Source of the DNA: Clarkia xantiana subsp. parviflora
Taxonomy: Eukaryota > Streptophyta > Magnoliopsida > Myrtales > Onagraceae
DNA length: 64,000 nt
Direction of reading: 5' to 3'
Assembly (NCBI GenBank): GCA_036873135.1
Contig: JAPTYO010000002.1
Span: 22,346,452-22,410,451 of the forward strand
In this document: positions 1 through 64,000 of the stretch, piece after piece
Position numbering within the stretch: position 1 is the stretch's first letter
Layout of the letters: each line of letters opens with the position of its first letter
Position numbers and translations under genes: made by a program
The notes under the pieces: generated by a model
The model's input: the letters and a program-made list of their open reading frames with translations, nothing else
The model's database searches: none
What the model was told of the DNA's origin: nothing

Positions 1-48
1 CTTGCGGTATGGAACAGCTTCTTGCTCGTTTCCCACAGACGGCGCCAA
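1..48 (-). mobile_element. Start of the internal region of a Ty3/gypsy element (off the left edge)
   Basis: Read on the minus strand, the bases just after the LTR at 49-845 are TTGGCGCCGTCTGTGGGAAA. This is the conserved primer-binding and leader stretch of plant Ty3/gypsy Tat-type elements. The same stretch, with one base changed, follows the left LTR of the element at 31060-40265. No coding sequence of this element is inside the window. Confidence 0.75.
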
Positions 49-845
49 TGTTGCGTCCTGGATGAACTGGGTCGTGATGACGCGTCTGTTCGCGTAGTTG
101 TGCGGGCTTTTGTAACCCTTCCGTCGGGAGGAGGTTGGGCCACTGACGAGTGTTCAGACTTGCTCCCGTATGAGGTCTGTGTCTCGGTACGGCTGTGACT
201 CGGTAAGGTTGTGTCTCAAGCGTCGGTGATCTGCGCACGAATGCGGGCGTCTGGGACGCAGTTCCTGCACGAAGGACCAATGCTAGCACGGAGAGGGGGG
301 GGGGGGGGGTGGTGCTAGCGGAGCCCTCTTCGATGCTTAAGTCACTATAAGGGCAAAAAGGTAATTTCTAGAGAGAGAATATTTCTAGAGAGAAGTCAGA
401 GCTCAAAATACCAAAGTTGGGCAAATGAGAGAATGTGTGAAAATGGGTGGCCAAGGCCTCCTATTTATAGGCTTCCTTGGGACCGGACCCGGTTTTAAAG
501 CGGTTTGATGACGGTTCAAGAAAACAAGCGGTAACCGTTATCCATATTGGTAATGCGCGAACTTGACTTCTCTACGCATAACGGTAATCGCGGATACGGT
601 AGTCGCGCGATACCCGAAATGCAATCCGGACCTCGTCGAAATTGGGCAATTCGGCGAGGTCCGGATTGCATGCAACCCGGAGGTCCGGGTTGCAAACGCA
701 ATCCGGGGGTCCGGTCCGGACGCGCGTAACGCACTTCCGGACCGTTTTGACCCGTTAGGAGACGTTTTTAAACCGAGATGTAATTTTGACGTGTTTGCGA
801 GGCCCGAAATGTAAATACGATCCCGAATTGGACATTTATCCATCA
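49..845 (-). repeat. 5' LTR of a minus-strand Ty3/gypsy retrotransposon
   Basis: On the minus strand the segment begins TGATGGATAAA and ends GCAACA, giving the TG...CA ends of an LTR, and is followed by the gypsy primer-binding stretch. A TATA box (CTATAAATAG) lies inside at 461-470. The plus-strand GC-rich stretch 617-671 is an imperfect hairpin and a G run sits near 295-309. Short ORFs inside are not coding. The partner LTR must lie left of the window, or this is a remnant. Length about 797 bp. Confidence 0.75.
461..470 (-). promoter_or_regulatory. TATA box of the gypsy LTR
   Basis: CTATAAATAG on the minus strand, followed by a short GC-rich stretch. This is the usual LTR core-promoter layout and fixes the element's orientation as leftward. 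Confidence 0.6.
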
Positions 846-1502
846 AATAGTAATAGAAATTTAAACAATAAAAAAAAAGAAGTAAAAACTATAAAAATAA
901 TAACATAGATTAGACTTACTGTACACCCAATAAAAATTTAAGACAAATGCTGATGTGACTGATTTTAATTGAGCTCTGTTTTTTTTGTGTTTAAGGAGCC
1001 CCTAACATAAGTATTTCTCAATTATAATTAGTCTATAATATTCATCTAAATTTAATTTATTGACAGGCTAAAAAAATTAATTTATCAAAATTATATAAGT
1101 TATTAGTAACCTAATGTTTGGCCAAAAAAAAAAATTAGTAACCTAAGGAAATAAATGATTTTTTTTTTTGCCGAGGGAAATAAATGCTGAATTACAATAA
1201 TGATTCCCGTTCCGATATTTGCCATTCCTACTTGTTCCGATGTGACTGCTTATCAATATGCCTTTAAAGTTGTTAATAATTACAACTATGCCACTTAGAA
1301 ACAAATCGGAACAAGGAAGAATGACAATGTCGGAACGGGTATCATTGCTCTTTGCTCAATGAATTAATATTGTTTTGTTTGGTACGATGAAGGATAATTC
1401 CTTTTTACAAATAGTCAAAAATTGTATCAGAAAAATACAACTAATTTTCATTTTTGTTCTAAATTTTTGTTCTAAATAAATCTAGTCAATTTATAGAGTT
1501 TT
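846..1502. other. AT-rich intergenic stretch with a small fold-back at 1199-1346
   Basis: No gene is recognisable. The one structure is an inverted repeat: GATTCCCGTTCCGAT near 1202 pairs with ATCGGAAC and GTCGGAACGGGTATC near 1303-1345, with a loop of about 60 bases. This looks like a short MITE of about 148 bp. No target duplication could be fixed because the palindrome runs into its flanks. Confidence 0.5.
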
Positions 1503-2440
1503 TAATCAAAATAGGGTTACATGGACAACCAAATACCAATATAGGCTAGGAAAAAAAGACAATTACAAATATAGGGCTGGCCGGGTTGGTGGAACCCGGC
1601 CAACTGATTTTTTTTTTTTCTTTCAGAAAACTGTAAAAAAAAAAAAATTGGAACTCATTTGGCCGGGTTCCCCCAACCCGGCCAAATATATATATATATT
1701 TTTTTCGTTTTTATTTATTATTTTTTTTCTGTTTTTTTTTGCTTTTTTTTAATAGAAGTTCTAAAAATTAATGGTTTTTTGTAATTTTTTTTTCTAAAAA
1801 ACCTATTGGACATGGTGAACCCTAGATGGCAAATTGACAAACATTTTCCGTTTACTAGTTTTCGTAAAAATTACAGAACTACTAATTTTATATTTTTAGC
1901 CGGGTCCCCATAATCCGGCCAAGTAGTGTTTTTTTTTTTTTCTCAAAATTAATTAATTGCGGAGTAAAACAATGGGTGCTGTTGACATAACAATTAATTA
2001 ATTTTAAGATAAAAAAAAGAAACACTACTTGGCCGGGTTGTGGGAACCCGGCCAAGTGAGTTTGAAAAAAATATAAAATTAGTAGTTTTGTAATTTTTTC
2101 GAAAACTGGTAAATGGTAAATGTCTGTCAATTTGCCATCTAGGGTTCACCATGTCCAATAGCTTTTTAAAAAAAAAAATTACAAAACCATTAATTTTTAC
2201 AACTTCTATTAAAAAAAGCAAAAAAAAAAAAAAAAAACGAAAAAAAAAAAATTGGCCGGGTTTAGGAACCCGACCAAATGAGTTCCAATTTTTTTTTTTT
2301 CGTTTTTTTTTTTTTTTTTTCCGAAAAAAAAATCAGTTGGCCGTGTTCCCCCAACCCGGCCAGCCCTATATTTATAATTGTCTTTTTTCTACCTTATATT
2401 AGTATTTGGTTGTCCATATAATCCTATTTTGGTCAAAATC
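1503..2440. mobile_element. Long fold-back (inverted-repeat) element
   Basis: The two halves are inverted copies of each other. For example, ACATGGACAACCAAATACC near 1520 pairs with GGTTGTCCATATAATCC near 2408, and ATGGTGAACCCTAGATGGC near 1810 pairs with the copy at 2136-2155. The arms are about 450 bp with a small AT loop near 1965. The motif GGCCGGGTT...AACCCGGCC recurs near 1577, 1663, 1895, 2031, 2255 and 2339. Short ORFs inside are not genes. It could be a MULE-type or other MITE. It ends about 235 bp upstream of the SPPL start codon. Confidence 0.75.
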
Positions 2441-2674
2441 TGGTTCATTTCATTTCAACGGTTTACTTACAGTACGGTGTCCTTTTCATGGTCTAACTCT
2501 CTAACTCGACAACCTTCTTTTTTTAATTTTTCTAGCCGGCAGGCACCTCAACACTGTCGTGCTAGTACGAACACGATATCTCTCTTTCTCCACTTCTCTC
2601 TCCGTTTTCTTCTCTTGCTGCTCTAAGCGAAGAACAGCTAAGTTTGAATTCCATCTCCTCCTCGATTCTCGCAT
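2441..2674 (+). promoter_or_regulatory. Short promoter and 5' UTR region of the SPPL gene
   Basis: Only about 230 bp separate the fold-back element from the SPPL start codon. The stretch 2575-2640 is CT-rich, as plant 5' leaders often are. No convincing TATA box was found, so the start of transcription cannot be placed. Confidence 0.4.
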
Positions 2675-5600
2675 ATGGAGGTACATAGAGGCGTACGACG
2701 TGCCTCCGCAGTAGTCGCTGCGCTGACGGTGTGGTGCTTGGCGGTAGGCTCCGGTCCCAGTTCAGTGCTCGCCGGCGACATAGTACACCAAGATGACGTC
2801 GCGCCGAAGCGGCCTGGCTGCGACAACAACTTCGTTTTGGTACTCTCTTGCATTCTTCACACCTCTCTCTCTGTTCGTTCAGCTCTCCTTTTCTGTTGGT
2901 GTACGGGAGAGAATTTCGGATTCCCTTAGCTGACCTGAGCGGAGTTGATTTTGAGCCTATCATTGTTCGTCTCTTTGCTTAAGTCCACTGATTTTTATCG
3001 TTTTTTTCTGGGAATTGTCGATTCTTAAGAGACGAACTAGGAAATAACTTTCCATTGCTTAATGTTGACTGTAATTGAGCTTCCGCATTGTGAATTTCTT
3101 GGTAAACGTCTCCTCTCTGATATGATTTCATGTTAGCTGAAAATTTGATCGCTGTTGATATCGCGCTGGAGTTTGTAATTTTGGCGATGTCTTGTGTTGG
3201 AGGGCTGAATCAAGCTTTAGATTAGATGTATGATCTGAACGGTGAGAACTGTAGGAGAATTTAAATAGAGACGTCAGAGTTGACTTGGTTCAGGGATTGA
3301 CTTCTAGCACAGTACCATCTTATCTCCTGTAACAGTTATTGGAGGTTTAAATAGACTTTGGTGAATGTTGCTTCGTAGTCACTGATTGAAGAGTGGTTAG
3401 ATAGATTATTTTACATACTGCTGATTGGAGGACCAGTTCAACTCAGTTATTTAATCATTTTCACGCTGTGATTAAAAATGTACTTTGAATTACTGCTTCA
3501 GGTTAAAGTTCCAACACTGGTTAATGGTATTGAGGACATCGAATATGTTGGTGTTGGTGCTCGTTTTGGCCCTACTTTGGAATCAAAAGAAAAACATGCC
3601 CACCACACTGGCATTGTTTTGTCAGACCCCCCTGATTGTTGTGCCATACCAAAGATGGAGGTGAGGTTTCAAATTCTAAATGATGAGATCTAAACAAATA
3701 AGTTGCAGTTGTATATTAGTTAAATTTCGTCTTTCTTGAGTCGTTTAATGTCAATGCAGCTGAAATATCTATCAAATTACCGTCAGTAACTTGTTTTCCC
3801 CCCATGTTTTGAAGATTAAGCGGAAGGTCCTTTTGGTACATAGAGGCAATTGCAGTTTCACAACCAAATCAAAATTTGCTGAAGCTGCTGGAGCTACTGC
3901 TATCTTAATTATAAACAACCAAACAGGTAATCAGTAAAATCTTATTACAATCGAGTCAATAGCAAAGGCTTGTTAGCTCTTATTACATCTTATTTCGTGC
4001 TGACATGCAGGAATTGTTAGCTCTTCTTTTTTGCAGAGTGTATTTGGTTCTTCAGATCAGAAATATGAAACTCTAGGGTGAGTTATATGCTTCTTGTTCT
4101 TAACTTCACTGGTTTTCCTTTGCAGAGCTTTATAAAATGGTCTGTGAAGCTAACGAAACACAAGTTAACATTGGGATCCCTGCTGTAATGCTCCCACAAG
4201 ATGCTGGTGCAAGTCTGGAAAAGCTAATGGAGAACTCCACAGGCACACCTCGACCCCATTCTTCAATATAGCTGTATTCTACCGGTTCTAAGGAAATATA
4301 TTTGAATGTTATTTCTGTAAATAAAACTCTGCTATTATTTTCTTCTTCCTTAATCCTTATTGTGGAGAACTTCGTGATGCCGAGTCCTTGTATAGTGATT
4401 TTAGTTCCTTAGTAAACATCTTCTTGTTTCAGTTGAAGTGCAGTTATATTCCCCAGAGCGTCCACTGGTGGATGTTGCAGAAGTCTTCTTGTGGCTCATG
4501 GCTGTTGGAACCATTTTATGCGCTTCTTATTGGTCGGCATATACTGCTAGAGAAGCAGCTATTGAGCAGGATAAGCTGCTGAAGGTTTAACTTCTCCCCT
4601 TGTTCGTTCAAGTTGAACATATGAGCTAGCATATGTCTTAGAACGGTTCATTTCTGCCGGTTCACTTTATGGATATGACATGTCTATCGTTTGTAATTTG
4701 CAGGATGGCTCTGAAGATCTCGGTCAAGAAGATTCAATTGGTTCGAATGGTGTTGTGGAGATAAACACTATGTCGGCAATTCTCTTTGTTATAATTGCTT
4801 CAGGTTTCTTAGTTATGATATACAAGCTGATGTCGTTCTGGTTTGTGGAGGTGCTGGTAGTTCTTTTCTGCATTGGTGGCATAGAGGTAAGTCTGCACAT
4901 CATCTTAACTCTTGTAAATAAATTACTACAAAGATCTAAACAAGGTAATTAACTCTGTAATACTTTTCTCTTTCTAGGGTTTGCAAACTTGCTTGGTGGG
5001 TCTATTGTCATGGTACTTTTATTCCAGCTCATTCACTAAGCCCCTCTAGTGGCTGTTTTTTTCTCTTATTTGCTTCTGGAACTGATAAGGGAATCTAGTT
5101 AATCATAAATAAGCTTATCTTAATTATATATTGTTGAAACATCTAATTTCAATGTTCATGGATGCTTGGGACTGATGGAAGAACTAATTTAGTTTCAGAT
5201 GGTTTGAACATGCTGCACAATCGTTCATCAGCGTACCTCTCTTTGGAGCTGTGTCATATCTAACTTTGGTTGTATCCCCGTTCTGCATAGCATTTGCAGT
5301 TCTATGGGCAAGATTTCGGACTATCTCCATTGCATGGATAGGTCAAGATATCCTTGTAAGTCGAATATAATTCACCTCCTTGTCATAGTTCTCCCTTCAG
5401 TAGAAACTTCTAGACATTGCCGTATATATGTAGCGCCCAACCCTACTAAGGGATAGCAAAATCTAGAATTTTCTGGATTTCTTTTCCATTGTAATTGACA
5501 GATCCCTTTTTGGGCCATGGATGGGGCTATAGGTAGCTTCAATATAAGGTGGCCATATCTCCTTGTGAAGCACTAGTAACCCTCCTTGTGTTTTAGGCTG

Positions 5601-7238
5601 TAGAGTCTGGTTGTCTTTTCTGTTTTTACCCCTCAACTGAGTATGTTGTGTTTGTTAACTAACAAATATATATTCTCATCTTATTGTGCCATGCGTCTTT
5701 TGCTCCAACAATTTATGGGTGGATTTTGATCTGTCATCTTCATGATGATTATGGTTTGGAGTAGATAAAAAGAATAATCTTACAGTTGATACTTTTTTCA
5801 TTATTGTGTCAGGGAGTAGCTTTGATAATCACGGTTCTCCAGATTGTTCGCGTACCAAATCTTAAGGTGAAGACTGCAATTTTTTTGGTTGTAGTGCAGT
5901 TGTTTGAGTTACATGAATATAGCCATACCCTATTGATTAATGAGATAAGTAACCTTTGAAGCCTCTTTAAATAAGGATTGCGTGGGAACAGATTAGTTCA
6001 AGTATGCATTGTAGATTAATAAAAGCTAGCCAAAATAAACATTTACGTGCATTATGAATCACGGAAACATTTCAAGCCCTGTTAAAAACTTGTATGCATA
6101 CTCACCTAATCAACATACATCCAATTCTGAACAATCTCTTCTAATTCAATCAGGTTGGAACTGTACTTCTCAGTTGTGCCTTCCTGTATGACATATTTTG
6201 GGTGTTCGCTTCCAAATGGTGGTTCCACGAGAGTGTAATGATAGTGGTGAGCTTTCTCTCTGACTTGAGATCATTGATATGTAGGAGTCGGGCTGTCTCA
6301 ACTCTTCTTGTTTGGCAAGCGCTATCTAATTACAACAAACCCTTGAAATTAAGTGTAGGAAAATTGTCACTGAAATTGCTTAGAGTAACAGGTGCTTCTA
6401 AATGCATGGCCAATCTTTTGATGCAGGTCGCTCGTGGTGATAAGAGCGGGGAGGATGGCATTCCAATGCTCCTGAAAATCCCTCGGATGTTCGATCCATG
6501 GGGTGGTTATAGCATTATCGGTTTTGGAGATATCATATTACCTGGCCTTGTGGTGGTATTCTCGCTGAGGTTGGATCTTTTATCCATATTTAACCATTTT
6601 ATTTATTATGGTTCATTTTAACCTCTAGCTAGTATATATGAAGGTTGCAGTGACAAGTATCTCCTCTGAGAAATTTTTCTTGTTATAAAATACGATATTG
6701 TGTGGGCACTGTGTCAACTTTAAAGATTGTCGTATTCATATATATATTTTTTGCATCGGTAAAAATAAACACGGGAATCGTCCTTGTTAACTCCCATGGT
6801 TGTAGGTACGACTGGTTGGAAAAGAAGAAGATTCGAGAGGGTTACTTCCTGTGGGCAATGATGGCTTACGGTCTCGGTACATGAAAACTTGATTGACATG
6901 AACTCTTAATAGAATAACTATCTAGATTTTTGGTTATTAAATGTAAATGGGGGGGTACCATGCAGGACTCCTCGTCACATATGTTGCTCTGAATCTGATG
7001 GACGGACATGGGCAACCTGCGTTACTTTACATTGTTCCATTCACCCTTGGTAAGTAAGATGGTGGAGCTGGTCAGTGAGTTGAATTTTGTGGAGTAAAGA
7101 GTTGTTAATGGTGGTGGTGCAGGAACGTTTCTGACATTGGGGAAGCAGAGAGGAGATCTGAAGACTCTATGGACGAGAGGAGAGCCGGAGAGGCCATGTC
7201 CGCATGTTCGGCTTCAACCCTATGATTCCGATCAATGA
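2675..7238 (+). CDS. SPPL: Signal peptide peptidase-like protease with PA domain, 14 exons
   Basis: A GxGD-type intramembrane aspartyl protease that cuts type II membrane proteins within the bilayer. Exons as I join them: 2675-2839, 3502-3660, 3815-3926, 4126-4242, 4433-4584, 4704-4886, 4978-5012, 5193-5355, 5813-5866, 6154-6246, 6427-6569, 6806-6876, 6966-7049, 7123-7238. All phases agree, giving 548 residues, normal for the plant SPPL2-5 group. Order of parts: N-terminal signal peptide, lumenal protease-associated domain (about 60-185, including [15 protein letters not shown]), hydrophobic spans from about 200, catalytic YD in FLYDIFWVF (Asp about 393), GFGD (Asp about 446), and QPAL near 499, the PAL motif. 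Arabidopsis relatives localise to endosome or vacuole-type membranes. Every catalytic motif is present and no break was seen, so it is probably functional. One intron (4243-4432) has a GC donor. Confidence 0.93.
4243..4432 (+). other. GC-AG intron of the SPPL gene
   Basis: Exon 4 must end at 4242 to keep the family's reading frame into [17 protein letters not shown]. The intron then begins GCACAC rather than GT and ends TTTCAG. Reading on past 4242 gives a stop ten codons later, at 4270. No GT donor nearby keeps the frame. Confidence 0.7.
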
Positions 7239-7677
7239 GAGAGAATATGATGAGAATCCTCCTTACTTTAACCCCCACTGCACTGCAGTTTAATTCTACG
7301 TACAGTAGTTTTCTTTTCTGCCCTTCCCTTCCATCCCTAGTGTATGCCGCCGTTTCTATATATATAGTGTCACTGTGTCAGTGTTGAACTAGAAGAGCTT
7401 AAAGACAACCTCTTACTTGCAAGTCCTCCATATATATATATATGTTTTTTTTTGCTTGTAAAAACCATCAGTATTATCAACTACTGTGCTGTGTATATTC
7501 TTCACTCTTTCAACTAACTGTCAAGACAGTAGTTATATTACCTGAATCCTACTGCTGCGTAAATTCATTCACACATGATTGATAATAATCAAATTGGTAT
7601 TACATACATAATTACAAATTATTGTCCGAATTTTAAACCAAAAATCATTTTTGGGTGACACGCCTTGGCTTGCTAGA
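7239..7677 (+). other. 3' UTR and spacer after SPPL
   Basis: AT-rich, non-coding, with short TA repeats near 7364 and 7432. It probably holds the SPPL 3' UTR, but no clear polyadenylation signal can be singled out. It ends at the stop codon of the converging IDH fragment. Confidence 0.4.
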
Positions 7678-8072
7678 TCAATCCAGTTTGGGGGAGCGAA
7701 GCTTATCTGATCTGGTTATCAAGTGTTTTCCAATAGGAGTGGTCAATGGTCCTTTCAAGCCTACTACTCCTTTGTGTCTTACAGACATCTCAGTCACGAC
7801 AACATGTTCTTCCCATGCAGTTGGCACTCCGGCAGCTTCAAAAACCTAAAAGCGCGTGAAAGAAGTGATTAATTAAAGCAAAGCAAAGCAAAGAGATGGA
7901 GTGAATTATGAATATCCATCCATATGAAAGTTATAACCTGCTTGATAGAGTCAGTAATCTTGGGGCCCATTCCTTCACCAGGGAAAAGGGTTGTTGGACG
8001 AGTAATACGTTTGGGCGGGGAAGAGGAGTACGACTGGCTTCCGATCTCTCGTTTAGGGATTTCGGAATTCAT
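7678..8072 (-). pseudogene. Truncated NAD-dependent isocitrate dehydrogenase, catalytic-type, N-terminal fragment
   Basis: Two exons on the minus strand, 7938-8072 and 7678-7845, join in phase to about 100 codons. Exon 1 contains TTLFPGEGMGPKITDSIKQ, matching the nucleotide-binding start of IDH catalytic subunits (usual form TLFPGDGIGPEI). Exon 2 contains VPTAWEEHVVVTEM and VGLKGPLTTPIGK. Compared with the family, about 16 residues between these two blocks are missing. The protein then leaves the family and stops after about 17 residues. The substrate-binding and catalytic core (about 230 residues) and the usual mitochondrial presequence are absent, so enzyme activity is very unlikely. Splice sites remain usable, so a short transcript is possible. 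It looks like a partial gene duplicate. Confidence 0.75.
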
Positions 8073-9027
8073 GATTAATTTGAGAATGTTAGTTAGATTG
8101 GAAGAATCAAAGTATATATGTCTGATGCAAAATTTTATTTTATAGGAAGAAGAAAAAGAAGAAGAAGCTCAGTCCACTCGAATGGATCGAGTTCTTCTTC
8201 CGCTACATGAAAGGGCAGACAGGGTCGAGAAGTAGAACACGCGCGTTGAACTTAAGGGGTAATTTTCTCTTTTTATAAATGGAGGGAGGGAGGGTCGTGC
8301 ATTTTTTATGCGTTGACTTCACTCTGTTTTTTTTCTTTTTTGAAAGATTGATTTATTCGTAAACATTATTTTATTTTACCCTTGGCTCATATTATTTATA
8401 TAGTGGACCTTTCTATACTTTCTAGATTTTTCATCTCATCATCAGAAATAAAATAATTAAAATTTCAAGGACTAAACAATAAATTTATCTCTCTATTCAA
8501 ACTAGGCTTCAAACTAGGCTACAATACTAGGACTGTCTATGAAAATGCACCATTTCAGAACGGCCTAATTTTGACCAATCAGGAGCCGTTATTTAAGGGT
8601 AAACTTGTTAATCCCGGAAAATTTCACTTGAAACAGTTTAAGTGGTCCTTATCACATCATGTTACATCACTTAAATCGGTTTGTCCGCCGTTAGACGATT
8701 TTCTCTAGACCAAACATCTAAAACTAGCAGACGTTGCAACTTTAAGTTTACTATACGTTCCGTTTTGGATCTGTAATCAGTTCACTTTTACGAAGCTCTA
8801 GCTATCTTTTTATCCTTCACCCTCCTTCCATTCCCTCCATTGTGTCGAAATTAATTAGGGTTAGGCCATACTGAATTTGCTTATTAACTATAAAGATTAA
8901 TGTCCATTAAAAGGACCCATATACTTAATTCGGTTAGCCTACATAGTAGATTACTTGGTGGTTAAGTTTTAACCACATTAATTTAATGAAGGTGTGTCAT
9001 ATTAATCTCTATAGATATATATGATAG

Positions 9028-9075
<48 letters not shown>

Positions 9076-9630
9076 TATAATATATTCTATTATAAGAAAT
9101 ATTTATAAGAAATATATATATAGTCATTACTGATAATATATATATAATAGGTAATATTATATTGCTCCCTCCATGTATCTTTGTAGATTTATATCTTGTA
9201 AATAAATTAAATCACATTGAGAGAGCAACATTAGTCCTAGTAAACTCCTATTTATTACCTAAAAAGTGGTGAAGTGAAGGTGCACTTGATATCAAAATAT
9301 GTGATATAAAGCTTAAATTTATGGGTTTCAGTACATGTTATTTTTAAACTTAATAAACAGAATGATAATTTTTTTTTTGACAATTCAGTACAAGATGTGT
9401 AGAATGATTAAGGTTGATAGGATTTTTTGGGTGACACACCATCTCCAAACTTTCCTATTCACATTCTTGTTGTTCTATCTACTTCTTGTCTTATCTCTAC
9501 AACGATGTATGTGTATAATAAACACGATGATGAGCAATGATCATGATGCATGGCATTGCTGCAGGATATGAAATGATCACTGGTACAAGCTACAAAGGTC
9601 TGCCTAAGCTTAGCCCAACCGCCGCCGCAT
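8073..9630. other. Intergenic region with TA microsatellite
   Basis: No gene seen. A GAAGAA-rich stretch lies at 8146-8170 and a (TA)n run at about 9030-9073. The last part is the 3' flank of the converging CYP86A gene. Confidence 0.5.
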
Positions 9631-11229
9631 TCAACTCCTGCCGATGCTCTCTTCTCTCTCCTTCCTCAGCCTCTCCGCTACATGGCTGAGGTCCCGGCCA
9701 TGCACCTCCACCTTGAGCCCGTACTTCATGAACAGCGTCAGCGACATTTTCTGCTCCACGCGGTGGCCGGCGGCTACACCCAGCCGGTGCCTCAGCAGCA
9801 CTGCCGCCGCCACGGACTTCATTTGCAGGTACGCGAGGTCCTTTCCGAGGCAGATCCTCGGCCCAGCATTGAACGCCACGAACTTGAACGGATCCTGCGG
9901 TACGAATCTCGTCCCGTCCGGCGACAGCCACCGCTCGGGGCGGAACTCAAGGCAGTCATCTCCCCACGTGGTTGCCATCCTTCCGGCTGCGTAGATCGAG
10001 TATGTCACAGACGATCCCGCAGGAAGTACCGTCCCGTCCGGCAGCACGGCGTCGGCGGCCACGTGCTTGGAGTCCTCCGGCACAGACGGATACAGACGGA
10101 GCGTCTCCGACAGCGCCGCTTTCAGATACACCAATCGGTCGACTTCTTCGAAGGTCAATGGCTCTTCCGTCCATTTTGCCACGTCTTCGCCGCGTGTCTC
10201 GAGCAGAACCGTGGATATTTCCCTGAGAATCTTCTCCTCCACCGTTGGATTCAGCGACACCAACCAGAAGAACCAGCACAGAGCAACTGATGACGTGTCA
10301 CGTCCAGCTAGGATAAAATTCAATGCCACGTGTTGGAGGAATGAGTCGGAGTAGGATTCTTTCTTATTCATGAACCTTGTCAATAAATCGTCCTGGGGAT
10401 AATTTGAATTTCCGTCCTTGTGCTGTCTCATCAACTCGAGCTTACGTGAGCTAATCACACCAGATAAATACTCATCGATGCAGGTTATGCTACGGTTCAA
10501 GCTAACCTCCATCCCGAGCCCGAGCCACTTCTTGAACCGCCAAACCACCTCAGGCAATATGAACCGCTGAAGGCAGGCCTGGGTGGCTCGATCGAACGCC
10601 ATCCCGAACCGGTTCTCAATCCGATCCGGTCCGCAAGTACCCGGGTCCTTCCCAAAAGCCAAACCGCATATGTTGTCGAAAGTGAGCCTTAGCAGCAAGT
10701 CCTGAAGATCGACCGGTTCCCCACTCTGCTCGGCCAACTTCAGAACCGGAATGAACCGGAGCTCGATCGCCCGGTTCACCCACCGAGCCATGGCTTGGCG
10801 CAGTGTCCTAGTGGTGAACTCCAGGGCGGCAGTTTTCCGCTGGAACAGCCACGTGTCACCGTCTGAGTTGAAGATGCCTTGACCGAGGAAATCATGAAAC
10901 ACGGCCTGCCACGTGGGGCCCTTGGGGAAGTTATCGAACCGGGTCTTCAATATGTACTCAAGATTCTTAGGGTCGCACGTGACAGTCACGAGTCCCTGCT
11001 TGTTGCCCAGAAACGGCACCGCGAAGATGCATGTCTGGTACGTGCCGCCGCAGGCGCGTAGGTTTTCGGTAATCCAGTCATGCATGCGGTCGCAGTTGTG
11101 TATCAAGCCCGGCAAGCTGCCCAATAAGGGCCAGACACGTGGACCCTTCAGTGACCGTGAGATGGACTTGAACCAGAGCAGGTAGGCCGTTATAGCCGTT
11201 AGCACCAATAGAGCAGTATATACATCCAT
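9631..11229 (-). CDS. CYP86A: Cytochrome P450, CYP86A-type fatty acid omega-hydroxylase
   Basis: A single-exon ORF of 532 residues, the usual size and intron-poor structure of CYP86A. An N-terminal hydrophobic anchor (about 4-20) holds it at the ER, and the [12 protein letters not shown] hinge follows. The oxygen-binding I-helix motif AGRDTS is at 308-313, the K-helix ETLR at 375-378, FRPERW at 429-434, and the heme loop [10 protein letters not shown] at 453-462 with the cysteine ligand at 460. Known family members hydroxylate the terminal carbon of C16-C18 fatty acids for cutin, suberin or related polymers. The tissue role cannot be read from sequence. Codon use is GC-rich relative to the surroundings, as is common for such single-exon genes. 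No defect was seen. Confidence 0.95.
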
Positions 11230-11374
11230 ATATGTGTATGTAGAGACTACTAGCGAGAATGCAAAGTGTGAGTGGTGAAGGGAAAGGCAAAAAGAAAGAA
11301 AAAGGTCTGGTTTTAGTGAGAATGTAGTATATTGATATGGGAGAATGGTACAAAATGAACAATGAGAGAAAGGG

Positions 11375-11382
11375 ATTTATAG
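11375..11382 (-). promoter_or_regulatory. Probable TATA box of the CYP86A gene
   Basis: CTATAAAT on the minus strand, about 145 bp upstream of the start codon, would give a 5' leader of roughly 115 bases. Confidence 0.55.
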
Positions 11383-11838
11383 GGTGGAGAATCCAAACTA
11401 TTTATTTACTTGGCCAAAAAAAACTAATTATTTAGTTAGATATATTTGGGTAAATATATGCATATATGGAATACAGACTGTTGATTGAATTGTACCACCA
11501 CCTGTCTCTTAAATACACTGTGGAGGTGGTTCAAGTTGTTCTTTCTATATCACACTACTGATATTACCCGACTACCTTGAGTTATAAAATACTCGGCGCT
11601 TTCGTATAAGAGTGTCATTACTAAAAAAAACTATAGTTGTTTGTGAATGATTGGTTTGCAAGGAAAATGAGAAACATTGAAAATGCATTGCATTCTAATT
11701 TATTTATTTCCGAGCAACTAACTTCTAACAAAACGAATCACTAAAATATTTAAAATTTGTGATGAAAAAAAAGCTCTTACCAAATTCCTGCCAATGAATC
11801 AAAATGTTAATAAACTTTGTTAGGAATTTTTATTAAAA
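11383..11838. other. Upstream region of CYP86A
   Basis: About 450 bp of AT-rich DNA between the CYP86A TATA box and the CACTA insertion. No other structure was recognised. Promoter elements further upstream would have been pushed about 9 kb away by the insertion. Confidence 0.4.
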
Positions 11839-12240
11839 CACTACAAGAAAACCCGTTCAATTAAAACGGATTTTGAGACGGGGTGTTTTTCGTGTCAAAC
11901 TGACACGTCATTTGGTTCGAATACCCTGCTACGAGTTCTGACACGGTAGTGGACCCGTTTCAAATTGGCACATATACAATCTATATAAACACTATAACCT
12001 AAAATCAAATGTGTAGGTTAAGACAATGTGTAGGTTGTAGTGCTCATAACTGATTTAGACTTTTAGAATCAAATATTTTGACTGCATATATATTTTATAG
12101 CTTCAAATCCCCTGACCTAAATATATTCACTACATCAAAGTATTTGATTCCGAAAAACGTTGTAGAATCGGATTACTTTACATATTGAACTCTAAAAGTG
12201 AATAACATAATCAACAAATTTGATTCAACAAAACATATAC

Positions 12241-12480
12241 AAAATTGCTAAATTCGACCCTGCGAAGTTGGAATTTGAAATATGCCCCTCAAAAGTTGGT
12301 TTTTATCAAAACGCCCCGTCCCGCTGATAATACCAGCGGGATGGGACGTGACATGTCAGCGGGACATGACATGTCCCGCTGACTACCACGCGGGATGATC
12401 TGTCATCCCGCGTGGTACTGTCCCGCTGGTATTACCAGCGGGACAGGCGGCTGGTTTCGGGAAAAGAAACCAGCCGCCGC
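12241..12480. repeat. Left terminal inverted repeat of the MULE, with stacked palindromes
   Basis: Contains several perfect or near-perfect hairpins in a row: CCCGCTGATAATACCAGCGGG, CAGCGGGACATGACATGTCCCGCTG, CCACGCGGGATGA-TCTG-TCATCCCGCGTGG, CCCGCTGGTATTACCAGCGGG and GCGGCTGGTTTC-GGGAAAA-GAAACCAGCCGC (about 12317-12477). The first four also occur, inverted, in the right end at about 20240-20370. Confidence 0.8.
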
Positions 12481-12543
12481 CCAATAATGAACCCTAACCT
12501 ATTTTTTTTTTCTCACCTATCTTCTTCAGTTCCCTTCTCCTCC

Positions 12544-12551
12544 TATAAAAG
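12544..12551 (+). promoter_or_regulatory. TATA box of the PMD gene
   Basis: TATAAAAG about 92 bp before the ATG at 12643, at the inner edge of the terminal repeat. Confidence 0.55.
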
Positions 12552-12642
12552 CCCCCTTTCTATACCATAGTAAAATTATAATTCTCTTATCAATTTACTT
12601 ATAAAAAGAATTATATTTTCAATCTTAAATTTTCAAGGGGGA

Positions 12643-15600
12643 ATGGCTTACCATGGTGAAGGCAGTTCTTCCGGTTCAAGAAGAAGGATGAGTTTTGGCA
12701 AGGAACTGGGAGACAATACCGTTCTCTACATGAATAACGTACACATGGCTAGTTTCGTCCACACGGACACGGTAAATTTTCTATTTTTTCTAGTAAATAT
12801 AAATGTTTATATTAATACATAGATTAAATTAGATTGCGTAAATAGAGTACAATGCCAAATAAATATGTTATTGATACGATAGATGTTTTTTTTTGTTCGA
12901 AATAAAAGTATTTTTATAATTTTGAAATTAAAAAAAAAGTGAAAATCGAAATTTAAAAATTAGAAATTACTGAGTATTGTTTTTAAATTTTGAAATTTGA
13001 CAATATCTTTTTAAATGTCCAATTTAAAATTAGAAATCATAAATTAAAATTGATGTGCTTTAAAATGTAGAAAATTATTTTTGAAATTGTAGACTATTAA
13101 TTAAAATTTTAATTAGAAGTTTAAATAACAAATCAGCGATTTTAGATAGTTTGAAATTATTGTCGAAATTGTGTAAAAAAAATTTCCAAATTGAAAAAAA
13201 AAAAGTTAATTATTGTCTTCCGGTTCCAATTTAGTGTGTTATTAAATGTTAACCGTAATTACGAAATTTAATAGTTTTAATTTATTTTCTTATTTAAATA
13301 CATAATATAAAAAATAAAAAATATTTGGTTTTCCAATTTCGAAATTATATTAGAAGTTAAAAAAATTCAAATTAAAAAAATCAAACTGAAAAATATAGAT
13401 TAGATTTTTTTTTAATCTCTATATAAAAATTTAAAATAAAAATAGAAATTATGGTGCTATTAAATTTTGAAATTAATTACGAATTTTCATGGTTTCTTAT
13501 TAAATACGAGAAAAAATTTAAAATTATTGGGTTTTCAAATGTTCAAATTATTCTAGAAATAGTAAAAAAAAAATCAAATTAAAAATAACATTATTGAAAA
13601 ATAGAGATTAAACGGTCATTTTTTTAAATTTCTACTTAAAAATAGATATTACTGTGCTATTAAGTGTTGACATAATTTTCGAAAATTTTGAAAGTTTTTT
13701 ATTTAAAATGTCGAATTTATAGCGTTTTCAAATAGGGTTTCTACGAGTTCTGTAGAAATAATAAAAAAAAACTAAACTCTCAAATAAAATTAAAAACAGG
13801 ATTTAAAAATAGAGATTAGATTAGACTTTTTTTTTTTTTTTGAATATTAAAACATAAATTAGAGTGTTATAATATATTAAAAGTATTTATGAAATTTGAT
13901 AGTATTTTTAAATGTTGATTTTAAATAGAGAAATTAGAATTATGAAAATAGATATTGAACATTATTGAAGAAATATTTTTACATTGAAAAAACTTTGAAA
14001 ATAAAATTGACGAATTAATTATTTTTAACTAATAACGAATAGTTTCATGTTGATAGATCGAGACTCCGTGGCCCGAGTCACACTTTAGATGTGCAAAATT
14101 GTGGGAGATAGACGCACGAACTGCGGGGTTCGTCGACCGGGCGGGCTTTCTTGATGCAGGATTGACATCTCGTATTGAGGTAGATGTTGGAATGATGCAT
14201 GCTTTAGCGGAGAGGTGGCGACCAGAAACCCACAGTTTTCATCTTCCTACAGGTGAAATGACGATTACTCTGAAGGATGTGGCGATGATCTTGGGGTTAA
14301 GGATAGATGGTCCGCCGATATCAGACCATTACAGAGATGGAATTGTATTAGATCCCGAAGTTTCAGAGTCGGGATTTCTGAAAAATCACAGTCTATCTCT
14401 TTTCCAGCGTTTGTTTGGTGAACAACCGCCTGCTGACGAATTAATCAAAGGGACGTGTGATCTCAAGTGCAGCTGGTTGAAGAACACTTTCTTGAAAGAA
14501 AAAAAACCATCCTCAGTTCATAACAGACGATGATGAAGAAGCAGAAAAGAGAGCAAGAGCGTATATATTGTGTCTCTTAGGGACAGTTTTATTCGCAGAC
14601 TCCAACGGATCGTTGGTGCCACTGCAATATTTATATTTTATCGAAGATCTGGACGTGTGCAGTCTATACACTTGGGGTTCTGCTGTATTGAGCCACTTGT
14701 ACAGGGGATTGTGCAAGTGGACTTGTAAAAAGTCAGCGACCAACATCGGCGGTTGTGGTGTGCTAGTACAGGTATTGAAAATGCATTATTAATATTATTA
14801 ATTACTTATATTATGTAATGGCATTTATCTCATATATAGGTGTGGTGTTGGACGTATCTCGCGCTTGGTAGACCCACGTGCTTTGGTCATGTTGAGGCTG
14901 GTCGTGCTGTCGGTTGTTGGTGGAGACAGAAAAAGAGTTCAAAGAAAACTGTCCAATCTCGTACTAGGTAGTTTTACCGAGATGAACTTAAGATATTGAA
15001 GAACTCTGCGGTATTAAAATTAAATAATCGATCATTAGAATGACTTATTATATTTATAGTTAATATGTTGACTCTAATATTGTTATAACACAGGTTACTT
15101 GGAACCCATGGACCGCGGAAGTTGCATCAATAATGCCACAAATTGCCAGAGAAGGTTGGGAATTGGCATACTTACAACTACCTCTGATCCACTTTAACTC
15201 TGTTGAATATCAACTGCCACAACGAGTGTATAAGCAGTTAGGCTTTGGATTTTATATCCCCGAGGTGTTCCCTGATCGACAATTATGGGATCGCCTCCAC
15301 TCGTGTGCCCAATGGCAGAAGTCACCGGCAACACCGTGGCATGTTACCCATGAGGAGTACATATTGTTGTGGAACAACCGCAATGATCGTGATATGTATC
15401 CTATCCCTGAGCCCGAATGTGTGAGGTCGAAAGAATATTTCAAGTGGTATCGTCGTATTACAACTTATTTAGCTAAAGATCACCCAGAAGTTGAAGTTGA
15501 AGCTGAAGAAGTTGAAGAACAACGACCATTGCATGTTCGCCCTTCGCAGGGGTATCTCGGTCAACACGGTGACATGATAAGCTACATGGTAAGACAAGTG

Positions 15601-16159
15601 AAATATATCTTTATAAGTCTACAATTAAGTCATTCGAATAACCACTATTACGTGAATTGCTGAACAGGCGCGTGGCTACAGTCTCATGTATAAACAGATA
15701 AGAAAATTGATGCATGACAATGGCCCTCCTAAGGAACGTTACAAAAAAATGATGGACATCACAACTCATTGCTTGACTGTTTCTGGGCAACATGACATGC
15801 TCAATATACTTGAAGATGGAGAGATGTCTGACTGTAGCATCGAGGATGAACGTGAAGACGCACAAGAAATGGATATACCTGATTCCCAACCTCCAATGGC
15901 TACTCAGTTTTCACAACCAGGATTTGTACAAGATAGGGTCGCCATGTCACAGTCTGCAAGGCCCGGCCCATTTCCTGGGCCTTATCCACCACCATCTGGG
16001 CCTTATCCAACATCAGTCGGTCCTTATCCACCACTGCGTGGGTCTATTTCTTCACAGCCTAGGCCTCTCCAAGCACCGTCTGGGCAGTTTCCACCTTCTT
16101 ATTACGGCTATTACAACCCGTATATTGGGTATCAACCACCTCCCGGTGGGGGCAACTAA
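12643..16159 (+). pseudogene. Plant mobile domain (PMD / MAIN-like) gene, decayed
   Basis: Proteins of this family (often annotated as phosphatase-7 long-form homologs, though without phosphatase) occur in transposons and in host MAIN/MAIL genes. Exons I infer: 12643-12771, 14057-14771, 14840-15010, 15094-15588, 15668-16159. Family landmarks are LWEIDARTAGFVDRAGF, ERWRPETHSFHLPTGEMTIT, LKDVAMILGLRIDGPPI, RARAYILCLLGTVLFAD, LSHLYRGLCK and WNPWTAEVASIMPQIAREG. The C-terminal exon is proline-rich with repeated GPYP. Two lesions: a frame change near 14500-14520, at an eight-A run, and an in-frame TAG at 14969-14971. The first intron (about 1.3 kb) is very AT-rich. The lesions could include a sequencing error in the A run, but the TAG argues for decay. 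Confidence 0.8.
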
Positions 16160-16522
16160 ACGTTATTGTAATGTTATTTTGATATATCTTTTTGGATGAT
16201 TGAAACACAAGAATGCTTTTTTTTTTGCGATAGACGTTTTGTGATAATATTATATTTTCTACTGACCAAATATTAATGTAGTTACTAGTTAGTTCATGGT
16301 TAGATTAGGTAAGTAATGAACTAAGATTTATCACTTATTATCTATATTATGTGACCATACAAAATTTGTCATAAAAATATATTAGCATAAATAAACACAA
16401 ATTAGCAACATATAAAATTCAGAATTTTAAAACAAGTTCATTACAATACCAAGATTTAATTTACATTTAAAATAGAGAAATACAAATGATAACATTACAA
16501 CAATAGCTTCATACATCATCAT
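16160..16522. other. AT-rich spacer between convergent MULE genes
   Basis: No coding signal. It separates the stop of the PMD gene (+) from the transposase remnant (-). Confidence 0.4.
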
Positions 16523-16766
16523 CAGCCGGTGGTTCGACTACCCGCAGTGGACAATTTCTCCTATTGTGTCATTCAGTTTTACAGATACTGCACTTTCTCT
16601 TCTTGCCGGGTTCGCGCTCATCCATCTCGTTTGTCAACCTTTTATTTTTACGTCCCTTCCGAGAGACCATCATGGCTGGATCAACAACAACGGTGGGCCC
16701 CGTCCAGGGCGGCCATTCATCTATGTCAGGGAGTGGGTGAAATGGATAAGAATACCGCGATGACAT
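16523..16766 (-). pseudogene. MULE transposase C-terminal remnant with zinc knuckle
   Basis: On the minus strand: FHPLPDIDEWPPWTGP, then a basic stretch (RKGRKNKRLTNEMDERE), then a CCHC knuckle whose fourth residue before the His is lost to an in-frame TGA at 16569-16571 (CSICKTE-stop-HNRRNC). The reading resumes to a stop near 16523. This is the tail of a MuDR-like transposase, whose DDE and SWIM parts should lie further right. They are absent, and the 331-bp tandem array sits there instead. Orientation opposite to the PMD gene fits PMD-bearing MULEs. Confidence 0.65.
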
Positions 16767-16890
16767 TGTAGCTCAACATATGTACCGCCGTGTATATGAA
16801 TATGCCAGCTACTAATGACCTCGACGTCATAGCGAAACAAAATGTAAAACATTTTCCTATATGTAGAATATAAACCGAATTAGAAGCGTC

Positions 16891-19290
16891 GTATAAATTC
16901 TACGACACTCTAAATTCAGATCCGTTTGCAGAATTGGACTTCCCTAATAACTAATAATTTGTACTAATTTTTTCAAATTTTTCTAAAAATTCGACATTTG
17001 GCCCGAACACTGCGTTTTAGGGGGGATGAACACCATTCGGTGCTTAAAACCCTAAATTTTGAAATTCTCAAAAAAAAAAAAAATTGAAAAATTTACATAC
17101 TGTTAATTGTATAATAAATTCAATAATTCTCGAGTTTCATTGCATTTGGAATTGTAAATAAGCGGTAGTCCTAAATCAAATTTCAGACGTTAATTTGTGT
17201 TTTTTTTTTAAACTTTGACAAGCTCGTATAAATTCTACGACACTCTAAATTCAGATCCGTTTGCAGAATTGGACTTCCCTAATAACTAATAATTTGTACT
17301 AAGTTTTTCAAATATTTCTAAAAATTCGACATTTGGCCCGAACACTGCGTTTTAAGGGGGATGAACACCATTCGGTGCTTAAAACCCTAAATATTGAAAT
17401 TCTCAAAAAAAAAATTGAAAAATTTACAGACTGTTAATTGTATAATAAATTCAATAATTCTCGAGTTTCATTGCATTTGGAGTTGTAAATAAGCGGTAGT
17501 CCTAAATCAAATTTCAGACGTTAATTTGTGTTTTTTTTTTTAAACTTTGACAAGCTCGTATAAATTCTACGACACTCTAAATTCAGATCCGTTTGCAGAA
17601 TTGGACTTCCCTAATAACTAATAATTTGTACTAATTTTTTCAATTTTTTCTAAAAATTCGACATTTGGCCCGAACACTGCGTTTTAGGGGGGATGAACAC
17701 CATTCGGTGCTTAAAACCCTAAATTTTGAAATTCTAAAAAAAAATTGAAAAATTTACATACTGTTAATTGTATAATAAATTCAATAATTCTCGAGTTTCA
17801 TTGCATTTGGAATTGTAAATAAGCGGTAGTCCTAAATCAAATTTCAGACGTTAATTTGTGTTTTATTTTTTAAACTTTGACAAGCTCGTATAAATTCTAC
17901 GGCACTCTAAATTCAGATCCGTTTGCAGAATTGGACTTCCCTAATAACTAATAATTTGTACTAATTTTTTCAAAATTTTCTAAAAATTCGACATTTGGCC
18001 CGAACACTGCGTTTTAGGGGGGATGAACACCGTTCGGTGCTGAAAACCTAAATTTTGAAATTCTCAAAAAAATTTGAAAAATTTACATACTGTTAATTGT
18101 ATAATAAATTCAATAATTCTCGAGTTTCATTGCATTTGGAGTTGTAAATAAGCGGTAGTCCTAAATCAAATTTCAGACGTTAATTTGTGTTGTTTTTTTT
18201 TAAACTTTGACAAGCTCGTATAAATTCTACGGCACTCTAAATTCAGATCCGTTTGCAGAATTGGACTTCCCTAATAACTAATAATTTGTACTAATTTTTT
18301 CAAATTTTTCTAAAAATTCGACATTTGGCCCGAACACTGCGTTTTAGGGGGGATGAACACCGTTCGCTGCTGAAAACCTAAATTTTGAAATTCTCAAAAA
18401 AAATTTGAAAAATTTACAGACAGTTAATTGTATAATAAATTCAATAATTCTCGAGTTTCATTGCATTTGGAGTTGTAAATAAGCGGTAGTCCTAAATCAA
18501 ATTTCAGACGTTAATTTGTGTTTTTTTTTTTTTTTAAACTTTGACAAGCTCGTATAAATTCTACAGCACTCTAAATTCAGATCCGTTTGCAGAATTGGAC
18601 TTCCCTAATAACTAATAATTTGTACTAATTTTTTCAAATATTTCTAAAAATTCGACATTTGGCCCGAACACTGCGTTTTAGGGGGGATGAACACCATTCG
18701 GTGCTTAAAACCCTAAATTTTGAAATTCTCAAAAAAAATTGAAAAATTTACATACTGTTAATTGTATAATAAATTCAATAATTCTCGAGTTTCATTGCAT
18801 TTGGAGTTGTAAATAAACGGTAGTACTAAATCAAATTTCAGACGTTAATTTGTGTTTTTTTTTTTAAAATTTTGACAAGCTCGTATAAATTCTACGGCAC
18901 TCTAAATTCAGATCCGTTTGCAGAATTGGACTTCCCTAATAACTAATAATTTGTACTAATTTTTTCAAATATTTCTAAAAATTCGACATTTGGCCCGAAC
19001 ACTGCGTTTTAAGGGGGTTGAACACCATTCGGTGCTTAAAACCCTAAATTTTGAAATTCTAAAAAAAATTGAAAAATTTACATACTGTTAATTGTATAAT
19101 AAATTCAATAATTCTCGAGTTTCATTGCATTTGGAGTTGTAAATAAGCGGTAGTCCTAAATCAAATTTCAGACGTTAATTTGTGTTTTTTTTTAAACTTT
19201 GACAAGCTCGTATAAATTCTACGGCACTCTAAATTCAGATCCGTTTGCAGAATTGGACTTCCCTAATAACTAATAATTTGCACTAATATT
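16891..19290. repeat. Tandem array of a ~331-bp unit, seven full copies and a partial eighth
   Basis: The landmark GTATAAATTCTACG starts at 16891, 17226, 17558, 17888, 18218, 18552, 18883 and 19210, giving periods of 327-335 bp. Length differences fall mainly in A and T runs. Each unit contains CGACATTTGGCCCGAACACTGCGTTTTA and a GAACACCATTCGGTGC mini-palindrome (changed in copies 4 and 5). Copies are about 95-98% alike by eye. The array replaces the expected transposase body in this MULE. Confidence 0.92.
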
Positions 19291-19339
19291 CTCAAAAAGT
19301 ATTGATTTTTTTTTTTACAGATTTTTAATATAATTTAAT

Positions 19340-19800
19340 TTACAAAAATTGTTTTTGTTAAATAAATTAAAATTTCTACTTTATTTCAGTACAAACAAAA
19401 GTTATCATATTTTTTTTAACATAATATTTGTACTATATATATCATTTTTTTATTCACATACGATATACGTGAAAATTATAATTTTCAGAATACAAAACAA
19501 ATAAACAAAAATTAATTTTTGTTACTTACATTATAATTTCTACATTATTTCATCACAATAAAAATGTCATCATATCCTATTATTTTTTTTTATTTCACAT
19601 AATAGCTGTAATATATACATCATTATAATCTATATATGTGAAAATCCTTATTTTCGAAATTTAAACAAAAATCATACAAAATTACGTTTTCTTAATTACA
19701 TTATAATTTCTACATTAGTTCAGCACAAAAATAATTATCATAATCTCTTATTTTTATATCTTACATAATAGTTGTACTATACATATCATTATAATCAGAA
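19340..19800. repeat. Degenerate AT-rich tandem repeat, about three copies of ~165 bp
   Basis: The blocks TTATAATTTCTACATTAxTTCA...ATCATA...ACATAATAxxTGTAxTATA...ATCATTATAATC recur at about 19370, 19525 and 19700, each with several differences. No coding signal. Confidence 0.55.
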
Positions 19801-19809
19801 TACTTAGTA

Positions 19810-19990
19810 AAAAAATAACAGTATGTTACCTTTCTTTTGATAAACAACTTCTGATATGTCACAACGTACTCAAATGAGTTGGCATTCCTGAAAATTTTCC
19901 ATTATAACAACATATATTAACTATAAAAAGTCTAAATTTTATAAGCGTACATTACATTACCTTAGTTTGAAACAACACAAAGGAAATATA
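19810..19990 (-). pseudogene. Possible small exon remnant of the MULE transposase
   Basis: On the minus strand a stretch ending CTAAG|GTAATG, then a CAG acceptor, then about 19 open codons (ANSFEYVVTYQKLF) ending at AAAGAAAG|GTAACA, looks like splice-bounded exon sequence. It could be part of the transposase 5' end, but is too short to assign. Confidence 0.25.
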
Positions 19991-20039
19991 AATTTTAACA
20001 TTGTAGAAGGGGGTATCATTTATAGACTAGGGCAGAAAT

Positions 20040-20451
20040 AAATCGGACCAGCTGCTGGTCCGGTTTTGACTGGTAGCTGGTCCGGTTTTGACCGGCAGCT
20101 GGTCAATAGGACCAGCTGGTCCCGCTGGTATTACCAGCGGGACGGGGAACCCGACAAAACGGGTTCCCCTAGGCGCAGGCGCGCATGTGACTCTGTCCCA
20201 TGCGCGCCTGCGCCTAGGGGAACCCATTTTGTCGGGTTCCTCGTCCCGCTGGTAATACCAGCGGGACAGTACCACGCGGGATGACAGATCATCCCGCGTG
20301 GTAGTCAGCGGGACATGTCATGTCCCGCTGACATGTCACGTCCCATCCCGCTGGTATTATCAGCGGGAATGGGCGTTTTGATAAAAACCAACTTTTGAGG
20401 GGCATATTTCAAATTCCAACTTCGCAGGGGGGCAGTTTCATAAATTTTCCC
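20040..20451. repeat. Right terminal inverted repeat of the MULE with large palindrome
   Basis: The outer part (about 20240-20451) is the inverted match of 12241-12450. The inner part holds a near-perfect palindrome, 20118-20268. It runs GTCCCGCTGGTATTACCAGC, then GGGGAACCCGACAAAACGGG, then CTAGGCGCAGGCGCGCATG, and back in inverse, with a loop of about 10 bases near 20193. Three GCTGGTCCGGTTTTGAC-like direct repeats precede it (20048-20110). Confidence 0.85.
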
Positions 20452-20808
20452 TTATTAGATTATAATATGGACACAATTTTCGTTTCTACAAGTTCATTTT
20501 GAATTTAATAGTCTGATCCTATAAGTGAGGATTTGAATTATATTTACCATGTGCAGACCCGTACCAATATCGTGGTACAACCAATAAACAAGTTTGGCTT
20601 GAATTTGACACGAGGTCATTCAACACGGGTTAGCAACGCCCTTAACACGTGATACAGTATTTGGCACGAGCTCCCCGTGCCAAAAAAATCTGACACGCTA
20701 TTACTAAGGACGGGGTGATCCCGTGTAGAACCCGTGCCAAACATGGTTCTACATGGATTTGACACGATTTTACTTTGTACCAATTGGGGGTGCTTGCTTG
20801 TAGTGAAA

Positions 20809-23178
20809 CTTAATAAAATCCTTGCAAATCGTTATAAAACCTAAAATGATGTTTCTCTTGGAAAATTTCGTTTTCTTGTCATGAATCTCTTGAAATTTGA
20901 AAACATTAATACAAAAATAAACACTCATGCGTAGCATAATATTAATAGTATAGTATATATAGTATACCTAACACTGCAGAAAAAAGGAAGGTGGCAATAA
21001 ATTTGGTCACACTCAATGGATAGAAAGAGTTAATGTGATTAGTTGAGGAGCTCTATCTAGCTGGCTCCTGTGTCTCTTCCTTCCTCACTAGCGGAGAGAA
21101 GGGTTTGGCTTGGTTTGGCAGAGATAAATGAAGAGTGTTAGCCCCACACAATCGACACTTTAGTTTTTTTCGCGAGTCTTTGAATTTGGCGAGACCTAAA
21201 AATGGTGTGGGAATTTTTCATTCATTCTACTCTGAAACTTAAGTCAGTATATGGAATATAAGAATGATAATGTAATGTAATAATGTGAAAAAACATTGGT
21301 ATTAATATACTTTTCTTTACCGACTTTATATGACGGTGTGGCCATTTATAAAGGGTTTCCTTCAAAGGCACTTGAAGTAGGTGACAAACAGGTCGCCACC
21401 TAATTTTTCATTAAGAGGAGTTGTTTCTTCTGACGGTGATGACAATTAGGTCGCCACCTCATCTTTCCTTAGGGGGAAGGTTTCTTCTGGCGGTGATGAC
21501 AAGTAGGTCGCCAACACATCTTTCCTTAGTATGAAATGTTTATTTTGACGGTGATAACAAGTAGATTGCCAACTCATTTTTCGTTAGGCGGAAATATTTC
21601 TTCTGTCGGTGAGGAGTGGGGCGCCGCCTCTCCACTTTCCTTAAGATGATAGGTTTTAGTGAGGGGCGTCGTACTCTCACCTATTGCCATTGACGTACCA
21701 AGCGTCGACCCTTAAGAAAAAGTCGACATTTTATCTTCATCTTCTCATTTTTTAGCCTTATTAGTCGTCGACGTTGGGTCTTGACTTTTGAGGGCTCCGA
21801 CTTGTTGGTCGCCGATCTTCAGTTCTATTGAATTAGGATCCAACAAAAGTGTGTTCTAGATTGATGAGAAAAAGATTAGGGCAAATAATCAGTTTTCTCT
21901 GAATACCTTCCGGCCAAGCAAGTAACTTATTTTTATTCTTGAAAACATTACTAAACAAATATCATTATTTCAGCTCTTAGCTTCGAAAGGGAGGGTCAAA
22001 GGAGTATCTTGGTGGATATTTATCGACAGAAGTCCAAATATGAGAGATAGGATTCTTAAAACTTGGATGATCATGCCACACAAGTTCCAATCTAAAAGGT
22101 CTATCACTACCCTTCAATGAACTAGAATAATTAAGGGAGAAAAAAAGATGACAGTGGTCTGATCTAGTTTTGGGCAAATGAGAGACGTTGCAGTATTTTC
22201 AAGTTGTTATGTATGTTTCCCCCTTTAATATTTATGGGTTGTGCTAGTGCTAAAAGGCAATCGAGTGCAAAAGCATTCGAATTTTAATATCTTAGATTAT
22301 GGATATTAAAATATGTGTTACTGCTGCGGTATGATTATTATTATTATTTTGTAAATATAATTGTTTTTCTTTCTTGATCTAACTATTTTAAATTTAACTG
22401 TATTTGGCGTTTGCAGTCCACTACATTTATAAGGAAAATCATATATATATATATGGTTGAGCTTTTATAAGGTGTTCAGGAAAAAAAAAAAAAAACTCTA
22501 TTTGGTTTATGCATAGCGTTATGCATAAACCAAATATATTTTTTTTTGGCCAAGTACCAAATTTTTTTTTTTTTTGGCCAAAGGCCAAGTACCAAATAGA
22601 GTTGAAACAATTAAGAACCTCACTATACTTAAAAAGTTAAAAGGGAAGTTCAATTCTTAGACTATTAATTGATTTCTGAATACCATAAATTTATTGTTAC
22701 TCTAACTTTACCCTTAATTTATATTGTTTTTTTATTTTTTTAAAAATAGCCAAAAAATCATAAATTTCTTAAAAATATTTGAAATAATTATGTATAAATA
22801 TTTATTAAAAATGAAAAAAAATAAAAAATACTGAAGCTATATATGAGAATAGATTTGCATGTTTTGCCGAGTTTTCAAGCTAAACTAGTACCCAGACTAG
22901 TCTGGATCTTTTTTCTCCTTTTATTTAAAAAAAAAAAAAAAACTCGGAAGCGGAGCCAATATTTTTGAATTCCACCCTACTTATTTAATGATAATTGATG
23001 ATCAGAGCATGAAAACTATGCGAATGGATTCTGGAGTGAGTGGGTGGAGAGGAGGGGACCTGTAAAAGTCAACGCACAGTAACTTAATTAGCAGCCAAGC
23101 CAAGTCAAGCCAAGCCAAGCTGCACTGACTGCTCTGCACTTATTATATCCTATCCACTTGAACTGAAGACAGACACTC
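20809..23178. other. Intergenic region with a degenerate 58-bp tandem repeat and a hairpin
   Basis: No gene recognised. At 21377-21655 about five degenerate 58-bp units share GGTGATGACAAGTAGGTCGCC...TTTCCTTAG...TTTCTTCTG. At about 22495-22615 CTCTATTTGGTTTATGCATA pairs with its inverse twice (TATGCATAAACCAAA and ACCAAATAGAG), forming a fold-back with GGCCAAGTACCAAA repeats. The ORF-like stretch near 22000 has no family resemblance. Confidence 0.5.
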
Positions 23179-23186
23179 AATTTGCA

Positions 23187-23905
23187 TTAGGCCTATCAAT
23201 TTAACCCGCGACCCGTGAATGACCCGTAAACGACCCGGTCACGGGTCGGGTCCGGGTTCGTATATTTTGGTAACGGGTCATTTACGGGTTGACCCGGAAA
23301 TGACCCGTTCAAATCAGGCCGGGTACGGGTTTTGCTGTATGACCCGTGACCCGTTCCTCTTGTTGTTTTTTTCTTTAGGTTACTTACTCAGTTTCAGTTA
23401 CTGTCTCTGTAGCAATATTGCAATACAAGCAGCACATATCATTTAGCCTTGGTAATTCAACAATTGTATGCTTTATATTTGACAAACACATGTATGCTTA
23501 GATAATCAAGCACATGTCTGCTTGAGTTTGATGAGCGGATCTAGGATTTGAAGAACACCACTCACCAACTTAGAAAACAACGAACATGAACAGCAGCTTT
23601 AAAGCTTCAAAACTGAAAAAATCCATTGTTTAATTTCAAGTTTACCACATCTAACCCACCAATAAGCATGAATGGAAGCTCCAATCACTTACACAACATC
23701 ATTTAACACGTAGCCTCCTCAAAGGAAGTTGCGTGGAGTATAATTTTTGTTTTTTACTACATAGATGACCCGGGTCAACCTGTGACCCGCAATTCCGGGT
23801 ACGGATTTGCAATCCTGACCCGTGGTGATCCCCGGGTCAATTACGGGTCGGGTGGTTGGTGACCCGCGGGTCGCGGGTCACGGGTTGACCCGTTTTGACA
23901 GGCCT
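23187..23905. mobile_element. Non-autonomous hAT transposon
   Basis: An exact 8-bp duplication AATTTGCA flanks the segment (23179-23186 and 23906-23913), the target size of hAT elements. The ends are inverted: (TT)AGGCCTATCAATTTAACCCG on the left and, inverted, AGGCCTGTCAAAACGGGTC on the right. Both subterminal regions are packed with GACCCG / CGGGTC motifs in both orientations. 719 bp, no transposase. Confidence 0.85.
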
Positions 23906-23913
23906 AATTTGCA

Positions 23914-24520
23914 CGCCAGTTTCACTCCAAAGACATGAAACTACTCTACCTTCCCAACCCAATTCGGCGGTCTGTTCAATCATCATTAATTAACAGGAGT
24001 TGACTTTTGGATATATATGGAGCTATCTATTTTTTACAGTACTCGAACTTCCAGAAAATTGCACATAAAATTCACACTCATGACACCTGTGATGTGAGTG
24101 TCTTGGTTTTGTCAGTAGCTACATACATATAATCAAAAAGCAATTCAGATCATCGTTTTTTTTTTTCCTGAAAGACCGATATTATTACAAACCAAAAGAA
24201 ACAACAGCTATTGTGGAATGTTTGGACGAATCAAAATGTTCGTACACACCGTGTAGTATAGTATCATCCGTATATACATATATATATAAATCAAAGCAAC
24301 AAAAATAGCTTAGGGCAATAATAACACGACCATTACTTATCTTTTCACTTAGCGTAGGGGCAAAAAGGGCACGACAGTTTCTATACAGACAACGTGATGT
24401 AAGGCCTTAGTACAATACATAGTAGATAGTAAGCATTAGTAAATAAATAAGTCAAAATGATTGTTAACTTATTGATTGTCCAACCAATTAATTAGCAAAC
24501 ATCTAACCATTTTTCGCCAT
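23914..24520 (-). other. Displaced 3' flank of the ATI gene
   Basis: Before the copia insertion, the bases left of 24520 lay directly after the ATI stop codon on the minus strand. The part nearest the copia therefore probably held the ATI 3' UTR. No clear polyadenylation signal is evident. A T-run with short inverted flanks is at 24154-24170. No other gene seen. Confidence 0.5.
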
Positions 24521-24525
24521 CATCT

Positions 24526-24857
24526 TGTTGGATATGGGCTTCTGGCCTGATTGCTGGTGTCTTGTGTTTAGCAAGCTGGGCCTTGTTCATTTGGGCCTTT
24601 GTTGTTCTTGTTAAGTGATTGTTTGTCCGTTTAGGACTTGATTGTAGTTTTTCTTTTGTTTGTGGGACTGATTCCTTCGTTGTATGAACTCTGGGGTTAA
24701 ACCTAGGACTTAGGTCTGGGGTTTCCCTATATAAGTGCTTTTAAAGGTGAAAGGGTACCACTTGAAGGAATTACCCTTAGTGATCCGCAATTGCTCTGCT
24801 GTTCTTTTCTTCTCCTTGCCAATTCCAATTCTAGGGTTAGGGTTTCTAAGTTTTACA
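24526..24857 (+). repeat. Left (5') LTR of the copia element
   Basis: 332 bp with TG...CA ends. The TATA box lies about 120 bp before the LTR end and is followed by the probable leader. Confidence 0.95.
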
Positions 24858-24870
24858 TGGTATCAGAGCC
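24858..24870 (+). other. Primer-binding site of the copia element
   Basis: TGGTATCAGAGCC, complementary to the 3' end of initiator methionine tRNA, immediately after the LTR. Confidence 0.9.
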
Positions 24871-25164
24871 AAATGAGGATTCCCGTTCAGTTTTCCCTCG
24901 ATTCTTCACCCCTGAACCTTCCTTGATCACGCCATGGTGAAATCCTCTCTGTTTCCTCAACCCAAAACTCTCCATCTCCCACGATTCGTTGCCTCGATTC
25001 TTTTCACCACTTCCTTTCATTTCGTCTGAATTGAAAGGTTCGTTCTTCTGGTGCTTGTGGCGATTCGCCTTCCGGATCCCGTGTATACTTTCTTCCTTGG
25101 CTTCGTCACTTCGCAACGCTTCGGATTCTTCGGGTGCCTTCTTGAGCCTTTTTCTTCCTGAGCG

Positions 25165-27750
25165 ATGGTGAAGGACGATGATCAGAAAAGTCCAACCGGA
25201 AAGGCGATTATGGTCGATCTTGCCAGCAAAGAGTATAAGGATGCCATGTCACTGGTAGATGCTTTTCATCCTTTATTCTTGCACCCTAGTGATAATCCTG
25301 CTGCTAGGATGACCTCTATTGTTTTGACTGGGCAAGAAAACTATGCTAAGTGGAGTCGTGCTATACGATTCATGCTTACTGGCAAGAACAAGTATGGATT
25401 TGTGACTGGTACATGTTTGCGAAGTAGCTTTGATCCTGTTTTTCATGAACTCTGGGATCGTTGCAATGCTGTTGTCTTTGGTTGGATTATGAGTTCCATA
25501 TCTGATGATCTTGCTAGCACCATCATGTATTCAGAGGATGCGTTCTCTGCGTGGAAAGATTTGCGTCAACGATTCAGCAAAGCTAGTGGATCTAGAACGT
25601 ATCAACTACACAGAGAGATTGTCCTCACTAGACAAGGATTGGACTCCATATCGTCCTTCTTTACAAGACTTAGGCTTCTCTGGTCTGAGTTTGACTCTGT
25701 ATGTGATTTGCCTCATATAGACGGAGATGTTTTTGCCAAACACATTGAACATCGTGAGAATCTCCGTCTATTTCAGTTTCTAATGGGGCTCAGTGATAGC
25801 TACTCCAACATAAGAAGCAACCTATTGCTGTGGGATCCTCTCCCCACAGTGAACCAAGCCTACAATCTTTTGATGGCTGAAGAGAGTCAAAAAGGAATAA
25901 CATCAGAAATTGCAGGCTCTGTTGAGGTGGCTCAATCCAATGTTGTTGAGAAAGCTAAAGGGAGTACCAATCTTGAATGCACATTCTGTCATAAGAAAGG
26001 GCACAATTATGATCGTTGCTTTTCTCGAGGTTGTGACTTTTGTGGGAAGAAAGGTCACGCAAAAGACAATTGTTTCAAACTCAAGGCCAAGGGCAATCCA
26101 CCCAAGGCTAATTCTGGACTCCTTAGTAGCACTGGGATGGATACCTCTCAAGGGAATTCAAACCAAGGGGGGGTGACACTCAGCAAAGACCAGTTCGAGA
26201 AGCTATTGCAATCAATAGGAACAGCTGGTAGGACTGCCTTCATTGCAGATGCTGCTGCTGAACCTATGGAGGCACAAGCAAACACAGCTGGTATGACACT
26301 AACTTCCTCCTCCCTTAGTTTGCATGATAATTGGATCCTTGATACTGGTGCCACTAATCACATGAGTTCTAGAAATGATTGGTTAGAAAATAGAAGGAAT
26401 CTCTCTGGAACTAAAGTCCATCTTCCTAATGGTGGTTTTTCTTTTATAAAGGAAACTGGGACATACATTTTTAACAGAGACAAAAGGTTGCAAAATGTTT
26501 TACATATCCCTGATTTTAAATTCAATCTCTTATCCATTTCTAAACTTACCAGAGATTTGAATTGTACAGCAACCTTTTATCCTAATTTTGCTATTCTGCA
26601 GGACCTCTCAAATGGGAGGGTCTTGGGGACTGGAACTGAAAGCTCAGGTCTTTATTTTTTCAATAAAAATTGTACAAATACTGATGTCTCTTGTGGTTTT
26701 GTTTCTGTTAATAATGCCCTTCTATGGCACAAAAGATTTGGACATGCCTCCTTAAAAGCCTTACAGCATTTGGACAATTTATCTTTTCCTGAGAATAAAG
26801 CTGTTGTTGTTGATAACTGTCATGTTTGTCCCAAAGCAAAAATAATAAGAAATCGATTTCCCAGTTCAAATTCCAGAGCTGATTCCATCTTTGATTTGGT
26901 GCATTGTGATGTTTGGGGTCCATATCATTGTCCAACTTATGATGAGAAAAATTATTTTTTAACCCTTGTGGATGATCACTCACGTGTTACTTGGATTTAT
27001 CTGATGCAATTCAAATCTGATGTGGCCTTGATTTTAAGAGATTTTCTGTCCTTGGTTGAAACTCAATTTGGAAAAATTGTCAAGTGTTTCAGAACTGACA
27101 ATGGTGGTGAATTTTTCAGTGATTACATCAAAGATCTTTTCCTAAAAAAGGGCATTATTCATCAAAGCTCTTGTTCTTATACGCCCCAACAAAATGGCAG
27201 GGTTGAAAGAAAACATAGACACCTTTTAGAGGTGGCCAGAGCTCTTAAATTACAGGCTTTTATTCCTAATCGTTTCTGGGGAGAATGTGTTCTTACTGCT
27301 TGCTATATCATTAACATGTTACCAACAAAAATCTTGAATGGAAAGTCTCCTCTTGAAATATTTTCTGGAAAAAAACCTGTATTTTCCCATTTAAGGGTCT
27401 TTGGATGCCTCTGTTATGCAAAAAATATGTTGGTGACTGACAAGTTCTCTTCTAGAGCTATCCCTTCTGTTTTTATGGGATATTCAACAGTTAAGAAAGG
27501 ATATAGACTCTATGATTTAACCACTCATAAGTTTTTTATAAGCAGAGATGTTCGTTTAATGAGAGCATCTTTCCCTTTCAACATAGAGAACCTGATCAGA
27601 TGCCCATATTTTTTGAGCACAATTTCTTTGAAGATTCCAATGATACAACCACTTTTGACATTTCTAATATTGAGGAATCAAACCCCCTGCCATTTATTGA
27701 GAAAACAAAGGCTGCTGTTCCTGATGTTGTTCATTCAGAGGATGAGTTAA
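25165..27750 (+). CDS. Copia Gag-protease-integrase ORF
   Basis: 861 residues. The N-terminal gag domain has TGQENYAKWSRAIRFML (Retrotran_gag_3 / UBN2 type). Two CCHC-type knuckles lie at about 272-310 (CTFCHKKGHNYDRC, CDFCGKKGHAKDNC). The protease active site DTGA is near 393. The GAG-pre-integrase has LLWHKRFGHASL, and the integrase core has HCDVWGPYH (first Asp about 583) and DNGGEFF (second Asp about 645), followed by its Glu. The frame leaves the family at about codon 798. A T run at 27555-27557 is one base short relative to family spacing, so the last 60 or so residues are out of frame. In most copia elements this ORF and the next are one polyprotein. Confidence 0.93.
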   Translation: MVKDDDQKSPTGKAIMVDLASKEYKDAMSLVDAFHPLFLHPSDNPAARMTSIVLTGQENYAKWSRAIRFMLTGKNKYGFVTGTCLRSSFDPVFHELWDRCNAVVFGWIMSSISDDLASTIMYSEDAFSAWKDLRQRFSKASGSRTYQLHREIVLTRQGLDSISSFFTRLRLLWSEFDSVCDLPHIDGDVFAKHIEHRENLRLFQFLMGLSDSYSNIRSNLLLWDPLPTVNQAYNLLMAEESQKGITSEIAGSVEVAQSNVVEKAKGSTNLECTFCHKKGHNYDRCFSRGCDFCGKKGHAKDNCFKLKAKGNPPKANSGLLSSTGMDTSQGNSNQGGVTLSKDQFEKLLQSIGTAGRTAFIADAAAEPMEAQANTAGMTLTSSSLSLHDNWILDTGATNHMSSRNDWLENRRNLSGTKVHLPNGGFSFIKETGTYIFNRDKRLQNVLHIPDFKFNLLSISKLTRDLNCTATFYPNFAILQDLSNGRVLGTGTESSGLYFFNKNCTNTDVSCGFVSVNNALLWHKRFGHASLKALQHLDNLSFPENKAVVVDNCHVCPKAKIIRNRFPSSNSRADSIFDLVHCDVWGPYHCPTYDEKNYFLTLVDDHSRVTWIYLMQFKSDVALILRDFLSLVETQFGKIVKCFRTDNGGEFFSDYIKDLFLKKGIIHQSSCSYTPQQNGRVERKHRHLLEVARALKLQAFIPNRFWGECVLTACYIINMLPTKILNGKSPLEIFSGKKPVFSHLRVFGCLCYAKNMLVTDKFSSRAIPSVFMGYSTVKKGYRLYDLTTHKFFISRDVRLMRASFPFNIENLIRCPYFLSTISLKIPMIQPLLTFLILRNQTPCHLLRKQRLLFLMLFIQRMS

Positions 27751-29579
27751 TAATTAACTCTGATGAAATTGTTCCAAATGATGAAGTAGGACATACCTCT
27801 GATGGTCTTTCCACTGATGTTGTGCAATCTGTTCCAGAACAGACTGTTAGCAGGTTTGGTAGGGTGGTTAAGCCACCTATTTGGAAGAAAGACTATGTCA
27901 CAAATATTGCTTCTACTGATCATTCTCTTAAAAACTATCTCTCTTATAATTCTTTATCTGACAATTATCAGTGCTACTTAACCTCCTTTTCTGGAATTGT
28001 TGAGCCTGATAGTTATTTTGAGGCAGCAAAAGATAAGGCCTGGGTACAGGCCATGCAGGATGAGTTGAAAGCCTTAGAAGAGAATGGGACTTGGATGCTT
28101 GTTCCTTTACCTAAAGGAAAAACTGCTATTGGCTGTAAGTGGGTCTATAAACTCAAATATAAGTCTGATGGTAGCCTAGAAAGATATAAAGCTAGACTAG
28201 TTGCCAAGGGTTTCAAACAAAAATATGGGATTGATTATTATGAGACCTTTTCCCCTGTAGTTAAAATGAACACAGTGAGAACTGTGCTTGCTTTAGCTTC
28301 AATTTTCAAATGGCCTTTATACCAAATGGACGTTTACAATGCTTTTCTACAAGGAGATCTTCAGGAAGAAGTCTATATGACTGTTCCTGAGGGCTTTGGT
28401 AATCAAGGGGGGATGGTTTGTAGATTACTCAAATCCCTGTATGGTTTAAAGCAGGCTAGTAGGCAGTGGAACATTAAACTTACTGAATCCCTTATTGCTG
28501 GTGGTTTTACTCAATCTAAATATGATTATTCACTGTTTACTAGATCTGTTGGCAATCAGTTTGTTCTTATATTGGTCTATGTTGATGATCTGCTTATATC
28601 TGGGAATAGTGTTGTCTTGATTACTGAGTTAAAGCAACTTCTGACCAACAATTTTAAGATGAAAGACTTAGGTGAATTGAGATATTTTTTGGGCATAGAA
28701 ATATTAAGGTCTCCTGCTGGCATTATTCTTTCTCAAAGAAAATATGCCCTAGATCTGATTTCATCTATTGGTCTTTCTGCTGCTAGAGTTGCCAAAACTC
28801 CCATGGAGTCCAACCTGAAGTTAACTTCAAGGTCATATGATAGTCATTTTGGTTTAAACCAAGATGACAAACCCCTAAGTGATGTCACTCTTTATAGAAG
28901 ACTGATAGGGAAGCTGCTTTACCTAACCATTACTAGACCAGACATTAGCTTTTCTGTTAGGCACTTGAGCCAGTTCATGCAGGATCCTAAAGTATCCCAT
29001 TGGGAAGCAGCTCTCAGAATTGTTAAGTTTGTAAAGAAGGAGGTAGGTAAAGGTATATTTCTAGACTCACAGTCATTGCCTGTTCTTGTTAGCTCGTGTG
29101 ATTCAGATTGGGGCAGTTGCTTAGAGACACGCAGGTCTATTACAGGTTATTGTGTTAAATTAGGTCAGTCATTAATATCCTGGAAAGTCAAGAAACAAAG
29201 CACTGTCTCTAAGTCATCTGCTGAGTCTGAATACAGGAGCATTGCTGACTTACTAAAAGAAATTTTGTGGCTAAGAGGGTTATTACAGGAGTTAAATTTT
29301 CCTCAATCCACTCCTACTGTTATTTTTTGTGACAACGAGTCTGCGATTAAGATAGCAACCAATCCTGTGTTCCATGAAAGGACAAAACACATTGAGATTG
29401 ATTGCCATCTTATTCGAGACAGGATCATTGATGGTTCAGTTGTGCTTAAGTCTGTGCAGACAACAGAACAGGAGGCTGATATATTCACTAAGGCCTTAGG
29501 GGGAGCTCAGCATTTTTATCTGTCCAAGAAGCTAGGACTCAAGAATGTTTTCAAGGGTCCTTTGTCGGATGAAGTGTGA
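27600..29579 (+). CDS. Copia reverse transcriptase-RNase H ORF
   Basis: 659 residues, overlapping the previous ORF by 151 bases in another frame. Reverse transcriptase motifs are GCKWVYKLKYKSDG, LVAKGFKQKYGIDYYETFSPV, the catalytic YVDDLL near 327, and LGELRYFLGIEI. RNase H has SDWGSCLETRRSITGYC, SSAESEYRSIADLLKEI and FCDNESAIKIA, ending near HLIRDRI. All catalytic motifs look intact. The ATG at 27600 is only the first Met in frame. The natural product would come from the polyprotein. Confidence 0.93.
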   Translation: MPIFFEHNFFEDSNDTTTFDISNIEESNPLPFIEKTKAAVPDVVHSEDELIINSDEIVPNDEVGHTSDGLSTDVVQSVPEQTVSRFGRVVKPPIWKKDYVTNIASTDHSLKNYLSYNSLSDNYQCYLTSFSGIVEPDSYFEAAKDKAWVQAMQDELKALEENGTWMLVPLPKGKTAIGCKWVYKLKYKSDGSLERYKARLVAKGFKQKYGIDYYETFSPVVKMNTVRTVLALASIFKWPLYQMDVYNAFLQGDLQEEVYMTVPEGFGNQGGMVCRLLKSLYGLKQASRQWNIKLTESLIAGGFTQSKYDYSLFTRSVGNQFVLILVYVDDLLISGNSVVLITELKQLLTNNFKMKDLGELRYFLGIEILRSPAGIILSQRKYALDLISSIGLSAARVAKTPMESNLKLTSRSYDSHFGLNQDDKPLSDVTLYRRLIGKLLYLTITRPDISFSVRHLSQFMQDPKVSHWEAALRIVKFVKKEVGKGIFLDSQSLPVLVSSCDSDWGSCLETRRSITGYCVKLGQSLISWKVKKQSTVSKSSAESEYRSIADLLKEILWLRGLLQELNFPQSTPTVIFCDNESAIKIATNPVFHERTKHIEIDCHLIRDRIIDGSVVLKSVQTTEQEADIFTKALGGAQHFYLSKKLGLKNVFKGPLSDEV

Positions 29580-29616
29580 AGAAGTACTGCTTTCAGATAT
29601 GTCACTGCGTCTCCAG

Positions 29617-29628
29617 CTTGAAGGGGGG
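29617..29628 (+). other. Polypurine tract of the copia element
   Basis: TTGAAGGGGGG directly before the right LTR, where second-strand synthesis is primed. Confidence 0.8.
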
Positions 29629-29960
29629 TGTTGGATATGGGCTTCTGGCCTGATTGCTGGTGTCTTGTGTTTAGCAAGCTGGGCCTTGTTCATTTGGGCC
29701 TTTGTTGTTCTTGTTAAGTGATTGTTTGTCCGTTTAGGACTTGATTGTAGTTTTTCTTTTGTTTGTGGGACTGATTCCTTCGTTGTATGAACTCTGGGGT
29801 TAAACCTAGGACTTAGGTCTGGGGTTTCCCTATATAAGTGCTTTTAAAGGTGAAAGGGTACCACTTGAAGGAATTACCCTTAGTGATCCGCAATTGCTCT
29901 GCTGTTCTTTTCTTCTCCTTGCCAATTCCAATTCTAGGGTTAGGGTTTCTAAGTTTTACA
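29629..29960 (+). repeat. Right (3') LTR of the copia element
   Basis: 332 bp, no difference from the left LTR seen by eye. Followed directly by the CATCT target duplication, whose last base is the first plus-strand base of the ATI stop codon. Confidence 0.95.
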
Positions 29961-29964
29961 CATC

Positions 29965-31059
29965 TTAGCTGTCTCCTGAGGTACTGCTTCTTATTATTGA
30001 ACCGCGGCGCTGTCCACCCACGATCACGTCTTTGATCCGATACATGGAACCCAGCATCCTTCCAATCTTCTGCGAACAAGCCAGCCAAAACAAAATGAAG
30101 TACATATATATATGTGGTGTAAAAAAACATCATAGTAGTAGTGTCAATTGCAGACTTGCACTATGTTCTCTCTCTCACAGATCTTATGGTCCATGCCATA
30201 GCTTAGGTTGCCATTAAGAAGTCTACTAATCACCCGATCTGTTTACAATCTACTGTAAAATCATGTTCACTGTAACATAACTCCTATGATGAAAAGAGTA
30301 ACATACCTCGTCCTTCAAGATTAAATGCCACTTAGACTGCAGAACTTGCCACCTTTCTTGCTGCCATCGCTTCCCAAGAATTACAAGACCCATTACAGCA
30401 GCAGCGATACAGATCGACCATAAGGCATTCGCATCTTTTGCGTGATTATATAAAGATGCGGCTCTCTTTTTCCACCAAGCTCCAGGGGGCAATTCAGATT
30501 CATAAAATTCATCATCATCGTCTTCTTTTATGGGATTAGATAACTGCGAAGGAAGGTCTAAATTATCATCACTTTCTTCTGTTAATTCTTCAAATGTTGG
30601 ACCACTGATACTGGTTTCATCTAATGAACTATCCGTGGCACTATAGTGGATTCCTTCCTCAAGCCCTGGTTTGTGGGTTGATAGATTAACGCCCTTCTCA
30701 TCAAAGAAATGTTTTTCTGCAAATTCATCATTAACAGTGTCAGAAGTGTGGTCTTTCTCATCCTTCACACCGGACTTACTTCCTCCCAGACCCAGTTTGG
30801 TGGTATCATAGCTGCCTTCCTGCTGTTCAGGAATTTCATTATCTTCGGCTTCCAGGGGTAGATTCTCATGTTGGCTAGGTGGAAATACAAAATGATCTGA
30901 CATAAATAAAGGACGAGATGTTGCAACTTCATCTTCAGTATTAACTTGGGTTCCTTCTACTTCATCTGGACCAGGAGAGGCTGGATACGCTGATGCAGTA
31001 AGTGACACAACTTCCCAATCATTTTTCCGTGTATTAGTGCCCTCTGCATCTTCATTATC
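29965..31059 (-). pseudogene. ATI: ATG8-interacting protein (ATI1/2-like), 5'-truncated, 3' UTR displaced
   Basis: ATI proteins are plant-specific ER/plastid-body receptors that bind ATG8 during selective autophagy. Two exons: 30307-31059 and 29965-30069 (stop TAA 29965-29967), intron 30070-30306 with GT-AG ends, phase 0. Family landmarks: NDWEVVSLTASAY, whose WEVV is the expected ATG8-binding motif; SDHFVFPPSQHENLPLE; FFDEKG; LPPGAWWKKRAASLY; a single membrane span near WSICIAAAVMGLVILGKRW; RWQQERWQVLQSKW; and the basic C-terminus GRMLGSMYRIKDVIVGGQRRG. About 285 codons remain with no internal stop. The first one or two codons and the promoter are missing. Homology stops at 31059/31060 where a truncated LTR begins, and the frame continues into LTR sequence without an ATG. 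The copia element sits immediately after the stop. Confidence 0.85.
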
Positions 31060-31726
31060 AGTAGGCCTCGTGAAAAGTCTGGAAGGCCCAGAGGTCCAGC
31101 ACGAAGGGCTTCGACTCTAGTGGTCCCGATGTATGAGCTGAATGCTCCCGATGAGAAGCCTCTGAGTAGGCCCCGATATGCCTTAGTAAAGGCCCGATAA
31201 TAAAGCCCCGCAGAGGCTGGACCCGTCCCGTAGAGACTGAAGGTCCTGGGTCGACAGGAGTCGGGACTTGTGATCAGAGGATAAAGACCGAGAAACCCGC
31301 CTACTAGATAGAGTAGTGGGAGACGGTTAGAGATAAAGATAAATTCCCCGAGATACGCAGGGCGTGCCCGAGATACGCGGAGTACGGGTAAGATACGCGG
31401 AGTGTGGGGCAAGATATATGGAATCCCAACCGAGATATGCGGAATCGTGGCGAGATACACAGAATCATGGGTAAAACTGCCAGGCGCAGTAACAGGTAAG
31501 TGAGTAACTTCCCCTCCTATATAAAGGAGGAAGTTACCTCAGAAAACCATCATCTAATACGAACTTAGACTTTTTGCTTACCACCCATTGATCACATACT
31601 CATTTAAGCATCGGAGAGGGATTCTGGGTCACCACCCAGGTCATCCCCTTTTGCAGGATTACGCGGAGCCCAGGAGTCCAGAGCTTTCCGTCAAGGACGT
31701 AACGGAGCTTCGCCCGTGATCCAACA
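31060..31726 (+). repeat. 5' LTR of the Tat element, truncated at its outer end
   Basis: Matches 39568-40265 but lacks the first ~60 bp and a ~30-bp stretch found near 39757. It carries TATATAAA at 31518-31525 and six degenerate ~25-bp units of the form GAGATACGCGGAxTxxGGG (about 31345-31470). Ends GATCCAACA, then TTGGCGTCGTCTGTGGGAAA. Confidence 0.88.
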
Positions 31727-31780
31727 TTGGCGTCGTCTGTGGGAAACTTACAAAAAGTCAAGATAATTTCTACCAGATCA

Positions 31781-32602
31781 ATGGCCGGTGGTGGCAAGAA
31801 GAAGCAAGTTCAGGCTGGCAGTTTTCGTCCCGCAGGAACTGTGAATTCCCCGTTGCCGGAACGTGTTGCTGAACAAGGTGAGAACCCCGCTCTTTCCCAG
31901 ACAGGGGGGCAGGGTGATGGCTATGAGGTCTCAGTCCGAGACACAGAGAGGAACAGGCAGGATGTCCCGCGTAGGGAGGAAGATGAGGCTCCCCCGAACC
32001 CGGTGGGCCATGGAGGAGAAGGAGTCCCGCGAAGGGAAGAAGGGTCGTCTTCGAACTCGGAGTTGGCCAAGGCAGTAGCAGATGCTATGCCCATGTTCTT
32101 GGCTGCCATGGAGGCCTTGTTGGACAAGAGAGAGGCCGCCAGGAGGGCGGAGGAGTTGCCTCCGCGAGAAGAATTACCACCACCCCCGCCGAGGGTGGAC
32201 CCAGAGGAACAGGAGGTTCCGCCCAGGAGCAAGGGTAAGGAACCAGCACACCTGGAGAAGTTCGTGGTTGACGGCCCAGGACCAGTGCAAAATAGGACCA
32301 TTCCCCTGAATGGCCCCATCACCCCCGATCAGGTGGTGAAAATCGTAAGCATCTGCATGGGTGATCAGAAGCAGATGACATCGGAGTTGAGGGATCGGTC
32401 CAGCCATCCTTTCGTGCCGCGGCTGATAGATACCGTCGCCCCGCCCGGGCTAGGTATTCCGACCATCAAGGAGTATGATGGTGAAGGGGACCCAGTTCGC
32501 CACGTGCAGAGGCATGTCCAGGCCTGTATGGGACGAACATCGAACGATGACCTCATATGCTCATTATTCCCGATAACCCTGGGAGAAAGGGTCATGACTT
32601 GA
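31781..32602 (+). pseudogene. Tat gag, N-terminal part, ended by a nonsense codon
   Basis: Starts MAGGGKKKQVQAG and is rich in P, E and R. The retrotransposon-gag homology begins at about IPTIKEYDGEGDPVRHVQRH. A TGA at 32600-32602 interrupts the conserved segment that continues in the same frame with FFSLPPGCITCWADMHDRFIKQYQ. Confidence 0.85.
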
Positions 32603-32864
32603 TTCTTCAGCCTCCCGCCAGGATGCATCACGTGCTGGGCTGATATGCACGACCGCTTCATCAAGCAGTACCAGGGTAGGAGGCATCTTTTGAAGAGTGT
32701 GAGTTCCTTGACCCAGGTGGTGCAGAGACCCGATGAATCGTTGGCATACTACTACCAACGATTCACTGCTAGTGCTGCGGAGATTGATGAAGAAATCTCG
32801 GAGGGAGAGACAATCCGTACTTTCCTGCGGAACTTGAGCGCTCCGCAGCGTAGCCGCGAAGGCC
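32603..32864 (+). pseudogene. Tat gag, middle part, frame break at its end
   Basis: Continues gag in the same frame as the part before the TGA (DRFIKQYQGRRHLLKSV, RPDESLAYYYQRF). At about 32850-32868 the homology moves to another frame, which carries on in the long ORF. Confidence 0.8.
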
Positions 32865-35800
32865 GTGTGGAGCATGGAGGCCCTGCAAGCGAGGGTGAAA
32901 CAGCAAATCGACGTCCAGGAGTCGAAGATTGCTGCCGGAGAGCTCGATCCCCCGAAATCGGGGAGAGGAAAGCCATCGTCCAAGCTATCGGATGATCGCA
33001 AAGGGAGCGACAAGTCGGAAGGAAGCAGGAACCGTGGTCGTCCCGATAAAAGAGAAGACAAGCGTCCTCCGAGGAAGGATAACCGAGAAGGTCGGGCCGT
33101 TCCCATCAATAGCTCGATGACCTCTGTGTTAGCTGTGATGGACAGACAGGGTCTCGCTCGATACCCCCCGAGGAAAGAAGGCGAATTCCTAGGAGGCCGC
33201 CCTGACCGTTACTGTCGCTACCATCGAGCCAATGGTCACGACACCGAAAACTGCCGGGAGTTGAAGAAGGAAATTGAGAAGCTGATCCAGAAAGGGAAGC
33301 TAAAAGAGTTCGTCGGAAGGGGACGGTGCCGATCCCGTTCCAGAAGTCGGTCACGATCCCGTTCCAAGTCTCGTGAGCGATCCCCGAAGAAGAAGAAGGT
33401 TGAGCCAGAAGCCTCAGGTTCGGGTGCCCGCAAGGAGAGGCGGGGAACTATCAACGTCATCCATGGAGGAATGGCGGCGGGAGGTGATACCTCCGCTTCA
33501 CGGGAGAACTACGCTTCCCGCATATCTGCCGCGGTGGTGTTAGGCAAAAGGTCCCGGTCGTGGACTCTGAAGGAGGAAATGGTGATTTCTTTCTCGGCGG
33601 AGGATCTAGTAGGCGTGGAAAGCCCTCACGACGACGCCTTGGTCGTGACCCTGGACGTGGATGGATTCGAGATGAAGCGGATCCTGATAGACGGAGGGAG
33701 TTCCTCTGATATTCTTTTCATGGACGCTCTGGAGGCCATGGGAAAGACGAAAAAAGACCTCACACAGGTGGACTTCCCGATGGTGGGATTCTCTGGTTCC
33801 ACTTCTTACCCGCTGGGAATGATTACCTTACCGGTGGAGTTTGGTAGTGGCTGGAAGATGGAGAAGCGAAACGTAGATTTCGTCGTAGTGGAGTCTGCGG
33901 GGGCATACAACGCTATTATCGGGAGGACCACTATCAACCCTCTCATGGCAGTCGCCTCGACGGTCCACCAGAAGATGAAGTTCCCGACTGACAACGGAGT
34001 CGGAGAGGTCAAGGGCGACCAAGTGGCGTCGCGAAAATGCTATGTTAACGCTACCCGAAGGAGAAGGAGGGAGGCCATGACTGTCCTTCAGACTGATGCC
34101 GATCCTCGAGAGGAGTATGGGCGTCCCGCCCCCATGGAGGATTTGAAGGAAGTTGAGATCGATGGACCTCAAAGGAAAGTGAAGATCGGGTCTGCTCTGT
34201 CGGAGGAAAGAGCCAAAGAGTTGGTCGAGCTCCTGAAGGAGTTTAAGGAGCTGTTTGCCTGGTCCCCGAGTGATATGCCAGGAATCAGCCCCGACGTGAT
34301 AGTGCACGAGTTGAAGATAGACCCCTCGATTAACCCTATCGCGCAGAGAAGGCGTCCGATGGGCGCGGACAAGAGGATCGCGATCCAACAAGAGGTGGGC
34401 AGACTGCTCGATGCGGGATTCATCAAGGAGCTCCGATTCCAGACTTGGGTGGCTAACCCAGTCCTGGTGCGAAAAAGTAAGTGGCGGATGTGTGTCGATT
34501 TCCGCGACTTGAACAAGGCTTGCCCGAAGGATTGCTACCCGCTCCCGAGGATTGACCAGTTGGTGGATGCCACATCGGGACATGAGCTGCTGAGCTTCAT
34601 GGATGCCTATTCCGGGTATAACCAGATCAAGATGGCGAAGGAGGATGCCCCCCATACGGCCTTTTATGCCGACAGTGACGTCTACCATTACGACGTGATG
34701 CCCTTCGGATTGATCAATGCCGGAGCGACTTACCAACGAATGGTGAACAAGTTGTTCGGAGATATGTTGGGGAAAACCATGGAGGCGTATGTGGATGACA
34801 TGCTAGTGAAGTCCCGACAGGCAGGAGACCATGTCCAGAACTTGGCGGCAGCATTTGAGCGGATGAAGTTCCATCAGGTTCGGCTGAACCCCGACAAATG
34901 TGCTTTTGGGGTGAACTCGGGGAAGTTCCTAGGGTTCATGGTGAGCCAGAGAGGAATCGAGGTGAACCCCGAGAAGCTGCGAGCAATCGAGGAGATGCAG
35001 TCCCCGAAGACTCATCGGGAGGTCCAGGTGCTGAATGGCCGGTTGGCCGCGATGAATCGCTTCCTATCCAAGGCGAGTGACCGAGCCATGCCATTTTTTG
35101 ATGTGCTGAGGGCCCACAAGAAATTCGAATGGACCGACAAGTGCGAGGAGGCGTTCCAGGCACTCAAGCAACACCTTCGTACTCTTCCGCCGTTGGCGAA
35201 ACGAGTTCCAGGCGAGCCGCTTTACCTCTATTTGGTTGTTTCTGATGTGGCTGTTAGTTCTGTTTTGATTAAAATTGTCAAGGGCAACCAAGTGCCTATC
35301 TATTATGTAAGCAAGGCGTTTGCCAAGTCTGAAATAAACTATCCCGCTATTGAGAAGTATCTCTTCATGTTGATTATTGCCGCTCGAAAGCTACGACCTT
35401 ACTTCCATGCCCATGAAGTCACGGTATTGACTAATCAGCCCCTAAAGCACTTTTTGAACCGACCGGAGGCGTCGGGGAGATTGGTGAAATGGGCCATCGA
35501 GCTGACGGAATTCCGCATTCATTTCGCTCCGAGAACCGCTATTAAGGGCCAGGCATTGGCAGATTTTATAGCTGAGTCTACGGCACCCGATCTGGAAGTA
35601 ACGGGTCCCGCAGAGGGGGCAACCATGGAGGAAGTCCCGACAACAGAGCAACAGCTAGAAAAGCCAAATGAGGAGAATACTTGGGAGATGTACACTGATG
35701 GTTCATCGAGTGTAGAAGGCTCGGGGGCAGGATTCGTATTGATACCGCCCGGTGGAGGCGAGCCCCTACGATATGCCTTGGCGTTGACGTTCAAAGCCAC

Positions 35801-37187
35801 CAACAACGAAGCGGAGTATGAAGCTCTCATCACAGGCCTTAAGATTGCCAAGGGTACGGGGGTCGATCATTTGAAAGTGAAGTGCGATGCCAGCCTGATC
35901 GTGAATCAGGTCCAGGGGAATTATGAAGCCAGGAGCCCGACAATGAAGAAGTATTTGCACGAGGTGCAGACTTTGAAGGGAAGCTTCAAAAGCTTCGATA
36001 TCGAGGCGATCCCGAGGGAAGAAAACGCGGAAGCAGATGCCTTAAGCAAGTTTGCTCTGGGAGTGGCCCCCGAGGAGAATCGGAAGGTACATTTCCTAGA
36101 GAAGGTGATTATCTTGAACATAGATCCAGCGGAGATCTGCACTATTGAGACAGGATCGGAGGAAGAAGAGAAGCCCACTTGGATGACCCCGATGGTCACA
36201 TACCTGACTACGGGGGCACTCCCCGATGATAAGGTGGCAGCTGTCAGGTTGCGTCGGATTGCGGACAACTACGCGATGGTGGATAACCAATTGTACAAAA
36301 AAGGGTATGTAAAGCCTTTCCTAAAATGCGTGGCGGAACCCGACACGAATCGGATCCTGAGGGAACTACATGAGGGAGTCGCGGCCTGTCATGAAGGGGC
36401 CCGATCTCTTGTGAGGAAGGCACTGAACTTGGGCTACTATTGGCCTTCGATGAACAAGGAAGCGACAGCAATGGTCCGATCCTGTGATGCATGCCAGAGG
36501 TACGCTCCAAATATCGTGGCTCCCGCCGCGGACTTAATGCCCATCAGGAGTGCATGGCCCTTCGCGCAATGGGGGATTGACTTGGTGGGACCTCTTCCCC
36601 AAGCGAAAGGTCAGTGCAAGTATTTGCTCGTGGCCATCGATTACTTCTCAAAATGGATAGAGGCTAAGGCATTGGCCAGGACAACGGGGCAGCAGATCCT
36701 CAAGTTCCTTCAAACTCAGATCATATCCCGGTATGGGGTCCCTCGAGTGTTGATCAGCGACAACGGCCCTCCGTTCAATGGGACTCAGTTGAAGGAGTAC
36801 CTGGAGGAGTTGAACATCGAACATCGGACCGCTTCAGTCCGCCACGCTCAAACCAATGGCCAGGTGGAATCAGCCAACAAGATCGTGATGGATGGCTTGA
36901 AAAAGAGAGTCTATGCCTTGCAGGGCCATTGGTTAGATGAGCTCGAAAACGTGCTGTGGGCTGTGAGAACAACACCCAAGCAATCGACAGGAGAAACTCC
37001 GTTTGGCCTGGTCTATGGCACGGAGGCAGTCACTCCCGTGGAAATAGCGGTGGCGTCCCATCGCGCGAAATATTACGAGCCTCTGACAAACGAGGAAATG
37101 AGGCGTCTAGACTTAGACTTGCTTGAGGAGAAAAGATGGAAGGCTGACGAAGTCCAGGCCCGAATGCGTCTGGCAACAGCCCGATAG
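32865..37187 (+). CDS. Tat gag C-terminus and polyprotein: PR-RT-RH-aRH-INT
   Basis: A 1440-codon open frame. Gag zinc knuckle CRYHRANGHDTENC (about 127-140). RS-rich basic stretch (about 155-175). Protease DGGSSSDILF near 276. Reverse transcriptase: MCVDFRDLNKACPKDCYPLP, FMDAYSGYNQI, catalytic YVDDML near 642. The native RNase H is degraded at its first acidic site (VVSDVAVSSVLI). The archaeal-type RNase H MYTDGSSSVEGSGAGFVL has a downstream NNEAEYEAL. Integrase HHCC: HEGVAACHEGARSLV and CDACQRYA; core GIDLVGPLPQ and ISDNGPPFNG. A TAG at 37185-37187 cuts the frame before the integrase C-terminal segment. Except for that and the gag lesions it is remarkably open. Confidence 0.92.
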   Translation: MWSMEALQARVKQQIDVQESKIAAGELDPPKSGRGKPSSKLSDDRKGSDKSEGSRNRGRPDKREDKRPPRKDNREGRAVPINSSMTSVLAVMDRQGLARYPPRKEGEFLGGRPDRYCRYHRANGHDTENCRELKKEIEKLIQKGKLKEFVGRGRCRSRSRSRSRSRSKSRERSPKKKKVEPEASGSGARKERRGTINVIHGGMAAGGDTSASRENYASRISAAVVLGKRSRSWTLKEEMVISFSAEDLVGVESPHDDALVVTLDVDGFEMKRILIDGGSSSDILFMDALEAMGKTKKDLTQVDFPMVGFSGSTSYPLGMITLPVEFGSGWKMEKRNVDFVVVESAGAYNAIIGRTTINPLMAVASTVHQKMKFPTDNGVGEVKGDQVASRKCYVNATRRRRREAMTVLQTDADPREEYGRPAPMEDLKEVEIDGPQRKVKIGSALSEERAKELVELLKEFKELFAWSPSDMPGISPDVIVHELKIDPSINPIAQRRRPMGADKRIAIQQEVGRLLDAGFIKELRFQTWVANPVLVRKSKWRMCVDFRDLNKACPKDCYPLPRIDQLVDATSGHELLSFMDAYSGYNQIKMAKEDAPHTAFYADSDVYHYDVMPFGLINAGATYQRMVNKLFGDMLGKTMEAYVDDMLVKSRQAGDHVQNLAAAFERMKFHQVRLNPDKCAFGVNSGKFLGFMVSQRGIEVNPEKLRAIEEMQSPKTHREVQVLNGRLAAMNRFLSKASDRAMPFFDVLRAHKKFEWTDKCEEAFQALKQHLRTLPPLAKRVPGEPLYLYLVVSDVAVSSVLIKIVKGNQVPIYYVSKAFAKSEINYPAIEKYLFMLIIAARKLRPYFHAHEVTVLTNQPLKHFLNRPEASGRLVKWAIELTEFRIHFAPRTAIKGQALADFIAESTAPDLEVTGPAEGATMEEVPTTEQQLEKPNEENTWEMYTDGSSSVEGSGAGFVLIPPGGGEPLRYALALTFKATNNEAEYEALITGLKIAKGTGVDHLKVKCDASLIVNQVQGNYEARSPTMKKYLHEVQTLKGSFKSFDIEAIPREENAEADALSKFALGVAPEENRKVHFLEKVIILNIDPAEICTIETGSEEEEKPTWMTPMVTYLTTGALPDDKVAAVRLRRIADNYAMVDNQLYKKGYVKPFLKCVAEPDTNRILRELHEGVAACHEGARSLVRKALNLGYYWPSMNKEATAMVRSCDACQRYAPNIVAPAADLMPIRSAWPFAQWGIDLVGPLPQAKGQCKYLLVAIDYFSKWIEAKALARTTGQQILKFLQTQIISRYGVPRVLISDNGPPFNGTQLKEYLEELNIEHRTASVRHAQTNGQVESANKIVMDGLKKRVYALQGHWLDELENVLWAVRTTPKQSTGETPFGLVYGTEAVTPVEIAVASHRAKYYEPLTNEEMRRLDLDLLEEKRWKADEVQARMRLATAR

Positions 37188-37412
37188 TACAATCGGCGTG
37201 TCAGGTCCCGACAATTCTTCGTTGGAGAACTTGTCTGGCGGAGGAACGAGTTCGTTCATCAAGATCGGATCAACAAGCTATCGCCAAAATGGGAGGGACC
37301 TTACAAGATTGTAGGGATGCCAGCACCCAATGCATACAAGCTAGAGGACCTTGATGGCAAGACGTTGAAGCATTCCTTCAGTGGCGAACACTTGAAGAAG
37401 TATCATGTTTGA
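37188..37412 (+). pseudogene. Tat integrase C-terminal segment after nonsense codon
   Basis: Same frame as the long ORF after the TAG: GELVWRRNEF, LSPKWEGPYKIVGM, GEHLKKYHV and a stop at 37410-37412. This is the usual end of gypsy integrase, so the TAG is a mutation, not the natural end. Confidence 0.85.
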
Positions 37413-37429
37413 TATTAAGTCGCCGCGAA

Positions 37430-37870
37430 TGGCGCAAGTTATCTATCAATCCGATTAAGACGTCCTGAAGGGCGCGACAAAAAGCCTTATGAGGTACGCG
37501 TAAGACGTCCTGAACGACGCGACAAAAGCCTTCCGAGGTACGAGAAAAGCCTTACGAGGTGCGCGTAAGTCGTCTATATGATGCGGCCAAAAGCCTTAAC
37601 AGGTACGGACAAAAGCCCTACGGGGTATGTGTAAGTCGTCTTTATGATGCAACCAAAAGCCTAGGTACGAAAAGGCCCTAATGGGTCCGCGTAAGTCGTC
37701 TATATGATGCGGCCAAAAGCCTTAACGGGTACGAAAAAGCCTTAGCAGGTCCGCGTAAGTCGTCTATATGATGCGGCCAAAAGCCTTAACGGGTATGAAA
37801 AAGCCTTAACAGGTCCGCAAAAGTCGTCAGAGTTGGCGCGACAAAAGCCCTAAAGGGTGTGAAAAATGGC
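37430..37870 (+). repeat. Degenerate tandem repeat after pol (GTAAGTCGTC...AAAAGCC units)
   Basis: Units built from GTAAGTCGTCTATATGATGC, GGCCAAAAGCCTTAACGGG and TACGAAAAAGCCTTA recur about six times with changes. Non-coding, between pol and the next repeat block. Confidence 0.75.
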
Positions 37871-37883
37871 CTTGAAAGGCGGG

Positions 37884-38265
37884 GACGAGAAACCTTAAGT
37901 GGTGAAGTCCCGATTTTGGACGAGAAGCCTTAAGTGGTAAAGTCCCGATTTTGGACGAGAAGCCTTAAGTGGTGAAGTCCCGATTTTGGACGAGAAGCCT
38001 TAAGTGGTGAAGTCCCGATTTTGGACGAGAAGCCTTAAGTGGTGAAGTCCCGATTTTGGACGAGAAGCCTTAAGTGGTGAGGTCCCGATTTTGGACGAGA
38101 AGCCTTAAGTGGTGAAGTCCCGATTTTGGACGAGAAGCCTTAAGTGGTGAAGTCCCGATTTTGGACGAGAAACCTTAAGTGGTAAAGTCCCGATTGGACG
38201 AGAAACCTTAAGTGGTAAAGTCCCGATTGGACGAGAAACCTTAAATGGTGAAGTCCCGAGTCAAG
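37884..38265 (+). repeat. 35-bp tandem repeat, about 11 copies
   Basis: Unit: ACGAGAAGCCTTAAGTGGTG followed by AAGTCCCGATTTTGG. Copies at 37884, 37919, 37954, 37989, 38024, 38059, 38094, 38129 and 38164 are almost identical. The last two or three are shortened by loss of three or four bases around the TTTT. Sits between pol and the antisense ORF. Confidence 0.92.
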
Positions 38266-38476
38266 CGTCGGAAGAACGTATGGAACCATCTTAAATGGTG
38301 CATCGGAATGTTCTGAGCAACGAATTTAAAGCCGCTTTAAATAAGCGCAAATGATTATCGAGACCGAAACAGATGAAAAGAAGCTGCTTATATAAAGGCT
38401 CGAAGGCCCAAGGGTTCCAATACATAGAATGAAGAAAACGAGGAGAAAAACTACAAGGACTAACAAATATAAAGCA

Positions 38477-38968
38477 CTAAGCTTGGTCCTTGTTGGAGGT
38501 CGGGTCCTCAGCGGCATCGGAGGGAGCAGGATTCGGAGGGGCCTGGGCAGAAGGCCTCGCAGTCCGCGGAGTCGGGTCCACGGCATCAACAGGAGTTGGG
38601 TCCACGGAGTTGGCGGCAGAAGGCTCCACAGGGTCAGCCGTTGGAGGAATGGCTATCGGAATCAGGGGATCGAGGAGTTTCCGATGAAGAAGTAGCTCCT
38701 CTTCACTCTGAACTTGTGGTATGCATTTCCGGCCTTGAGCATCGGCCTCTTTGGTGGAAATGATACATCCTTCCCGGAGAGCTGCATCATAAGCAGTGCT
38801 GAAAATTTCGTCCAGAGCATAGTCGAAGTTGAAAGGCTTCCCTCCCTCGAAACCAGATCCACCATCTGAAATCAGCCATTAAAGGGAAAGTTAGGTTTAT
38901 TCGGAAAACTACAATCAAGCTAAGTAAAGATGAAGGCAAACGATAAAGAAGGAAACCTTACCAGACAT
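38477..38968 (-). CDS. Antisense two-exon ORF in the 3' part of the Tat element
   Basis: Exon 1 is only seven bases (ATGTCTG, 38962-38968) with donor GTAAGG. Exon 2 (38477-38865) follows a TTTCAG acceptor and runs in phase to TAG, giving 131 residues. The protein starts MSDGGSGFEGGKPFNFDYAL, has an acidic/aliphatic middle (EEELLLHRKLLDPLIPIAIP), and ends in a proline/threonine/alanine-rich tail with repeated VDPTP. A TATA box lies about 120 bp upstream on the same strand. No known domain recognised. Extra ORFs antisense to gag-pol are known in some Tat-lineage elements, so a real accessory gene is plausible. A chance ORF cannot be excluded, although start, splice sites, phase and TATA all agree. 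Confidence 0.55.
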
Positions 38969-39085
38969 GGTAAAGCCTTGAATCACTTGAAGAGCAAAAG
39001 ACACGGGGAGAAGAAACTTCGAGTTCAAAAATGGATGCACTTCCAAAAATGGAGACAGTGAAGAAGAATAGTGCCAGGGTCTTAG

Positions 39086-39094
39086 CTTTTATAA
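39086..39094 (-). promoter_or_regulatory. TATA box upstream of the antisense ORF
   Basis: TTATAAAAG on the minus strand, placing a likely transcription start about 90 bp before the ATG at 38968. Confidence 0.5.
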
Positions 39095-39336
39095 GCAAAA
39101 GGACAAACTGGACGGACTTAATCTGGACCGTTGAAGACTGAGGGACGGTACAGAAAAGGCGTTGGTGACGTAATGAGTGCCTTTTTCAGAAAGCAACAGT
39201 CACGCTGATGTAAGCATCGTTTCATAATCCCCAGCATTTAATGCTACAGTAATCAAGGAGTCTCCTCGGATTTGGCAACTGCCCATGGGGTCTGGTGGGC
39301 CCAAGGCAATCATGAGTAAGAGACTCTGTTATACAA

Positions 39337-39440
39337 CAATCACACGCAAGGCAAAAGCCTCCGACGGTGGTATCGGAAGGCATGAAAACAAAAGCCTCCG
39401 ACGGTGGTATCGGAAGGTATAAAAACAAAAGCCTCCGACA
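39337..39440 (+). repeat. Three direct repeats before the 3' LTR
   Basis: AAAAGCCTCCGACGGTGGTA and TCGGAAGG occur twice in full and once in altered form (TCCGACAACGAGGTCAGAAG), about 37 bp apart. Confidence 0.7.
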
Positions 39441-39494
39441 ACGAGGTCAGAAGAGCTGAATTAGAAAGACATGACGAACTAAAAGTCCCCCATG

Positions 39495-39507
39495 TCTTGG
39501 GGGCAAA
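39495..39507 (+). other. Polypurine tract of the Tat element
   Basis: TCTTGGGGGCAAA just before TGATGGG, the LTR start. This site, not the shared AGTAGGCC at 39568, marks the true LTR edge. The LTR at 49-845 also starts TGATGG. Confidence 0.65.
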
Positions 39508-40265
39508 TGATGGGTTCCGATGTAAATCGTTAGCTCCGTTAATAGCCAATGGACGGCGAGTAGGTCCAGTAGGCCTCGTGAAAAGCCTGGGCCCAGAGGC
39601 CCAGCACGAAGGGCCCCGACTCTAGTGGTCCCGATGTATGAGCTGAATGCTCCCGATGAGAAGCCTCTGAGTAGACCCCGATATGCCTTAGTAAAGGCCC
39701 CGATAATAAAGCCCCGCAGAGGCTGGACCCGTCCCGTAGAGACTGAAGGTCCTGGGTGGTGATCTAGAATGAGACAACTCTGGAGTCTCCGACAGGAGTC
39801 GGGACTTGTGATCAGAGGATAAAAGACCGAGAAACCCGCCTACTAGATAGAGTAGTGGGAGACGGTTAGAGATAAAGATAAATTCCCCGAGATACGCAGG
39901 GCGTGCCCGAGATACGCGGAGTACGGGTAAGATACGCGGAGCGTGGGGCGAGATATATGGAATCCCAACCGAGATATGCGGAATCGTGGCGAGATACACG
40001 GAATCATGGGTAAAACTGCCAGGCGCAGTAACAGGTAACTGAGTAACTTCCCCTCCTATATAAAGGAGGAAGTTACCTCAGAAAACCATCATCTAATACG
40101 AACTTAGACTTTTTGCTTACCACCCATTGATCACATACTCATTTAAGCATCGGAGAGGGATTCTGGGTCACCACCCAGGTCATCCCCTTTTGCAGGATTA
40201 CGCGGAGCCCAGGAGTCCAGAGCTTTCCGTCAAGGACGTAACGGAGCTTCGCCCGTGATCCAACA
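39508..40265 (+). repeat. 3' LTR of the Tat element, full length
   Basis: TGATGGGTTCC...GATCCAACA, 758 bp, TATATAAA at 40057-40064. Its first 60 bp and a ~30-bp stretch near 39757 are missing from the 5' copy. Confidence 0.8.
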
Positions 40266-40461
40266 ATTTCCCCGGGAAAATACCGGATCATCCGGTAGCC
40301 CGAACTTCGCGTTGACGGGCCATGATTGAAACTGAATCTATGTGATACGTAATTTTTTTCCGGCCGATAGACCATAAATGTTGATATCGATAATGGCCCG
40401 TAACCTTCTGGAAAAAAACACATAAAAGCTACTAACATTGTGTTGTTTTTTTAAAATGGAA
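40266..40461. other. Flank to the right of the Tat element
   Basis: Starts ATTTCCCCGGGAAAATACCGG. It does not match the ATI side, so no target duplication is visible and the two flanks were probably not adjacent before insertion. No gene seen. Confidence 0.4.
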
Positions 40462-40925
40462 ATATTACATTTTTGGAGCTTAATTATCGTAATTTATAGT
40501 ATCAATTTTTTTTTAAAAAATTTAGATTAAAAAAATGTTACTTATCAATTAGACATGACACAATTCAACTAGTTAGGGGTTTGCTTGATTGAGTTCGTAT
40601 CAAACATGTTCACATTATCACTGAGACAATTTATATCATGACTAGGTAATAGCGAGTCCCTAGCTCAGTCAAAGAGCCATGGCCGATATATAGTTTCGAT
40701 CGGCTAGAGTGAGTTAGGAGACTCGCCCAGGACTAGGGTTGTTCTGGTGGTCTTCTAGATTATGTGAACATGTTTGATACATGCTCGGAGCGAGACGAAC
40801 CCCTAATTAAATTTATCGAGTCATGTCTGATTGATAAGTAAACTATTCAAATTTGAGGCTCTTAAAACAAAAACAAAAACTTAGGCTCCTAAAAATCCAA
40901 ATCGATAGTTGATGCTCCTAATCAT
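40462..40925. mobile_element. Fold-back element
   Basis: TTACTTATCAATTAGACATG at 40538 pairs with CATGTCTGATTGATAAGTAA at 40822-40841, and ATCAAACATGTTCACAT with ATGTGAACATGTTTGAT. Weaker pairing extends outward (GGAGCTTAATTATCG with CGATAGTTGATGCTCC). No ORF. Confidence 0.65.
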
Positions 40926-41124
40926 TTTCATATTTATTGTTTACTAATCATTTATCTTACGTTGCACGTAATTTTATTTCAACGAAAATTTATATTATAA
41001 TAATGTCATTAGATCGCAGTTTGTGCAAATATTAATATTCAAAATTAATATATATTATTTATTATAAAAATATATACATCGTATTGTTGATTAATTTATT
41101 AAAATAGTGTATGTAATTGTTTTT

Positions 41125-42018
41125 GAGTTAATAACCAAGTTGCTACCCGGACTTTGACCAGTTTACAAATCGTTACCTTGACTTTAATTTTTTTAAATTG
41201 GCTACCATAATTTTTAAATTTAGATCAAATTGCTACTTCTGTATTAATTCTCGTCAAATTGGAATGAAAATGAGCATATTTTTGCAACGTGGCGTCTTTT
41301 CATGTGTACCAAAGATGGATTCAAATATTAATTGAAAGTATTGTAAAAAAAATACCTTCAATTCAGCGCTCAATTGAAATGCACTGTTTGAATTTGGTGG
41401 AAGTCCAATTGGGCATCTAACTGAAGTTATTTCGTTGCAATACTTTCAATTTATGTTTGAATACATCTTGGGTACGTATCAAAAGACCCCACGTGGCAAA
41501 AATCTGATCATTTTCTAACCAGTTTGGCGGGAACAGGATTTACTAGGATCATTTGAAAGTATCCATGCTTTAAACTTATTTTTGCAAATATTTTATTTAC
41601 AATTTTACCCAAAAGTTTGTAAAATTAAAGTGAATAATCACAATGATTATAAAAGTGGATTTTAAGATTTTATTTTTGAATTTAAATGTTAAGGTTTATA
41701 TCGTAGAAAAATAAAAATAAGAGTTTAATAAAAACACAAAATAATATTACGGGGGCAAAAATGAAAATAAAATAATTACTAATAAGAGACAAAGTATAAT
41801 GTTCTTAAAATTGAAGGATTAAACCATAAATAAAATAATTGCTAAACGAAAATAATGCATGGAAGCACCAATAATTTAAAATGATGTTAGACAAACCTGA
41901 AATGATGTAATAATTTGCTCTGAAATTGAAAATTCGGGTAGGCAATTTTGAAAAATTGAAGTTGAGGTAACGATTTGTAAAATGATCAAAGTTCGGGTAG
42001 CAATTTGGTTATAAACCC
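41125..42018. mobile_element. Inverted-repeat MITE, family copy 1
   Basis: The left end AATAACCAAGTTGCTACCCG pairs with CGGGTAGCAATTTGGTTAT at the right end, and ACAAATCGTTACC pairs with GGTAACGATTTGT. The middle (41280-41540) matches the element at 56573-57085. Copy 1 has about 370 bp extra near 41550-41920. No coding. Confidence 0.7.
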
Positions 42019-42492
42019 AACTTTTTTCCTCATAAAGTCTTATGTGGGCCCTATTAGGTGGTCAACATATGTAGCATACTTGTTACATATGTTACAATTA
42101 AGTCCGCCCTAATAGTAAAAAAACAAAGCATGGTGCTCCGCAAGCATGGTAGAAAAACTCATTGTTATGCAATTAGAATAATCTCTGCTCGCACATATCA
42201 TTCTTTAAGGGGTAAAATACTTTTTTTTTTTGCCAAAAAAGGGTAAAATACTTTACATACATATTTTTCCATTCACAAGGCTCAATGTGGTTTAAAACCG
42301 AAACATCTGGTTAATGTATGAAATGTTGAACCACTACATCATATTAAGTGGTTAATGTAAGTACATGGTGATGTGCGCTGTAATTGGTAGCCCATAATAT
42401 GTATAGTTTACCTAATGAACTTGGGTAAATGTCACATTAGGGTAATTGGGCTAGACCCAAATCCCAATTGACATGGGAGGCCCAAAATTAGG
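42019..42492. other. Left flank of the CACTA element, possibly part of an interrupted LTR
   Basis: No gene. A stretch such as CCCAATTGACATGGGAGGCC before the CACTA and the LTR-like sequence after its other end (52315 onward) could once have been one LTR. This is inference only. Confidence 0.3.
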
Positions 42493-42499
42493 CCTCAAC

Positions 42500-42900
42500 A
42501 AGGTTTAAGCAACGCTAAAAATGGCTTTAGGCGACGCTTTTTGCATCGCCTAAAGTTTGGCAACGCAAGCTGCGACGCAAATGGAAGCGTCGGAAATGGG
42601 AGGAGTCGCCTAAAACATTGCGACGTTTAGCCTTAAGCGTCGCCTAAAAAATAAGTAAAAAACAACATTTTTTTAACGCCGTCCTTATCTAAGGTTTAGA
42701 TAACGCCGGAAAACGTTGTGTAACTTTTAAGTATAGACAACGCATTTTGCGTTGTCTATACTAGAAGTATAGGCAACGCATTTTGCGTTGTCTATACTAG
42801 AAGTATAGGCAACACATTTTGCGTTGCCTATACTTCTAGTATAGACAACTTCTTTCTGCGTTGCCTATACTTATTATATAAACAACACTTTTTACAATAT
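42500..42900. repeat. Left subterminal repeats of the CACTA element
   Basis: AGTATAGGCAACGCATTTTG and its inverse alternate several times around 42735-42885, forming strong hairpins. Outer part has GGCGACGC / GCGTCGCC motifs. Confidence 0.8.
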
Positions 42901-43117
42901 ATAAACCAGCAATGCAATGAAGTCTGCGTTACCAATTCATTGAATTCAAAGATACTTAATTATACATTCCTTCTGCCAAAAAAAACCATCATAAACAAAG
43001 TAGTTGATAGGTTTTTACATAAACATAATAGAAGTTTACAACTAAAACAGTAGAAATATTTGTCAAAATATAATAACTGACAAGTAGATAGTCATAAACA
43101 TAATAAGAGCTCATATC

Positions 43118-45230
43118 TTAAGAAGGCTGGCTCAGTCCAAACCCCTTAAGAATAGCGAACATCTCCGCTCGTGCATCCGCTCGAACACGCTCTAGTGCCT
43201 CTGCTTGCTCAACCCTGACACGCTCAAGTGCCTCCGCCTGCTTAACTCGTGCGCACTCAAGTGCCTCTGCCTGCTCAACTCGTGCACGCTCAAGTGCCTC
43301 CACCTGCTTAGCTTGTGCACGTGCAAGTGCCTCTGATTGTTCAACAATGGTTGCTTGGTACTCCCTAAACATTGTCTCATAATGCTCGATCCGACCTGAA
43401 CTAGCACTCCCTCCATTTAGATCGGATGTGGTAACTCCCAACCCATATCCTCTTATGCGACCGTATCTATCTACTTCAACCACCTCCTCATTCTCCAAGG
43501 CATCTTCTGTGATTCAGAAATGACAGGTACAGACTTTGTAACAACTAGTTATGATGCTTTCTCCTATGACATAAAACACAACAACACATAAATCTATATT
43601 TAGGCATTTTGATCTATATTACTCATTTTCTAGCAAAGCATTTAGGTTACCATCATTTGTCGTGTGGCCTCATTCACAAACTCCCCATTAACACCTTTAT
43701 GTTGGTAACCAAAAGCTTCCATTTTTTATGGTGACCTATTATGCTTTAGGTCTTGTAACAACATAAACCAAGGTAAAACCAATCAATAAGTGATTCTGAT
43801 TAAAGGATAAACGTTAACTGATGATAGTTTCTACAAAAATTCTAAGATGTCTTACAAACTGATGTCGTCGCTGAGCAAAGCTGGTCGAACCCGATGCGTG
43901 CAATGTAGTCACATTACTCTTAGCTCGTCTCCCTAACTCAGAGGCTTTCTACAATAAGAAACCTTGATCAGAAACAGTGAAACAAACACAGTATTGAGTT
44001 AAATTATGCAGAAAGCTAACAAAAGAATACATTGAACAAGAACACAAAGGAGTTCCACCTGCAACAGTTAAGTGGATCGAATACGGAACAAATGAATTAT
44101 TGAGAAGTCGGGAACTGAAAATTGATAGTCCAAATTCAAAATTTGGGACAAGTTATCACACAGAAGATTCATAAACAAGATAATCAAGACGCTTCTAATC
44201 GAGAGGTCGCATCATGAAATTGTTACCTGACTTGCATATGTATTCCAACGGAGCACCAAATTCTTCCATTGATGAGCATTGACATTTTCAGGAACATTAC
44301 TTATGATTTCCGCCAAGGAATATTGCTCTTTCTTGAAGTATTTCCCTTTTAGTTTGCACTTGTAGTTCTTCCACTTTTGATCCACAGATTGTAGGATAAA
44401 CCTATGAGCTTTTGCAGTGTTTGTGGTGTTCACTATTGTGAAACGTGCATGTCATAATGTCAAAATTATATACTTTCAACTCAATTTCTGAGTAGACTAA
44501 AAGAACCAAGATAATCCAACTCAATTTCTGAGCAGACACGATCCTTGCACATATAATATCCACCAAATGCTCATATATAGGCTACATGTTATTCTCCTTC
44601 GTGTAAAATACGATCCATGCTTCGATCAACATAATTACACTAGTTCAAACATCAAAGCTTCCACTGATGACTAGCCACACACAAAGAAAAAACTGAAATG
44701 CTAACACAGATACCCCTAACATGAAAGCACTCTCCAGATAACTACCAATTTCAACATGAAATAAAGTTGCATAACTATTAAACAAGAGATAAAGCACACA
44801 AGTGTTGGAACTTTCATCACAAATGGTGAAACTTTCATGGCTGTTGACAATAAACGCACAATAAAACACATGTTATTATGTCCAGTTGAGCAGACTATCT
44901 ATAAACACACCAAATGCATATAAAACAAAGTCTAAGGTTCCAATAAGAGACTATTTGGAGATCAAGGAGCATCTACCTTAACCGTTTTCAAGATCTCTTG
45001 TCTTTCATCCACCTGGAATGTCCTCCAATCTTGGTAATGTAAGGGGCATAAATTGTCATTCCGAGCTAAGGTTCCAAGAAAATCAGTTAGAATAGATGCA
45101 CCACTTCCGTCCGGTTGCCCAAAATCATTGAACTCAACTTCTATTCGATGGTGTTTTGGGAGTTCCCAAACATCTTTTGCACATGAAGGCCCCATTGTAC
45201 GACGAACTTGAACTTGGTTCCCTAAAGTTA
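43118..45230 (-). pseudogene. CACTA second gene, Transposase_24 (Ptta/En/Spm) type
   Basis: Minus-strand blocks in order: about 44977-45230 (MGPSCAKDVWELPKHHRIEV, GASILTDFLGTLARNDNLCP), 44227-44420 (FILQSVDQKWKNYKCKLK, NAHQWKNLVLRWNTY), about 43860-43945 (KASELGRRAKSNVTTLHASG), about 43640-43740 (FGYQHKGVNGEFVNEATRQ), and 43118-43498 with a coiled coil of repeated QAEALERARVE (about residues 55-110). This is the usual build of the second protein of plant CACTA elements, thought to bind subterminal repeats. I could not make every splice phase agree and the 43700 block has a stop, so I call it decayed, with exon edges approximate. Confidence 0.6.
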
Positions 45231-45700
45231 AAACTAAAACAAACTACATTATTATAGCTTTATTTTTGAAAAGAAAAACTACATTACTATAACTTTGCAA
45301 TAAATAAATAGTGTAGAAATGCTAACCAATTTGAACATTGTTGACACTGTTAGCAGATTCCGTGTCATCTACTTGATCAGTGGGTCCTACATGAGGTGTT
45401 GTAATTTGAACTCTTGGTAACCTTTTTTATATTTTGAATGTCATTCTAATCTTGAGTTGGGTCTGCACTGAGCTGGAAATTTGTACTCAAATACATCTAA
45501 GTCTAGTACATATCTGAACCATAACAAAGTAGGCACGTTCATATCAAACATTTAAGTGTAGTTCATATTTGAACCATAACAAAGTTTATTTCAAATTGTC
45601 TAACAAAATTCTGAAAGGATCAAACGTTTAAGCCTAGTTCAGATCGAACCCTGACAAAACTTGTAGAATCATTTAAATCTACACGCAAATCAACATTAGT
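45231..45700. other. Spacer between the two CACTA genes
   Basis: AT-rich, no clear coding signal. Loose direct repeats of AAGTCTAGTxCATATxTGAACC occur near 45500-45650. Confidence 0.35.
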
Positions 45701-45719
45701 AGGCAAGCATTGTCTATAA

Positions 45720-46740
45720 GTATCATCAACACTCTGTTCTTCTGGTATCGCTCACAAATCGTACACATCTCTTGGATTTTTCATAATAACATGTTGCTAT
45801 CCCTTATTCTTAGGATTATCCACATAAAAGACTTGCTTTGCTTGATGAAAAGACGAAAGGATCATCTTTAAGTGCTGCCCCGGTGTGAATCAACTTGGAG
45901 AAGTTAACAAGAGTAAACCCATTTTTGTCTTGCTTCAGACCTCTAGGAGATTTAACATCAACCCAATCACACCGAAACAAAACAACTTGAAACCTCCCAA
46001 AGTAGTTCAACTCAATTATACTCTTGAGAATGCCATAGTAGTTTGTGTTGTCCGCATCTACCATCAATCCACTATTTTGGGTTTTCCTTAAAGCTTCGAG
46101 ACTTTTGGTATGAAACCGTAATCCATTGATAATAAAACCAGCAAATGTTTGGACAACATTGTTTGGTCCTCGGGCAAGAGCAACTACATCATCAGAAACT
46201 TTTTCTGATAACATTTTTGGAACCTAAACATAGTGATCTCTTTTATTCATTGAATCCCTAACCTGTTTTGAAAGCCAATTAGGAAATTTTTCAATTAACC
46301 ACTTATTTTCAAGGACTTGAGTGGAACGTCCTGCAGCCCGTCGCATAGAATCCAAAAACATCATGAAATAGTAGTATAAACAAAACTCTAATAAAGAAAA
46401 TAAACCACTAAAAAATGCAAGTAAATTTCATAAATGACATGACTTACCGCCGATAAACCTCCAAACTGTTGCTATGAACAAGAACATACCGATGTGCTTG
46501 CTCCAGTGTAGTACGATCAAGAACATCCATCTTAATTTTTCCCAATACGCGACCATTAGTGCGGAACAAATAATTACCAGAACAATCTTGCTCATGATTC
46601 CTATGCAAATGGTTGGAAGTCATTTCCATATTTGGAATATACCTTGAGCAAAAGATAGCATTCTCACTTACTATATAACCCTCAGCTATTGATCCTTCTG
46701 GATGTGCTCTATTGCGTACAAGCTCTTTAAGTTGCATCAA
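45720..46740 (-). pseudogene. TNP2-like transposase, C-terminal exons (DUF4218 end and DUF4216)
   Basis: Minus strand. 46444-46740 reads LKELVRNRAHPEGSIAEGYI...CSRY, the end of the DUF4218 region. 45816-46214 has FAGFIINGLRFHTKSLEA, TNYYGILKSIIELNYFGRF and VVLFRCDWVDVKSPRG, the DUF4216 domain. After it the frame shifts near 45840, and two in-frame stops fall in the following conserved stretch (…AKQVFYVDNP…, …KNPRDVYDL…). Confidence 0.75.
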
Positions 46741-46824
46741 GAAGCTTCAATGGGAATAAATAGGTCATCTCAGTTAAATATATTCAAGATTGCAAGTAAT
46801 GTAATTGAAAATATAAATGGCATC

Positions 46825-47473
46825 TTACCGTTCCATAAAGTACATCCATCGATATTGAACCGGTCCACCAAGCTTTGCTTCACGTGGCAAATGGATTATA
46901 AGATGTACCATTATGGTGAAGAAACCAGGTGGGAAAAATTTCTCCATTTTGCATAAAGTAAGTGCAACCTCTGATTCCAAGTTATCTAACTCAGCTGGAT
47001 CAAGCACCTTGGCGCACAACTTCTTAAAGAATGTTGAAAGCTCTGAAATGAGTGCAAGAATGGTCTTGGTGGCTACGCCTCTTAATACAATTGGAAGTAT
47101 ATCTTGCATCAGGATATGACAATCATGACTCTTAAGATTAATTAAATTCCGCTCTTTCAAGTTGACACATCTTGATATGTTCGAGGCATATCCATCAGGC
47201 ACTTTCAAACCCTTCAAAATAGTTAAGCACATATCTTTCTCCTTGGGAGTTAAATTGTAGCATGCTAATGGGTAATAATTTGGACGATCCTCGTACAGAT
47301 GAAGTTCAGGTCTTATACCCATCTCTCTTAGGTCACGACGTGCTTGAATATTATCCTTGCTTTTCTTATCTTGATACAACAAAGTTCCAATCAAATTGTC
47401 AAACACATTTTTCTCAATGTGCATTACATCCAAATTATGACGAAGAAGATTGTATTCCCAATAAGGCAAGTCA
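46825..47473 (-). pseudogene. TNP2-like transposase, central part after the MITE
   Basis: Minus strand: FFDLPYWEYNLLRHNLDVMH then IEKNVFDNLIGTLL, the hallmark of plant TNP2, followed by the DUF4218 region (AELDNLESEVALTLCKMEKF FPPGFFTIMVHL, EAKLGGPVQYRWMYFMER). The frame is open for over 200 codons. Its upstream neighbour is separated by the 840-bp MITE insertion. Confidence 0.85.
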
Positions 47474-47482
47474 AAAAATATA

Positions 47483-48322
47483 GGGTTAAATGTACTTTTC
47501 ATACCACATGTTTGGCCGAATGTGGCTTTTAGTACCGGATGTTTGGTTTTGTATACTTTTGGTACCAAACGTTTAAAAAAATGTGGCTTTTGGTACATCC
47601 GTTAGTTGGCCGTTAGTTTTTTCCATTAAGTGACATGTGCAAGTCACGTGACCGACCCTAAACTTTCGATTTTGTTCAATTTAGTCCCTCAAATATATTC
47701 ACAACTTTTAATTTAGTCTCAAAAATTCAAAATCAATTCCAATTGAATCATCGAACCCAATTGACCTAGTCGGACCTAGACTAGGGCTAGGTCCGAACCT
47801 GGGTTGGGGTCGCCAGACCCAGCCGACCTTGACCCAGGGTCAGACCTAGCCCTAGGCTAGGTCCAGCTAGGTCTATTGGGACCTAGCCCAAATTCGACCC
47901 AAATTGGGCTAGGTCCCAATTGACCTAGCCGGACCTAGCCTAGGGCTAGGTCCGACCCTGGGTCAGGGTTGGCTGGGTCCAAGTACCCCGAACCAGGGTC
48001 GGAACCTAGCCCTAGGCTAGGTCCGGCTAGGTCAATTGGGTTCAATGGTTAAATTGGAATTGATTTTGAAGTTTTGGGACTAAATTAAACAAATTAAAAG
48101 TTGGAAATATATTTGAGGGACTAAATTGAATAAAATCGAAGGTTTAGGGTCGGTCACGTGACTTGCACATGTCATTTAACGGAAAAAACTAACGGCCAAC
48201 TAACATATGTACCAAAAACCACATTTTTTCAAACGTTTGGTACAAAAAGTATACAAAACCAAACATCCGGTACTAAAAACCACATTCGGCCAAACATGTG
48301 GTATGAAAAGTACATTTAACCC
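47483..48322. mobile_element. 840-bp MULE-type MITE inside the TNP2 gene
   Basis: A perfect 9-bp target duplication AAAAATATA lies at 47474-47482 and 48323-48331. The ends are GGGTTAAATGTAC...GTACATTTAACCC with terminal inverted repeats of over 200 bp, including AGTCACGTGAC. The centre holds many CCTAGCC / GGCTAGG palindromic motifs (47755-48040). No transposase. The 9-bp duplication and GGG ends mark it as Mutator-like. Confidence 0.92.
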
Positions 48323-48331
48323 AAAAATATA

Positions 48332-49867
48332 CTACACTTCTTCCATACTTGTGCTTGATAGGGTTGAGCCTGAGAGATTCCCGGTATGTCATCTTCTTGA
48401 TGATCCATTTGTTCCGACTCCTCAAAAGTGTAAAGCTCTTCAATTGCATCAGATTGAGTGAATGATGAACTATTAACATCTCTGCCCCTCTTTTTTTGAT
48501 ATATTTGATGATTTATCATATACAAACTTCGTTCCTCCAATTTGACGCAGCACATCAGTACCGGTTGGTGGAGTAGGAGCAAAACCAAGCTCAACTGTAT
48601 TATCAAACTCTTCTTTTTTTATAACGAAAAGGATGATTTGTTTCAAGCCACCGTCGACTTCCTAAGTAGGAAAACTTCTTCCCATGCTTTAGCCAACGAG
48701 AATTAGTTGAAGTTGTGCAACATGGACAAGCAATATGACCCCTCGTACTCCACCCATATAGATTAGAATATGCAGGAAAGTCATTAATTGTCCACATCAA
48801 ACATGCTCGTAGAGAAAACTCTTCACCAGCAAAAGCATCAAATGTTGTAACACCAACCCACAACTGTTTTAACTCATCAATTAATGGTTGCAGATATACA
48901 TCAATATCATTACCAGGTCCTTCCTCACCTGGAATAACCATTGATAGTATAAGAGACGACCGTTTCATGCATGTCCACGGCTCCATATTATATGGGACTA
49001 ATACAACTGACCACGTGCTATGTGTTGTGCTCATTGTCCTGAATGGATTGAAACCATCACTAACTAAGCCTAAACGAACATTCTGAGGATCAGATGCGAA
49101 GTCTTCATAAAGCTTGTCAAATGCTTTCCACGCCTCAGCATCAGCTGGATGACGCAACTTTCCATCTTTTGTGCGACCAATTTCATTCCACCTTATAGAT
49201 AACCAAGATCAAGCTTCCTAATGATCTTCTTAGCATCATAATATGATGAGGGAAGTGACTTGCATTGAGGAAAAACCTCTTTAAGTAATTCAAGAATCAA
49301 TGTAAGTAACTTAGACGATGAACCCCCTGCTAATGCTTTGATATGGTAAATCCGTATAACAAATGACAAAGTTGTGAAGTTTGTACAACCCGGGAAAAGA
49401 GGATCATCTGAATCACCTAAAAGATCATTTAACAAACTTCCTTCACTGACATTCTCCCTAACAAAATATTTATCATTTTCATAAGTATCCTCCCCCGTGT
49501 TTATTCTAGATGTAAAGTCTTCAGTGTGTGAAACACTTGATCTTTCCCTTATGATACTAGTCCTTATCTCTTGATAATTTGCTTCTAGGTTCTCAGGTTC
49601 TTGTTCCAGGCCACCTCTCTCCCCATGGAACACCCAAAGTTGTTGGCCATAATTCCATATGAACCCTACACAAATAAGATGTTCCTCCACCAATTCTGGA
49701 GTCTTGGTATACCGGTTGTAGCAATTCTTACACGGACAATAAATATTCCCATTAACCGGAGCTCTCTCAAGGGCAAATTTAATGAAAGCTTTCACACAAT
49801 TTTCATAAGTTGAGCTTGATCTAGATAACATAACCGAGCTTTTATTCATTGCTCTCAAAAAGCACAA
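48332..49867 (-). pseudogene. TNP2-like transposase, N-terminal part
   Basis: Minus strand. 49193-49867 carries the Transpos_assoc domain (YENCVKAFIKFALE, YCPCKNCYNRY, HLICVGFIWNYGQQLWVFHG). 48603-49157 carries Transposase_21 (NVRLGLVSDGFNPFRTMS, FSLRACLMWTINDFPAYSNL, YGWSTRGHIACPCC). 48332-48606 is the lead-in to the LPYW region. A frame break lies between 49157 and 49193, with loss of the usual CPNDC/CxxC segment, and another near 48603. Confidence 0.82.
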
Positions 49868-50203
49868 TACAATAACTATCAGTGAAAAAAAAAAAAAAAA
49901 AAGACGATGTTGAATATGTTTAATGAATACAGTACATTATAGCATTAACAACTATAATACAACTTGAGTTTCAATATAAGTGCATCAATATCTTCTCTAA
50001 AGGGACTTCTGAAAATAATTTTTGCAATTTGACTATCAGACTCTTCTTGCTATTTAAGTGTAACTCCCAGACTAGACATTTCATACAATCTGCTTACTTT
50101 TAACTATACTCAACAACACAACATAGTATCTTCTTCATCTTTTCTTTTCTGTTATTTTCTTTTCTCTTAGTTGGGAACATACAAATACTTACTTGTGAAC
50201 CAA

Positions 50204-50240
<37 letters not shown>

Positions 50241-51830
50241 GTGCACTCAGATAATATATAAGCTACTGTATACCTAATAGTGTCTAGTACTACTTACTAA
50301 TCTACTACTACTGTTGTTTCACGTTCAACCAAAAACAGAGCACAATAGAAAGTGAAAAATAATTCACATTCAAACTCCCTAATTATTTAAATATTCTATC
50401 ATGTTAAACTAAAAAAAAATTAATTCTTTTTGTTGCTATCCATTCTAACAATGAGCCTAACTATGCGTATAATTAACTGGGTTGTTTAAAACCCAAATTA
50501 GCAACCATGACTTCTAAAACTGCATGACAAGCCAACTACACAAAAGGCCAAGTAGATACCATACTCTTCCTTACTGAAAGATATCGTGATTCTGCAACAA
50601 TCATAATTTCCCAATTCAACTTCTCTTAATATTTCCAAAATTCTAAAAAAATTACCACCCTCTGCTATAACTACTACATAGGTTCACTCCTCAGTAGAGG
50701 TTGTACCCAAACAGCTGGCTAATTATAATGGCACACCCAAGCGCGATCGCCACAATAGACGATACCCAGCTTCTGTTGTTTAACTGATTATCGACGTGAA
50801 ATATTTATGGTCTTACTCTGGCAACTAACTGTGTATATATAACAAAGAGCAGGAAAAGAACCAAGAGAAACAATAAGACCAACTAGCAGTGAGTTTCAGG
50901 GCAGAAAATTTCCTTCCAGGCCTTATCATTGGCTTCATGTGCGGGTTGTTATTGAACTTGGCAAAGCCAACTAGCCAGATCATCAGACAAAAATGAGCTA
51001 TCTTTCAAACATTAGTTATAAAAAATCTGCATAATCAGACATAACTTTTTGCATAATCAGATGTGAATGATCCAAAAAAATCATTGACAGAACATTTATT
51101 TTTCTGCTGTCCATTTTTCATGAATCTAAAAATTTGAATCCTATGCAGCAGGTAACCAATTATACTTGAATCCAGGCAAAGCAGACATCATTGTATATCA
51201 TGAGAGGGCAGGATCCAGTGATCAGTCAATATCCATATGAGATATCAACTAATAATGGCTGTAAGTCTCTTCTCTTAGCTCTGTATCTCTAATCATTACT
51301 GCAGTAGCTCAGATATAACAGTTAAATGATTTAATCAGGAGGTACATCATCATTATAGAGCTACTAGCATGAAGAGATAGATTGTCCAATGTCAAGGTCG
51401 TTCGTTTCTACTTAGTTGTGGTTTTTCGATACAAACTCGTTTGAGTTAATATTCCATTAAGTAAACAGAGCTAAATACGCTACAGGAATCAATTACGCTA
51501 CACCAAAAGCAGTTCAAAATAATCGGTTCTATCAGAAAGCGAAATACGTATGACCTAATAAGTGAAAAAAGGTGAATCGCGAGTGAGAAATAGATGAAGA
51601 AAGAAGACCTAGAGTCGCAGTGAAGGTTAATCAGAGTCGTAGCTCTTCAAGCCCGCCCCAGAGTCGCGAATCGGAGTCTCAGCAAGCTAATCGGAGTCAC
51701 CATTCCTTAGTCGCGCGGTGGAGTCGCCAATCGCACCTTTGATTATAGCGAGTTGCACTTTTAGCATTCCAGTGTTATTTTATCGGAGTAAGGGTTTAGT
51801 TATAATTAAATAAAATATTATTTAATAAAA
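49868..51830. other. 5' region of the CACTA element
   Basis: No ORF of note. AT-rich with an (ATT)n microsatellite at about 50200-50236. It probably held the transposase promoter and leader. CACTA promoters usually lie near the subterminal repeats. Confidence 0.4.
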
Positions 51831-51839
51831 ATTAATAGG

Positions 51840-52300
51840 AATATTTAATTATAATTAAGCGTTGCTTAAAACCTGAACATTAGGCAACACTTAATCATAT
51901 GTTGCCTAAACCGAACTTTAAACAACGCTAAAAGCAGCTGTTGTTTAATATTCATGTTAAACCAACGTTTTACAAGACGTTGTTTAAACCTAACCATTAT
52001 ACAACGCACTATTAAAAAACATCGCCTAAACCCTAAAATTTAAACAACGTTAAAAGCAAGCGTCGCTTAATATATATGTTAAGCCAACGTTTGATAAAGC
52101 GTTGTTTAAACCTAATAATTAAGCAACGCACCAGTGAAAACAGTTGCCTAAACCAAATTTTAAACAACTTTAAAAGAAAACGTTGGTTTAATTTTTATGT
52201 TTAGGCAACACTTCCCTAAAGGTTGCCTAAACTCTAGGCGCCAAAAAAGTTTGCGGCGCTTTTAAAAGTGTCGCAAATTTTGCGTCGCTTAAAACCAGTT
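51840..52300. repeat. Right subterminal repeats of the CACTA element
   Basis: Units such as AAGCGTTGTTTAAACCTAA, TTAAACAACGCTAAAAGCA and GTTGCCTAAACC recur at about 55-70 bp spacing in both orientations, matching the motif type at the left end. Confidence 0.8.
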
Positions 52301-52314
52301 TTCTTGTAGTGCCA

Positions 52315-52783
52315 ATACATAGGCCGGCCGAAACATTAGTGAGGGGTAAAGTTGACTTTTGTCCACTTTACTCCTCCTATAAATAAGAGGTGTTAGGGAA
52401 TATTTATGGTTAATCATAATTCCCTCACAAGAGTGTTTTAGAGAGAAAAACCCTCCTCCCACACATCAAGTTCGGCCGCACCATTACCTACACCAAGGGT
52501 GTGCCAAATTGCTTTCGAGCAACTCTCCGAAGATTTGTCCCCGTGTCAAGAATTGATCTGAGGCTTTGCTGTGGAGCTGCACCACGCAGGGCTTCTCTAA
52601 CAAGAACCTCTACGGGTCCCGACCGGAGGATCGAGAACTCCCTTGTTCAAAGGATCTTGGACTACGGTAACTGTTGAGGTATGTGTAACTTTTCCGCTGC
52701 GTAATTTTGATTACATGCACGTACCATGTTTTGTGTTTCCGTAGTGATTACTCCCCGTAATCTATCAGTGGTATCATAGCTTG
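52315..52783 (+). repeat. LTR-like remnant of a Ty1/copia-type element
   Basis: A TATA box CTCCTATAAATAAG at about 52374, a leader with CCTCCTCCCACACATCAAG, and an end ...CCCGTAATCTATCA followed by GTGGTATCATAGCT, close to the initiator-tRNA primer-binding site. The left part is cut by the CACTA element. No coding region follows, so only a remnant is left. Confidence 0.55.
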
Positions 52784-53383
52784 TGTTAGGAGTTCCTGAT
52801 TTTGATAAATTGGTGTTCTTGAAAATATAAATTTTGGACCGAAATTTTTTAAAAGAAAATTTAAAATTTTCGGATTTTTTAAGTATAAGGGTGGTCAGAA
52901 ATTTTCATGATGTTCTTGGTTTATTTGATGTTCATGATCTTCAAGAAAAATGTAATATTTATAAAAATCAAACTTTGGATTGTAGATCTTATTAAAATTT
53001 GATCTTAAAATTTGACCACTAGTTCTTAATTTGGTGTTTGTGCCGAACCCTAAGATGAATTACAAGGTAAAATTTTTAAATTTCTTAGGCACCAAGTTAC
53101 AAGTTTCGGCCGAAGCACCTAGGGATAGTGTTTACCATATTTTAATTTTTAATTAAGGTAACAATATATCTATAATTGGGAACATTAGGATATATTCACA
53201 TTAAAATATATAGAAATATATAACTATCAATATATCTAAATATTTAAATAGGGTTAAAGATATTATTGATAGATTTAGTTACCTAAAAGATTGAGAAAAT
53301 ATATTGTCAGTTATTTGTTTCCCTATTAAAGATATTGACAATAAAAAATATATATATATACATTATATATAGTGCCAAAATTT

Positions 53384-53432
<49 letters not shown>

Positions 53433-53551
53433 ATTGATTTAATCTTAAAGATAGAATCTTAGCAATAAATATATATATATGTTTGTGTGTGTGCCGAAAT
53501 ATATATATATTTTTTAATATTGAAAATTGTTTTAAATAATTAATGTTACTT
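52784..53551. other. AT-rich stretch with CA/TA microsatellites
   Basis: May be leader DNA of the LTR remnant. Contains (CA)n then (TA)n at about 53384-53426 and TA runs near 53350 and 53475. No gene. Confidence 0.45.
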
Positions 53552-53744
53552 TTTTTTTTAGTTTCACGCGGGGTGGTCTTAGGGGGGCCCTCATCAGGAG
53601 GGCATCACACGTAGCATGTTTACTCCACACCTAGATTAATCCTCACTCGCACCGGGTCAGCCCGTAAGGGATAAAGTGTTGGCCATGAACAATTTTCCAT
53701 TTCCATGGTCATTAGCGGGGATTGAACCTCTGACCCCTGGTTAA
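53552..53744 (-). mobile_element. tRNA-derived SINE, copy 1, 5'-truncated
   Basis: Minus strand: contains GAGGTTCAATCCCCGC, a B-box, and ends in an A run. A 13-bp target duplication ATTAATGTTACTT flanks it at 53539-53551 and 53745-53757. It is about 80% like the copy at 57120-57337 and lacks the A-box end. Confidence 0.85.
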
Positions 53745-53757
53745 ATTAATGTTACTT

Positions 53758-54699
53758 GGTGGCTAAGTTTAATATTTTTAATGGATTTAAAATCCTACTT
53801 GGGCCACAAGTAAACATTTCGGCCCAACCTTTAAAATTTTAATTATTGGGCCGGTCCAATATGTTAAACCGGGACGAAATTAAACCGAACCGGATTTTCT
53901 CAATCGGTTTGACCTATTCGGTTCGGGTCGGACTGGGTAATTAAGTGGATCTAACCGAACCGGTTTTGAGTGTTGAACCGAACCCTATTTTCTTGGACCA
54001 GTTCGGGCCGAACCAGATTTTTAAAATGAAAAACAGGACCGAACCGATTCGGATTTTTGCCGAGCCGGACCGAACAGGACTTTCGGACCGGACCAAACCG
54101 GATTTTCTGAACCGGACCTAAACGGACTGAAATTGACTGAACCGAACAATGTTTTCCAAACCGAATTCAAGTCAATTAAAATAGGGAGGTCATGTTTTAA
54201 AATCCAAATGTTTTTGAACCTCAAAATGGACTACACAGTGCTCATAGGGTTGCTAACATTTATGCCTTGTTCGATTGATGGATCTCGGAGATACATGTTT
54301 TTGGGACTGGTATTAAATTGGTGGGCTGAATTGCAATTGTTTATTATTCAATATATATTTATGCATGATTAGAACTGTTGTCTTGACTAAGTCAAGCTAG
54401 CTGGATATTACATGTTGTGAGCGGAGCCCTGGTTAAATATATGGTTTGCGCACTAGAATAGATATCCTGTTGTTGGGTTTGTCTAGAATTAATTGGTTAG
54501 GTCCACTAAGTAATTTAGCCCGTTAGCTATTTTAGGTAGTAAGTTGACTAGGTTATATATATATTGTTAATCGGCATAGATTGATTTAATGACCGATTAT
54601 TATATATATATAGTATGTATAGATAGATAGTCAGGCGGTGATTTGTTTATTGCTATATATATATAGTAAGGCGGTGGCTGTTATATTAATATATGGATT
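53758..54699. other. Region with many CCGAACCGG-type repeats, then TA repeats
   Basis: From about 53830 to 54170, short units of the type ACCGAACCGGATTTT repeat irregularly in both strands. TA runs near 54560, 54600 and 54650. No gene seen. The short ORFs have no family resemblance. Confidence 0.4.
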
Positions 54700-55063
54700 A
54701 GCTTGTGTTGCTGCCATAGGTGTTAGGGCTTCGTGAGATATAAACCGCCAGAGAAGTGCTATAGCTGCCGTGAGAGGAGTGTTAATCAACAAAGTAAAAA
54801 GGCCGTGGGTTTGTGCGAGAGGTTGAGTGAGAGACGAGTGGTGTTAATTTAGAGTATGTGTAATAGGTCTCTACATGTATTGTGAGAGTGAGTACTTTAT
54901 GTGGTCTCGTCTTGTAACCCTCCGGTGTTGATTGTGCTAGTGAAGTGGTGCTCCTCCTTTGCCCGTGGATGTAGGTCGCGTTGACCGAACCACGTTAAAT
55001 CTTGTGTTCTTTATTGCTTTCTTTTAATCCGTTTGTGAGTGTTGAGAGAATCGATCCAAACAG
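54700..55063 (+). repeat. Possible copia LTR 3' part (SIRE/Angela-like)
   Basis: CTTGTAACCCTCCGGTGTTG, CCCGTGGATGTAGGTCGCG and GACCGAACCACGTTAAATC resemble the R-U5 part of plant copia LTRs. No primer-binding site or partner LTR found. Confidence 0.4.
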
Positions 55064-56572
55064 CTGTGATGGTTGAAAATGCCTAGGATTCATGTCTAGA
55101 AGCTTGCGTGATTGAATATAAGCATGAATTGCAAATCAGACCCTAATATTTAAAATCGTTTTTAAATCTGAAAACCAGTCGCCAAATATGTATGATTGAT
55201 GTGGATGTTAAATGTTTGACACGTATGCTAGAATGTTAAGGATGTAGTTGTGTTTGATCATTTACTTAAAAGTAGAATTATAAATGCAAGTATGAGTTCC
55301 TCGGGACATTAAACGCATGACGCATAAGCATGTATGTGGTATGAATGATGAATGTTACTAGCATATGATAATTTGCATGGATTGTAGAATTGTGTATGCA
55401 TGAGTGAATTCATCGGAATGATTTTCCAAAACAAAAATGGCATTGGGAAAGCCAAGATTGGGTATGCTTATTTTAAAATTCATGATCCGGTAATTTGCGA
55501 TTAAAACCGTTTTTTAAGAAACTGGTCTATTGGATAGAAGACGACGATAGCGTGAACTCTTTCATAGCCATCTTCCATTAGTTTACTGGTGGTCGGTTGG
55601 TTTAGATGACTAAAGAACCAAATTTCTTCAAAATGAATTTTGTCAAATAAGCTAGTTAGAAGAGTTGCTTGATTTTACTAAAATATTTTCTTTCTACAAC
55701 GGAAATTGATGACTATCACCTAAAAGTCTTACAGGTAAAACATCTTCAACAAACACAAGGTTATAGAGTAGAAAAATCAGCTAAATAACTAAAACCTACC
55801 ATGTCATGAGTTCATTCAAAATATTTACCACACGACATTGTATTAGTCCTACAATTGAAAAGAGTGTATGAAATTTCTTATTAATGTCCATGACATGCAA
55901 TTAAGAAATATAACATAATTCAGAAGCCTCCTTTTATGAGTATATATATATATTCAAATAAAAATATGGAGGTCTAAATTTGCTCAGATCCACATACAAA
56001 AGGATGACCTTTAAAAAGCGATGTGAGGCATAACTCTAGTAATAACCAACTAATTTAGCAGGAAAACTACCAGGAAAACTAATTTGACAGGCATTGTAAC
56101 TAATATAATAATTTGTTATTTGCTCAATCATTAAAAATTCGAATAGCCATTTAAAAAAATTCAAATAACAATTCATAATAAAATCAAAATTAATGTAGCA
56201 TTTTATTTATTAATTCTTATTTGTAATAAGATAATATAATTTATATGCATATACTCTTTAAGAATATATTTTTTGATTGACTTGAGAGAAACTTCGTAAT
56301 TCGTAAATTCGTATAGCCGAAGAATCTATTACAAGTCGAATCAGAATAAATGCACGTGACAATTGTCAAAGGGAAAATTTGAACTTTGGTATCCATGTCC
56401 AGTTCTCTATGGTAGGTAGTAGTAGTCAAAGCGAAATTCGCTTCCGCCGAATAGAGAGTATCACCCTTACAAACTATAATAGAAAGAGTTCTTGGTTTAA
56501 CTTTTTTTTTTTTTTTTTTTTTTTTTTCTAAAGAGTTATGATATAAGCTTGAAATTTAAAAAGATAAATTAA
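55064..56572. other. Intergenic, nothing recognised
   Basis: AT-rich DNA with a T run at 56502-56527. No gene, repeat family or regulatory site could be supported. Confidence 0.4.
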
Positions 56573-57085
56573 AGGGTTAATAACCAAATTGATACCTGCG
56601 TTTTGACCAATTTATAAAGTATTATAGGAATTTTAATTTTTTAAATCGGCTATTTAAACTTTCAATTTCATAGCAAAATGCTACGTATGTTACAATTCTC
56701 GTATAATTGAACAAAAAATGGGCATATTTCCACAACGTTGGATTTTTCCATGTGTACCAAAGAAGAATTTAAATATAAATCAAAAGTATTATAAGGAAAT
56801 ATTCAATTGGATATTCAATTGGAAGGGATTGTTCGAACTGAGCGGAAGTCCAATTGATCATCTAATTGAATGTATTTTGTTGTAATACTTTAAATTTGTG
56901 TTTGAATCCATCTTGATTACACATTAAAAGACTCAACATGATAAAAACATGCTCATTTTATATCTAATTTAGCAGAAATTGAAATAGATGTAGCAGTTTG
57001 TTATGAAATTAAAAGTTTAGCTTGCCAATTTAAAAAAATTAAAGTTCAGATAGCAATTTATAAATTAGTCAAAATTCAGATAACA
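56573..57085. mobile_element. Inverted-repeat MITE, family copy 2
   Basis: The left end GGGTTAATAACCAAATTGATA pairs with the right-end GATAACAATTAAAT region, and the interior (CCATGTGTACCAAAG, GTCCAATTGATCATCTAATTG) matches 41280-41540 of copy 1. Ends are more degraded than in copy 1. Confidence 0.6.
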
Positions 57086-57119
57086 ATTAAATGAGTGTCT
57101 ATAGTAATAGATGGCCGAA

Positions 57120-57337
57120 ACCATGTAACAATGGTGTGATGGTTCAACGCCTCATCCCTTAAGCAGAGGTCAGGGGTCAATCCCCGCTAATGACCATGGG
57201 AATGAAAAATTGTCCATGGCCAGCACTTTACCTCTTACAGGCTGACCCTATGCGAGTGGGGATTAGTCTAGGTATATATTCTTATATAGTCTAGGGCCCC
57301 TAGGACCACCCCGCGGGAAACCGAGAAAAAAAAAAAC
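57120..57337 (+). mobile_element. tRNA-derived SINE, copy 2, near full length
   Basis: A-box-like ATGGTGTGATGGTTCAACG at 57131, B-box GGGTCAATCCC at 57173-57183, then ATGACCATGGGAATGAAAAA, ending in an A run at 57325-57336. A 7-bp target duplication GGCCGAA lies at 57113-57119 and 57338-57344. Opposite orientation to copy 1. Confidence 0.85.
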
Positions 57338-57734
57338 GGCCGAACAAATGAAAATTAATCAAACTGAAACTGAAACACTTAATATTAATATATTTTAAAT
57401 ATAAAACACCTATTAGGAATATGAATTATATTTGAGGCTGTTTTTAATTCTCAACTTTTATATCTATGTTATAATAAGAAATTTAATGACTGAAGTTTTA
57501 GAGTAAGAACAATTGTTAGTTAATAAATAATTTGTTAGCGGAACTAATATGACTCTACAATCTATCTATATATATTATAAATTCTGAAGGAAAGATAATA
57601 ACAGAGTAATTGTGGAGCTAATGATTTTGTTTTTACGTTAATCGATGCATTTATGACAATTGAGCTAAGAGTTTTGTAATCATTAACTCAATAACATTGA
57701 TTGCACTAGGGAGCTGAGGGTTTTTAAGTAGTAA

Positions 57735-57965
57735 TTAATCGCAATTAAAATTTCGCTGATTTCGAACCGTTTAAGATTCAATGTATACAATTAATCGCAA
57801 TTAAAATTTCAGACTATTCAAGATTCAATGTATTCAATTAATCGCAATTAAAATTTCTCTAATTTCGAGCCGTTCAAGATTCAATATATGCAGTTAATCT
57901 CAATTAAAATTTTGGATCGTTCAAGATTCAATGTATTTAATTAATCGAAATTAAAATTTTGCTGA
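57735..57965. repeat. Degenerate ~50-bp tandem repeat, four to five copies
   Basis: TTAATCGCAATTAAAATTT followed by CGxxxCGTTCAAGATTCAATGTAT recurs at 57736, 57789, 57838, 57895 and 57940. Confidence 0.7.
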
Positions 57966-59031
57966 TTTTTAACAGACGCTTGATGCGGAGCCGGCGAACG
58001 AAGATACAAGGCGGTACGAGCGGCTGACAGTCTCAGTAGTAGAGTCATCTATATCTCCGGCGAGATATCGCCGGTGGTCATCGAAGACATATCTGGTGAA
58101 GAAGAGACGCTTGACACGGATCTGACGACCAAATGTAGCATGTGGTACGGACATCTAAAATTTATTTGTGGATTTTCGCAATGGTATTTTATGGTTCAAA
58201 ATTTTCAACTTTTCGTTTACTTTTTCAAATTTTAGATTGATATTTTATTTAAAAATAGTGTTTCAACATATTACAAATAGTCAGTACAAATTTCATCGAA
58301 TATTAGTTTGTTAATTATACGTATTTGGTAAGTCATCCCGCGAGATGCGCGGAAAATGCATCTAGTTTGTTGTTAATTCAACTTTTGGTTACTTCTAAAC
58401 ATAAAATCTTACATGTCGCACAAACATCTAAGTTACATCTTCAACATTCTTTTTTATGTGGTTAACTAAAACCTTGGTAGTTGAACTTTTGGAATATGGT
58501 GAATCTACAATTTTTTTTAAAGAATCTAAGTACATCTAACCTGAAGTGTAAAAGGAGTTTTTAAGTGTTTTTTTTATCCACCCAGCAAGTGCATACTTGT
58601 TATACGATATCTATCTATTACATAAATAAAAATTTGTAAATTTAAATTGTCCTCACACAAAAAATGTCCTCATAAAAAATTTGTAAATTCGAAATATTTT
58701 TATCAAACTAAAAGTTGTATCTTTTCACCAAAAGGTACTTTCGCACCGAGCGGACACCAAACCACCAAAAAAAGTACATGTCAATTAGCAATTCTTATGG
58801 AGAAATTATTGAATACACGGTTCTAACACGTGTCCGCCACCTGGTGGCACTTCACCCATTCAAAATGCAACACGTGTCCTGAACTTTCCCGTCACTACTT
58901 CTCAGTTTCTGCAACTCTCTCTCTCGGTCACTTTTTCTGACACACTCTCTAGGTCTTTCTTTTTATTCTAATATAATCAATATTAATTTTTCTCTCTCCA
59001 TCTACTCATTAGTTAAATTAAATGTAATAAA
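57966..59031. other. Upstream flank of the FAR1-related inverted duplication
   Basis: Contains two AACACGTGTCC boxes (58825-58835 and 58869-58879), G-box/ABRE cores, and a CT-rich stretch at 58915-58960 of the sort found in plant promoters and leaders. A GC-richer stretch at 57985-58145 has no recognisable product. Confidence 0.4.
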
Positions 59032-61066
59032 CAGAGGAGAGAGATGTTATTTGATGGCTTGATAGATGATGGATGGGTCTTATCTCTTGCGTACGTGAGA
59101 TAATGTTAGAATTTTTTTTGTTTTTTTCATTAAAAAATATTACTAGAAGATAGTCAGTCCTCTATAAGAGATTGTTGTTTTACTAGAAAGATAGGTAGCT
59201 CATTAATAACTAATAAGAGATAAGATGGTCTTTTTTAAGAGATTGTTGTTTTTACTAGAAACTAAGATAGGTAGCTCAGCAATAAAAGATAGTCTTCTTC
59301 GGTGTGAATAATATTAGAAACTAGAAAGGTTGTTTTCTTTATAATAAAAGAATTGTTTAATTAACATATATATATATATATATATATAAATAATACATTC
59401 ATTATGTAAATATTTAAAATAAATTCTGATTTTATAATTATTTCCCATTTTTCATGAATTTATTATATATTTTTTTCATAATAGTTAAATTATATAATAT
59501 TATTCATATGTTCATCATTTTTTTTTTTCAAATCCATGAATTATATTTGAGAGTTTGCTCAGCTTTATTATAATTTTAAAGAGGCTGCTTATTTTTTATA
59601 ATTAATTTTAGAAATTTTCTTTTGTAAAAAACTATTTTTTTTTTCCATACTATTTGTTTTAACTCAAAATTTTGGCTTTCTTTTTATACAATTTCAAATT
59701 TTTGAGAAGTAGGTGGTGTAGGTAGCTTCTGAACATACTTGCATGTAATAAATTTGAGTTAAGGAATTTAAGAAAGAATAATGAAAAATGAAAAGATATT
59801 CTAATTAATGAAACATAGTACAATAGCTTTTATTTCCACAACTACTACAACTTCCTATCGTAGTGTCTAAGACTCAAACCAAGAAGAAGAAACTCCATCT
59901 GAGACCAAAACAAAGAGGTTTAGGGTTCTTCATATTGCTCTTCATCTCCAAGATTTATGAGCTAGTTCATGTATTCCACTTCTTATCTCTATCTCCCAGA
60001 AAGAGTTTTATGAGGTATTATTTTTGCACTAAATAAATTATATATATGTGTTGTACATTTCTGAAAATTATTGTACAATTTATAGTTAATGGTTTTCTTT
60101 TAAATAGAGTTTACTTTTGCACACAATTACTTCTAACAAATAATATAAACTAAATTTATTTTATATATTGTATTTGATCATGCAGATGAATTGTCAAAAG
60201 GACTATGTTGCTGGAGGTAACCATCTATTTTATGCAATTTGATATATTCTAATTATAACCTTACCTTTTTTAATTGTTTCCCTCATTTTTACTTCTAAGC
60301 ATTGTTGAGATATTTTCATGAGAATACTAGATATTACATAAACTCAAAAAATTATAGATATTAACTTGGAAATTAATGGAACATGTTACATAAGTTTTTT
60401 TGGATTTTTAATTTTTTATCACATGACTTTAATTTTTTTTATATGATGTTTTGTGGTTGTTTGTAGCTTGTGCGATGGTTTTAGCCTGAGAGGAAAACAA
60501 TGATATAGTAAAAAAGGTGGATCATAGTGAAAAAGAAGCATATAATTTGTATAATGAATATGCTTATAAGAAAGGTTTCAGCGTTCGAAAAGGAACATCA
60601 AGGTACTATGGTGGTACAAAATTGTTTCGCCAAAAAGAGTATTGTTGTTCCAAAGAAGGTTATAGTGAAGACCCTAGCCCATGTGAGTCTACACAATACA
60701 ATAGACTTATCGTTAGAACTGGTTGTAAAGCAATGAATTCGATTCACGGTTGAAGATGAGATTTGGAGGATGACATGTTTCTGTGATGAGCATAATCATG
60801 AGTTAGCAAGTGAAGAAGAGAAGCACTTTCTAAGATCAAGAAGAAAAATGACCGACTCAAAAGCTCTTGCTATCAAGACAATGGTGAATTCTGGCATAAA
60901 AACGGATCAAGCTTTCAACTATATGGCAGGGGTTGCTGGTGGTGTTGAAAACGTCGGTATACTAAAAAGAGATTGTTACAATCTCGTGAATAAAGAGAAG
61001 TTGTCACTAATCGAAGTGGGGGATGCACAAAGTTTATCCCGGTGGTTCAAAGGTCAAAGAAGCAAT
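59032..61066 (+). repeat. Left arm of a long inverted duplication (FAR1-related gene 5' half)
   Basis: From GAGGAGAGAGATGTTATTT at 59032 to GGTCAAAGAAGCAA at about 61066 the sequence returns in inverse at 61313-63301, by eye well over 90% alike. A 53-bp stretch near 59833-59885 is absent from the other arm. Confidence 0.92.
60186..61066 (+). pseudogene. FRS: FAR1-related sequence (FRS), N-terminal FAR1 domain, left copy
   Basis: FRS proteins are transposase-derived transcription factors. Exons: 60186-60216 (MNCQKDYVAG) and 60467 onward, joined in phase. The FAR1 DNA-binding domain is clear: SEKEAYNLYNEYAYKKGFSV, EYCCSKEGY, RTGCKAM, CDEHNHELASEEEKHFLRSR, zinc ligands C/C/H/H in place. Lesions: TGA at 60487-60489, and a frame change near 60735 between GCKAM and FTVEDEIWRMTC. 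The reading ends at the palindrome centre after RWFKGQRSN, so the MULE transposase and SWIM domains are absent. A 5' UTR exon with donor GAG|GTATTA is likely to end at about 60013. Confidence 0.8.
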
Positions 61067-61312
61067 ACATTGTTTGCTTCTTTGACCTTTGAACCACCGG
61101 GATAAACTTTGTGCATCCCCCACTTCGATTAGTGACAACTTCTATTTATTCACGAGATTGTAACAGTCTCTTTTTAGTATACCGACGTTTTCAACACCAC
61201 CAGCAACCCCTGCCATATAGTTGAAAGCTTGATTCGTTTTTATGCCAGAATTCACCATTGTCTTGATAGTAAGAGCTTTTGACATGTTTCTGTGTTGGGG
61301 TATTCACCATAA
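61067..61312. repeat. Centre of the inverted duplication, with an extra inverted copy
   Basis: TACATTG (61067-61073) is the loop of the tightest palindrome. 61074-61280 is an inverted copy of 60860-61066. 61281-61312 (GACATGTTTCTGTG...TTCACCATAATC) is a short foreign patch. After it the same inverted copy starts again and runs to the end of the right arm. Confidence 0.85.
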
Positions 61313-62197
61313 TCATTGCTTCTTTGACCTTTGAACCACCGGGATAAACTTTGTGCATCCCCCACTTCGATTAGTGACAACTTCTCTTTATTCACGAGAT
61401 TGTAACAGTCTCTTTTTAGTATACCGACGTTTTCAACACTACCAGCAACCCCTGCCATATAGTTGAAAGCTTGATTCGTTTTTATGCCAGAATTCACCAT
61501 TGTCTTGATAGTAAGAGCTTTTGAGTCGGTCATTTTTCTTCTTGATCTTAGAAAGTGCTTCTCTTCTTCACTTGCTAACTCATGATTATGCTCATCATAG
61601 AAACATGTCACCCTCCAAATCCCATCTTCAACCGTGAATCGAATTCATTGCTTTACAACCAGTTCTAACGATAAGTTTATTGTATTGTGTAGACTCACAT
61701 GGGCTAGGGTCTTCACTATAACCTTCTTTGGAACAACAATACTCTTTTTGGCGAATCAATTTTGTACCACACTATAGTACCTTGATGTTCCTTTTCGAAC
61801 GCTGAAACCTTTCTTATAAGCATATTCATTATACAAATTATATGCTTCTTTTTCACTATGAGCCACCTTTTTTACTATATCATTGTTTTCCTCTCGGGCT
61901 CAAACCATCGCACAAGCTACAAACAACCACAAAACATCATATAAAAAAAATTAAAGTCATGTGATAAAAAATTAAAAATCCAAAAAAACTTATGTAACAT
62001 GTTCCATTAATTTCCAAGTTAATATCTATAATTTTTTGAGTTTATGTAATATCTAGTATTCTCATGAAAATATCTCAACAATGCTTAGAAGTAAAAATGA
62101 GGGAAACAATTAAAAAAGGTGAGGTTATAATTAGAATATATCAAATTGCATAAAATAGATGGTTACCTCCAGCAACATAGTCCTTTTGACAATTCAT
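61313..62197 (-). pseudogene. FRS: FRS N-terminal FAR1 domain, right (inverted) copy
   Basis: Same exons as the left copy on the opposite strand, including the same frame change before FTVEDxIWRVTC, so that lesion predates the duplication. The stop differs: here TGA lies at 61900-61902, two codons earlier, while the left-arm TGA position reads CGA. The last residues read on from RSN into DYGEYPNTETC, then hit the extra inverted copy. Confidence 0.78.
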
Positions 62198-63301
62198 CTG
62201 CATGATCAAATACAATATATAAAATAAATTTAGTTTATATTATTTGTTAGAAGTAATTGTGTGCAAAAGTAAACTCTATTTAAAAGAAAACCATTAACTA
62301 TAAATTGTACAATAATTTTCAGAAATGTACAACACATATATATAATTTATTTAGTGCAAAAATTATACCTCATAAAACTCTTTCTGGGAGATAGAGATAA
62401 GAAGTGGAATACATGAACTAGCTCATAAATCTTGGAGATGAAGAGCAATATGAAGAACCCTAAACCTCTTTGTTTTGGTCTCAGATGGAGTTTCTTCTTC
62501 TTAAGCTATTGTACTATGTTTCATTAATTAGAATATCTTTTCATTTTTCATTATTCTTTCTTAAATTCCTTAACTCAAATTTATTACATGCAAGTATGTT
62601 CAGAAGCTACCTACACCACCTACTTCTCAAAAATTTGAAATTGTATAAAAAGAAAGCCAAAATTTTGAGTTAAAACAAATAGTATGGAAAAAAAAAAAGA
62701 GTTTTTTACAAAAGAAAATTTCTAAAATTAATTATAAAAAATAAGCAGCCTCTTTAAAATTATAATAAAGCTGAGCAAACTCTCAAATATAATTCATGGA
62801 TTTGAAAAAAAAATGATGAACATATGAATAATATTATATAATTTAACTATTTTGAAAAAAATATATAATAAATTCATGAAAAATGGGAAATAATTATAAA
62901 ATCAGAATTTATTTTAAATATTTACATAATGAATGTATTATTTATATATATATATATATGTTAATTAAACAATTCTTTTATTATAAAGAAAACAACCTTT
63001 CTAGTTTCTAATATTATTCACACCGAAGAAGACTATCTTTTATTGCTGAGCTACCTATCTTAGTTTCTAGTAAAACAACAATCTCTTAAAAAAGACCATC
63101 TTATCTCTTATTAGTTATTAATGAGCTACCTATCTTTCTAGTAAAACAACAATCTCTTATAGAGGACTGACTATCTTCTAGTAATATTTTTTAATGAAAA
63201 AAACAAAAAAAATTCTAACATTATCTCGTGTACGCAAGAGATAAGACCCATCCATCATCTATCAAGCCATCAACTATCTATTAAATAACATCTCTCTCCT
63301 C
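61313..63301 (-). repeat. Right arm of the long inverted duplication
   Basis: Inverse of 59032-61066. It includes the FRS leader, introns and FAR1 domain, and ends at AACATCTCTCTCCTC, where similarity to the left arm stops and FRS C-terminal exons begin. Confidence 0.92.
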
Positions 63302-63916
63302 AAGCACTAGTGATGGAACTCGAGAAAGTCAACTTGTTGATGAAGAACCCATTTTTGATCCACCGATAGCAAGAGCCAAAGGGGCTTCATCTATAAGATT
63401 GAAAAGTCACTTTGAAAAACGTAAGAAGAAGGCAAAAGAAGCGTCTACTTCAAGTAAGTAATTTTTTTAAACATGGTTATGGTAAATTAATGATATATCG
63501 AATGACATATATATTATTGTGCATAGGAAAACCAAAACAAAATTTGGACAAAAATAGTGAAACAAATGCAATTTCAATTGATGTTGCAAACTATCCTCAG
63601 GTATATGTTTACATGCTTATATATTAATAGTTTTATTTTATATTACATTCATTTTTTAGTCGAAATAAGTATATTTGTGTGTTCATATTAATATTTGTAT
63701 ACTTGCTGCAGGGGTTTCATTATATGCATATGGCACAACATTATTACTTGGATCCATATGTTCAACAAATGCAAATGGTACATTACATATGAGTTTAATT
63801 TTTACTTAACTAACAGTTTTATTGCAAATATCAACTAATATTTTTCTTAGGCTAATCCTTATACCCCATTTACAAATATGATGCAAGGGATTACTCCGTT
63901 TTCAAATTTCAATGCG
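63302..63916 (+). pseudogene. FRS: FRS C-terminal exons (running off the right edge)
   Basis: Plus strand, in phase: about 63302-63453 (EEPIFDPPIARAKGASS, KRKKKAKEASTS), 63527-63600 (KPKQNLDKNSETNAISIDV), 63712-63777 (GFHYMHMAQHYYLDPYVQQM), 63851-63916 (ANPYTPFTNMMQGITPF); all four ends have GT-AG sites. DPP...KG followed by a basic KKKR-like stretch is the usual end of FRS proteins. The middle of the gene, which should lie between the left arm and here, is replaced by the inverted copy. Whether a further exon completes it lies outside the window. Confidence 0.65.
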
Positions 63917-64000
63917 GTACGTGTTCATATATATGCTTAGTATATATATATATATTATAATTATTTACGATGAAAATATTATGCGGATATACTCTTAATG

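Follow-up and report, generated by a model that had tools for sequence, protein, structure and literature searches.

An inverted duplication inside an FRS5-like gene

The right-hand part of the window (the whole stretch of 64,000 nucleotides that was analysed) contains a palindrome with two long arms, directly followed by the C-terminal exons of an FRS5-like gene. A sequence-only reading of the same DNA had placed an inverted duplication at 59032..63301, in which the promoter-side half of a FAR1-related gene is followed by its own inverted copy and then by C-terminal exons of the same family. Self-alignment bore out the duplication, with arms at 59034-61066 and 61315-63301, and the earlier coordinates proved right to within a few bases. 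The proposed anatomy was also recovered: the left arm carries the FAR1 domain (PF03101) and the exons beyond the right arm match the same family (BLASTP E 7.6e-12). The features of the locus are given below.

58820-58960, + strand: putative promoter, not duplicated, outside the arms on the left, with two ACACGTGTCC sites (58826-58835 and 58870-58879) and then a CT-rich tract
59034-61066, + strand: left arm, with upstream region, 5' leader, two predicted introns and FAR1 exon (self-alignment)
60015-60185, + strand: predicted leader intron of the left arm, with GT...AG ends
60217-60466, + strand: predicted second intron of the left arm, with GT...AG ends
60467-61066, + strand: FAR1 exon of the left arm, with its frame shifted near 60735 and a stop immediately ahead of the FAR1 frame
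61074-61282, - strand: copy B, an extra partial inverted copy (209 bp) of left-arm 60857-61065
61283-61314: filler at the junction of copy B with the right arm, with a partial match to the left arm near 60772
61315-63301, - strand: right arm, which is the left arm inverted, without 51 bp of left-arm 59830-59880 (self-alignment)
63302-63453, + strand: predicted FRS5-like C-terminal exon, open, with its 5' end fixed by the junction (BLASTP to P0076, E 7.6e-12)
63527-63600, + strand: next predicted C-terminal exon
63712-63777, + strand: next predicted C-terminal exon
63851-63916, + strand: fourth predicted C-terminal exon; the gene may extend beyond the window end

When aligned with each other, the left and right arms differ by 19 substitutions and seven indels over 1,973 columns, a divergence of 0.96%. 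The indels measure 11, 1, 6, 2, 1, 51 and 2 bp, the largest being the 51-bp segment (59830-59880) that is present in the left arm and absent from the right, followed by that of 11 bp. The likeness of the arms is far above chance, and in a self-comparison of matches of at least 150 bp they form the longest inverted repeat of the window. Twelve of the 19 substitutions are transitions and a deamination bias is not striking. The differences are unevenly spread, with 13 in the 600 columns of the exon and six in the other 1,373 (Fisher P 0.0007, for a split that was picked after seeing the data). Such unevenness is unpredicted by simple copying and neutral decay; gene conversion or a paralog serving as template could be the cause.

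Between the arms, copy B and the start of the right arm constitute a direct repeat with a period of 242. Copy B differs from the left arm at 4 of 209 positions and from the right arm at 2 of 209. Five of these 209 sites vary among the left arm (A), copy B and the right arm (C), and at three of them B and C agree against A. The filler that follows copy B has a 12-base core match to the left arm, a length reached by 16 of 2000 shuffles, and this match may be regarded as modest.

Other inverted self-matches are found in the window at about 47483-48322, 1497-2441, 56587-57088 and 41248-41533, as well as between separate places (41153-41376 with 56851-57073, and 12258-12447 with 20239-20429). All of these inverted repeats are shorter than the arms and most are less alike.

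Long-read chimeras can yield palindromes of this kind. It is nevertheless hardly credible that the locus is an assembly or sequencing artefact in the form of a mirror read, given 19 substitutions scattered along the arms, indels of 51 bp and 11 bp between them, and a third copy that has a difference of its own. The different flanks and the arm-specific changes argue against an assembly mirror. The inverted duplication is genuine, fairly recent, and situated inside an FRS5-like gene.

A broken FAR1 frame in both arms

In the left arm, Pfam identifies PF03101 at 60490-60750 (E 9.7e-14, profile positions 2-65), and the remainder of the FAR1 exon continues in another frame from 60737. From tblastn with FRS-type proteins, the change of frame lies near 60732-60747. 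In the right arm, FAR1 is recognised as fragments only, which fall under the Pfam cut-off. The left-arm frameshift is also present in the right arm, where a 2-bp insertion farther upstream adds to it; the outer parts are thereby back in one frame, and stops occur in the out-of-frame stretch between the insertion and the frameshift. Just ahead of the FAR1 frame both arms are further interrupted by a stop, which falls at a different codon in each. A search with the 87-aa FAR1 piece identified no match in the PDB. The gene half with a FAR1 domain that had been read from the sequence is present in so far as PF03101 can be identified, but neither arm has an intact frame and one frameshift is common to the two. 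A functional FRS protein would require the FAR1 DNA-binding domain in an open frame, and neither arm offers one.

Since one frameshift is common to both arms, the FRS5-like gene was probably dead when it was copied. Either the break in the frame predates the separation of the arms, or conversion carried the frameshift from one to the other. Twelve of the 13 exon differences between the arms alter a residue or a stop, as against 74% expected without selection (P of at least 12: 0.11), and thus show no sign of coding constraint. In a comparison with 146 family proteins, the right-arm exon piece scored better in 109 and the left-arm piece in 32. At single sites, the family's commonest residue is kept by the right arm at 60759 and 60770, by the left arm at 60941, and by neither arm at 60783, 60869 and 60905. 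Derived residues are therefore found in either arm, and both are decaying.

The C-terminal exons and the missing middle of the gene

The four predicted C-terminal exons at 63302-63916 are open in one frame and have no Pfam match. Compared by BLASTP to 153 fetched FRS-type proteins, they match the C-terminus of FRS5-like proteins with a best E of 7.6e-12. A query composed of left-arm pieces and the C-terminus, with X between, matched 36 proteins at E <= 0.001 among 545 candidates, and many of the named ones are FRS5-like. With one of these 36 relatives as the query, 1,566 proteins were obtained, of which the best 120 were listed. A 122-aa piece of the FAR1 exon used as a query gave one candidate and no match, a result ascribed to a length limit that leaves out longer relatives. 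That the open C-terminal exons stand beside a broken FAR1 exon counts against the explanation favoured below.

The likeness extends over both the FAR1 exon and the C-terminus, as anticipated for a locus of FRS5-like descent. Plant Jittery-type MULE transposases are reported to bear an N-terminal FAR1 as well (PMC6446971), so the domain alone is no proof of a host gene; judged by the names of the relatives, descent from a host gene is likely. Divergence of FAR1 genes by frameshift and nonsense changes is reported to be frequent (PMC8599713).

The extent of what is missing can be seen from P0038, a protein of 725 aa named Hevea brasiliensis, in which the left arm corresponds to residues 36-224 and the C-terminal exon to residues 684-721. 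The residues of P0038 between 226 and 684 had no match in the window by tblastn (E 1e-3), and neither did the middles of the other six FRS-type proteins at the same threshold. The window lacks about 460 residues, those of the transposase and SWIM part, between the part represented in the arms and the C-terminal exons. With the middles of the proteins unmatched, it follows that the inverted copy occupies the place of the transposase and SWIM part. Where a functional FRS gene would have a central MULE transposase and SWIM, tblastn with the seven proteins identified the FAR1-side and C-terminal parts only. Some members of the FRS family are without the transposase domain, the SWIM domain, or both.

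Origin of the palindrome

No target-site duplication was found at the ends of the arms. The same test was positive elsewhere in the window, where it identified 6 bp for a copia element and, with one mismatch, 11 bp for the fold-back element at 47483. A long-TIR MULE would be expected to have a target-site duplication of about 8-11 bp at its ends, and the arm ends, which have none, give no sign that the unit transposed. With this in mind, it is very unlikely that the palindrome is a Mu-killer-like or long-TIR transposon derivative, for which the arm ends would be MULE termini and the unit would have moved or have arisen inside a MULE. The FAR1 domain at the N-terminus of Jittery-type MULE transposases (PMC6446971) and the two copies of one MuDR end reported for Mu killer (PMC3440606) would suit such a derivative. 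However, the 2-kb arms are longer than the published TIR lengths of 14-500 bp (up to 640 bp in a table of the same paper), and the right arm adjoins an FRS5-like C-terminal exon.

The palindrome would be accounted for by an accident of repair or replication in which DNA was copied by fold-back, with a possible switch of template. An FRS5-like gene, probably decayed by then, would have received an inverted copy of its own promoter-side half; the inverted copy would have replaced the transposase and SWIM exons, with a non-coding palindrome as the product. Because B and C agree at three states against A, both descend from one inverted copy. We infer fold-back copying with template switching from the arrangement of the copies; one inversion followed by a tandem duplication would fit too, as would copying from a paralog. 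At a plant mutation rate of about 7e-9 per site per year, the 0.96% divergence of the arms would correspond to some 0.7 million years, or to an older event if gene conversion has occurred.

Predicted folding and possible transcription

An RNA spanning 59850-62535 (2,686 nt) was predicted to fold with an MFE of -2077.0 kcal/mol, and 1,186 of its 1,253 pairs join the two arms. The MFE was -258.4 kcal/mol for one arm alone (1,217 nt) and -1469.7 kcal/mol when the left-arm introns were removed. Uninterrupted stem runs in the predicted fold are up to 242 nt. The arms thus form an inverted repeat that is long, near-perfect and foldable as a single RNA, one of the marks of a hairpin siRNA locus, and from the model the palindrome is a plausible hairpin-RNA source. 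A MIR gene would be recognised by a fold-back that is short and imperfect and by a definite miRNA/miRNA* duplex; the stem runs are long and near-perfect, and Rfam had no match in 56000-64000.

A stem of about 2 kb formed by a transcript from the left promoter had been proposed. The folding potential agrees with this proposal; the length depends on the start. In the model, the stem is about 1.2 kb long for a transcript that begins at the leader near 59850, and a 2-kb stem requires transcription from left of 59034. A putative promoter for the longer transcript is located at 58820-58960, where both matches to ACACGTGTCC in the window reside (shuffle mean 0.04; at least two in 1 of 100 shuffles); we take ACACGTGTCC to be the G-box core. 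With a leader in each arm, transcription could equally well run inward from both sides, and the inverted leader, if it fires the opposite way, could give an overlapping antisense RNA. The FHY3/FAR1 binding motif, CACGCGC, has three matches in the window and none near the palindrome locus. Against a CpG observed/expected ratio of 1.11 in the left flank, the exon copies have 0.72-0.76, the outer arms 0.31-0.36 and the leader and intron stretch 0.0; these are small counts in AT-rich DNA and nothing is drawn from them on a methylation footprint.

On the + strand, AATAAA occurs within the arms at 59281, 59343, 59418, 59747, 60032 and 60989, and at 62223, 62764 and 62867. Judged by sequence, such polyadenylation-like signals could end transcription before a hairpin forms. 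They are among the points in favor of an inert rearranged pseudogene, a repair-made palindrome that is neither transcribed nor diced and will decay, as are the frame broken in both arms and the other, mostly less alike inverted repeats in the window, which make fold-back DNA alone unremarkable here. An inert pseudogene is possible, if somewhat doubtful, as it leaves aside the promoter-like sites left of the arms, the duplicated leader inside them, and arms that are still about 99% alike.

Proposed mode of action

The explanation favoured here, to which an even chance may be given, is that of a fold-back-copied FRS5-like pseudogene that would produce dsRNA if transcribed and would chiefly silence itself. 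Transcription that begins in the left flank or at one of the two inward-facing leaders would produce an RNA that folds into a near-perfect duplex of 1.2-2 kb. The duplex would be cut by plant Dicer-like enzymes into 21-24-nt siRNAs, and these would act first on the palindrome locus itself. Plant RNA silencing in general leads one to expect both the dicing of a long duplex and self-silencing, and we infer transcription, dicing and self-silencing for this locus. Small RNAs could be attributed to one or the other arm by the variants that distinguish the two.

The palindrome might also act in trans, with hairpin or antisense RNA giving rise to siRNAs against FRS paralogs or FAR1-bearing MULEs, in analogy to the action of GmIRCHS on CHS or of Mu killer on MuDR. 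This is rather unlikely, as the leader and intron make up much of each arm and paralogs need not share them. Stem runs of up to 242 nt would be compatible with it, and so would the resemblance to GmIRCHS, a pseudogene inverted repeat behind a promoter (PMC13051633), and the reported tie between pseudogene-related miRNA genes and inverted duplication (PMC3237417). It is distinctly improbable that a decayed transposase-derived transcription-factor gene, having folded back, supplies siRNAs that restrain active FRS relatives or FAR1-bearing MULEs. If true, the palindrome would show a domesticated transposase family at an early stage of giving rise to a trans-acting small-RNA locus. Were it both transcribed and diced, a dying member of a transposase-derived family would be turning into a source of silencing RNA against its relatives, caught early with arms about 1% apart.

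Taken as a whole, the interpretation given in the sequence-only reading is partly supported. The points it missed are the broken frame, the absent target-site duplication, the stem of about 1.2 kb for a transcript that starts inside the arms, and the short antisense RNAs that accompany silencing by Mu killer; the third partial copy is an addition to it.

Comparison with known systems

Among the papers listed by a literature search on FAR1/FHY3 inverted-repeat small RNAs, none is by its title about an FRS inverted-repeat locus. The palindrome is like FRS5-like genes in that FRS5-like proteins are matched by its FAR1 exon as well as by the C-terminal exons; unlike them, its frame is broken and the transposase and SWIM part is replaced by an inverted 5' copy. 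New miRNA genes have been proposed to arise by inverted duplication of a pseudogene (PMC3237417). The palindrome shares this inverted duplication with young MIR genes, but its stem is over 1 kb and near-perfect, with no Rfam match.

Mu killer had been named as the design that this locus follows. A partial inverted duplication of a MULE-transposase-descended gene, including the 5' part, appears to be common to both (PMC3440606). Mu killer is derived from MuDR, has two TIRA ends and silences MuDR, whereas the palindrome is of the FAR1/FRS5-like family and has no target-site duplication. Plants in which Mu killer silences are reported to express a pair of short antisense transcripts that start at a promoter within the locus, and sense read-through transcripts are reported in plants failing to silence; that paper does not settle whether a long hairpin contributes (PMC3440606). 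With silencing accompanied by short antisense RNAs and the hairpin unproven in that account, Mu killer is a weaker precedent than had been supposed.

By analogy of design, the nearest precedent is soybean GmIRCHS, a candidate for the soybean I allele. It is described as an inverted repeat of pseudoCHS3, with a 1,087-bp repeat and a 78-bp gap behind a promoter, from which dsRNA has been detected (PMC13051633). The promoter of GmIRCHS comes from part of a DnaJ gene, whereas the arms of the palindrome carry their own leader and would give dsRNA if transcribed. What the two have in common is a close inverted repeat of a pseudogene from a multicopy family, located behind a promoter that is putative in the present case.

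Divergence within the inverted FRS5-like duplication

The two arms of the broken FRS5-like gene (59034-61066 and 61315-63301) are not uniformly diverged. In the arm alignment, 13 of 600 positions are substituted in the FAR1 exon (60467-61066, left-arm coordinates) versus 6 of 1373 in the remaining arm (59034-60466), an approximately five-fold higher substitution divergence in the exon part. Possible causes of this excess are gene conversion, copying from a paralogous template and mutation driven by methylation.

Transposable elements and other repeats

Features of the Copia-type and Gypsy-type elements and the CACTA-type region
24526-29960, Copia-type LTR retrotransposon
31059-40265, Gypsy-type element
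32838-37187, reverse transcriptase/integrase ORF of the Gypsy-type element
46828-47601, DUF4218 (Pfam match)
48606-49208, PF02992 (tnp2; Pfam match)

The copia element has two 332-bp LTR stretches with 100% identity and the direct repeat CATCTT at its flanks; it is probably a very recent insertion. In the Gypsy-type element, the stretches near 31059-31726 and 39567-40265 repeat each other in direct orientation and resemble LTRs; repeats with a period of ~35 bp lie at 37883-38259.

The region 46828-49208 holds remnants of a CACTA-type transposase. This CACTA-like region encloses a fold-back element (47483-48322) with arms of ~420 bp (89.6% inverted self-match) and terminal sequences GGGTTAAATG/CATTTAACCC. 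On either flank lies AAAAATATA, likely a 9-bp target-site duplication.

Two further inverted repeats (56587-57088 and 41127-41533) have self-matches of about 73-77%; each also matches the other, and they likely represent a single old fold-back family. A separate inverted pair (12258-12447 / 20239-20429; 191 bp, 98.4% alike) is separated by 8 kb. The self-comparison of the window also identified a tandem array at 16884-19297 with units of roughly 330 bp that are ~96% alike.

Cytochrome P450 ORF

A cytochrome P450 (PF00067) is encoded by one long ORF of 581 codons (9631-11376), which we take to be CYP86-like.
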